From NCBI RefSeq assembly GCF_030463565.1, contig NC_134648.1, forward strand, positions 48,546,346-48,610,345: DNA of 64,000 nt, read 5' to 3'. The position numbers and the translations under genes were made by a program. The DNA is from Pelecanus crispus (taxonomy: Eukaryota; Chordata; Aves; Pelecaniformes; Pelecanidae). Each line of letters begins with the position of its first letter. Position 1 is the first letter of the stretch. The notes beneath the pieces are model-generated. The model was not told the DNA's origin and searched no databases. It saw nothing but the letters and a program-made list of their open reading frames with translations. Below, piece after piece: positions 1 to 64,000 of the stretch.

Positions 1-1766
1 ACACATTTCCTCGGAGCCTGCCTTTGTAAGATCATTTTTTGTTATCAGTTCAGTACTTGTTTCTCTTTCAGTCCATAGAATGTAAACGCTCCAGCAATGC
101 AATGGGGGAGGTGAATAAAAACAGACAGTGGATCTTTACTTGTTATCACAGATATGATCTACCCTCTGGGTAGAACTTTCATACTTGGAAAAGCCAGATG
201 GAAAGGCTACCTCTACGTTAGTGGAAATAAAAAAGCCAGATGTCTGGTGACTACAAAGAAAAAGGTTCTTTAAGATGAGTCTTCAAATGAAACATTTCCC
301 TTCTTTGGCTAAACCAGAAGAAATATGCTGACTTACAAGTTTTTCTGCACAGTTCACCCAACAAAGAAAGCAGAGATGAAAGATACAAGAGCTGTACTGG
401 GTCAGACCAAAGGTCAATCTAGCCTGACAATTTTTCTCCTACACTGCCTAATAGTCATTGAATGTGCAGTCCCAGAACAAACTCAACTCTGGAACAGTTA
501 GCCTGAATAGAGACATCTAAACAATTCATCTTGAAGTCTGTGCCGCTATAAACAGAGACCAATGACAGATACCTAGGGAAAAGCTTAAGAATAAGGTGGT
601 GCTACATCCCATGTGAGAGAAGCCTGGTCTAACTTCCAAAGTAACCAGCTATGGCTTGTGGAAGAAGATATTCCAGTGAGGCTATATTACATACACTATG
701 ACTTTAAAGGCATTAACTGCAAAGACAGGCGTTTATGTATTTAAAACAGATCAAACAACAGATGCAATATCCTCTTCCATTCCAGATCCCACTATGATCA
801 TAAGCTAAGTAGAGCACAATGACAGGTATGCTGTGCTTATACACGTATGAGGAGTTCCCAGCCTGCTGTGGAAACTGGAAAGCTGTCAGCAAGAACACAG
901 CGACCACAAAGACATCCCAAAGCCTCAGTAAGAAGTATGAACCTGGGGGATTTGTGCAGCTGTAGCTGGTACTGGGCAATGTTGTCAGAGACTGGTTGCA
1001 TGGTCTCCTGCCCTGATGAATGGCACCTCGACTTTGGGAGGGTCACATCATCCCAGCAGAAGGGCTATACAGAACACTCATTGCCCCCTGCCTGCAGCAG
1101 CTCAGGCAGTGCTTTTGAGCTGTGACTGGGGAGCCAGCTGAGGAGAAGAAAGAAGGTGGAACCACACCTGAAGCGGGACCTGCTCCCCACTAAGAAGTGG
1201 TCCACAGAACCCCTCTACTTGACAGGGAGAGGTAGATGGCCATCATACTCGTCCTGTCTCCATCAGAGGACTCTGCAAGGGAGGGAAGAGCAAGCTGTCC
1301 AGCCACATATGTCTGTGGATACAATGTAATTCTCTGAGCGTTCTGTAGGGTAAATGGAGAACTGACACATACCCATCTGTCCTAATTTTTGTGAGAAACG
1401 AGCTCTGAACTGTGTGGCCCACCAGATCATGGTGCGGAGCAGGCCCGAAAGGTAAACCTGAATTTGCCAACAGAGAGATCTTGGAAAGCTCCTGGAGCAA
1501 ACACTCCAGAGCCCACAGAAGAACATGTTCTCCTCCACACTCTCCTCCAGGTCACCCCAGAATCCTCAAATCAATGGGGATTGGTCAGTGGTGTCTTCGG
1601 ACATGAAGATGTCTTCAAATGTCTGAAACAGGGCATAATGCCCATGAAAAATGATTGTTCTCCCAGTTTTTCAAGAATTGAGCCTTTATCTTCTTGAATA
1701 TAATATAACACTACTTGTTGGTCTGATTGCATGAGGCATAGAAATCCTGATTTTGCTATGGACTTA
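1..1766. other. Non-coding flank with a possible old repeat
   Basis: No supported gene. A stretch at about 385-610 (ACTGGGTCAGACCAAAGGTC, later ACAGATACCTAGGGAAAAGC) resembles an old interspersed repeat that I recall from bird and reptile genomes, but I cannot name the family. The remainder shows nothing recognisable. Confidence 0.35.
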
Positions 1767-3330
1767 TCATAGAATCATAGAATCGTCTAGGTTGGAAAAG
1801 ACCTTTAAGATCATCCAGTCCAACCATTAACCTACACTACCAAGCCCACCTAAACCAATCAAGGGTAGACTAGACTAAACCATATCCCGAAGTGCCACAT
1901 CTACCCATTTTTTGAACACTTCCAGGGATGGTGACTCCACCACCTCTCTGGGCAGCCTGTTCCAATGCTTGACCACACTTTCCGTAAAGAAATTTTTCCT
2001 AATTTCCAGCCTAAACCTCCCCTGGCGCAGCTTGAGCCCATTTCCTCTCGTCCTATCGCTAGCTACTTGGGAGAAGAGACCAACACCCACCTCACTACTA
2101 CCTCCTTTCAGGTAGTTGTAGAGAGCGATAAGGTCTCCCCTCAGCCTCCTCTTCTCCAGGCTAAACAACGCCACTTCCCTCAGCCGCTCCTCATAAGACT
2201 TGTTCTCCAGACCCTTCACCAGCCTTGTGCCCGTCTCTGAACACGCTCCAGCACCTCAATGTCTTTCTTGTATTGAGGGGCCCAAAACTGGACACAGTAT
2301 TCCAAGTGCGGCCTCACCAGCGCCGAGTACAGGGGCACAATCACCTCCCTGCTCCTGCTGGCCACAGCATTCCTGATACAAGCCAGGATGCTGTTGGCCT
2401 TCTTGGCCACCTGGGCACACTGCTGGCTCATGTTCAGCCGGCTGTTGACCAACATCCCCAAGTCCTTTTCCACCAGGCAGCTTTCCAGCCACTCCTCCCC
2501 AAGCCTGTAGCGTTGCATGGGGTTGTTGTGACCCAAGTGCAGGACCCGGCACTTGGACTTGTTAAACCTCATACAGTTGGCCACGGCCCATCGATCCAGC
2601 CTGTCCAGGTCCCTCTGCAGGGCCATCCTACCCTCGAGCAGATCGACACTCCCACCCAATTTGGTGTCATCTGCAAACTTACTGAGGGCACACTCGATCC
2701 CCTCATCCAGATCATTGATAAAGATATTGAACAAGACTGGCCCTAAAACAGAGCCCTGGGGAACACCGCTCGTGACCGGCTGCCAACTGGACTTAACACC
2801 ATTTACCACAACTCTCTGGGCTCGGCCACCCAACCAGTTCTTTACCCAGCGAAGAGTATGCCTGTCCAAGCCGTGAGCTGCCAGCTTCCCGAGGAGGATA
2901 TTATGCGAGACGGTGTCAAAAGCTTTGCTAAAGTCCAGGTAGATGACATCCACAGCCTTTCCATCATCTACCAGGCGGGTCACCAGGTCATAGAAGGAGA
3001 TCAGGTTGGTCAAGCAGGACCTGCCTTTCGTGAACCCATGCTGGCTGGGTCTGATCCCCTGGTTGACCTGTACTTGCCTGTGGAGTTCGCTCAAGATGAA
3101 CCTCTCCATAATCTTCCCCGGCACCGAGGTCAGGCTGACAGGCCTGTAGTTCCCCGGGTCCTCCTTCCGGCCCTTCTTGTAGATGGGCGTCACATTGGCA
3201 AGCCTCCAGTCATCAGGGACCTCCCCTGTTAACCAGGACTGCTGATAGATGATGGAGAGTGGCTTGGCGAGCTCCTCCGCCAGCTTCCTTATCTTTCCAC
3301 CAGAGAAACTTTTCAGACTTCTCACTATAC
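1767..3330 (-). mobile_element. CR1 LINE, 5'-truncated, with nearly open reverse transcriptase
   Basis: The element reads on the minus strand and ends at 1767 in the CR1 octamer tail (two ATTCTATG-type units). The coding part 3325-2216 keeps reverse-transcriptase motifs in order: [29 protein letters not shown] and FADDTKLG. A one-base deletion near 2216-2225 breaks the frame; the thumb/C-terminal part continues at 2219-1875 and stops just before the 3' UTR. The endonuclease domain and 5' end are missing. The long frames on the plus strand here are antisense. An element with few lesions suggests a fairly recent insertion. Confidence 0.93.
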
Positions 3331-3633
3331 AGGTTGATGATAAGCACTGTTTCTTCAGTCTCAGGTATGTCTCACTGGATCTTCAGGGAGCCTGGAGTTT
3401 ATCACAACTGCAAAAGACTGTAGCAGAAAGGACAAATACTTAAATAAGAAAGGCTGCTAGAAGACAGGAGGGGTTCAGCAAGGGTAGATTGCAAAAGAAA
3501 TAGGACAGCTAAAGAAATTAACACACTTCAAGCCAGGAGAAGGATGGAGAAAGGAGCAGCAAAGACACAGAGATGAGGGATGGCAGCTAATAGCAAATAT
3601 GAAAGTGTGCATGAAGAAGCACTTCTCACTTCT
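3331..3633. other. Spacer between two head-to-head CR1 copies
   Basis: About 300 bp with no recognised gene; it may hold unique DNA or badly decayed CR1. Confidence 0.4.
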
Positions 3634-4955
3634 GTGCCTGGGAAGATCCTCCAAGAAGCTATGCTAAGGCACATGGAGGACAGGGAGGTGATTTGAGACA
3701 GCCAGCATGCATTTACAAAGGGCAAGTTTTGCTTGACCAACCTAGTGGCCTTCTATGATGGAGTGACTACATCAGTGGACAAGGGAAGAGCTATGGATGT
3801 CATCTATCTGGACTTCTGTAAGGCCTTTGACACAGTCCCCCACAACATCCTTCTCTCTAAATTGGAGAGATATGGATGTGATGGGTGGAATGTTTGGTGG
3901 ATGAGGAACTGGTTGGATGGTCACATCCAGAGGGTAGTGGTCAACTGCTCAACGTCCAGATGGAGATGGGAGACAAGTGGTGTCCTTCAGGGGTCCAAAG
4001 TGGGACCAGTACTGTTTAATATCTTCATCAAGGACATAGACAGTGGGATCGACTGCACCCTCAGCAAGTTTGCAGATGACACCAAGCTGAATGGTGCAGC
4101 TGATATGCCTGAGGGAATGGAATGCCATCCAGAGGGACCTGGACAAGCTTGAGAAGTGGGCCCATGTGAACCTCAACAAGGCCAGATGCAAGGTCCTGCA
4201 CCTGGGTTGGGGCAACTGTCAGTATCAATACAGGCTGGGGGATGAAGGGATTGAGAGCAGCCCAGCAGAGGACTTGGGGGTACTGGTGGATGAAAAGCTG
4301 GACATGAGCCTCAATGTCCTCAGTTGTAGCCAGAAGGCCAACTGTATCCTGGACTGCATCAAAAGAAGCATGGCCAGCAGGTTGAGGGAGGTGATTCTGC
4401 CTTCTACTTTGCTCTCATGAGACCCCATGTGGAGTACTGTGTCCAGCTGTGGAGCCCGTAGCACAGGAAAGACATGGACCTGTTGGAGCAGGTCCAGAGG
4501 AGGGCCACAAAAATGATCAGAGGGATGGAACAGTTCTCCTATGAGGAAAGGCTGAGAGAGTTGGGGTTGTTCGGCCTGGAGAAGAGAAGGCTCCAGGGAG
4601 ACCTTATAGCAGCCTTTCAGTACTTAAAGGAGGTTTATAAGAAAGATGGGATTAAACTTTTTAGCAGGGCCTGTTGTGATACGACAAGCGGTAATGGTTT
4701 TAAACTAAAAGAGGGTAGATTCAGACTAGATAGAAGGAAGAAATCTTTTACAATGAGGGTGGTGAAGCACTGGAACAGGTTGCCCAGAGAGGTGGTAGAT
4801 GCCCCATCCCTGGAAACATTCAAGGTCAGGCTGGACAGGGCTCTGAGCAACCTGATCTAGTTAAAGCTGTCCCTGCTCACTGCAGAGGGGTTGGACTAGA
4901 TGACCTTTAAAGGCCCCTTCTAACTCAAACTATTCTGTGATTCCATGATTCTATG
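3634..4955 (+). mobile_element. CR1 LINE fragment, older, frameshifted
   Basis: Plus-strand CR1 starting near PGKILQEA, continuing [37 protein letters not shown] and FADDTKLN. The frame is broken at about 4100-4150 and again near 4420-4460, with a last open piece at 4474-4860. It ends at 4955 in GATTCCATGATTCTATG. Decayed motif residues ([11 protein letters not shown] in place of [11 protein letters not shown]) and several shifts show that it is older than, and of a different subfamily from, the copy at 1767-3330. Confidence 0.92.
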
Positions 4956-7900
4956 TTGCAAGTGTCCTCCATAGTTTGAGAGTCTTCTAATGGTACAGGA
5001 CTGTTCAGGACACTCTGGGGGGCTTTGCAGTAGTGAGAACCAGTCTTTGCTTCAGACTTCTGTGACTCCTTGTGGGTTGGATGCACCTGGTGCATACATG
5101 GAACCACAGCTTTTGGGTTTTTTCCAAAGGACTTCATATGTGGTTCACATACACCGGAATCACTCTGTAAAATGAACCAGCTTGCAGTAAAGGAGGGCAA
5201 CAAGATCTGCTTTGAAAGCACACTACTGCTCAGAAACAAAGCACTAAAGTAGCTGCAGTCAATGTTTGTTCAAGGCCACTGTTTCTATCTCTACAATAGT
5301 TTCTGGATCAAGTCTCAACTAAAGTGAAGACTGAATATCCATCTTTGAAGCATTCTGAAGCTGTACTATAGGACAATCCAGTTCACAAATACCAGAACAA
5401 GGAACTTGCAAGAATTCAGTGTTCTTCCTAGGGCATCTGCCTGGAAAACAGGCTTCCAGAGATCAGGCGATTGCTGCATGACCTTCCACGAAATGTTGCT
5501 TCCCCTTTGAAGTGCCTTGTCTACCACAGGAATCACATTAACAATACTGATACACTTGTCTATCCTTTAAAAAGCAAGTTTTCCCAGAAGGAAGATAACA
5601 AAATAAACCCAGTAAAAGCTGAAAAACCACCATAACCAAAACCAAAACCCACCACCAAGGAATTATTAGACTGTTAGCTCTACCTATACTACATAGACAC
5701 CAGTGAGGAATTTTATTAACACTATCTATGCTACATGGAAGGTGTTCAAGTAGCAGTGTATTTACTGTACATGAAAAACTGCTGAAAGCAATGGATGGTT
5801 CCATTTTCATTTAAATAAAAAATTTCCTTGTGTAGTGTCCCTTCATAAAATCAAATTTCTAGAAAGCCTGTATTTAAAAGATGCATGAATGGGACGCCTC
5901 ATGGAATTTGAAATATTTTATAGTTATTTTATTGTTACAAAATTTTTATTTTGATGCTGGTATTTATAAATATAAAAATGTGATTTTTTTTCACCAGTGT
6001 GACAAAGAAATTAGTGTTTTGTTGTCAAAAGCCCAGGGATTGAGGGTTTCTCAAAATTTCTACTATGCACAAGGAATCAACACCCAACAACATAACTGTG
6101 TCACAGGAAAAACAAAGCTGAATGAATACCGCAAGTGCAGAGCTTCTGGCAGGAGGATTACACAGCAGAGGGAGCAGTTTCCCCGAGTCACATTTTTTCC
6201 TTCCAGCATTAGCATTGCTGTAGCTGCAAATTATTCTAAGATGAGTTTGTAGACCAGTGCAATAGTTTTATTAGACCAAACATGATAGCTGAAAAAAAAG
6301 CCTTCACGAACAGAAATCCTTTCTGAGTATAGCTGAGTACATATTGAGAACAAGAACTCTGCATTTACTTAGGTAGGCATTGGTAAAGCATCCAAGAGAA
6401 AAAGCAGGTGGTACCTGTGAAGGGGAAACCTTGTGTGATTCTGTTAAGGAAGAAAGAGATAGACAATTGCTAGTGTGAAACAGTGAGAGTTTGTGGGAAG
6501 GAAGATTATCACTCACTATAAAACCAGTATCTCCGCTGAGTCCACGGTTTATGGTGACAATTTTAGTTCCTAAGCTGTCTGTAGGAAGCGTTTTGAGAAC
6601 AAGAGATGAGAGATCAGGGGTGAACAGACCATGTATGTGTTTGTTCTTCACTAGTTGTCTATGAGAGTTTATTCTGGTATGTAGTCATTGCTTAGTTTGA
6701 CGTATGAAGTTTCCCGGACACTGTTTGGTGCAAAGGATGAATGAGGTTACTTTCTTGGCAGTGAAAATGCAGCAGCTAGGGACACGGAAGATCAGCTCTG
6801 GGGAGTATTATTCTTAGAGACAGGAAGACACTCCAATACAGAATGTATCCAGAAAAGGTGTTGCAGGTTTCATAGCACTGTGTGTACAGAACCTGCAGGA
6901 GAAAATGTGCCCCATGCCTTACACAATTAAGGTCACTGCAACACAAACTGTTGTAGCTCACACTATTCCCACATGAATATGGCAAAATCAGCAATAAGAT
7001 GAGAGTAGGTGGGCACATTCAGTGTTTTTTATTAAAATCTGGGAGAAACACTTGCTCTCATTCAATTTTTTAAATCTTTACTTTTCTAAAAGAGAAAAAA
7101 CCAGCAAATTTTCTTTTCGCAGTCTTCTGCTTACCAGACTACATAGTCATACATGTTTAGTTAGACCAAGTGTTAGTCTTAGTTATCTTTTTCTTTTATA
7201 CCCTTTAATTCTTACTGATATAATAAAATTAAACATTTCAGCCTTCCCTTCACTACCCAGTCAAATCAGTTACAGGACTTAAAACTGAGAAAAGGATTTT
7301 TTTTCAACATGGGTCCCAAGAAGAGCTACTCAGTCATCTGTGAAAGAAATAACTCATCAATTTATGATTAAAAACAATATCAGGATTATTTTCAATAAAC
7401 CAAGACAACTTAATCTATAATAAACTGCCAGGAGTCAAGAACAGTAAGATATAAGAACCAGTTTTATCATAACCACACCACCTGATAGTAACCTCCACCC
7501 TATTTAGAGACCAGTGAGATGATAGATGCTGCCTGCAGCATCAGCTTCCTCTAAAGATCCACTTCTCAAGATGGAGAGCATCAGTGTCCTGGCCAAAATC
7601 AGTGCAAGTGCCTCCAAGTGTGGCTACTACCTGTAAGTACCCTGCAGCTGGCCGCATTCTCACCATGGACATCCTGTCACATACAGGAAGGGTACTAACT
7701 ACCAAGAAGTAAAAAATTACTCTACACATTCAGCACTGAGAGAGGCAAGAATTACCACAAAAAGTACAAATGGGTGACTGGCCAGCACTGTAACCCAAAT
7801 GACCAGAAACTCCACATGCAACTAGTGAGGATCTGGACCTTTGTAACAGCTAGTTTTCAGGCCAAGAAAAAGCTAGACATCCATAGGGACAGCTGTAAAT

Positions 7901-10512
7901 TGGCCAGTCTCCATCCAACAGAAAGCTGCTGCAGTTCAACCCACAAGTGTTCTTGGAATCTGCTTGCTACAGCTTTAAAAAAGGTCAAATACAAGGTGCT
8001 CAAAAAAATAGTTATGCTGTGATCACTCTGGCCGCTTTAATTGGGCAGCCAACTCTACCTTGTGACAGACAGCTGGGAAATGCAGCTAGTGAGAGACTGA
8101 TCTGTATACGCATTTAAGCACTTGTGTTTCATGCGAGCACATGAACTGTACAACAGGAATTTAGGGGATGGAGCAGCTGCACTATGAGGAGAGATTTCTC
8201 TCCTTAATTTGGAGACATGCAGGCTGAGGGGGATACAATTGAGAATTACAAAATCATGAAGGGAGTGAAGAAAGTGAGAGCAGGACCATTACTCACCAAT
8301 CCTTACAATATTAGAAGTATGGGCACTCACTTAAACTATGTGCAAGACAGGTTTAAGACAGACAAAAGTAATAACTTTCCTTTAAAACACAGCAAACAGT
8401 AAATTTCTGGTCACATGGGACTGAGGAGACCAATAATATCTGCAGGCTAGACAAAAAGAGCAGGCTATACAAAGAGGATTAATTTATGGACAGCAGTTCC
8501 AAAACAGGTAAGGGAATGGGCACAAGTGTACCTCCTAAAGATCCTAATCCAATGACTGTGGATGCTGGGAAAGAATGAGGGGAATGCACAACATGGTCAG
8601 GATCATGTCCTAGCCCCATATACTATCACCTGCTGTTACTGTCCGAGGCAGAAATACTAGTCTAGATGAGACATAGGTTTGACACAGTAAGGGATTTCTT
8701 ACACTTTTATGCATGAAGCCATGGCTGGAGAAAGGTCATTGACACTATAGGCCTAAGAGGCCTGACTCACTGCAGGAAAAGAAGCTGGTGTGGCTTCACC
8801 TGTAATAGCTGTTGTATCACATACCATACTTGAAAAATATGTGCAGAAGTTATAATGCAATAGGCATATATTTTGAAGAAGTTCTGCTACCTGTTAGAGC
8901 ATTGATGCTAAATTGAGGGTGATTTCTGTCATACCCCAGTAGCTGTAACTACCGAAGTTTTGGAAAAATTCCTTTGCTGTTCTCCCCTATGTGCAGGTCC
9001 TGTCTGTAACACTCCCCGCTCCAGAGGAACTCAATGATGGCACTGGGCTTTGTCCCTGTTGTAGCATGGACTTCTCCACAAAACTTGCATCCAAACAAGC
9101 TCACCTTACAGCTTCAAAAAGGAGGTATCTAACAATGGCAAGCCTGCCCCCTTCTCACAGTATGAGAGCACAGAGTTTTAAAGGAAAGATCTGTCATTTG
9201 CTAGCATTCAAACACATGCTGACTTCCTCTTAGCACAACAGATTTCACCTGTTTCCTTCCTTCTCCTTTCAGACCCCACAGCTGTGACAGATATGTTACT
9301 AGCACACACACACGTGTGCCACACATCCCTTTACCTTCCTCTCTGCATTTCTTCACCCCTGAAGAACTGAAAGGAAACAAAGCTGGGCAGAGTCATCTGG
9401 ATATCCAAGGCCAAATCAAAGACTCATGAGACCCAACAGATTGACACAGCTACCGCTCCTCCTAGGTATTAAATACTACCTCTTTTCGAAGAATTTTCCA
9501 TAGCTACATATGTATTTATACACTATGCATCCCAAAAGCATTCTGGAGCTCAGAATTTGCCATATTACTATAATTACTGACTCAACTGCAGTGGCCGCTA
9601 GTCTAAACTTGACCCCAAAACTTCCCCAACTTCATACTATAATGGATGGGCAGGAGTATTTCCGAATATGCTTGTGACTTCCCAGGAAGCCAGATAAGAG
9701 AGAGATTGGTCTAATTTCAGTGGACCCCACTCCTTTCTCAAGTCTGAGGCAATACCTGTTTCCATTCTCTCTGAAGCCTGCCAGGCCAGTGGGAAGGCAC
9801 AACATTTTTTGTTACTGAGATCTAAAAAAATATGACCATAGACTAGCTCATTTCTTGGCATTCCAAATTTAACCTGAAATCATAGTGTTGTATAACAAAA
9901 GAAGCCAAGCACTGCCCTGGAGCGATCGAGATTTTATCTAGCTCCTGCTTCAATGGGAAATGGACAGCTGGCATTTGTCCGTAAGTATTTGATAGCAAGA
10001 TTAGTTACACTGGTCCAGTAGCCTAGAAAAAGAGTCCTTGGAAATTACAACAGGAAAGAACCTACTAAAACCACCCATTTCCTCTACCAGGCATCATGCA
10101 GGTGTAATCCACTCTGTACCCTTAGACAGAATCCATTCAACAAGGTTGCCTGAGCTAGCAAAGACCTGGGCTGGGTGGTGGAAGTCCAGTCCAGGACTAG
10201 AATCCTTCCCAGTGGAAGTGAACAGTGTCAACTCTTCTAACACCAAGAGCAATAAATGAGAAAGTTAGGTTCTCAACATAAGAAAACAGTTGATCTTTGC
10301 CGAGATCAGTTTCTTTTCAAATAATTTTTCCCTCATAACTGAGCTATTCATGAGATGATCTCCCTTCAATGCTCTAAAAAACAAAAATCATAAAACCATA
10401 TGATCTTAAAATTCTGGTTGTGGGAAAGGGATAGCCATGTAAAAATATTCCTGAAATCAAACAAGCAATGAAATGGAAAACAGAAACAGGAAGACATTAG
10501 AACATGTTGTAC
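4956..10512. other. Intergenic DNA, no supported gene
   Basis: No coding exon recognised. AT-rich parts lie at about 5800-6000 and 7000-7400. A moderately GC-rich stretch at 7520-8020 is not identified. An old CR1/L3-like trace lies at about 8150-8420. A short alternating AC run is at about 9302-9320. Confidence 0.5.
8150..8420 (+). mobile_element. Possible ancient CR1/L3-like fragment
   Basis: The order of words GGGGATGGAGCAGCTGCACTATGAGGAGAG-like start, then AAAATCATGAAGGG, GGTTTAAGACAGACAAAAG and TAATAACTTTCC follows the 3' coding part of L3/CR1 elements, where EGMEQ..YEER is followed by a tyrosine-rich and RFK-type segment. Highly decayed, so the family call is tentative. Confidence 0.4.
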
Positions 10513-11295
10513 TGATGGGCCAAGGCCAACTGTATGAGGTTTAACAAGACCAAGTACTGCACTTGGGTCACAACAACCCCATGCAACGCTACAGGCTTGG
10601 GGAAGAGTGGCTGGAAAGCTGCCTGGTGGAAAAGGACTTGGGGATGTTGGTCAACAGCCGGCTGAACATGAGCCAGCAGTATGCCCAGGTGGCCAAGAAG
10701 GCCAACAGCATCCTGGCTTGTATCAGAAATAGTGTGGCCAGCAGGAGCAGGGAAGTGATTGTCCCCCTGTACTTGGCACTGGTGAGGACACACCTCGAAT
10801 ACTGTGTGCAGTTTTGGGCCCCTCAACACAAGAAAGATATTAAGGTGCTGGAGTGTGTCCAGAGAAGGGCAAGGAAGCTGGTGAAGGGTCTGGAGCACAG
10901 GCCTTATGAGGAGTGGCTGAGGGAACTGGGGTTGTTTAGTCTGGAGAAGAGGAGGTTGAGGGGAGACCTTGTCGCCCTCTACAACTACCTGAAAGGAGGT
11001 TGTAGCAAGGTGGGTGTTGGTCTCTTCTTCCAAGTGGATAATGATAGGACAGGAGGAAATGGGCTCAAGCTGCGCCAGGGGAGGTTTAGATTGGATATTA
11101 GGAGAAATTTCTTTACGGAAAGGGTGGTCAAGTATTGGAACAGGCCATCCAGAGAGGTGGTGGAATCACCATCCCTGGAAGTGTTCAAAAAACGGGTAGA
11201 TGTGGCAAGCTGGGACATGGTTTAGTGGGCATGGTGGTGTTGGGTTGATTATTGGAATGATGATCTTAGAGGTCCTTTCCAATCTTAATGATTCC
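10513..11295 (+). mobile_element. CR1 LINE 3' fragment
   Basis: Starts within the reverse-transcriptase C-terminal part (NCMRFNK) and stays open from 10563 to 11225 ([16 protein letters not shown]-like to [17 protein letters not shown]). It is nearly identical in protein to the same segment of the 1767-3330 copy, so both are of one young subfamily. The 3' UTR ends at about 11295 without a clean octamer tail. Confidence 0.92.
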
Positions 11296-11362
11296 TAGTT
11301 TTTACTTTCATTATAAATAATCCAGCCACAAACCAGGAAACATGAAACTGCTACTCTACGCT

Positions 11363-11461
11363 TAACCGGTTTAGTGGTGGACTTGGTAGTGTTAGGTTAA
11401 TGGTTGGACTGGATGATCTTAAAGGTGTTTTCCAACCTAAACGATTCTATGATTCTATGTT
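11363..11461 (+). mobile_element. CR1 3'-end fragment with octamer tail
   Basis: About 100 bp matching the CR1 3' UTR (GTTGGACTGGATGATCTTAA, then CCAACCTAAACG) and ending in GATTCTATGATTCTATG. It lies 67 bp after the end of the preceding copy in the same orientation, giving two 3' ends in a row. Confidence 0.9.
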
Positions 11462-14310
11462 GAGGGTAACCAGGCTTTGGCATCAGACATCAAACTCATT
11501 CCTTGGCATCAGTCATCAAGCAAGGAAGTTACTGCTCACCAGAGGCTGACAGCACACAGAAAAGGTTCCACTGATCAGAAATGATCTCTAAATTTCAAGT
11601 TTTATAAATTCTAAGTGAATCCCAAGCCATTTATTAGGAATTGCTTTACTTTTCATTGTTCTGAGGGGAAAAAAATTAATTATGCACATTTTCATTGCTA
11701 ACCACTAGATGTCACTCCTCCCATTTTGTTCTCATGCCTACGTCTTCGCTAAAATTTTTACCCAGGAAAAAAGCTAAGTAATCACTCTACAGAGAAATAG
11801 ACAAATGATCAAACATGGCACAAAGCTTTCACAAACACAGCCTCTTTGTAAGCCTGAAGTAAAAAAATCCAGCTTTCAAATACTCAGAGGTCAAGGTGTT
11901 CTGGAGCTGAGGCTTAGATTCAGCACCACTTCCAGTTGGAGAGGGTGAAAAACATAATCTCCATAATTATAGGTACAGTCTTATTAACTATCCAATTAAT
12001 TTCCAATTCAAATACTAACAAAGTGAACAACCTGGATGGAAAGCAACACCTGAGCCTCTGCAGAGTCCATTATACTCCCAAAGTGTGAGCCTTGAGCCCT
12101 GCAGTATATTCCTTATACAATATTCCCTTGGAAAACTTATCTTTTTAGTCCACAGCCAGCTAAAATAAAAAATTCAGCTATTTGTACTACACCTTAACTT
12201 CCATGTAAACCCAACCCTACCTCCAAAATCTGCAGTAACAAATTCTCTCCTCTGTATGAATGGATGGCACTATGTGGCATCAAGCACATTCAATAGGATA
12301 CCTACCAAAAAAAATGTAATGCAATAGTGAATGCAAAACTATCATTATTAGGAGATTAGCAGGTTTCAGAAAACCAGGGTAACAGTGAAGAACTGCATTG
12401 TAAAATTCTTCAAAGATAGGGCTGGATTTGTCATAATTTGGCTGGGATTCTCTTCAGAATACTTACTTCCTGTGCATTGTTTTCTGGTCCTCGTTTGGCA
12501 TCCTAATGTGCCAGCTTTCCTCCAAGCAAGGAGACATATCTGGGAAGGGAACAAAGAGGAAAGACTGAGACATCAGTAAAATAAAAGCAGACCTGTATTC
12601 TAGACCATTTTCATGTTGGGAAGTGCATTTTATTTTCTTAAGGGCCTGTATGTTTTATTTCTGGGAAATAGACTGGAGAAAGAAGCCAAGAATAAAGGTC
12701 CCACTTATAAATCACCTTGTCTGAACATCTCCAGCTTGAACAGTTAATTCTGTGGCTCTGCATCAACCTGGTTAAATTTAGGTCTTCAAAACTCACTATT
12801 TTTTAACAAACAGGAAGTGCACAACACTCTTAAACTCAAGCAAAGTGCAAACTAGGACACTAGTGCAGCCTCTCTGGTCCTTTTCTTATGCAATGTATAA
12901 CTCAAGAGTTTGCAGAAGCTCAGTTTGGGGAAGGAAATGCTGCCCACTCCTACAACACTTTTCAAAAAGTTTTGTTCTCTCCACAAGCTTTTCCACTTGT
13001 CAGTCAGAGAACTGTTTCCCTCTCATAAGAAATTTTAATGGAACTCAATTTAAAAAATTGCATTTGGAGTTTTCCAGCCATTCTCTACATTTAGTGTTGA
13101 TGTTACTGCTATGGCAAAAGGTGGGATTTTGACATCAGGAACGCACTGCAGCTGCACCCGCTAACACTCCAGTCTCCTCACACTTCCCGTGCTTTCAAAG
13201 ATGGGATGGAATGGAACGTTACTGACAAATGCATTGTGCAAACAAGAAAATGCTTCCACACTGCAGAGAGCACAAAAAACCAACACCATCTTCACACATT
13301 GTCATCAGTTAATAAATTGGGCACAATAGGACTACGAATTAGTGAGGGGGGTGGACACGACAACAGAGTCAAGAACCAGGAGATTAACACTGACAAAAAC
13401 ATTTCTTAATAGAGATAAACCCATTTTCAATGAAAAATTTTATTAATATTCTTCTAATACATTCCTCAATGTATAATAAATCTTTTAAGTCTATGACATA
13501 ATAGGGCAGGTCAATGCATTCCTACTCTAACTTCAATAAAGAAAAGCAAGATGAAAGTCTAATCCATCAAAATTTTATTTGCATTTCCAGCAGTGAAAAA
13601 CAGACTAAGCATTTCCTTAACATAACTAATCCCATTCCAACCAATTCTCTCCAGTCCCCAAAACCCATCTTGTTATAGGAATTAACCCACTTTCCAAAAA
13701 ATACTGAAAAAGTCTTTCCAGATGCACAGAATTTTTATTCACTTACAATTTATGTAGCCTAGAAACAAAATTAAAGAAGGTTGGCTCGCTGCTCAGGAGA
13801 AAACTCACCTTAATTCCCCACTCTGCCAGTATATTCCTGTGTCATCTTGGACAAGTCACTCAGGACAAGTTTACACCACACAGCAAAGAACACCACAGAG
13901 CTCTCTGAGCTGCAGATTCCCAGGCCAGGAGCCACACATGGCACAGCACTGCTGTACCAGTATGAACCAGTCAGCACCTATACATTCAGATATCATTGCA
14001 CAGAATTGGTCCTAAACCAGTTACCCGGCTCACTCCCCTGAGTGTACTGCTCTAGGTCAGTGATCACACAGCCTGCTCAGGTGTCTTTTCGCCTACAGTA
14101 AAAGCACATGCTTAAGTTCTCCATCTCATTTCTCAATTTGCAGAATGGGAAGAGTAGCACTTCCATGTTTTGCAAGGATGCTGCAGGCACACAAAAAAGA
14201 AAACTGGGGAAGCACAGACATAACAGAGTACCAGAGAGGAGGAAATGCAGCACAGATCTCTAAAACACATGCAGCACTTGAAAGTTTCTTTGCTGCAATA
14301 ACTTTATCCT

Positions 14311-14331
14311 GGGGGGGGGGGGGGGGGGGGG
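14311..14331 (+). repeat. Poly(G) tract, 21 bases
   Basis: An uninterrupted run of 21 G follows ATCCT. It could form a G-quadruplex or be a length-unstable homopolymer; the exact length may be affected by sequencing. Confidence 0.9.
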
Positions 14332-16390
14332 AGTCTATTACCACTAAATGATGAAGTTAAAACTGGAAACGCAAAGGACCAAGTTGTGAATAGAAAACTG
14401 CTCAAGACCAATTTGACTGAGAAAATAATAAAAAATTTCTTGAGGAAATACCTTTGCTCTTGGGAAATGCCAGTTTATTGAAATTTCTTGAAGAAAAATA
14501 AATTTTTGCTAAGAAAGGTTACTCAGGTTCAAGGAGAGTTTTCTGATCAAACCAAAAGGGAGAGGCGCCAATGCCAGAATGTACTGACAATCTGCAGTCA
14601 GTGATAAGACAGACTTAAGTGCAAACTGCATGCATGACAAGACTTGGCACAGGGAGTTGAACCTAAAGCTGTACACAACTTCCTGACCTGGCTAGTTTGG
14701 GAGTAGTGTCTTTTGTATGTATAACTGAATGCTCACTCTGACCCATATAAGAAAGACTCACATTATAGCCCAAGGTCAGCACACCTATTTGGATGCAAGA
14801 CATGTATGTTTAAATTTCTGTTTCACACAATGCATTGTTGGGATTTGAAAGCAGTTCTTCCAAAAACCTAAATAAATACCCTGCATGTTGGTGTATTCAT
14901 TATTCTGGTTCCAGTTAAATCTTTCAGAAGTGTCTGCTCTGTACCAGTGTAGAAGAGGAAACAGGTTTTATGGGACAGAAGCCTGTTTCCTCTCCAACTC
15001 TAGAAAAAATATAGATAGACAGAAAGGAAATTATGAATTTTATGATAAAAGAACCTTCTAGCTTTATCCACTAGCTCACTGGAGAAGACAATGAACTTTA
15101 AAATCAGGTACACTTATTTTCAATTTATGTTCCACATTTTTTTTGCCAGTGTAACTTCAGGATTACACTGAGCTATGTCTGCTTAGCACTCATATAAAAG
15201 AAAGCTCTGCTAACTCTTTTGTGACTCCTAAAATTGGAGTTTTCCACTCTCTTCAGAAAACAAAGCCCCTTTTTCTTCCCAGCTAAGTAGAATACTTTAT
15301 ACCTGTTAGCCGTTCAACTTCCTTTCACTGCAGTTTGATGTGAAACCATACCAGTCTATGGTTTTTCTCTGAAGGAGATAGCTGAACTTCAGAAAGCATT
15401 TCTACTTACAGTTCTTTCACTTGTCACCCAAGTATCATGGTGCTTTTTCTGTTCCCTATTTGGATTAATAAATCTTCAGATGCCAGTTCTACACACAACC
15501 CAAAACTCTAGCTTTTGGTCTCACACCCTGCCTCTAAGCTGGGGTGGCATAGAGCACGCAAGATGATGGGCTGTTCCCTTCCTTTCTCAACCCTGAAACT
15601 CCACACCCAAGGTCCCTCCAAGTCCCTTTCATCAAGCAGAGTTATTATTAAGAACAAATTAGAAACTCCAAATAAAACAGTCCAATCGTAAAGTTTCGAT
15701 CACCATCTATAGCCCTCTCCTTATTCCAGCAAGTCCTAACCTTTCAGCCTTCTTGACTCCCAGTGTGTGAATCTCCACACGGTAGATGATGCATGGCTCA
15801 TGTATCAACCGTGTGACAGACAGGACAGAGAATGCCATGCCACGATGTGCTGGGTTATGTGACAGCTCAACAGGCCAATGATAAAGGAAGATAAATGCAG
15901 AAGTTTCACAAATATTTGCTGACATTTGATAACTTGATTGGATCTAAGTCTCCTCTCTCATAGATCTGACCTACACAGGAAAAGTAATCAGTATGACTGC
16001 ACCTGAATAGGAAAGTGTGTGGAGTCGCTATATCTCTGATGAAATCATTCTTAGCTGCCCGCAGGATAGGGCTATTCTGGCACTTCTATGCCAATCAATC
16101 TCCCAGACAGACTAAAGGTTACATCAGCTTTGCAATCAAATACAGAAGCTTTGCTGTTATCTTCAGAGATAGCCCTGACAAGAACCTAGGCAAGAGCAGA
16201 ATTAGGGGCAAAGGTAGAATTCCTGCTCTGGGCAAAGATCTACTGCAGCATATGCATACTGCTCAGCAGTATACTGATCTCAGCAGGGTTTTCTGTGCAG
16301 CAGAGAATTTCATCACACATAAAGCCATATGTATGAGCAGGCTAAAGTCAGTACAGTTGTGAGCTGGAGAAAACTAAACACAGACAAAGG

Positions 16391-16435
16391 AAACACCACA
16401 CAAACAAAAAACACCACATAAACAAAAAACACCAC
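16391..16435. repeat. Short tandem repeat, about 18-bp unit, 2.5 copies
   Basis: The unit AACACCACANAAACAAAA occurs twice, followed by a partial AACACCAC. Confidence 0.7.
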
Positions 16436-16871
16436 GTTGATACATGAGTTGCAACCCTCTATCTTTAACTGAAAGCAGCTTTAAAAAAAACAAAAAACAA
16501 ACAAAAAACCCCAACAAATCAAACACTTAAAAAGGTAGTACACATAGTGTGTAAAAAAGATATTACAAAGAAAAATTCCGTTAAGCCACTCTGCTCTGAT
16601 GTTCCACCCTGCTATACACTATTTCTTTCATCTAAGTGCAGTAACTGGAACCCAAGAGGCTGTTTGTACAAGCAAGGGTCATTTGTGGAAGCGAGTTGAG
16701 TGTATTTCACCATCAAGAGAGCCCTTCAAATTGGCAAAAACTCTCCCTACCTTCAGTGGTCAATACATTATGCCACTGACTTTCAGGCACAGAAGAAAGG
16801 GCTGTAAGGGATTTTAACAAGTCATACAGGTTCTTCCCCCTCCTCCCAGAAGCAGGATCAACTCTAACTAA

Positions 16872-17215
16872 ATCATAGAATCATTTAGGTTGGAAAAGAC
16901 CGTTAAGATTATCAAATCCAATTGTAATAATTCCTGACTGATGGCTGATGAACAATGCTTGAAACTTCTCAATGATATGGACTCCGTATTTTGCTGAGGC
17001 CATTTCTTCCAGACTTTCACTATCCTTATGGAAAGTTTTTTCTGATGTATAACCTGAATCCTTCTCATTACATTTTAAACATGTATTACCTCTTGTCCTA
17101 TATACCCTAGAAGTGTAAGACACTCCTTTTTTTCAGGGACCTTTTATATATCTAAAGCCTGTACCCTTGCAGGCTTCTCCTCCCCTAGACTTAACAAATT
17201 CAGCTCCCCACTTAT
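16872..17215 (-). mobile_element. Old CR1 3' fragment
   Basis: Minus-strand CR1 whose 3' end is at 16872 (ATCATAGAATCATTTAGGTT on the plus strand). Decayed C-terminal coding sequence extends to about 17215; the opposite-strand words GCAGGCTTCTCCTCCCCTAGACT match the conserved segment before the CR1 stop. Many changes compared with the young copies. Confidence 0.75.
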
Positions 17216-20200
17216 TCCACACAAAGAACAAGGTTCATGTAAATATGTTCATAGAACATAAGTACTGTGAATCCAAATTAACACCATATCTCACGTAATG
17301 ATTTTGCATAGAGAATTTGCTACTAAAAAGCTATACAGGTTTCCTCCCCATCCCTTTACCGGGCACAGCAGCTGTGCTAACTTGTCAGGTCAAGGTCACC
17401 CTGGACCCCACCATGACATCCCTCCCAGCCCATTCCTCTCTGCAACGGGACTCAGCTAGATGCTGCAGGGCCCAAGCACAGTCAGGCAGCCACACACTTC
17501 GCTTCCTGCCCTTCAGCTCCTCACCTCCTGTTGTAACTGCTACCAGTAGAGTCAAGTCTGGATGCAAATATGTGAATCTGCAGGAAGTTTCCTACATATT
17601 TCCTACAGGTGCAAAGGAATCTGTGATACATAGGAACACAGCTCTCAGGAGAAGGGCCCTCACGAAGTATGTTGCAAGCTATTCAGTGTGATACAGGGGC
17701 ACCATGTGACTCAATTGCAAAGTTAGGAAAATCAGTTTAGACAAACTACAGGTGCCTTTGAAAGAAGCATTCCAAACACACAGGGAATTAAATAGAATTA
17801 ATATGTAACAAACACTGAAGGAAATTTAGTGGGTTTTGATGATAACTTTGGAGCTAAATAAACTCTGGGAAATAGATTCGGAAAGACGCTGGTTTGTCAC
17901 ATGAGGCTTTTCACTGAGCTCTTTCAATAACACAGAAAAGGAACCCACTCCGGAACAGTTACAATAAAGGAAGTCAGCAGCACAGAGAAGCTTAGATCAC
18001 AAAGAGTTAGGCAAAGATGGATAAAGACAGTACAACCCCTGCTCATGCTCTAAGCAACATTTAGTGTTATATAAAATCATAGAATCACATAGGTTGGAAA
18101 AGACCTTTAAGATCATTGAGTTCTTAAATGAAGGGTTGCAGCTCACATTAAGAAAATCTATGTTAACTAAACTATGGAAATAGTGGCCTAGAATTGCCGT
18201 TGAGAACTAGAAATCTCTGGTAAGTGTTTTAATTGCTCCTATGCAAGTTCACAAAGACAGTGCTTTAAGAACAGTCTGGTGTTTTTAAAGATTTTTTTTT
18301 TTAAACAAAATGACAGCATAATAACAAATGATTGGCAGAAATTAAAAAAAATAAATATTAATCAAAATGCAAAAGACATTACAAAACAGAAAGTCAACAC
18401 TATCGCTCACTATCCATGTTTACAGAAACAAATTTGGATCCCCTCCAATAGAGACAAAACTCTCAATTCATCCAGAAGAGCAGAGGAGAGAATTTATTTT
18501 TCAAGTGCTCTCTACATCACTTGAATACCTTTATAAAATATTTTCTATCTTATGAAATAACTTCTTTATTCAAAGAAGTTCTGACTTGATTTCAATCTTT
18601 TATGAATGTCATTTATTCTTTCGCTAACAGCAAATCTTAACTCTGTCTTAACAAAGCTTCACCTGCTTAAACCATTCTCAGGTATAATTCACAAAGAGTG
18701 TCTGCACGGTCTTCCTCTACAGAGCATAGGTAAATGAAAGATTTATATTGTTATTAAACAAAAATCAAATGGTCTTCTGGTCCCTCATCATCCTAGCCAC
18801 AATAATCTGCTGCCAGAAATTAGAGGCGGTGTTTAATGCCCATTACACAGCCCGCACCACAGGTAACACCACTCACGGACAAGGAAACGCTAGCTGTGCA
18901 GAAGAAGCAGCAAAGTCTCTGTCCTCTGCTGTCACCCCACTTACATTCACTCCCCACTGCAGGGACTGGCTCACTCAGCACAGCTGTGCTCTATTCTTTC
19001 CCAGCTAAACAAAGCATAGTGCCATGTTACTACCTTAAAATACTGATCTCCTGCTGCTGCCAAAAAGTGATGGCCAGAAGGGAAGGACACTGGCTAATAA
19101 TTAACTAATATTAACTGAAGCAAAAATCCCCTGACAAGCCTTATTTTAAGGCCTGATGATGATTATCAGCTACATTTCCTCCAGCTGAGATTTGAGAATA
19201 TATTTTGAGGCATTAAAGATACAAGGATTGTATTTCACTTCTACTATAACACGTTATTTTCACTTTTAGGAAAGAATAATTCTTAACATGCCAAAAATAC
19301 CAACTAAACTTTACAAAATCTCTGGCTGCAAGTTATTAGCATTTCCCTCTTACAGATAGAAAAGCTGAGGTACAGAAGGCAATGTGAATTGCCAGCCCTG
19401 AATTAGTGCTGGAGCTCAAAATCAAAACCAGCATCCTTGCTTCTATGGACAGCTGTGCTTAGCTTCAGCCAGGGGAGGCAATACAGCTCCAAAAGAAGCA
19501 TTTAAGGCCTTTGCACCCTGTCCTTTCCCATGCTGTTACTAAAAATATACCTGCCACTACCAAAATACAGATGATGTCCCCCAATATGCTTGTGCACTGC
19601 CATCGTATGACTGGTGCGCTTCCAGTCCTGTGTCTGTAGAGGAACTGGGGACCACTGGGGAAGAAGGGACGAAGGACATGGGAGAGTATGAACTATTCTT
19701 ACAAAATGTGTCCACTCAGCAGCTGTAAAGTGATTCCCGTCACAGGCTTTGCTGCCTTTTCAGGTACAAGTCGACTTCTACCGATCTCCACTTGCTCACA
19801 GGTAAAAGGCAAAGACAACAATAAAACCACTAAAAACCTTACTGAAGTGACAAATCAGCACTGCTCAAGGTCCCCATTCAAAAGAAAATCCTTATTCAGT
19901 GAAGAAGTATGTGTTTAAGTATTACCACAGTCAACATAGGTTGCATGAAGCAATGCTGGTGACTTTTTTGGAAGGCAGAAGCAAGGATATGCATTTAGCT
20001 TAATTTTTCTGAAAGGAAATCAACCTTTCAGCAATTTGACTATGTTCAAGTATTTTGCCCTCAGAAATCATCTCATGCGAACATGTGCCTGCAGAGCATT
20101 ACAGGACAAGTGGCATTTCTCTCTGAAATCCTCTGCCAGACTCCGTAAAGGGTACACCCAGTTCTCAGGACGCATCAAATCCCATGGCAACCAGACCCAG

Positions 20201-20899
20201 GATGTATTTCCCTCATTCCCCACACCGATGCTGAACAACAGCCCTTTGTTTGGAGTGCTAAATGCAAGCATTTCAAGATGCCCTTCAGAAGGTTCCTTAA
20301 CAGCTGACCTGTCATTTTGTTCACATTTCTTTTACTCGGTGCTTAAGTTACAGAACACTTTTGTATTATACTAGAGGTTTCAAAGTGGATTAATATTATA
20401 GGGTGGCAAAAAACACAGTCAGCAGCCCTGTCCATGGCAAGACACATCCTGGCTCTTATGGATGAGGACACAACTGTTGTGCCAGGAGCACACCGGACAA
20501 CAGGCTTCCACATCTCCTGTATTGTGGGGAGAGCCGCCCATCGCAGCTGCACGCTTCACAGTCCTGCAGGAGGGCTGAAATAGAGAACCAGACCATGAAG
20601 CTAGAGCAAAGCACTCGGCCTTTCACTTGTGGTGCACCTCCAGGCCTCATATAAAGGTGCATTTTACCTCTTTCCAGGCAAAAGAACCCTGAAACTGGGC
20701 CCCTCCCACGGGAGACACACTACATGTGGCACACCCTGAGATTAGCGATGCAGCTCCCACCTGGGGAAAGTCCATCCAGCCTTCACCATCACTTTCTGCC
20801 ACTTGGTAAGACAAAGCAGGAGCAGCCCAGTTACCTTCTTTGCCACTCACTGCTTTCTACGGGGTAATTTTATCCCAGCTCTTCTGTTCCTCAAAGCTA
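17216..20899. other. VASH1 upstream flank, no supported gene
   Basis: Apart from the 48-bp CR1 remnant nothing is recognised. GC content rises from about 20.4 kb toward the CpG island. Confidence 0.5.
18075..18122 (-). mobile_element. Minimal CR1 3'-end fragment
   Basis: About 48 bp: AATCATAGAATCACATAGG, then TTGGAAAAGACCTTTAAGAT. This is the extreme 3' end of a minus-strand CR1 without coding sequence. Confidence 0.85.
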
Positions 20900-21666
20900 C
20901 CTCCACATGGAAACCCGCCCCCGCCTCCAGCAGGGCGGCCTCCCCGGGCCCCTCCGGCCTCCCCGGGCCCGACCCGGCCCGGCCCGGCCCCGCTCCTCCC
21001 TCACAGCCCAGCGGGCCGGCGGACACCGCGCGCAGCCGCGCACTAACGGCCCCGCGCCCAGCCCGAGCTGCCCCTCACGGCGGCCGTTAAACGGTCGCCT
21101 CGTGGCCCCGCCCCCCGCAGCCCCGCCCCCAGCGGCTGCCTCCCGCCCTCCCGCCCCGCCGCCGTTATCGCCCGGCCGCAGCCGCCTCCCGGCCCTATCG
21201 CCCGCGGGCAGCGGGACCCCGCCGGCGGGCGCCCGCCGCCACCCGGGGCCCTGCGAGACCCCGCGCCGCCGGGCCCGGGGCGGAGCAGAGCAGAGCGGAG
21301 GGGAGCGGCGCCCGGCCCGGCCCAGCGCGGCGCCGCCCCGCCCCGCCCCGCCCGGCGCGGGGGCTTTGTTACCCCGCATGCAGCACCCGGTGGGGGGGCG
21401 GCTGTCCCCGCCCGCCCCCCCGCCCCGCGGAGCGCTCGGGAGGCGGCGCGGCGGGGGCGCCCCGGCGGCAGGCCCGCCCCGCGCGGTGCCCGCCGTCACT
21501 GCCGCGGGCGGTCGGGCCGCCGGCGCCTCCCCCGCCGCGGCGGCCTGATGCGGCAGCCGGCGCCGCCCCGCCCGGCTTTTTCTCCCCTTTTCCCCGCGCC
21601 CCCTCCGCCTTGATAGCTCCGGGGGCGAGGCGGGGGCGGTGACGCCCCGTGCCCGGTGCGCCGGCC

Positions 21667-21714
21667 ATGCGGGGCGCGGCCCCCGGCGGCCCGGCGGCGG
21701 GCGGCGGGCGCTGA
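21667..21714 (+). CDS. Upstream ORF in the VASH1 5' leader (15 aa)
   Basis: ATG at 21667 has G at -3 (GCCATGC). The frame reads 15 sense codons rich in Gly and Ala and stops at TGA 21712-21714, 21 nt before the VASH1 start at 21736. It is in the same frame as VASH1 but separated from it by the stop. It matters only if transcription starts upstream of 21667; the role in limiting VASH1 translation is inference. Confidence 0.45.
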   Translation: MRGAAPGGPAAGGGR

Positions 21715-21735
21715 GCGCGGGCGGCGGCGGCGGCG

Positions 21736-22011
21736 ATGCCGATGCCGGGGGGCGGCGGGGCCGCGGCCGCCGCCAGGCGCCCCGCGTCCGGCGAAGCGGC
21801 GGCGGCGGCGGCGGCGCCGCGGGACGAGGAGCAGCAGGAGGAGGAGGGCGAGGAGGATCTCCGCGACGGCGGCGTCCCCTTCTTCGTCAACCGCGGCGGG
21901 CTGCCCGTGGATGAGCCCACCTGGGAGCGGATGTGGCGGCATGTGGGCAGGATCCACCCCGAGGGGGAGCGGGTGGCGCAGAGGATCCGGGGCGCCGCCG
22001 ACCTGCCCAAG
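21736..22011 (+). CDS. VASH1: VASH1 coding exon 1
   Basis: Residues 1-92, ending DLPK before donor GTGAGA; phase 0. It lies inside the CpG island. The alanine runs (5 and 7 in a row) and the acidic EEQQEEEGEED stretch are encoded by GCG/GAG-rich sequence. Conserved vasohibin sequence starts at about residue 40. Confidence 0.96.
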
Positions 22012-25000
22012 GTGAGACCCCCCCCGCCCGGGGCTGCTGCGGCGCGGGGTCCCGGCGGGAGCGCCCGGGCCGGGCCGTCCCCTGCGGGGCGCACGAAGGG
22101 AAAAGGGGAAACGGTGGCATCCCGCTGGGAAGGGTCTCTCGCCCGCCCCCCTTGGGGACCGGGCTCCCCAGCTGGGGAGCGATCCCTCGGGAAAAGGGCC
22201 CCGGGGGTGCTCCTGCAGGAAGCAAAGCCACGCTCTAGCTCGGAGAGCGGGAGGGTGCCCGCGGGGCTCTGCCCTGCCCGGTGCGCCAGCAGCACCCTCC
22301 TCTTCTGAGGCCTTGCTGGAAAACAGGCTTCAGATGGCTAATGTGCGAGCCCCCTGGGAGGGAGATGCATTGCCCTAAAGAGGAAGACTGGATAAATGGT
22401 TAAAAGATGAGGAGAGTTACAAGAGTCCGAATACTTGAGGTGGGAGGGTAAGTGAGGCAGGCAGAGGCGAGTCTTTGAACCAGAAGAAATTAGATTTGGG
22501 TACACTCTCCCACACCAAAAAGCATTCTTGCACAGAACAGTGTCTGTCAGAAAAGGGACTCTTGATGCCTGAGAGTTTTAAGAGAAGTTAGCAAACGCTT
22601 GCAGAGCTTGTTGCTGGTCTAGGGTCAGACGTTGTGATTTCCAGGCGCGTTCCTGGCCTTGATGCAGAGAAGTCTACAAAAAGAGGAACCAGTGATCATT
22701 TCACTTAACCTTGTGCCACACTGAAACATTTGCATGTGAATTCTTGTGATTGTTGCTATCTGTGTTGCACCCCAGCTGGAGAAAAATCTCCCCCTTTCAT
22801 TGCCATCCTGTGAACAAAAGACACTGCAAACATTTGGTGTGGCACTCCATTGGCGGGTTATGAGGGTATTCCCATCACGCTAACAGGAAATTCAAATACA
22901 AAAAGATGAAGTTTTTTCTGCTCAGGCTTTTTTAGCAAGGACTTACTTCCTTGGGAATGTATTACCTTGAAGTATGCAAGAACTTGCTATTATATAGCGC
23001 ACAGGCAATCCGTACTGCTTTCGACGAGGAACTCTGGAGAAGCATGTGATGTAACATCCTTTGTGCAGTGAAGAGTTATAGGCATCTGTAGCAGGAACCA
23101 GAACAAATCTTGAATCCTGATTACAGTCCCTGTTCTAACTCTGCTAGACTTTTCCTTCCTTTTCAGAGTTCCTTCCTCTCCTCTGACTTTGTCCTGAGCC
23201 TGGGTGAAGGCAGAAAACATGTTTCAGATCAATCAGAAAATGCACTACTTAATTTCCTGACCAAAAGGGCTGATTTGGCCAGGAGAGGTGAGGGAAATGG
23301 AAGAAAGAAGTTCACAAACAAGAGCCCAGTGCATGAGGGGAGGGAAGTACAGCGTTCAGTCTCTGGTTTTGGTCTTAATGTGAAGTACTTCCACTGTTCT
23401 CACTTTATTGTCTTGGTGCCAAAGGATTACAGTTAGGGGACACAAGTGGTGTGAGCTCTTGCAATGACAGGTGAAATTGGGCTATCCTTTTTTTTTTTTT
23501 TTTTGGCGTCTGCTAGCACCACTGGGAACCAGATCTATAAATTCCATGCAGCGCTCTGCAATCTGAGATCCCATTCCCAAGTTCACCAGGCATACAGCTG
23601 AGAGGATGCTGGGATGCAGGAAGCAGCAAGGATGGATGGGCTCTGTTTCCCTAGCTCCTTTTCCCCTCTAGGGATGTGTTTTTATCTTTGAGGCCTGCTT
23701 ATATCACCACCCGTCTCGGTGCCATCAAGTTTCTTTGAATGGCTGATGCAACAGATGAGAATTAGGGCAATGAGTGTACTCTGCAGAGCTAGCTCCTTTG
23801 AAAAGCCAGGTACTCTCCTTGTGCTGGAGGGTGAATAGGCCTTTTTAGGTGTTGGAAATTGGACAGTGGTTTGCCTACTCTTTTTGGCCTTGAACGGTAG
23901 CCAGTATTGAGTGCTGGGGGAAATAACTCTCAAAAGAGTTGTCCATAAACTAAACTTAATACTGTAAAATGATGACTGCAAGAGGCTGTGATCAGACTTC
24001 ATAAATATGTTCACAGATCAGCTGCAGGGGCCATGTCTTTCACTGGGGTGTGAGAGCTCAGAGATCTCCCCTGGTCCCCATTTCCTTCCAGTAGATTTGT
24101 GGTGAGTGGGCATTGAGTGAGCCATGCCACGGTGGCAGGACATAGTTGATTGGCCACGCATGCTAGGCTTGAGCGTGCCACCCTCCTGTAGGTTGTTTCC
24201 TTTTTAGCAATAGGGTGGAGTATTGCTGTCCTTGGAGCTGCTGGGACCATCAAATGGGTGCACACTGGAAATACAAAGTGATGTGTGCTTGCCTCATTGA
24301 GAAATGACGGATTTTAAATGAGGCAGTTATGAGGGCAAAGACAGGAAGAGTTGCACCTAATGGGTTCATACAGAGAGAGAGGGAAAAATCCAGTTTCTTT
24401 AGTCAGGCTAACAACTGGGATTGGTACTGCTCCCATGTTGCTTGCAAAAGGAAGATTAGGGAGGGGCTTGGATACATATAAGCACCATAAAAGAAACTGT
24501 TGCTAAACCAGGTTGGCCAAACAAGCACGTCTGTGATATGGATACGGGTGGAGCTTTGCCTGTGCCTGGCTACCATCTGCCTTGTCTCCCGTACAGCATG
24601 GCCCACTTACTACATTAAAATCTCTGTTGTTCTCAGGACCCCCTTTCTAAAAGCAGAGTCCCAATCCCATGCATATAGCCAGCCTGCCGGGGTGCATGAA
24701 TCTAGGAGTGGGGTGATGCAGCCCCTCCACACAAGTGATGAGGGACCAAGGACGTGCTCAGTCAGTCTGCTAAGCCTGGCAGATGTATGTGCTCTGGGAA
24801 ATCTGGGCTCTCTTCCTAGCTCTTCCTCCAGCTTTCAGAATAACAAAAGGGAAAGCAAATAGATCTGATTTCCTATCTTTTCTGTTACAAATAAATTCCT
24901 CTCTGCTTTCTGGAGGATTGTGAAGACTGCCTAATATTTATAGCCCTTCTGAGCTGTCCAGTGGATGATGCTGGGTAAGAACAAAGCATTAGGTCTCCCA

Positions 25001-28000
25001 TCCTGACAGTGTGGGATTGAGGGATGGAGACCTTATTCCTCTCCTCCTGCTTCTATTGCCCCATTAAAATGCTATAGACCTGATGCAAAAGAAACTGTAG
25101 CCCAGTCTGGGCTGCAGGCCCAGATCTCAGAGAGAGAGCACACTGTACTTTCATCAGTTTAATTACTTGAGGTGCAGGAGGCTCTTCTGCATTAACTAGT
25201 CCCCTGCTGAACTGGTTGCCATTATGCTGTCTCAGTGTTGCACAGTCCTTTGAGGAAAAGGGGATCTGGGGGTCTGTACTAGTAAAGGGAGGAGTAACTA
25301 CCTGGAATCATTGGTCTGTGCTGTCAACATGCACTTAATACCCCTGTCTCCACTCAAAAAGCATGGAAGTCCCCATACCGAAGAAATGAAACAAAGTTAA
25401 ATAGTCAGCCTGTCCTGGTTGTTAACCTCTTTCATTGTTTCTGCCGGGAAATTATTTCCTATGACTCAGTGAGTCAGCTCACAGCATCCAAACTGAGTCA
25501 GCTCATGTGGTTCCAGAGACGGCTCCATCCCTGTGCTGCTCTCTGGAGCCTTCCCTGCTCCTGCTGCGGCTGAACAAACCCAGATTCACATCTGCTCCTG
25601 CCATTCCTGTGCCGCCTCCTGCAAGTGAGCCAGCCGGTGCCTCTGCTTGCTCCAAGCAGGGTATGCAAATGAGGCACTGGAGATGGCAGTTGGCACCTCT
25701 AAGAGGTGCTAGGAAAATGGGTACCAGTGGCCAAATGGTGCTACTTAGTTTTCCAAAAAAAAAAAAGAAAAGAAAGATCAAAACACAGGAGAGAAAATGG
25801 ATAGAGACTGAGTTTAGCTCAGTGTTTACTTGCTGATGGTGTTTGGAGCTAGAGTGAAAAACACTCACAGATTACAGTTTCCAGAGGCAGCGACAGCCCA
25901 CCTCTCAAGGTTAAGCAGTCTCTGGCCCCTGCTGTGCGGGCACAAGCAGAGTGTGACCATGTGGCAAACCGGGACAGGGAACTGATCTGACTGAAAACTA
26001 CCCATGCTTGCTGGCTCAGCTTTCAGCTGGTTCGGGTGCCTGACCTGGTTCACCAGTCACTTGTGCCAACCCAGGGCAGCAGAAGGAGGTACAGAAATGA
26101 GTGGCCACAGAAATACATGTGGAGGGTGATGAGCAGCTAAGCAGTGCTGCTGGCTACAAAACCATGGCCTGCAGAGACAGTTGTGCTCAGTGGAGTGGAA
26201 GGCCCAAGGGAAGATCTGGTTCTGACTCACTGTTTCTTAGCGGGGGATAGCCCAGCTCTGGGGGAAGTCTGAGGAGGAACTAAAATGCTAAAAAACAAAC
26301 TGCTGTGAAAAGCTGCAGTCTGGTATAAGAGGGGTGTGTGCAAGGCATGAGCTATCCTTCAGAGGGAAAAGGCTGGGCTGTTTCTCCAAGCCTGTCAGTC
26401 ACACCAAATTTGTGTCTTCTCCATCATATTTGTCGTGTGGACAGGACCCTTCTCAGACACATTTTCTCAGCTGCTGACAAGGCTGCAGTTATCCCCTGTG
26501 GAGCAAATGGTGAGGAAAATCTGACTGGATCCGTAAGGCCAAGGCCTCAGAATGGGACGGCAGTCCAAACGGTGCTTTCAGCAGTCATTCTCTAACCACG
26601 TAATTCAAAACAATGGATATTGCAGGGGGGGAGTCATGATGTTGTCAAGCCTGTGTCCTAGTCAGTGCCAACTCACCTGAGATGCCAGGAGGCAGGGAGG
26701 GACCTTTACACCCTTACTTGCAGGACTGTTCCATGCTCCGGTGGCTTTGGGGAAACTCATTCCCCGTTTTTGCTTCTGTCTCCCCCCTTCCCCTATTTTT
26801 GTTTTGTGCCTTCCAGTTTGCATACTCAAATGAGGCCAAGCTCTCTCAGGTGATAGCTTTCCTGTCTTGCATCTTGCCTTGTCAGTTAATTTTATGTAAT
26901 TCTTCCAATGTAACGTTGCCTAAATGCAGGACCCTTTCACACAGTTTCTCTTGCAGGTCTGTGGTGGTGCTTCATTCTGAACCCCTTCCCAGTTATCAGT
27001 GTGGGAACAGAGGAATGTTCTTGGTGTGGTCACTTCGGGCAGCAAAAAGGGGCTGGTTTCAGAAAAACATGCTCTCTGCAGCTATGTGCCACTGAGTTCA
27101 GCAAGAAGTTGGAGAGGTTTGGAAGCAGTGATTTACGTTCTGCTCCCCATTTCAGATTCCCATACCAAGTGTGCCTGCATTCCAGCCATCCACCCCCATC
27201 CCTGAGCGCCTAGAAGCTGTACAGCGCTACATCAGGGAGCTTCAGTATCCTTTACTGTTACCTTAGTCACTGGTGCGATAACCCAGGAAGAGGGAGCAAG
27301 GGGAATTTCTTTTCCTGTGAAGAACAGAAAAGCTCATTCTGTTGTAGCTGGAGGGGAACTGAAACTTGCTCCCTGAAAACAGGAAGCTGGACTTGGGATG
27401 ATAGTCTGTTTTGCTGCTGTTTCTTTTCTGCCCAAGTTACCTTTGAATCCTGTTCACTCCTGCAACAAATGCACATATTGTCAAGGGCCTTTCCCCACTA
27501 CCCACCCTTCTAGGTCAGTGGCTTTACAGTGCCATTTCATTATAAACAAGCATATCTGACAGACGGACTCGGACTACAGACTGTGTCACCTCACTGTTCA
27601 GGCATGGGTGGGCTGTGCTGGTGAGAAAATGGCCTCTCAGGTCATCCTACTTGAACACTCTTCTCTGTAGCTGTCTAAAGGACAGTCAGCCACCCTGCTT
27701 TTGTGCAGCTGTGGTATCCTGCCCCTTTATGTGCAGAGCTGCCTGTGTGACTGTGTCCTGGGAATGAGGTTTCTCCATCCCTGTTGTGCTGGACAGCAGG
27801 TATGTGCCATGCAAGCATAGTCTAATCTCACTGATGAAACACAGAACTAGTTCTGGCTTCAGCCCTAAAACAAGGTAAGAAGGCAGACCTTTTGGCATCT
27901 CTTACCCATCTAAGGTGGTTGTGCTCTGGATTGGGTCCCAGTCAGTCTCAGAATAAGGCACCATGATTGTTTCAGTGCTCTGTGTGTTCTGTGCAGACCA

Positions 28001-31000
28001 GAGCAGGCAGAGATCTGTCAAACTTTGTTCTGCCCTGGTAACTGGAAAGCTGCGCAGTGCATGTGCTGTCAGCATGGACCTTTGGGAAATGGAGTGTGTG
28101 GGGCGGAGAAAGAATTGACAAGAAGGAAATACAGTGGAAGTAAGGAGGGACTATAAATGGGAGAAACGCAGGAGATAGGGGTGGGGACTCTCTTGCATTG
28201 CTGTTATATTTGTGGGATCATGACTTTGCTGTGAGAACAGTAAGTAACATGAAAGTTCTTCAGACAGATTTTCTTCAAACTCTACTTTCCAAACTGCCAA
28301 GCCCTTAACTTCTTGCCTCCAGGTACAATCACACTGGGACACAATTCTTTGAGATTAAGAAGAGCAGACCTCTGACTGGGTAAGTGCTGGCAGCCCCTAC
28401 AGCATTTAATCCTTGCTTTAAGATGTTGGGGCCTTGCTATACCCACTGCTTTTTCTTCCACCCCCTGGCCAGGTGGCACTCAGGGCTTTCAGTACTGCTG
28501 CTCCATCCTGCTTCAGGTGACTTCATTGTCTGTTGCCTGGGGCACGGCTGGGCAGAGCTGTGTCTGGCCCCTCTCAAGGACAAGAGTAGGTTTTGTTGTC
28601 ATGAATCAAAATCCAGTAAAATGACGTAAATGTATTTCAAAGATATGCAGATTCTGCCTGCTTCTAATTGGAATGTAACTATATGAACTTCTGATGGATT
28701 CTGAAATTAGGTCCTGCCCTAAACAAGTTTCGTAAAAGCCACGGATCTTTACAGGTCTAACTTCATAGCTCCTGTGAGTGCCTTTGCAGAATCTAGGCTC
28801 ACTAAGCTTTTGGCATCTCATACTTTGAAGGAGAAGGGGATTCTCCTGAATGCAGATATTGGGAAGAGCTGTGCCCCATAAGTTCCTGGAGATAAGCACC
28901 TCATGTTCATTGACTCTCTTGGATAGCATATTGAGAGTCTCCCAAGACTGGCTTCTTACTATTGGTCTAGTCCATAGTCTTATGTGACCCCAAATGTCTT
29001 CTCTTGTAATCAGTGCAATGTCTTCTCCACAGTATTTGTTGAATGGAGAGTAGGGTTGATGCCAGAGAAGAGGGCTTCACTGTCCTTGAACCTTGCGTGG
29101 CAAATATTGCTGGCTGTTGGTCCTTTGAGGCTTCCGCTTGTGGTCACATTGGTGTCCATCCAGAACAAGCCAAGTGCTGTGGTATCCCTGAGAACAGAAG
29201 TTGGCCTAGTAGGCAGCTTTGCTGTAACGCACTGAAGGGAGTTCCTTGCAAGCAGCGACAGCATGTGGTAGAGACCTGGTTTGGATTTAATATCTTCCTA
29301 AAGAAGGTATTTTCTTCTGTTCCCTGTCCTCAGTGGGTCACCTTCTCTCCTGGAAACCTACCTTACATATATAGTGCAAAAGGGCTGAACTGGCTGTACT
29401 TGCATAGCACAAGCCCTCTAACTGTCCTCATCTTTCCCTTTCCCACTCTGCAGGCTGATGGACCTGGCCAAAGAAATGACCAAAGAGGCCCTGCCAATAA
29501 AATGCCTGGAAGCTGTGATCCTGGGAATGTATCCTTTCCTCTTGGAATTGTGCATGTCTGCCCATCCTTTCTCCTCTGCTCTTATGACGGTTTGACACTG
29601 CTGATAATATTGTCACCAAGCCCCACATCCCTCTGTTTTCCTTCCCCAGTTCTCCCAAAAAAACCCACCAATAAAATCCAAATCCAAGCAATTCTCTGAA
29701 ATATCAGAACTAGTTCTTTGGAGTTGCTTCTCCTTCCCCAAGAAGGGTGGTACAGCTCTGGACAACTCTACAAGCGAGTAAAAGGTAAAGGAAGGATCTA
29801 AGGAATATCTAAAGAGGGGCAAAAATATTAGCTAGAGTTGGGTCAGGAATTCTTTTGTGGATAAAATTGTTCCTTTACTGCAAAGTTGCCTGCATGTGTT
29901 CTACATTAAAACAAGTTAGGGATCCTCCCTAACCTCTAATTATGGTGTATGTCACTTTACTATTATGTCTAACACTACCTGCCAGCTTAGGCAATACCTT
30001 TATTAATTCTAGACATGTGTCAACTTCAAGTACACATCTTTCCTAGCTATCTTCCAGGCTATCTATGTCACTCGGGCTATAGATTCTTGACGCACACTGG
30101 CAAAGCCACCTGCAGGGGCAGAGATGGCAAATGGATGGTTCAGAAGGGTGGTTTTATGAGTATTTTGTCCTGAAGGTTCCTCGGTTTGTGTGTGAAATAG
30201 TAGCTAGTAAAACAGATTAAAACAAACTGAGGAACAATGCTACAGCATTACAGTTTGGGAGCTATGGAATACAGTACGCTTGAGGTGTTAGCATTGCAAC
30301 TTCTGCATCACAAAACTGCACCAAAATTAACTCCCCTTTGTTGACTGTCTTGTTGAAGAGGCCAAGTCTGGTTTCCCCATGACCCAGATGAAAGCAGGGC
30401 AGCTTGCAATGAGCTGGACTCTTGATCTGGAGAACAAATCCTGCTTATGTGATGCCTGAATCCGTGGTGAGTCTGCTGAGCAGGCTGGGAAGGTTTGGAG
30501 CAGGAAAGAGGTATCTTGCCAAGAAAATGGTATCACTGGTTGTTTCCTGAATAGTGGCTGCTGTCAGTTACCTCACCAACAACATGACCACGCTGGACCG
30601 TTTCCCCATCAGCTTCAAAACCCACTTCTCAGGGAACTACTTCCGACACATTGTGCTGGGGGTGAACTTTGGAGGCCGCTATGGGGCACTGGGCATCAGC
30701 CGACGCGAGGAGCTCATGTACAAAGCACCCGTCTTCCGCACACTGAGCGAACTCATCTTTGACTTCGAGGAGGCATATCGCCGCTGCTGGCACACTCTCA
30801 AAAAGGTGAAGCTGGGCCACTGTGTGTCCCATGACCCACACAGCGTGGAGCAGATTGAGTGGAAGCATTCCATCCTGGATCTAGACAAGCTAACCCGGGA
30901 AGACTTCCGTAAAGAGCTTGAGAGACACGCCCGTGATATGAGGCTGAAGGTAAGGAACAAGGATGGAGTAGTTCACTGCTGCATCCGCTGTCTTGCCTGG

Positions 31001-32132
31001 ATGATGGTGTGCTGGGGGAATGAAGTGGCAGGAGTGGCAGTGAAGAGGCTCTCCTAGATGGTACTGGAGTAGAGGGTGAATTGGAGTCTGGGGGCTCTTT
31101 TCCTTTGTATACAGGCCGATCCCCTAATGGACGCTCATGCAGTACTGCAGCTGCGATTAGCTTGGACTGTACAACAGTCCTTGGAGCCATAGCTGTCACT
31201 GTGGCTTGTTTTTTCTGGCTTTTGCATTTTTGATGCGCTTGCCTTGCCTTTTCGTCTTTTATTCCCATATAATTAATCATTGTTAGGCTTTGTCTTTTCT
31301 GGTTACCACTTGTATTGGTTTTCTGCTCATGTTGCTCTTCAATTTTTCTGGCAGATTGGCAAAGGAACTGGGCCTCCCTCTCCCACCAAGGACAGAAAGA
31401 AAGATGTCTCCTCCCCACAAAGAGGTCAGGCCAGCCCCCATCGGCGCAACAGCCGTGGGGACCGACGGTGAGTGGGCTGCTGGGCAGGAGACCTAGCTAG
31501 AGCATCTCTTTTACTCACAGACTCCACCTTGCTGTCTGGTTTTGGATCCTTCTGATGTCTCACTGGGGTTCTTTGTAACAGGGGATACTTCTCTGACCTG
31601 CAGTAGCATTCTTCCCTAGTCTGTGCCTTTGTGAGTTTATCAGTGCTTGAGGAGTGGGGGGACAGCTGGTTTTTTTTGTTTTGGCAAGGGAGGAGGAAAG
31701 CAGCTCAAATAGACAGTGATCTTGATAGCTGATATTTAACCTTACGCAGGGGTCTGAGCTCTGGTGTTTCACAGACCTGTGCCCCAAAGAGATCCCAAAA
31801 ATTACACTGCTGTCAGTGAGATAGTTTTCCTGAAACTGATCTGGGGTACCAGAGTGGACTTCCTACTTTTCCTAACCTGCATGCTCTTCTGTGGAGATTG
31901 CTGGGAGAGTTACTGGAGGTTGCAGAATAACCCTGCCCTCAGTAGTGTAGGATAAGTCTGAAGCTTTCCTGTACCTTCTCCTGTGCTGCCATCTCTATGT
32001 GCAGAATCTCCTGACTGAAAAAACAGTTTCTGAATAGTTCTTACCCTCTTTGCTCACAGGCCATCTGGTGAGAAGAAGCCTGCCGATTCCAAAGCTATGC
32101 CAGACCTCAATGGGTACCAGATCCGGGTGTGA
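21736..32132 (+). CDS. VASH1: Vasohibin-1, tubulin tyrosine carboxypeptidase (7 coding exons)
   Basis: Joined coding exons are 21736-22011, 27156-27244, 28323-28379, 29454-29528, 30568-30949, 31355-31467 and 32060-32132. They give 1065 nt, 354 aa plus TGA, with every splice phase consistent; human VASH1 is 365 aa. Family knowledge: with its small partner SVBP, vasohibin removes the C-terminal Tyr of alpha-tubulin in the cytosol; it is also a secreted angiogenesis inhibitor. The transglutaminase-like Cys-His-Ser triad is visible as Cys158 (context IKCLEA), His193 (YFRHIVLG) and Ser210 (ALGISRRE), matching human 169/204/221. The N terminus is Gly/Ala/Glu-rich and poorly conserved; conservation with human starts at EEDLRDGG. 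The C-terminal tail from residue 294 is basic and Ser/Pro-rich and ends in DLNGYQIRV, as in human. ATG 21736 is the first in-frame start; the next ATG at 21742 aligns better with human Met1. Introns 2 and 4 have U12-type donors. Confidence 0.97.
22012..27155 (+). other. VASH1: VASH1 intron 1 (5144 nt)
   Basis: Bounded by GTGAGA and TTTCAG. It contains the rest of the CpG island, a 17-base T run (23488-23504), an octamer ATGCAAAT at 25663-25670 and the AP-1/MAF cluster at 25462-25505. No alternative coding exon is supported. Confidence 0.8.
25462..25505 (+). promoter_or_regulatory. AP-1/MAF site cluster in VASH1 intron 1
   Basis: Three TRE-type sites lie within 44 bp: TGACTCA at 25462, TGAGTCA at 25470 and TGAGTCA at 25494. 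The last two sit in an exactly repeated 12-mer, TGAGTCAGCTCA. The extended TGAGTCAGC half resembles a MARE bound by MAF/NRF2 heterodimers. Enhancer function for VASH1 is inference. Confidence 0.5.
27156..27244 (+). CDS. VASH1: VASH1 coding exon 2
   Basis: Residues 93-121 plus two bases of Gln122. It begins IPIPSVPAFQ after acceptor TTTCAG and encodes ERLEAVQRYIREL. It ends CA before a U12-like donor GTATCCTTT. The first intron is 5144 nt. Confidence 0.95.
27245..28322 (+). other. VASH1: VASH1 intron 2, U12-type candidate
   Basis: The donor GTATCCTTTA matches the minor-spliceosome 5' consensus (RTATCCTTT). CCCTTAAC at 28302-28309 matches the U12 branch consensus TTCCTTAAC with its adenosine about 15 nt before exon 3, inside the usual 10-20 nt range. 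There is little polypyrimidine tract between them. Confidence 0.85.
28323..28379 (+). CDS. VASH1: VASH1 coding exon 3
   Basis: Completes Gln122 and encodes YNHTGTQFFEIKKSRPLT up to the split Gly141; donor GTAAGT. The acceptor CCTCCAG is preceded by a U12-like branch site, CCCTTAAC. Confidence 0.95.
29454..29528 (+). CDS. VASH1: VASH1 coding exon 4 (catalytic Cys)
   Basis: Encodes LMDLAKEMTKEALPIKCLEA onwards and carries the catalytic Cys158. It ends in the middle of Ile166 (AT) at a second U12-like donor, GTATCCTTT. Confidence 0.95.
29529..30567 (+). other. VASH1: VASH1 intron 4, U12-type candidate
   Basis: The donor GTATCCTTTC fits the U12 5' consensus. The branch candidate TTTCCTGAAT (30543-30552) has two differences from consensus; its adenosine is about 17 nt before exon 5. 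An AG at 30553-30554, too close to the branch, is skipped. Intron retention would stop translation at TGA 29593-29595. Confidence 0.78.
30568..30949 (+). CDS. VASH1: VASH1 coding exon 5 (catalytic His and Ser)
   Basis: Residues 166-293, the largest exon. It holds catalytic His193 and Ser210 and the conserved SHDPHSVEQIEWKHS block. The acceptor is CTGTCAG, chosen because only this AG keeps the frame as Ile-Tyr-Leu-Thr; donor GTAAGG, phase 0. Confidence 0.96.
31355..31467 (+). CDS. VASH1: VASH1 coding exon 6
   Basis: Residues 294-330 plus two bases of Arg331. Encodes IGKGTGPPSPTKDRKKDVSS and the following basic tail. Acceptor CTGGCAG, donor GTGAGT. Confidence 0.95.
32060..32132 (+). CDS. VASH1: VASH1 coding exon 7 with stop
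   Basis: Residues 331-354, ending KAMPDLNGYQIRV and TGA at 32130-32132. The last residues are the same as in human VASH1. Confidence 0.95.
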
Positions 32133-35100
32133 AGAGAGCTGTGCCTTGTGTGCCTGGCTCCACAGACTTCTTGCTGGCCACGTTGGGACCTGGATCCACC
32201 TGCAGGGGTTCTGAGAAAGGGAACAGGGGAGTGGGAGCAGAACAGAGTGCTGATCTTCCCAGGTACTTCTTAGTGGGCCAGTGCCAGAGCTGGATCCCAT
32301 GGGTCCCAGAGGATTCACCTGCCTGTTTCTGGGAGAGGTGTCCATCTTAATTCACTGAAACAAGTATTTTTTAAAAAAAAGATCTACACATTGGTGGGAG
32401 TTTGCTGCAGGAAGAATATGAAGTGAGTGGGGTCAGCAGACTTGCTATCAATTTTTTTGTGTTGACAGCAAGTAGATGAAGCATCTTGTCGACAGTACTT
32501 CTTCCCTGTCTGCACAGAAGTCTTCAACCCATGCAAGGCCTGCAGGGCTGAGGGAGAAGTGATGCTGGAATAGGATGGCCCCCGCACCTTGTGCAAAAAC
32601 TCCTGGTTTGTCATTATGAACACTTTGTTTAGCATTGCTCTTGTGAGAGACAGGGCTGAATTTGCTCAGCCTTATTGATCACACAAGGGCCTCTCATCTG
32701 GAGAAACCACATCTTGTATGTTTAGTCCTGCCTATTTCAAAGCATTTCATTGTCTCTGAGGGGGTAGACAGTGGGATGATGATCCTCTTTACCCACTGCG
32801 ATGCTGGTGAGCTGTCGCTGTAAGTCCTTTTGTGGTTGAGTGGGTCAGGATACGCCTATGCCACTGCCATATGAAAACAGGCACAGAGACCTCAATCGTC
32901 CCAGCAGTGGAGGCAGGGGCAGGCAGGGGCTGGTGGGAAGCCTGAACTTTGAGTCATCTCTTCATCAGCCTTCGCTCTATTAACTTCTAGTGACTGCTAC
33001 TGTGAAAGCTTGCAGAAGGCACTTCAGTCACTGAGGTACGAGTTTTAAGAGTAAAGCGTTAAAGAAGGATTTAATGACATGAAAAGGTTTTACAAGCATT
33101 TTTCCTTTCCACAAGGGTCTTGCTCCTTCCTCACCATAGTGTTAGTGCTAGAGTTACAGACACCTGTTGGTGGGAAGCCCTGCTCAAGGAGATTGCAGCT
33201 GCTTTCCTGACAGCTCAGCCTGGAGCCTCCTGAAAGTAGTTCCCCACCCCAGTCGCAGAGCTGTGCTGGTGTTCTGGCTCTTGGGATAGCTGCAGTATTT
33301 AACAGCACCACTTAGGCTAGCCTTCCCCAAAGGGCTGGGCTGGGCCTTTTTGCCCACTTACTGCCTTGACTCTTTCTACGCTTCTTTTCAGGGGAGTGTT
33401 GTACTACTGATTAAGCAGTGTAATGCTTGTCAGAAATCTGGATTGTTGTCAGACCTCTCTGAGTCCTCTGGCCTCGAAACAGTGGGGTTGCCAGAAGTCA
33501 GAACAGTATGCCTTTGAAGTGATCTGGATGCACGGATCTAGGGGATGCAAAAACTGAGCTTGGGAATGGGAGCATCCTTGAGAGAAACTGAGTCTTGTTT
33601 TATCACAGCACTGACAAGGAGCTAAACCTTCTGAAATACGACATATTTAATTTTGTTAGAACTGGGCTTACTCTTTCCCGTGAACTTGTTAGAAACACGA
33701 TGGAGCTTAGCTCTACCAGGTTTTTTGTTGCAGTATTGCTGTGCCACACCCTCATATAAGCAGTGCTATTTTGGTGGCAGAGAATGGGTTCTTATCCCGC
33801 AACAAATCAGCTCTTCTGTCGAGTTAAAGCAGTGTTAATCTCTGAAGCACCACCCACAAGCGATTTAACTCAGGCCTTACAGGTTCCTAATTGTACATCC
33901 CTAACTGACGTAACTTGCCGGGCGCTATAGCCACACCACTGCAGTCTGTCCTTCCAAGCTCTCTTTGCAGTATGTACTTTTCTGCTATGCTGTACGACCA
34001 AGAGGACAATCCACAGGGAGGTGGCAGAACTTGCTGCTGATCCAAGATAAGGTTAATCCAGAAGAGGATGCCAGTTTCCACAGTGCAGTGCAACACCTGT
34101 CCCCTTGCTTGCACTCCAGCTACATGCAACAATTTGAAATTAGACAGCAGTAGCAAGCCAAGCACCCATTTGAATGTGTCCTCTGGTCAATTCTGTGTGG
34201 CTGTAAATTAACATCTTTAGTGTCTGGATGCTAACAATGATGTTAGCTGTAAAGGTACCACAGTTACCTGCAAATAATATGGGTCACTTGGAGGCCACAA
34301 ACAGCCTTTGCATAACGTTTGCTATGCAGCAGACTGAAAGTTCAGATGCCACTGTGAATTGTATGATAAACACAAGCAGCAGTCAGCAAAGGAGACTGAA
34401 TGTCAGGTTTTATTAAAGTGGATGAAATCCAGAAAAAAACTTATAAAAGCCACTTAGACAAAACTAGGATGCATCCTCACTGTGACTTTGGTTGGTTGGT
34501 TGGTTAGTTAATTCAGAGTAACTGGAAAGCTCTTGAGAGTAATTAGTAACTTCATACAGAGCACATTCAATAGCTGGACAGACTTAAGCATTTTTAGATG
34601 GAAAGGAGGGAAAGTGTGTTGGGGGGAGGAAGACTTCAAAACAGACGGGGCAAGTGAGGCATCAGTTGCAAGCTAATGATGCTTTCTTGAAAGCAGGGCA
34701 AAAGGGATGCTCAGCAGTGTTAGATCACCAGAGCAGAATGGCTTAAAACAAAATGCTCTGTTTGACCTGGTAATTAAGTGCTTTCCTGCAGGACGTAACT
34801 GAGGCCAATAGCTTAGAAAACTAAAGGAAGTGGATGTTTAAGGAATGAGTAACAGGTAAAGTTCAAGGTCTCTTAATCTTCAGCTGTAGCCAGACAAGAA
34901 TATCCTCTCTCAAGATTTAGTTGCACAATTATGTACGTTAGCAGACATTTAATTCTTCTTATGTATCTAATGTTGACGACTTCTGAAGATGGACACAGGA
35001 GCAGACATGAGCCCTTTACTAGGGTTTCTAATTCAAGCCTTCTACTACGTTTCTCTGTGTGGCAGAATTCCTGCCCCTTACTGCTTCTGTATCTCCAGTT

Positions 35101-37731
35101 TAGCAGATGGTGCAAAAAACTGGAAAATAACCAAACAATTCTCCCCTTCTTGCTCTTGCTCCCCCCGTCTTTGTAACAAGATGAATCACTTCAATACAAA
35201 GCTTAGCTTCCTTGCTAACACACAAGACAGCGTCCCCCTGTGACAGAGAGGATTAGTGGAATCCAGTTTTATGCTGCAAGAAACCTGAGGGTACAATGAA
35301 AGATGAACTTTTGCACTTCCACTTCTTTCCTCCCTCATCCACCTGCTCTGGCTTCTGGTCTGTCTGCCATTAGCCATAAGGAAAAAAAGGCTGGAGACGA
35401 GTCTTTTTCACTTCTGCAGTCTTTAGAGCTACAGAGAAGGAATGAAAATAAGGAACCAGACTGTAACTCAAACTCCTTAGTGCCTGCAGAACAAAAAAAT
35501 GGATCTTGAGGAGTCCTGTTAATTATTCAATGTTAAATATTAATATGATCACTCATGCAGCTCTGGGGTGTAAATTTCATTGTTCAGTAGGTCTCATCTG
35601 ATGTCTGTTCTGCAGTACAAGTCCTTCTGAACTCTGTGGAAGGGAACTGCGTCTATACACAAGGAATGGATAGACGCTGCCTATGCTGTATGTGAAGTCT
35701 AGGTGAGCTTTGAAAGACTTGAACAAATCCTGACCTACTGCTAGCAAAACTGTTTTAAATGTAATGCAAACCTTGAAATAAGAGTCCCTATTAATACTTT
35801 CATGGAGACAAGTCCCTTGATACCTGGCCAACTGCAATTTTTTTAATGGATGAATAGATCAGTGAGCAAAACTTTCTGCTACAGTGTCACTCTGATATAA
35901 ACTTCATATACAAAAGAGCAGGGTTGGGTGTCCATCAGTCTGTGACACACTAGCCTTTTTTTAACTCTGATATGATAAGCTAAATGAGTCTTTAGGAACT
36001 TAAGGTATGCTAGCAAGTGTTTTAGCTGGGAGTGGAGTGCTTTTTTCAGTTGACTATTTTACCTGTGTGCCACTGTATGGGTCAGTACATAGTATGCTTG
36101 GGTCTACCAGAATAAATGACTCCAGAACTGTAGTTGAAATATAGTTTCTGTTCATGCAGTAGCTGTATTGCTGTTTTCAGATCTGCTTAACATGAAGAAT
36201 TTTTTTTTTTAAGTATTTCAGGTGAAAGCCTTAATCAGGTGCCTGCCCCTTCAGGTAGGCTCAGATGTGGTGTTGTATAGACTGAAACATGATTGTCCTT
36301 AAAATTGCGGAGTTTAAGAAACCATAACGAACAGAAGAATGCTCCTGTTGCCAAAGGGCAAAAGTCTGCATTAGATGGGCTTGACCTTGCTCCAGTGGCT
36401 CTGGCTGATCACTTCAGGTGATCGCTTTAGCCACGTGCTCCTTCTAAGTGAAGTATTTCAAGTGGTTCTGTTGACTAGACACTAGATACAAGCAGGAGGT
36501 GCCCTCTGTCCCATGTGTACTGTGTGTGCAAGTCTGGCTGAAATAACACCGCATATTCCAGTGGTCTTGCGCTGTTGTCCTGTCAACATTAAGACCTGCA
36601 TTATGGATTTATAACTTAACCTAAGAAAGCAAGTGCTATTCTGGCTTGGTGTTTGCTCTGCCAGAGCAAGGTGGAGATGGTCCCTCTACAGCCAAGCTGA
36701 ACTCCTTAGGGAATTTAATATTTTTGTCTGTTTTCCGAGCAGGTGTTTACTTGTATCACAACCACTCTCCTTCAGTGGTGCCCTGGCCCTGTCTGCTCAA
36801 GAGCAACTCAACTTAGGCCCAGAAGGCTACTGATTCCCCCGTAATCTCTGCAGAGCAGAGTTTCCCTCCAGGTCAGGGTTGAGATGGTGCTAGTGGGACC
36901 AGAGTGGTCCCCTTTCATGCACATTAGTATTGTACTCTAGCACTGATAGGGTGCTCCAAAACCATTTACATCTTTATCACTGGTACAGCTCAGAACTAAG
37001 AAATGGAAGGTTTCTTTCTTTAAGAACAATATCATGTATGTCTTTTTGTAATTAATCAGTGTGGTTCTGTGTTCCTATGTAGCCAACACAGAACATGTAT
37101 TTAGATTTAGTTCTTACTGCACTTCCCATAGCCCTCATGTTGATACTTCTTCCTGCTTCCTTTGACACTTAGACAATAAAATTCCCTCTGTACTGCTCTC
37201 AGCTTGTGCAGAGAAAACAAGATGTCTGTACTGTCTTTCTTTCCAATTTCAACTTTCCCGTTGTCAGTCAGCTGAGAAGTCAAAGGCACAGCCTTGAGTG
37301 ATGGTGTCAGACAGATTTATGTATAGATGCCCTGTACTTGCAACACTATGGACATGGAAGACTCTCATTCTCCTTCAATCATCTGAACAGGCGAGTATGT
37401 CTGTACGCACAGAGGCAGCTGCCAGACAGTAAGAAGTATGTATGTGGCTGTATAGCAGACTAAAACTTATCTTTTCCTCTTGAACTGCCATCAGTCAGGA
37501 TGGATGAAAAAAAAAAAAAAAAGTGAGTGGATGCAGCAAGAGAAATTTCAGTCTTGAAACAATGCTGTAAGGGTTAACACACACTTCTGCTTGCACTGCT
37601 CTACTCTTCAACATATGATCCGATCTCCCTTACTGGCCTGACAAGCAATTCTGCTTAAGGTCTGTAGTTTAGTGGCCTTCCAGACTAATGACCTCACCAG
37701 GACTTCTCAAGACAAATGCTGGGTTAATAAA
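32133..37731 (+). other. VASH1: VASH1 3' UTR and downstream region with candidate poly(A) signals
   Basis: No coding exon is visible after the VASH1 stop. AATAAA hexamers in the sense orientation occur at 36111, 37175 and 37726. The 37175 copy sits in a context followed by T/G-richer sequence. The human gene has a long 3' UTR as I recall, so transcription to about 36-37.8 kb is plausible. A 16-base poly(A) run (37507-37522) and a GGTT tetranucleotide run near 34490-34508 are the only simple repeats noticed. Confidence 0.4.
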
Positions 37732-40700
37732 GGACAGTCAGCTGCAAGATTCAGTGCATTTCCCCAGTAAGGGGGATCCAACTTTATTCAGGCTATCCTC
37801 TTTCAGGCATAACATACCCCTTCTCTCTAGGGAAATGAGTAACAGCTGGGACCAGGGCCAGGATGTAGGCAAGCCCACAGCATGTGGAGGAAAGGAATAA
37901 ACATCCCCTACATAACCCGTTACTCCAGAGAGGAATGGCACGTGCAATAGTCCCTCTTAGGTAAGTTAATTATATGAACAACAAATGCCCTAAGGGGAAG
38001 TAATTGCACAGCACCTAGTAGATGTTATGAGGACACAAGGGAAGAAAGTAGCCACTTCATAAGCCTACATGGCCTGTGCTCAAGCCCAGGAGTTGACAAT
38101 AGACTTCAGCAGCAGTCAAAGGCTTCTTGCTCCCCTATTAAATACTTAAAGATTAATAATATTAGCCAAAAAAGACTAAAATGCTGTGACTTCTATAAAC
38201 CTCTACTTCAGATGCTTGCTTGAAAATACCCTCTGCCCTATGTCTTACAGATTCTGCTAAAAATCAGGTAACTCCTGAACACCCTATAGATGTAGAGATC
38301 AGGGTGATTGCTAGACAATGAAGTGAGAATGGCAAAACAGTGACTTGACCACAGCTGAGATTAAAAATAAGACTTTCTGCTCCCTCTTAGATCAGGCTTT
38401 CCCCCTGCTACCCATAGTTCCCGCAGTTCTAGGTTTTTAAGTCAGTTAGATATGACACTATTTGGACCTTAGTGAAAAACCTTTATTGTGGAAAGGATAT
38501 ACAACTCAGCAAAGCAGTAATTAAAAAAATAAATTAAGGAAAAAAAAAAAAGTCAGCTGCTATGCTGAGGAGCCCAGACTGCAAAACTTAAGGCTCTCAC
38601 ATGCCTAAAAGCATATAGAAATTCATTCATGAGAGAGTGAGCACCATTCATGCAGAGCCTGCAGGATTACAGAAGGCAAAGGCATATGACATGCTGTGGA
38701 TAGCAGGCCGTTACAGAATTAAGTTAACTCAGCTGAGTTGGCTTTCTTGGATTATATTTTTATTTTGGCAAAGAGTGACTGCCATCGTATCTCCAACCTC
38801 ACTCTGGGGGAGGAAGGGAGGAGAGCAATAGCTTTAGAATAACTACTGCATTCATCTACCCCCCCAGTTCAGGAGCGACTCCTGAAAGCGGCCAATAACT
38901 GAATAAACTTAAAACTGCTGTAGAAGGCTTTCCATCCAGAAAGAAAAGACTAAAAAACTAAATAACACTACTAAGGCTTGAAGTCTTTTTTGTGTATAAC
39001 AGGAAAGACTGCATGGAACAAATGCATCTTTTGTTGTAACACATGTCAGCGTCTGGTCTAGTCCTTCTCCCACTTGCCACCTCAGCACCTTGGAAGCTGC
39101 TGTGTTTGTCTAACCAAAGTTAGGAAAAATTTTCCAGCTCTACTATACAGCATTCCTATTCCCTTAGAGTGCAAGAATGTGCAGTCTAGATCTGAAATAA
39201 AATAAATAAATTTTAAAATAAATAAAAGGAAAAAGAGCTTCAAGACTAGAATGACATTCTCAATGGAAGCTGGAGGACAACTTGCCTTGACAGGAGAAGC
39301 CAAACTTGTACAGCTGACAAAAGAAGGAGCTTGAGGCATGCCAGCTGTTAAATCAGTCATCTTGGTTATCATTATACCAGGTGAGTTCTCTACTGAAATT
39401 CAGTATCATACTTTGAAACAGGATGCAGTACATTCAATGGCAGTGATCATGCGGCTTGCGCATTTCAGTGTGACGGCGCTATGGAAAGCACTGCAGGCCA
39501 GGCAGCTACAGTCTGGTAAGGAGCAGGTTACAGCCAATTAACTTGCACAATCCAATTAACTTGCACAACAGGAAGCCTACTGAAAGAAGATGGTATCCCA
39601 CTAAGGCTTGTGTGCTCCTCCTTTGGATGAAACGCAAAAGGCTTCATCTGCATTTGGACAAACCATGGATATGTCTGCAAATTCCTAACAGTACATCCAA
39701 TAAACGCTCATTAGTGAGGTAGTGGCAATGGGAGGAGAAATTGCACTGCAGCAACACCCTGCTTTGCAGACTGCCAACACCACTCTCAGTCATTAGGAGC
39801 AGGACACATACCTTGATCTGCTCTTAAGACAGATTCTCTCCAAGATGCGGAACTGTTCTTAGACCATCTAAGAGACTCCTCAGAGAACAGGAGCTAAGGT
39901 CAAGTACATTTCAGAGTTCTCCTGTGCTTCACAAAGCAGGTGGCATATAGGTCACTAATGATAAATCTTAAACTTTTTTTTGTTGTATGTAACAAGAGTT
40001 ATTCCCATCTAAGTGTTGGTTTCAGAGCTCCCACCCCTCCCACTTAACTCTTCAGGGGTGAGGGAACCCACTCTCTTATGGCTTGACGCTATTTAAATGT
40101 TGAGTTTCTAATAAGACTCATCCCAAAGAATTCCACCCATAGCTCTTAACCGAAGAAATACAGCTGCAGAAAAAAATAAACATCAGTAACTCAGAAAGAT
40201 AACTGGATATGGCAGTTGTGGGAAAACAGCTGCTGGAGAGATACCTCGTAAGGAAAAAGCATGGAGAAAGAAGCCCTCAAGCAGCAGCCAAGTTTCATTT
40301 ATTAAGGAAAGGAAAGAAACTAGAGCAATTATATTGTTTACCACTCCTCACATCCCATGTAATTAGGAAAATTGATTATAAAGGGCATCCTCCTGAAGCA
40401 ATGAACTTAAAACTCTGAGAAAGTGAAGGAAGTCCAACTTCTATCTAAATAGCATAACTAAATACAGCTTAGCAGCGGTGGTGCAATCTAAGCTGTTGTC
40501 TAGCCAAGATACTTTGTCAAATACGTGTTTGCCTCTACAGCTGCATGTTCCTGCAGCTTAGGAGACTGATAACAGGGTCTGTACACACACTGCCAGTGGT
40601 CTCTGGCATCCCTTCCCCTAAGTACCTGTCTCCCTGAGCTCTACATCACTACTAACATGATGTAGATGATCCTACCTCTACGATAACTTCCCTTTCTGAG

Positions 40701-43700
40701 TATAGCAGATATTCCTGTTGTTCCACTTTCACAACCATCTACAGACCCTCTGTAATTCATCAGAAAGCTGTGCTAATGACAACTAGTCATGCATTTAGGT
40801 CAGGAAACAGTGTTAAGAGCTACATCTGGAATCTTAGTTCTGCATCCCACCACGAGTTTCTCATTACCACAGGCTCTTATTATATCAGTGTGTGCTATTC
40901 TTAAAGCATCACAGAACGCATTATTTTCTCCCTACAACTATATACTATTTTCTCTTTTAGAGGTAGTGACTCCTTCCACCCACCCCACCTCCAAACTTCT
41001 CCTCTGGTCCCCCACAGCCGGAGGCATTCACAGGTCTCCAGATCCATTTGATGTTAACTCCAAATTGCTCTAGAACACAGGGTTTTTTTCTTTCCTGAAT
41101 CAGGCCAACTCTGTAGGGGTCTGTACCAGAGCTTCTGGGACGGTGGTCAAAACAACCACAGCGATCAACTCTTCAACTCTGCCTTTGTGTGTCTGCATGC
41201 AGTCGCTAGCAATGGTCCTGCATTTCTGCAATAGTTTCACTTATGAATGCTCAAGGAAGCATGCGTGAGCCAGGGCTTCAGGTCCCTCTGGGAGGTTTCT
41301 AACCTTCAGAAAGAAGAATCAGAGGACTTGCAGGCATTGTCCTGGGGTTTCTCAGCACATGACTCCATACCCAGTGTTCAACACCTTAACCATTCCAAGT
41401 CCATACCATACTATTTCATGTATTGGAAGAGAAGGCATTAGCTTGACCTGTGGAACATCAGATTTTCCAACAAAACATAGCTGGAACCTGAAAACCTCCC
41501 CAAGAGATGCCTTCATGCAAGTTACCCAAAAGAAAAGTCAAGTCTTTGGTTTAAATAAAATGGAAGAAGCACTTGTGATGTTGAAGCACAGCTCCTACAC
41601 CTCAGTTACATCACAGGATTGGCAAAGTGCTTCAGCCAGTGCAGGGGCAACCAGTTGACCTGATGGTGTACTGTGCACACCTTATGGGTCTCAACAGGTG
41701 GGGCAGAAGGGCTGCTTTCACACAAACACCCTCCCCCTCATCAATTGACCATCAGACCTAGCCAGCAATTACAACTGAAGCAGATAACCAAAGCTGTAAG
41801 TGCCAGCACTATGTGTCACAGTGGTTTTTGTTTTGCTTTTGGTTGGTTGCTTTTAAACCTTTAGTGTCTTCCAAGCTTCCTATTACAATGTTACCAACTG
41901 GTGGGAGTTACCTGCAACCAGGCTGCTTTCTGGCAACCTCTTTTCAAGCCTGGCAGAAAATAAAGCTCTCAGTTCACTGATTTCCCTTTCCTCCCCTCCC
42001 TTTACAAATACAACCAGTTACAAAATCAGAGTAAGAGTACTTGCAGAAATTCATGCAAGTGCCTGATAACCAGAGCCATAGAAATACACAGCTCTGCATC
42101 CCTCCCTCTGTCACACCACTATCACACCAGAACCATCACCTGCGAAACTAAGGGCAAACAAAGCTGCAAACTTATTCACCCCCAGATTGCTGTTCACTTC
42201 CACAGGCTCCTACATGTTATCCCAACTGGGGTAGCAAAAGCCATCCACACATCACCAGGCAAATACCACGCCATCTGGCAGGGGCAAGAAGGGAATTTGC
42301 AGTCCTTACACAATCATATGGGCACAGAACGCACTCCCCACACACCCCCCTTGTTTCTGTACAGTTTACAGAAGCGAACTGTAAAAAATCAGCAGTACTT
42401 GCTTTCACTGGGAGGAGGGGAAGGGTTCCTGAATGCAAACCATTTTGCAAGACAAACCCAATGCCAAATAAACCACCTCCAGGATTTGGGGATGTGCTGG
42501 GAGACAACAGCTAGGCCCACTTCTTCCCTCTCTTCAACCCTCATTACTACTATCTTATGTAGCTAATTTGTCTTCTCCTTTTTCACATCACAGCCAGCAA
42601 AGCCTTGTTGAGCAAGTCCTCAGAGGGTTCAACTGCCAGGAACACAAGGTGCTGCAGTTACGTTATGTTTTTTTCTTAGATTAGAAAAAATTTATTTTTC
42701 AATAAAGAAAGTAACATTTAAAATATGAAAGTCCCCCAATATAACCCAGGAAGAGAGAACGATATTTCAAGTCTCCTTGTACCTTCCCACAAAAACCTGA
42801 GGTGGGACCAGATCTCCCTGCCTCATTTGTGAACAGAAGATTGATAATGTTTCTGCCAACAGTGCTGTCATCTCTCACAGAAAAACTGAGCACCAAATGT
42901 CAGGCTGAACTGGGGAATCTGCCACAGGAACAGGTACAGTTCTATTGGTTTTGTACTGGCCAAGCCACTGCTGACAAAAGTACACTGATAGGACACCAAA
43001 GGTACACTGGGACCAAAGTGATTGACAATCTGCTCCAAGTTGCACAGCCTTCCCCTCCCTCCCAACACTTGTCAAGAGACAGGAGTCAGTCCTACAGGTT
43101 CTACCTACCTAAACATGGCTGGCTCCAGAAGAAGGCAGTAGTATGAATTTCTGCCTGGTGCAAGAGGATGCTACAGGTTGGCTGTCTGACCCCTGGCAGA
43201 CCAAATGGAATAGGGAGGGCACAGAGGAAGAGTAGAGCAAGTGACAAGTATCAGCTCTTTCATCTGATGGCTCTGCTGCCTCTCACATGCCTTCCATTTC
43301 CATCTCTCCTTTGGGACCTCCCAGAGCTATAGCCTCCTGGGGTTGTCATGCTTTACAGGATGATTTTTTCCACCTGATATTCACCTGGAGGATCATAAAT
43401 ATTTTTCCTACAAGTGCCAAACTAGGTACCATTCTGAGACTGCTAGAAAGGAAGGCAGCCTTCCCCAAGGCCTCTAGGCTTTTGCTGCAGTTCTAGAGCT
43501 CCTGTGGGTGGTTCTGTAGAACCCCTGGCTCCATTCCTGGCAATCCCATTCCCTGGTCCATTAGTCACAGCAAGCAGCTTCTTGTAGAAACTGTTCAGCT
43601 ACACAAACCCTTCTGCCAGCAAGGTAGCCTTCACACACTATTAAGTAAAAGCCATTTCCAAGCAGTTAGCAGAGCCAACACTCTCAAAGGCAACACAATA

Positions 43701-44198
43701 GCTAGTCCTAGAAGGACCATACTTCATGAACTATCACTGAGAAATTGAAAGAACCACTGTTTTGGTGTGAAGGAATATTGGTGTATAAATTGCTCCTTGG
43801 TAGCAATTAACTAACCAGAAGTAAGCAGCGCTGCCCTCTCTTTCCCAGCTCCTTGAAGATCTCACACAGGGACAAATAAATATAGGAGTTATGTTGGTTC
43901 CCGCAGCACTAAAACATCTGCTAAACAAAGCAGTGGAACAAGAATCCCTTTAAGAGATGGTAATGCCTGAACACAACTGGAAGCCCACCAGGAACACAGC
44001 TCAGGTTTGCAGAGACCCACAAAATACCAGTGCAAAAAGCACTCCAACTCTCCCATCCCTGCTTTTTGTGAGGGTGTGAGGGGAGAAAGTGACTTTTAGG
44101 GTATGACAAAGAAAAGTTTTCTTGCAAGCAGGTTGTGCAATCCAGAGCCTCAACTGCTGTATTCAGAACAGCTTTTCTTTGGGGGAAGGGAACCAACA
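37732..44198 (-). other. ANGEL1 3' UTR and region between convergent genes
   Basis: No coding exon is recognised here. Minus-strand AATAAA candidates for ANGEL1 are read from TTTATT at 42691-42696 (about 1.5 kb of 3' UTR) and 38482-38487 (about 5.7 kb). The latter lies in a clean ACAATAAAGG context. A tandem 18-bp duplication is at 39534-39569. The rest is unassigned. Confidence 0.35.
39534..39569. repeat. Exact 2-copy tandem repeat, near-identical 18-bp units
   Basis: The unit CCAATTAACTTGCACAAT is followed at once by a copy differing only in its last base. This is a simple local duplication in the region between VASH1 and ANGEL1. Confidence 0.85.
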
Positions 44199-44368
44199 CT
44201 AACTCTCTCTGAGGCTGGAGATCTCCAAGCCAAAGCTAGCCAGCAGGCAGAGATGATCAGATGAACAAAAAGGATTTGGTAAGCCATTTGCCAGCAACAG
44301 GACATCTTCAGAGAGAAGGGAAAGGCGACCAAGCAGCTTCAGGGCTCCATCCCGGTATAGCCTGCGAC
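44199..44368 (-). CDS. ANGEL1: ANGEL1 coding exon 10 with stop
   Basis: Encodes RRLYRDGALKLLGRLSLL through NPFCSSDHLCLLASFGLE to the stop TAG (44201-44199). Holds predicted catalytic Asp660-His661. The last residues (SSLRES) differ from the human end (VTAP). Confidence 0.95.
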
Positions 44369-47300
44369 CTGACAAAGAAAATGGAAAGAAACATCAGTCA
44401 GAGACTGGTGCTGTAGATTACCTCTATACATTCACAGAGGGATGCTTGTCAATGCTTTCCTATTCCTTCCCTGATGAACGAAGACAGCCTGCACAAACAC
44501 TGCATGCACCTTTGGGCTTAGATGTGAAAGCAGTGAGCAGCCTCTAATACTGCTGTTCAATGGTTTCATACACTTGCAGGCACAGGAATCAAGCATATAC
44601 TAAATTAACCAGGCAGTTGCTTACGTGGGAAGTTCCTTTCATGGTACTAAGTCCTAGCAATACCTTCAGATTCTCCCCTGAGGGGGAATTAATCTCTTCA
44701 TTCTTAACCTCCTCCTCAAAGTTGATTCTGACATGATCCAAACCAGCTCAGAGACAGTTCCTGGATGCATTTACATGCAGTCTTTCATCAACATAACTCC
44801 TGTTTCAGGTAGCAGAGAGGCAGTGCCAGTGTAAGGTAACCAGAGTCACCACCTTCTAAGGCCAGTGTGTGGTCTCAATCAGACCAGAAGTCCAAGCCTT
44901 GAACTTAGGACCCCGCACTGCCTGTTACGAGGAGCACAAGTAAGATACTTATAAAAAAGAACAGAATCCCTTCTGTTCTAGCTTCTCAAAAGTCTCTGAG
45001 TCTAAGCTAAGCAGCTTCAGTTTTTCCACAGCAAAGATAAACAGTGCCTTCCGACACCTGAGCAAATGTTGCTTCCACCTTGTGCATCATTTCCATCAGT
45101 CACATCCTGCAGATCCACCCCAGCTAAACGAAACGCACTGCCCAACACTGAGCTGCACTCTGGCATGCCTCACAGCCCCTCTCCCAACGTCACAGGGATA
45201 AGCCACGCACTGCCACACTCACCTCCCCTGTTCCCATTCTTCACAGGCTCTGCCGAGTAGAAGATATAATCAACGGTGGCTCCAAGCCCCATGGGCATCG
45301 TTGTGACCTCTGGGCGTCCCCTCTGTGGCAGGAAGTGGCTGTAGACGGAGGTCAAGTTGAGGCCATGCTGGATAATGCCTGAAGACCTGCACATGAACAG
45401 CCACCGTTTACCAAAGAAGGAAAGAGAATGATGCAGTGTTCAGTACTGCTGTCACAGCTGAAGTTGCTGACGCAACTATCCAAACTATTTCTACTTTGTG
45501 AACACATAAAAGACAGTCTTTCAGAATTATTCACTCCACTTACACCAAAGACAAAGCAGACTATGAAATTCCTTGTCTCCAATACCCAGTCCTGCCTATG
45601 CCCTTCATTCTCAAGCTCACCAACACAATGCTGACAAACAGCGCCGAGCTGCTAGGACCACCCTGGGTGGATCTGGCTCTTCCAGATAGCCCTCCTTACT
45701 CTCTTCCACATTCACATTTATTTCAGTCTTTACTTCAGCCAGATTTTCAGTGCTTAGGAAAACGAGTCCAGGCTTGAAGAGTGGAGCCATTAAGGTGCAC
45801 GAAATTACCTTGGGACGAATGGCTGGGGATCAGGGTCTTTCATTATGGCAGCAGGCTTGGGCCAGTGTGCAGGGCGGTCTGCAAAGGAGCAAAGAGATTC
45901 CAGCCAGACCTACATAGATCCTGGAGCAGGCTGCTCATCCCAAGTCTGAGAAGCTTCTCCTGAGACCAAACGTATCTTTTTGCCCAAGAAGAGCAGATAG
46001 CTTCCAGTCACAGCCACCTTAAAGAAAAATATTCAAAGGAAACCCCAGCTCTAAGACTAACAGGAACATCCTGAGAGTAGATCAGTGCAAACAACTGAGA
46101 AGTCATATTCTGTCCTGCTAAGGACATGTCCTTAAAGCATTTAATATTATCAAAACTCAGGGTATTTCAACCTTTGCTCTCAAAGAAAGTTCATTTGCCT
46201 TAGCCTGCAGCTTACTCAAAGGATGTCTAGAAAGGCAGAACAGAAACGGAGAGAGCAGAACCAGCCATGCCACAAGGCCCAGAGGTGAGGCAGTGTCTAC
46301 TGGGTACCAGTATCCAGAGACATCTATGTTGTGGCCATTGTGACATTACAGTCTTCAGGTTTGTTCTCCCCCACCAAAAATCTTGAAGCAGAAAAAAAGA
46401 AACATATATTCCATTTTATAAGAAACAGACTCCAAAAGAGGCTGAACCTCAGTGTATCTCAAGGAACACAGTCAGTGTGTATGAGTGTGGTAAGATTGTA
46501 CTCCTCTAAGCTCTCATGGCGTCCATTAGTAATCACACAGAATGCACCCTTCTGCCTTCCCCTTTTCTCACCAGGCATTACCTCCACCTCATGTTTTCAT
46601 CAAAATTGAGCTAGGAGTCACAAGCTGAAAAATCTCCCATTAATACCTGGTTTAGCATCTGTCACACCTTCCAAGAGGACCAGCTGTGGTGGTCGTTCAC
46701 AGGCAACATCGCAAAAATGAAACTGAAGCAGGAAGTCCCGGCTGTACTTAAGTCTGCCTGCAGAGAAAAATACAAGTTAAAAGAAGACAATAACTGCAGC
46801 AACATCACATCTACAGGGAACATCTGCACACTCTTTAGACCTCTTAGACTTCTTTAGTTTGAGAGAGGTTTTTGTGCCCAAGCACTCTGATACCATGAGA
46901 ATGGGAATCACTTTATAACCTAAACATAGAACAGAACAGACGCGTAAATGTAGAAGAACAGAGCACAGTTATTGCTATCGCTTTAGCTAATGCAACAGTC
47001 ATGGTCAGCACCTTGACGAAACAAATTAAGAATGTCCCCTCTGAGACACCGCAAGTTCAAGGGACTTCTAAGCAGATCAGTTAGTGTACAACTCAAGGAA
47101 ATGTCTGCCGAAATAGAAAAAACAATTCTGGAGATCAGGTTGAATACAAGTTCTGCATTCAAGATTCCAACAAAAGCTATTTAGTGTGGACTCCTTTTTT
47201 TTTTTTTTAATCCTCTCTAAGGACAGTAGAGAACAGTCATGATTGTAACTGGGCTCTTAGGAATGATTTCCTAATAGTGGTGTGCAAATGCTGCCCAAAA

Positions 47301-50300
47301 CCGCTCCCACAAACACCTGCAGCTGAAAACTGTGGCTGCTGAACATACTTTACAACTGCACAAAAGCATAAGTCTGGGAATATGGAAGAGATATGTAGAG
47401 CAATGGTTACTGGTAGGGGAACATTCAGCTCCTAACTAGAGAAAGAAAATGGCAGAAATTGGGCTACAGCAATAGACTCCAGAAAAATTAAATTTAATTC
47501 ATATACCAAGGAAATGGATAGAAGAGAATCTTTGCCAAGTGCCTCATGCAACACATGCCCAAGCTACTCACAGAGACAGCAAGGCCCACAAACTGTCCAT
47601 CCTCAGCAAACTCATGTTCTCAGTGCACACTGGAGCTCACCTAGTTTCTTTGGCTGGCACAGGGTGACATATTGGCAGTTGTCCGTTATACCCAGTGAGC
47701 TTGGCCACAGTGGGGCCAGCAGTTTCCGTGAATAAAACTGCTGGGAAAAGTCTTCCTGACCAGACACCTACAAGGAGGCCAGAAACATCAGCAACACAGA
47801 GAAGAACTTTTGCAAGCTATAGACAATGTACGTATATACACTCGCCAAGAGCAAGACAGAAGAATGCCCTCACAGAAAGGCATGAACTAAGCTATTCAGA
47901 ATATGGTGCAGATATAATAAACCTTCAGCTGTGGGGGACAGATACAATTAGCTAAAAGTCACCTGACAAGATTCTTTGCAGGCACCTGTTACTGAACTGA
48001 TGATTTAGCTTGAAAGCCAATGATGTATTTGATCATGGATACACAGTAACAGGTAATCACAAGAGACTCTAGCATAGGTGCCCATTTCAAACTGCTTTCA
48101 GATCAAACATCAACATAAAATTTCAGTAAGTCTTGGTGGAGTTGTACTCCCCTACACTTTCAGTCACCCAGACACAAAAAGTCCCCTAGCAAGGGAGAAC
48201 CAGCACCTGAAATTCAGTGGGCTATTATCACTGGTCTGCCTCAAGGGAAACTGAAAGAGCAGTGGTGGAAACAACATGGACACATTTGTCCACTTCTTTC
48301 CCCAGCAATGCTGGAGGCATTGGGGAAGGCTGCTGAATAACTGAACTCAATATTCAGACTATTTCCTCACAAGAGAAAGAATGCAGCCATGCATTCCTCT
48401 AGCAGCATGCAACAAAGAGCTACCCAATCCCAGTTCTGGCTTGCACCTACCTTCCATGCTGGCATCCCATGGTAAGAAAGTTCACCATTCCGGATGAATT
48501 TGTAGAGTGGAGAATCAGGTACAGAGTTCAGGTCTCCACACAAGATGACAGGATAGTAGCTGCCTTCAGTAGTTTTTGCAATCTTGTCGATCTCTGCTAG
48601 GAGCAAGGCCATCTGGGCCAGTTTGATATCTCCCCGCCGGGGATTGAACAACACATGAGTGTTGGCTACACACAAAGGACTGACTGCCTTCAGATCTAGG
48701 CCCTCCGGGAGCAGAGGCTGTAGCAGCAGCACCAAGCCCACGTTATCCCTATTGAGGATGTCCAGACCAGGCCGGAAGTATTCTATGGGGCTGAGGGTGA
48801 TCAGCTGGAACCTGCTGTGCTTATAGCACACTGCACAGCCATCTGTCTTCGTCCCAGTTCTCCGTTTATAAAAGCATGCAAAGCCTGAAAAGAAAGCACC
48901 TATTAAAAGGTTTATCCAGTCACTACTTCAGGTTCCCCCCATCAGCTGGGGAGTTCAGCAAGTCTGTGTAGCAGAAGAGGTTCCTACTACATGTGGGTAC
49001 AGCGTTATACCCAATTCTGTTCCAATAATCACAGTTTATCATTTATCATTGAGGGTATTTTCTCTCTCCTTGTCCTTCTAGGACCCTCTCAGTTTTGTTA
49101 TTCTGATCTGTCAACTCTCAGAAAGATGAATTACAAAAGAAAGGGTAAAGGTCTAAGCAGACAGTTCAGAAGTAGGGCCAGCAGCCCCCCGACAAGCAAG
49201 AAGAGCTCTCTCAAGATCGAGTGCTTTGAAGACATTAAGCAGGAAGCACTGCTTGGCCAGTCCCATGAGCTGGAGGTACAGACACACAAAAGCAGGACGT
49301 ACCCATCTCCTTGAACGTCGGTTCCAGCTGCTCCCAGTAATGGTTCTCTTGCACCTCCTGGAGACACAGAACCTGGAAGGAAGGCAGAGACCTCACTAGC
49401 TCCACCAGTATTTGCTAGTTACCCTGTTTTGGGGAAGGAAGAAAGTGGAAAAGTGCACTCACATACCAACCCTGCAACCAGAAAGGTCATCCCTGCAACT
49501 CTGTCCTGTACAGAGAGCAATAACTTTCCGGGTCACATTAGCTTATCATTCAGTTTTCCAGTGATGAGGCAGAAGATCCTTCATCATGCAAAGAGGACTC
49601 AAGGAATGGAGAAAGTCATGAAGTCCTCTTCTATACAGGCTTCCCCTCCTGTGCTGCCTTATAAACCTGGTCCTATGCTCCCCAAACACACATTATCTCT
49701 TCTTCCTCTGCTTCGGCTGTTTAAAGAAGTTAAGCCCTGCTATCAAAGTATGACTAGTTTCTACAGCAACACAATCAAAGCAAGATAGACACCAAAAAAC
49801 CAAATGCACAAAGCCTCAAACACTCTCAAAGGAATCAGGGTTCAGTTACCAAGCAGGTACTATCTTCCTAGGACTTCCCCCCAATCTTTTTTTTTTTTTA
49901 ATGCTGTTAGATCAAACAAGGAATTCAAATTCTAGTGACACTGATGTGGGAAGGTCTCAGTCATACTCACATCAGGATCCCAGTGCTGGATCTCCTGCAA
50001 AAGGTTTGGAAGGCGGTAGTTCCAGTTCAGGATGTCTGGACGACAGTGTAGATAGAGATCAAGGCCCTGCTCCACCAGATCCTGGGCAAGGATGTTGTAA
50101 GACATGACTCGAAATTCAAAGACAGGAGTGTTTTTTGAGACCTGCTCTAGCACACTGGGCTGGACAGAAAGATCTTCCCAGTCTCTCCATAAAATCTCTA
50201 TATGCAAGAGACAAAAAGCCAAGTTACAGCCATGCTGGATACCCTGCTGATACTTTTGTTCCCCTGGGACCCAGAAAATAGCCGTTCTCATTCTCTAAGC

Positions 50301-53141
50301 TAAGGTGGTCTAGCCTCTGAGCAAACCCTCGCCCACTCTGTTTTTCAGGTGTTCTTTTTGGGTGCCTTTGGGTAGTTCTCAATGGGGATGGTGTAACAGA
50401 AGACCAGAGTCAACCATACTGAAACACTCAACCAGCTTTTGGGTGCTTTTTATATTAAAAAGCCAGCACTTGGGAACAGTTCCTGGGACATGAGCATATA
50501 TTGACGTTCAGACCAGAGGGTCTAATAGCACAGATACTACCAGCTGTGACCAGCCCTCCCTCAGCAAAAACTCACTTTATAGTTTGCACTATCCTGTCTA
50601 GCAGATCCTGTCAATTCTGCATGGACAGATACAATCGATGTCTTACTGACAGCAAGCCCATACAGAATAACTTGACCACATTCACTACAAATGCCCAAAC
50701 CGAACATCAGATTGAGAGCTGTTACTACTGACCATGGTAGGGTACCTCTGTTGGGAGAGGACAAAATTGCACCATATCCTGAATGGGCCAGGCTGGCGGC
50801 TCTGTTGGCACTGTCTCTGCATCACGCGCTAAACTCCAGGCCAGCACAGCTGGGTCTTCATTCTGCACTTCAACATCGATAGTGGCACAGCCAGCTATCT
50901 GGTGATCCGTCTGTGGCACCACAGCTGCCCAAGGGGCACTGCCTGCTACAGCCACCGTTTCCTCTGCTGGTAGTTTTGCCAGTTCAGTCACTGCATGATC
51001 TTGCGGTTCTGAAGAAGCCAAGGTGTGTAGCTCTGTCAGCTGCTGACCAGCACACTGGGTGACCTCTGGAGCCGAATTCAGGTCGCTGAGGCTAGTCATC
51101 AATAACTCTGAACCTTCTAACCAGTCACTAGTGAGCGTAACTGATACTTTCCCCACTGCTGGAACACTCTCCCTGGCTGGCAAATTCCCTGCTCCTTCCT
51201 CCAGCCACTGCTGGAGAAGGGCTTCTTGCTCTTCTGGGACCGACCTTCCTCTGGTCGCTGCAAAGACGCCTTCTATCTGGGTGGACGTGCTCTTCGCCAA
51301 AAGCACATTCTTTCGACAGGTAAAGAAAGCATCTGCCATTTAAAAACAAACAAAACCAACATAATACAGATGGAAATCCTTTCCCACTCTTTTCTTTTTC
51401 CTATGCTTTTGCTGTAACTCTGTGCAATACAACCATTCAGTACAGCAACCCAAACAAATCACTTAGCTGAAAAAAACCATTTACAGTCTGAATAACTTAA
51501 TCGGCCTCTTCCTGAACACTAGGCCACAGTCCAATTTTAGTTATGTTAGTCAAAGTCACTGAAACTGTACAGGATGGCAGTGGCTTTACCAACTCTAGGG
51601 AATGTAATTCTAACTAATGCAGCGCCACAGCCAGTCAGCCAAGCTAAAAGGCCTCGTGGAAACTATCAGCTCTCTGCAACACATGTAAAGGCACAGTCTG
51701 CAGAAGTTAGCTGATGGGGTGCATGGGCTAAGAAGTCAAGCTCTTGTAGATGACCACTCGGAGCGAGTTTCTTCCCAGGGATTGAGTAAGAAAGTAGTGC
51801 TCAGCTAAGAGGATCAAACATATCACAAGAACGTGTTGTAGAAGAAAAACTGTTCTGTTATTAAGAGATGAAAAATAAAGACACAGAGGGACCAACGTGC
51901 AGTTAAAAGCCTTATCAGAGAGAATATATGCACAGAAGTCCTAGTAAGAATTACAGATCACCTGATGACTGACATCTGTCGTAAAAAATTTTAAAAACCC
52001 TGCTGTTAATGTAACACTTGAATATACTAATATTGGTGGGGTAAAGCAGAAAAAGATAGGGACTCTTTTCACTTGTTTCTATATAAGAGATACGGCATTT
52101 AAGTTTTGCTATGAATTCTGCACAGACGCTAGTCCCTACTGTTGACTAGCAATTTCTGTTGTGTACAAATCACTTTTTCTCTCTCTACTGTACCCCTGTT
52201 ACAGTGAGTCAGCCAGAGCAGTAACATACAGGAGTCAGCAACATCCGTGCATGCGTTAACTGCATCTTTCATGTCAAAGCTTTCTGTATGTGTCAGAAAT
52301 GGAGCTTTAAGAGCCATAGTCCTCTCTGTAGTTTTGTAATTAAGTTCATGAACGTCAGAAACACCAAAGCACCAAGGTAATATTTTTCCACATGACTAGC
52401 CAGGCACAGCTGTTACAAGAGCCTGTTACTACAGGATAGGAGCTGAATTTGAGAGAAGTCAGCTAGCTGCTCGCTATGACCACAGCACGCCAGGGGCTGC
52501 TACAGGCCTGGGGACAGGTTCAGGCAGGAGGGTGGGCAGTCACCAGGGACTGTGAAGTAGCAGCAAGATCTGGTAAACTGAGTGAAATACGGATGCACGC
52601 AAAGCAAGAGTCCATCCATGAGTGACCCGCAGGTCCTTGGGGAGTCACAGACCTCAGAGCAGCCCATCTCCAAAGGTCTTCCCAAACCCGCAGCGCAGGT
52701 CCGGGGCAGGAGGCTCGGGCCTCCACGCAGACCGCAATCTGCCGCTGCAGCACAACAGTCGGCAACCTTTTCCTCCGAAACCCTGCCCGCCGCGCTGCGC
52801 CGCGGGTGAGCAGCCCCGGCGCGGCACAAGCCCCCACGCCACCTCGGGCAGCAGCCCCAGGCCCCCACCTGCCCGCCTCCCCGGCTGCCCTGAGCGAAGG
52901 ACTCGGGGAGCTCCGCGGCAGCCGGGTCGGCCCTGGCTCCCAGCCGCCGAGGCCTCTCCGGCCGCACCCCCCTCAGGCCGGGCCGGGGGGAGGCGAGGGG
53001 CACCCGCACCCCGCACCTCCGAGCCCCCGCCGCCGGCTCCCCTGGCGCCCGCCGCCGCCCGCCCGGGGCCGGGTTACCTCGGAGGGCCCGGAGCAGCCGC
53101 GCCGCCGGCAGCAGCACGTAGCAGAGCACGGTGCCGATCAT
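44199..53141 (-). CDS. ANGEL1: Protein angel homolog 1 (CCR4-type EEP family, 10 coding exons)
   Basis: Minus-strand exons in transcript order are 53141-53078, 51332-50733, 50197-49971, 49372-49303, 48884-48451, 47767-47641, 46757-46647, 45878-45809, 45386-45223 and 44368-44199. The total is 2037 nt, 678 aa plus TAG, with all phases consistent; human is about 670 aa. The N terminus MIGTVLCYVLLPAARLLRAL is hydrophobic, fitting reported ER/Golgi association. Residues about 22-222 are acidic and weakly conserved. The EEP domain starts near VMSYNILAQDL. Predicted catalytic residues are Glu303 (LQEV), Asp438 and Asn440 (GDLN), Asp607 (VDYIF) and His661 (SSDH). YSRDFLL at 512-518 fits the eIF4E-binding pattern Y-x4-L-hydrophobic reported for ANGEL1. 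The paralogue ANGEL2 is a 2',3'-cyclic phosphatase; the same activity here is inferred from family. Confidence 0.97.
45223..45386 (-). CDS. ANGEL1: ANGEL1 coding exon 9
   Basis: Encodes SSGIIQHGLNLTSVYSHF, LPQRGRPEVTTMPMGLG and ATVDYIFYSAEPVKNGN. Acceptor GTGCAG, donor GTGAGT. Confidence 0.95.
45809..45878 (-). CDS. ANGEL1: ANGEL1 coding exon 8
   Basis: Encodes DRPAHWPKPAAIMKDPDPQ and PFVPR, 24 residues aligning without gaps to human ERPAGW...PAFSR. Acceptor CCTTTGCAG, donor GTAATT. An overlapping longer open frame downstream was rejected in favour of this one. Confidence 0.93.
46647..46757 (-). CDS. ANGEL1: ANGEL1 coding exon 7 (eIF4E-binding motif)
   Basis: Encodes GRLKYSRDFLLQFHFCDV to TDAKP. 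The YSRDFLL segment corresponds to human YGRDFLL. Acceptor CTGCAG, donor GTATTA. Confidence 0.95.
47641..47767 (-). CDS. ANGEL1: ANGEL1 coding exon 6
   Basis: Encodes VSGQEDFSQQFYSRKLL then APLWPSSLGITDNCQYV to PKKL. Acceptor TTGTAG, donor GTGAGC, one base carried over. Confidence 0.95.
48451..48884 (-). CDS. ANGEL1: ANGEL1 coding exon 5 (catalytic Asp/Asn)
   Basis: Encodes GFACFYKRRTGTKTDGC to GMPAWK and includes LNRDNVGLVLLLQPL, VANTHVLFNPRRGD and CGDLNSVPDSPLY. Acceptor TTTTCAG region, donor GTAGGT, phase 0. Confidence 0.96.
49303..49372 (-). CDS. ANGEL1: ANGEL1 coding exon 4 (catalytic Glu)
   Basis: Encodes VLCLQEVQENHYWEQLEP and following residues to EM, carrying the predicted metal-binding Glu303. 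Too short for a long-ORF scan. Acceptor TTCCAG, donor GTACGT. Confidence 0.95.
49971..50197 (-). CDS. ANGEL1: ANGEL1 coding exon 3
   Basis: Encodes ILWRDWEDLSVQ through VMSYNILAQDLVEQG and PDILNWNYR to HWDPD; start of the EEP domain. Acceptor ATATAG, donor GTGAGT. Confidence 0.95.
50733..51332 (-). CDS. ANGEL1: ANGEL1 coding exon 2
   Basis: Encodes DAFFTCRKNVLLAKS then an acidic, low-conservation linker, ending EVPYH. The acceptor is ATGGCAG, whose ATG is in frame with the exon, so transcription starting in intron 1 could begin translation there. Donor GTCAGT. Confidence 0.93.
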
Positions 53142-53520
53142 ACCGCCCGGCGCGGCGCGGCGCGGCCTCCACCGCCCCGGCCCGGCCCCAGCGAGGCGAC
53201 GCGCCGCGCCGGTCCCGCCTCAGCAACGCCCTTACGGCGCGGCCTCGGCCTGAGCCCCGGCGCCGCGCAGGCACTCACCGCGCCGGGCCGCCGCGCCGCG
53301 GGGGCTGGAGGCCGGCTCGGGCCTGGCCTTCCTCCTGCCCCGCTCCGGGGCCGCCCGCTCCCGGCAGGCCGCGGCCGGCGGGTGGGACGGCCCCGGCCGG
53401 GGTGGGGCCGCGCCCGCCCCGCTGCGGGGCAGGAGCGCAGCCGGGGCCCCGGGCCCGGCCCTGCGGCGGGGCCCGGCTGGGCTGCTGTGCGCGGAGGGCC
53501 GGGAGTTGCGACCCTAAGCG
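52780..53520 (-). promoter_or_regulatory. ANGEL1: CpG-island promoter of ANGEL1
   Basis: GC-rich, CpG-dense sequence surrounds ANGEL1 exon 1 and extends about 380 bp upstream of its ATG. There is no clear TATA box. A second minus-strand donor-like GTGAGT at 53278-53273 could end an alternative non-coding first exon. Long open frames on both strands here are composition artefacts. Confidence 0.8.
53078..53141 (-). CDS. ANGEL1: ANGEL1 coding exon 1
   Basis: Residues 1-21 plus one base. ATG at 53141-53139 has G at -3; it encodes the hydrophobic leader MIGTVLCYVLLPAARLLRAL. Donor GTAACC. Lies in the CpG island. Confidence 0.93.
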
Positions 53521-56500
53521 GGGTGACGGCAGCTTTCTGGCCCCGCCGCCCTGAAATATGTGTTTTCCAACAAAAGTTTTCACCCCCTCTTCTCCAGAAA
53601 GCCAAACAGAAAGGAAAATTTCCAGGATTTTTTTTTCCCCTGGAAAGCCACCGCGCAAATAAAGTTCCATTTGCTCCAGATGAGTTAATAATTACACAGG
53701 CTTTGCAAACACAGTTGATGAGAGTAAGGATTTTGCAGGGCGCAACCTCTGTGGACAACCACCATTGCAGATGGCTGAAACATGGGTGCGGGAGCGTGCT
53801 CTCCCTCAGCGTGCTGCTCACAGGTCATCACAGCTCTGCAAAATCACGGCCTCTCACCTGGCTGTGAGCGCACTGAGGCCTTTGCAAGTTGAGATCCGTC
53901 ACATGTTGAAAGCAGACAGTTTCGTATGGAAAGAGAAGTCCTGGTTGAAGTCCACGTTTTCAATGTTTTGCTTCGTTCCACATTTGAATGTGTACCACAT
54001 CTAAAGGCAAACTGGTGGAACTGAGCACCGGCTACGGCTTTTTACACCAAATACACACTTCTAATGTGTGATCTTGGTGGCCTTCTTCCAAACTCTCTTT
54101 AAGATGGGTACTTGCGATGAAGTCAAGATTCATGTCATCCCTGCCTTTTGCGCTGATGAGTGCTGCCAAGCTGCTCCCTTGATGGTGACCAGCTGCTGTC
54201 TCTTGGGTTATACTTAGACAAAACACTTTTTGAGGGACAACCTGCCTCTTACCCTATTTGTGTATGGTGATTAGCACAATAGGTGTCCATGGCTAGGATC
54301 TGAGCTGATGTTATAAAGTATATAAATAATAATCCCACCAGTCTCGTTTTCAAATCTCCAGTTATAAAACACCACGGACCATAGATGCAGTGACTTGTCT
54401 CAAATCCCACAGACGTCTCTGGCAAAGCACAGAACTGGACTGTGGTCTCCCATCTCCTGCTGCAGTAAGCAAACCTCTGGGACCATCACTGGTTTCTAGT
54501 CAGAAAATGGAGGCTGTTCTCCAGAGGAAGGATCTGCAACATTAAGGGCTGATGACTGGGGCATTTAAAACAAGGCTGTTCTTTAAAAGGAAAGATCTAA
54601 GAAAGTATCTTCAGACCCAACCCACATCAGGATAATCAGACTGAAATCGGAGAAGAATGTTAGTCAGTGCCACAAACAAGCAAGTATCTGGACAGCCGCA
54701 GTTGTTTCGCCTACACTAGAAAAAATATTTACAAATGTTGGCCATAAAATTAAAGCTGACAATGGTCATCTGCTTCAGGGTCAAACCTTCCACTGGCTTT
54801 TGTGGCATTTTGTTCTACATCCAAATATAACCCTACCATGGCCTCTAATGACTGGACTACTTGAGAGGTTTATGTAGAACCTAGGGGAATAAAACCACTA
54901 AAAATACCCTATCCTTGGGAAATGAACTTCTTCTTCTTCCGCTCTGTATAGCCGATATTACACTGTGTAGGCTACATAAACTTCAAAATCTGTACGAGAG
55001 ATTATGTTCACTGAGCATCACCCATAATGGAAAGATTTCTAAGTCTATGTATTAGTCCTGTTCAATCTTCATCAGAAAGCATCTTCTGTTGCAGTTTTGG
55101 TTTTAGTCCCTTAGGAAAAGTTACAGAGTCCTTGGTATAAATGATGTAAAGCAGTAAGTACTGAACCAATTTTGGCACCAACAGTAGTTGGTGGGTTCAA
55201 TGAGTACTTGATTTGAGGCCCCATTAAGTGCTGACATGTTTACAAGCCACACTTTATTACAAAACGGATGGGGAATTTGGCGGTAGAGAAGTCTGAATCT
55301 GTTCGGGACCAGTAAGATGAATACACCCCTTTAATCTTCATCTCCTTTTAAGACTGTAACTGCTGCAGTCTGGCTTTCTCATGAAATTGTACAAACTGGA
55401 ATCTGAACTCAAAGGGGAGGAGAACCCTTACCAGCAGCCTGGCATAACTTTCTGATACATCTCGGAGGGGTCTCACAGCCAAAACCTCATCTGTTCTCTG
55501 GGAGTTGATGGGATCCCAGAGCAACAGAGTTCCCAGCACTGAATGTCACCCCTCGGAGTCAGAAGGTGCAGGTGAGGTCACAGAAGGGCAGCGGTGGCAG
55601 GATGGGGGGACGGGGTGGCTGCAGGCTCCGCAGAGCTTTCTCGTGACACCTGGACAGCCCCTGCAGCAGGATTCCTCTGTTCACAAGCAGTATAAATCAA
55701 GAACACAGACCTTACAAGTGGCACCATTCCTCCTGGCGATTTTTTAATTGTTCCTTTTCTGAGGAACTTACAGGGTCTAGGAGGTGCCTGTGAACTCTTC
55801 ATTTACAGAAGAGAAAAAGCAAATGAACCCGCTGCTCACTGGTGGTGACATGGAGAACAAGCCTGAGAAGGACACAGGTGCGATGTTTAGTTACTAGCAA
55901 ACTCAGAAATAGTCAGAAATGGCCAAAGGAAAATCTCCAGCACTCAAAAGTGACTGAGGCTGCTGCCAGCTGATCACCAGGTGGGAAGGCTTCCTTTCCC
56001 CAGGCCAGGCAGCAATGAGGAGAAACAGGAGCAGCTCGGAAAAAATAAAATGCATCAGAAGAGGGCTTGCCCATACCAGCTTCCAGGCAGCTCCACCCAG
56101 CTGCCCCTAATTCCTACAGGAGATGTTGGAGCTCAGGACTTTGTGAGACCAGCTCCTGTTTGGGCCCTCCATCGCCCAGAAGGACACGCAGGGCATGAGG
56201 GGCAGAAGACTCTTCTGAACCTGCTGCTGTCAGGCTGTGCTTGTACACAGCAGAGTCAGGCTCCGTGTCTGCTCGCAGCATTTTGGCCTGATTTCCTAGC
56301 TTAGCATGACGGTTCCTCTCAAGTTCAAAGCCTCCTGTGGCCTGTCACTTAGTCATTACAAATTAATTTCATTCTTTCCTTCATAATGCAATTACTGTAG
56401 GGTAGTCAGATATGTGGAACAACTTCTCTCTTTGGTTCTTGTTTTTCTGTATTTAAATATAGTGCAATTTATGAAGTGTTACATAATTTCCCCTAATGGA

Positions 56501-59500
56501 TGTTCTAATAGATGAGATTGTTTATCAGAATATTTTCCATTGTCTCAAAATGTCATTTGTCTAAATATAATTTCTTATTTTTCTGTAAAGGTAGCTCTGG
56601 GGTTTTTTTTTTGATCCAGCAATAATAATTTATTGCCTATTTGGGATTAGTCCCTTTTAGATAGCTTTTCTGCAAACAAGGTTTCTGTTCTTGGCTATGA
56701 ACTCTTGAAACTTTCACTCCTTAAGTGCGATCTGACATAATTGATTACCTGCTATCAAGCCCAAACTATTATACTAAAACTAGTATTTCTTATGGGGTTT
56801 TGACAGTATTAACTTCAAAAATATTATCACTAGGAAATACCTGGTCAGTTAATAGTTGGTTATCATTTTCCCTTACATATTGGATTAAATAATTGCGGGT
56901 AAAATGCTGGCTGAATTTGACTGACAGCAGCAGTGAGGAGAATGGTATAATTGTTAATCTTACCCTATTCCAGAGGCAAAATGTTGTCAAAATGTGTGGT
57001 TGTTTTGCTTTTTTCTTGGTCTAAATTATTTATATTAGGAGGGAGAAAAAAAAATTATTTTTTTCCTCAAATATCTAATATATTTGCTTATAATTTCTCT
57101 AGAAGTCTTTTGATATCCACAGTGGCATGACTTAAAATAAGAGATAAAGATTTGATATCCTTGACCAAGCTAAAGCACACACAGTTTTTTTCCAAACCAC
57201 AATAAGCCTAATTTCTCAATTTTTCAATAAATGACAACATTTAGGATATTAATTCCTAAATACTTTGCTTAGATAGAAAATCATGTGTCTTGTAGCTGTT
57301 TCCTCATAGATTCCTTCAACACTTAACACTCCCAAGTTAGTATAATCATATAGTTTGTCATATCACTGAAATAACTGATTCCTTACAGACTGTAAAAAAA
57401 TGCTTGTATTTGAGTGTTTGCATTAGTATCATTTTGTCTGCATACCGCAGAATGCTATGTTTCATTTCATGAGTTGCCCCAGTTGAGCTGTTGTTCTGAT
57501 ATATTTCTTATGCCAGACATTGAGAATGAAAGAAGTGAGGAAAACCTTGGTAGCTTGCTTTCACAGCTGAAATTCCTTAGTATATATCAATTAGATTTTA
57601 GCCTGGAGAGAAGAACAATTATTAAAATCTTCATCTGACCTTTATGTCCATCACTATTAGTACTGATTCTAAGAAAGAACACTTCATCAGTTTAGCGGCA
57701 CGAACTAGGACCTTGTTGCAACGCGAGGCAAAAGATGATAAACATTTTTGCTACTCCACAGAGCTACTGAAGTGTAAATTGATAGTGTGATTTATCGAAC
57801 ATTTGTACAACACAAATGAGGGGACAGCATAACGCAATGTTTCCAGAGAACAGGCCCTGTTAACCTAGCACAAGAGAAGGGATTTGCAGTTAGCTGGATG
57901 CATCCCTCGTAAGTCGCACATCGAACCACGGAGTGAGCTCCCCTTGTAGCTCCTGGTTCATGACTGGTACAAGCCATGGATGAGGCAGGCTGACCAGAAA
58001 GCTGTGTCTGCAGCCCCAGCACCTGGGGAAAAGAGAGGGTGATAAAGGAGTCTCCAGACCCATCACTTTCCACTCCATTGGTTTTAACACCAATAACCAT
58101 GATTCAGTGTTTTCAAATTTCTGCTTGAATAACAGTACTATTTGCTGTACCAGCGCCAACTTCTACAGCTCCACAGGGGTGCAGGGAACACTTCTGGATC
58201 TGCCTTTGAAGGCTCGGTCCACACACTGCAGGATGGCTGGTGTACTGGGCATGACAGCCACGTTATCAGGAGATAATGCAGTCTGGATGGGTTTTGTATA
58301 GCATAGAAAGTCTGCTCCCTAGAGTGGGAAGTTTATTTTCATCAGGATGTCCAGCATTGTAGGGCCATTAAGCAAAGAGGATCAGTGGGTACTATCATAA
58401 TGTCCCAAATCTTTGGTTCTACTTGTCTCATGAGCTCTTTACATGGGATTTAGCCCTATTTTTACCCTTTCTTTTGTCTTTCTCGCACTAAAGTAATGCA
58501 AGTAAACCCGTCATTTGAACAAATAAAGTCTGGCAGAAGGAAATGGTCTTAATGAAGGAGCTGTAGTTGCAGGGCTGGTTGAAGCGTGGTGGTGTGGGTG
58601 CCAGCTGGCCAGTCTTTCCCTCGCACAAGTCTGCATGAACAGCCAAACTGCAAGCTCCACGTCACACATTGATGCTAAGTGACATTCAGGAAGGGTACAA
58701 AATTACAGGTCAACAGCCTGGAGCTCTAAAGGGAAATAAGGAATAAAAGAAGAAAGTAGTAAAAACAGTGACAGGCAATGAAAAGAAAGATTAAGAGCTG
58801 GAAAAAAGCATGTATTTTGTTATTAGCCAGAAATTATTTTGGCAAAATTAGTCTTCATTATTTTTGTATGCATTTATTCCTCTTAAAAAGGAATTTTCCA
58901 AATTCTCCTTCTCTCTAACTATAAAATAAATTCTGAATTGCAGTCAAGAGCAGCTGTTATCACTTCCAGTGGGTCTGGTTACACTCAGTCCCAATGTACA
59001 ACAGCATCCAAACACTTTCTCTTCTGCCATGCTTGAAGAGTACTACAAAGCATTCCCAGTCTGACAGCAGAGTCAGCCAACTGTGTCCTGCCTGTGCCTG
59101 GGGCAGTGTGAGTCAGTTCAGGACAGCTAGGAGGAACTGGCATGGGTTTGGCTTGTAGGTTTGTGGGAAACTGGGATGGAGAGGGGAAATTTGCTTTTGC
59201 CTGGTGGTCTCAGAAATTGAGGAAGGGGAGACAGGCAGCTCATGAAGAACAAAGACCTAATGCAGGAGACCTGTGAGTCCCCTGCACATGGGCTGCATGC
59301 TGAATTTGGGGAGGGCTCTTTCCAAAAGCTGCCAAGCTATGGCCAGTCTGCTCTGCAGCCCCACAGTGAGCCCATCCCCACATCAGGGCCAGCACCACAT
59401 GCGTACAATGCACAGGGAGCGGTGAGTACAAAGCAGGGCTGGGGAAGGAGTGCATGTTGAAAAGGGGCGCAGGCTTCAGTGAGAGTGATGGGAGGTCTAT

Positions 59501-59560
59501 CACATCAGGGAGTCACGTCTATGCTGGGCTTGCATTGACAAAATGAATCTGTTTGGTTTC
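53521..59560. other. Region between ANGEL1 and LRRC74A promoters
   Basis: No coding exon is supported. About 56350-57650 is AT-rich. A donor-like GCG|GTGAGT at 59421/59422 could end a non-coding first exon of LRRC74A, but no phase-compatible coding exon is present. No repeat family recognised. Confidence 0.5.

Positions 59561-64000
<4,440 letters not shown>

Follow-up and report, generated by a model that had tools for sequence, protein, structure and literature searches.

Introns 2 and 4 of VASH1 are both predicted, from their splice signals, to be U12-type (minor-spliceosome) GT-AG introns, a reading to which we assign a probability of roughly 0.88. The bird-like VASH1 gene in the 64 000-nucleotide stretch of DNA analysed here (the window) has two introns with U12 signals, and intron 3, which lies between them, is U2-type (Table 1). 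The sequence-only reading had named a single U12-type intron; its call on intron 2 is borne out, but intron 4 was overlooked. A U12-type intron in this gene is in itself unremarkable, one being catalogued for mouse Vash1 in U12DB, as cited in a 2009 paper (PMC2787017).

Two introns with U12 signals

The encoded protein contains the Vasohibin domain (PF14822), and its Cys-His-Ser triad (C158, H193, S210) aligns with C169, H204 and S221 of human VASH1, where C169 is the catalytic Cys (PMC7449697, PMC7708047). Two reviews differ in their exon counts for VASH1 (7 and 4 versus 8 and 5); on our reading, the 8-and-5 count probably includes one extra upstream exon. A search for VASH relatives with the exon 5 protein gave 17 pattern matches in viral_contigs and 110 in genome_contigs, of which tblastn confirmed none. 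Rfam, run over the entire window at gathering scores, gave 0 matches.

Table 1. Positions of VASH1 exons, introns and splice or processing signals in the window.
Feature	Position	Strand	Evidence or remark
Coding exon 1, from ATG	21736..22011	+	Pfam Vasohibin PF14822, 1.5e-14; PDB 6nvq_C
Exon 2	27156..27244	+	match to human VASH1 IPIPSVP...IRELQ
Intron 2, predicted U12-type GT-AG, phase 2, 1078 nt	27245..28322	+	gene model, donor and branch scores
Predicted U12-type 5' splice site GTATCCTTT, intron 2	27245..27253	+	9/9; tied first among 6760 GT
Predicted U12-type branch site GCCCTTAAC, intron 2	28301..28309	+	score 11.0
Exon 3, 57 nt, frame-neutral	28323..28379	+	
Intron 3, U2-type, between the two predicted U12-type introns	28380..29453	+	donor U2 8.7, U12 -12.4 bits
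Exon 4, 75 nt, frame-neutral; encodes catalytic Cys C158	29454..29528	+	
Intron 4, second predicted U12-type GT-AG, phase 2, 1039 nt	29529..30567	+	model, scores
Predicted U12-type 5' splice site GTATCCTTT, intron 4; VASH1A/VASH1B fork by residue number	29529..29537	+	9/9
First in-frame stop on intron 4 read-through	29593..29595	+	187 aa before stop
Four C-tracts, weak template-strand G-quadruplex candidate	29621..29656	+	needs one 12-nt loop
AATAAA, possible poly(A) signal of a short form	29670..29675	+	sole one in introns 2-6; weak alone
Candidate U12-type branch site TTCCTGAAT, intron 4	30544..30552	+	8/9; score 7.0
Exon 5, catalytic His and Ser	30568..30949	+	Pfam Vasohibin 6.7e-57 (ORF 30551-31057 containing it); PDB
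Exon 6	31355..31467	+	
Exon 7, up to stop	32060..32132	+	

Donors and branch sites were scored with approximate U12 and U2 matrices rather than with those distributed by SpliceRack or intronIC. As controls we used the remaining four VASH1 introns, not those of ANGEL1, and every GT and YAG site in the window. With these approximate matrices the intron 2 donor (TCA before the junction, GTATCCTTTA after it) scores 16.4 bits as a U12 site and -2.6 bits as a U2 site, and the intron 4 donor 16.4 and 0.6 bits. The comparison of U2-like with U12 score that had been proposed as a check on intron 2 therefore leaves the claim standing (U12 minus U2 = +19.0 bits, approximate matrices), and adding noise to the matrices, at four levels with 1000 versions each, never turned the difference negative. 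The remaining four introns are U2-type, their donors scoring -12.4 to -21.7 bits against U12 and 8.7 to 11.2 bits against U2. Counting matches without weights gives the same picture. Both donors agree with the U12 word at 9/9 positions, as had been claimed for intron 2, versus 2-4/9 in the other four introns; agreement with the U2 consensus is 3/9 (intron 2) and 5/9 (intron 4). Duplexes with U1, estimated with snRNA segments, are likewise weak for introns 2 and 4 (-2.3 and -1.3 kcal/mol, versus -9.6 to -11.4 kcal/mol for the others). At 28 nt into intron 2 there is a U2-like donor of intermediate score (6.0 bits); around the intron 4 junction, from -90 to +200, the best such donor scores no more than 1.8.

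The bounds given for intron 2 by the sequence-only reading are exact. The junction was said to be fixed by the protein, and here the junction is right but the argument is insufficient: intron 2 and exon 3 both start with GTA, so four placements yield an identical mRNA, and the claimed one is correct because it is the sole placement (1/4) with GT-AG ends. The intron 4 junction, unlike that of intron 2, has an unambiguous placement.

The VASH1A/VASH1B fork at the intron 4 donor

Human VASH1B has its first 176 residues in common with VASH1A, and alternative polyadenylation at this junction is the published account of its origin (PMC7708047). VASH1A is the active tubulin detyrosinase; VASH1B is inactive in detyrosination and reported to be anti-angiogenic. 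Since the last whole codon of exon 4 corresponds to human residue 176 and VASH1B shares residues 1-176, the fork coincides with the predicted U12-type donor of intron 4. Read-through of this intron would add 22 residues past the last whole codon of exon 4, compared with 28 (204 minus 176) in human VASH1B. The in-frame stop and an AATAAA both lie within 150 nt of the donor; at the AATAAA density found (0.70 per kb per strand), one is expected in ∼ 10% of 150-nt stretches, and exon 4 contains a second (at 29496).

We tentatively propose, at less than even odds, an isoform-switch step in which intronic polyadenylation is in a race with slow removal of intron 4 by the minor spliceosome. U11 and U6atac would recognize the donors of introns 2 and 4, and U12 the branch sites, as known for this intron family. 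Intron 4 would leave slowly, and polymerase pausing together with the intronic poly(A) signal may win before splicing occurs. The outcome would be a short VASH1B-like protein that ends just past exon 4, with the catalytic Cys kept and the His and Ser lost. U12-type splicing is reported to be ∼ 2- to 5-fold slower than U2-type splicing, and the 'rate-limiting' role of U12 introns is a general proposal in the literature, not specific to VASH1 (both PMC3584512). In its full form, where the choice between VASH1A and VASH1B is a kinetic contest at a U12-type intron 4 with a weak branch site, and minor-spliceosome activity sets detyrosination and angiogenic tone, the proposal is a shade less probable again. 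The G-quadruplex motif at the fork is not of the usual kind, which makes the switch step slightly less likely. The C-tracts are found when loops of up to 12 are allowed, as one of 25 such tracts in the window (7 of these lie outside the two GC-rich blocks), and are absent under the usual 1-7 loop rule, which weakens the case for a conserved G-quadruplex at the fork.

There is an even chance, in our estimate, that both introns are U12-type while the match to the fork has no regulatory meaning, VASH1B arising solely from polymerase pausing and the choice of poly(A) site. The VEZF1/G-quadruplex mechanism is directly supported in human cells (PMC7708047), and an isoform made by intronic polyadenylation must fork at some donor; with 2/6 donors U12-type, the prior for the coincidence is one in three. 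Against this, the slower U12 splicing reported should favour premature polyadenylation (PMC3584512), although in our data the coincidence alone is seen. PMC7708047 explains VASH1B through VEZF1 and polymerase pausing, and the words U12, minor and spliceosome are absent from its accessible text. Our literature search found no paper linking slow minor splicing of VASH1 intron 4 to the VASH1A/VASH1B choice.

The U12 pair could instead serve exon skipping, with splicing from the donor of intron 2 straight to the acceptor of intron 4, two sites of the same class, so that exons 3 and 4 are left out of a dead isoform. The arithmetic permits this: both introns have the same phase, 44 residues including the catalytic Cys would go in frame, and no premature stop arises once they are skipped. 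For VASH2, isoforms of 355 and 311 aa have been described, and their difference of 44, a match in number only, is kept as a lead. We consider skipping unlikely, as exon skipping around U12-type introns is described as absent (PMC3584512).

Branch sites, acceptors and chance agreement

The branch site of intron 2 has a perfect CCTTAAC core and agrees with TTCCTTRAY at 7/9 positions overall. Its branch adenosine had been placed about 15 nt before exon 3, which fits: the first A is 15 nt and the second 14 nt from the last intron base, where the published U12 optimum is 11-13 nt (PMC3584512). An upstream branch score at least as high occurs at 5/4968 YAG sites of the window, that of intron 2 included. 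A distinct polypyrimidine tract is not expected of a U12-type intron; in intron 2 the region near the acceptor has 16/20 pyrimidines, inside the range of the U2-type introns (15-18), and the longest pyrimidine run, 6, equals that of the U2-type intron 1. In intron 4 the second A of the candidate branch site is 16 nt from the last intron base, and the single mismatch to TTCCTTRAY is a change of T to G at a strongly conserved position. Scores at least equal to this one are found at 155/4968 YAG sites (its own counted), 46 of them at a distance of 9-17.

The weaker branch site (7.0, compared with 11.0 in intron 2) raises the alternative that only intron 2 is U12-type and that intron 4 is a hybrid, with a U12-type donor and a U2-type branch site and acceptor, or is in mid-conversion to U2-type. 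The JNK hybrid introns are a precedent (PMC3584512), and a rough duplex with the U2 segment is strongest of the six introns at the end of intron 4 (-11.6). However, with 11/20 pyrimidines, the fewest of the six VASH1 introns (15-18 in the others), intron 4 lacks a distinct polypyrimidine tract, as U12-type introns do, and makes a poor U2 acceptor too; its branch distance of 16 is U12-like and its donor matches at 9/9. We regard a hybrid intron 4 as improbable, marginally more so than exon skipping. Duplex energies with the U12 branch segment come to -6.9 (intron 2) and -6.4 (intron 4), the other introns ranging from -6.1 to -11.0; branch-site duplexes with the U12 and U2 segments do not separate the introns and were dropped as evidence.

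For the assignment of both introns to the U12 class, the positions of the donors carry weight because the word RTATCCTTT is by itself not rare (3 found versus 1.07 expected in the window; 10/100 shuffles reach 3). The two donors tie for the top of all window GT sites; GTATCCTTT occurs twice in total over the two strands of the window, at 27245 and 29529, each time at a VASH1 exon end, and the naive probability that both top sites fall on the 6 VASH1 donors is 6.6e-7. That both introns are plain U2-type and owe their donor words to coincidence, as the frequency of the word might allow, is highly improbable given these exact positions, the U2 donor scores so far below those of the other four introns and the listing of mouse Vash1 in U12DB (via PMC2787017). 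Two further U12-like words, GTATCCTTC at 62406 and ATATCCTTT at 38500, both on the minus strand, were examined and no exon was tied to either.

Known systems and meaning

The U12-type intron that U12DB lists for mouse Vash1 adjoins an exon that is changed in an SMA mouse model (PMC2787017). The gene is the same as here; the accessible text of that paper names neither which intron it is nor how many there are, and its authors' conclusion is that the SMA mouse shows no preferential effect on U12 genes. About 50 human genes have two U12 introns, as do most mammalian SCN and CACN1 channel genes (PMC3584512, PMC2831892). The likeness is in the number per gene, VASH1 being a tubulin carboxypeptidase and SCN/CACN1 channels. 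The JNK hybrid intron likewise has a U12-type donor where isoforms diverge (PMC3584512), but the JNK alternatives are mutually exclusive splice sites, whereas in VASH1, if the choice is real, the intron would be either spliced out or read into. In the human VEZF1/G-quadruplex choice (PMC7708047) the fork at residue 176 is the exon 4 end seen here; the tracts in our sequence differ in being C-rich on the coding strand and in satisfying a relaxed quadruplex rule only.

The presence of two predicted U12-type introns in VASH1, with the donor of one at the VASH1A/VASH1B fork, is possibly significant. That the second begins at the very point where the isoforms part suggests that a slow splicing step may help to choose between them. 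If the switch is real, changes in the minor spliceosome, for instance through disease mutations in its proteins or through low SMN, would have a defined route, by way of VASH1, to affect both tubulin detyrosination and the growth of vessels.

The VASH1 gene model and intron 2

Seven exons on the + strand join into a VASH1 protein of 354 residues, which contains a Vasohibin domain and aligns over residues 10–354 with human VASH1 (6k81_A, 2e-201). The phases of its six coding introns are 0, 2, 2, 2, 0 and 2. A sequence-only reading had proposed intron 2 as a U12 intron, and the exon model returns exactly its coordinates (27245–28322). The donor, TCA/GTATCCTTT, is the full match that had been claimed (9/9 to the U12 word versus 3/9 to the U2 word), and its U2-like score does not exceed its U12 score (16.4 versus −2.6 bits, U12 versus U2, with approximate matrices). 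Pairing with a U1 segment is estimated at −2.3 kcal/mol, versus −9.6 to −11.4 kcal/mol for the four U2 introns (1, 3, 5 and 6). At the branch site, GCCCTTAAC, the CCTTAAC core is perfect and the second A is 14 nt short of the final base of the intron; among the window's 4968 YAG sites, 5 score at least as high, this one being one of them. Near the acceptor 16/20 positions are pyrimidines, no fewer than in the U2 introns (15–18), a mild argument against a textbook 3′ end of the U12 type.

The same reading held that the protein fixes the junction of intron 2. The placement is right, but its uniqueness depends on requiring GT-AG ends: because intron 2 and exon 3 both start with GTA, three other placements yield the same mRNA. 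A middling U2-like donor, CTG/GTGCGA (6.0 bits), lies 28 nt into intron 2 at 27273 (+) and is a possible cryptic site should minor splicing fail.

Intron 4 and other features of the window

Exon 4 ends in CTG GGA AT, followed by the intron 4 donor GTATCCTTTC, and exon 5 starts with T TAC CTC; joined, they encode ILG-I-YLTN, as in human VASH1. The donor matches the U12 word at 9/9 positions (16.4 versus 0.6 bits, U12 versus U2, approximate matrices). The best branch site, TTCCTGAAT (8/9, at 16 nt), is equalled at 155 of the 4968 YAGs in the window, and the acceptor has the fewest pyrimidines of the six VASH1 introns (11/20). Judged by these motifs, intron 4 is U12-type by its donor and not U2-like by its acceptor, with a weak branch site; the main rival is that it is a hybrid intron.

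The donors of introns 2 and 4 share first rank among the 6760 GT sites in the window; by a naive count, the chance of both top donors landing on the six VASH1 donors is 6.6e-7. Adding 10–40% noise to the donor matrices left the calls unchanged: in 1000/1000 draws at each of four noise levels, introns 2 and 4 came out as U12 and the other four as U2. U12-like donor words also occur at 62406 (−; GTATCCTTC) and 38500 (−; ATATCCTTT), with no adjoining exon recognised at either.

The two LINE ORFs are presumably CR1, which would point to a bird or reptile genome. The Exo_endo_phos segment has ANGEL2 (6rvz_A) as its best PDB match; we take the gene to be ANGEL1, on the strand opposite VASH1. Its ORF at 50725–51339 has no Pfam match and was placed in the gene by position alone.

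Features located in the window
Feature	Position	Strand	Remarks
Second VASH1 U12-type intron (intron 4)	29529–30567	+	At the VASH1A/VASH1B fork; absent from the sequence-only reading
LINE reverse-transcriptase ORF	2216–3382	−	Pfam RVT_1
LINE reverse-transcriptase ORF	10545–11225	+	No Pfam match; by eye like the C-terminal part of the 2216–3382 ORF
ANGEL-family gene, part	48367–51339	−	48367–48927, Exo_endo_phos

The point at which VASH1A and VASH1B part

Around the exon 4 end, human VASH1 chain numbering equals that of the window protein plus 11, so that the final complete codon of exon 4, G165, is human G176. According to PMC7708047, the long (VASH1A) and short (VASH1B) human proteins have their N-terminal 176 residues in common. 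The fork between them thus coincides with the end of exon 4, here a predicted U12-type donor. VASH1B is 204 aa long. PMC7708047 ascribes it to alternative polyadenylation, which VEZF1 promotes at a G-quadruplex located where VASH1A and VASH1B part, and describes the short protein as failing to bind SVBP and as inactive from lack of H204 or S221; the words U12, minor and spliceosome are absent from that text.

Read-through into intron 4 adds 22 residues past the last whole exon 4 codon before a stop at 29593–29595, 3′ of which lies an AATAAA at 29670. Between the two, four C-tracts (29621–29656) would need one loop of 12 nt to fold as a G-quadruplex on the template strand; they do not qualify under the usual 1–7 loop rule and, under the relaxed rule, are the sole such motif within 22192–32204. 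Since AATAAA occurs at 0.70 per kb per strand, with another inside exon 4 (29496), and the stop and poly(A) signal were looked for after the fact, the residue-176 match with the exon 4 end is the solid part; the stop and signal are only compatible with a VASH1B-like short form.

Earlier classification and a possible role

The U12 class of a Vash1 intron is already known. PMC2787017, an SMA mouse study that used U12DB, names Vash1 as the sole gene in which an exon immediately next to a U12-type intron was differentially expressed; its authors concluded that U12 genes were not affected preferentially. Putative class conservation at introns 2 and 4 is drawn from this mouse mention, which leaves the intron unnamed. 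IAOD includes Gallus gallus, so bird VASH1 introns are probably already classified there. A literature search for VASH1 with minor intron or intronic polyadenylation found no paper, passing mentions elsewhere being possible; for vasohibin with U12 intron, PMC2787017 was the sole match.

U12-type introns are reported to be ∼ 2- to 5-fold slower to splice (PMC3584512), and a slow intron 4 with a weak branch site may stay in the transcript long enough for the poly(A) site to be used. Alternatively, the pair could be used by joining U12 donor to U12 acceptor, with exons 3 and 4 skipped in frame and a predicted loss of 44 residues including the catalytic Cys. If slow splicing of intron 4 does allow such use of the poly(A) site, the minor spliceosome would tilt VASH1A against VASH1B.
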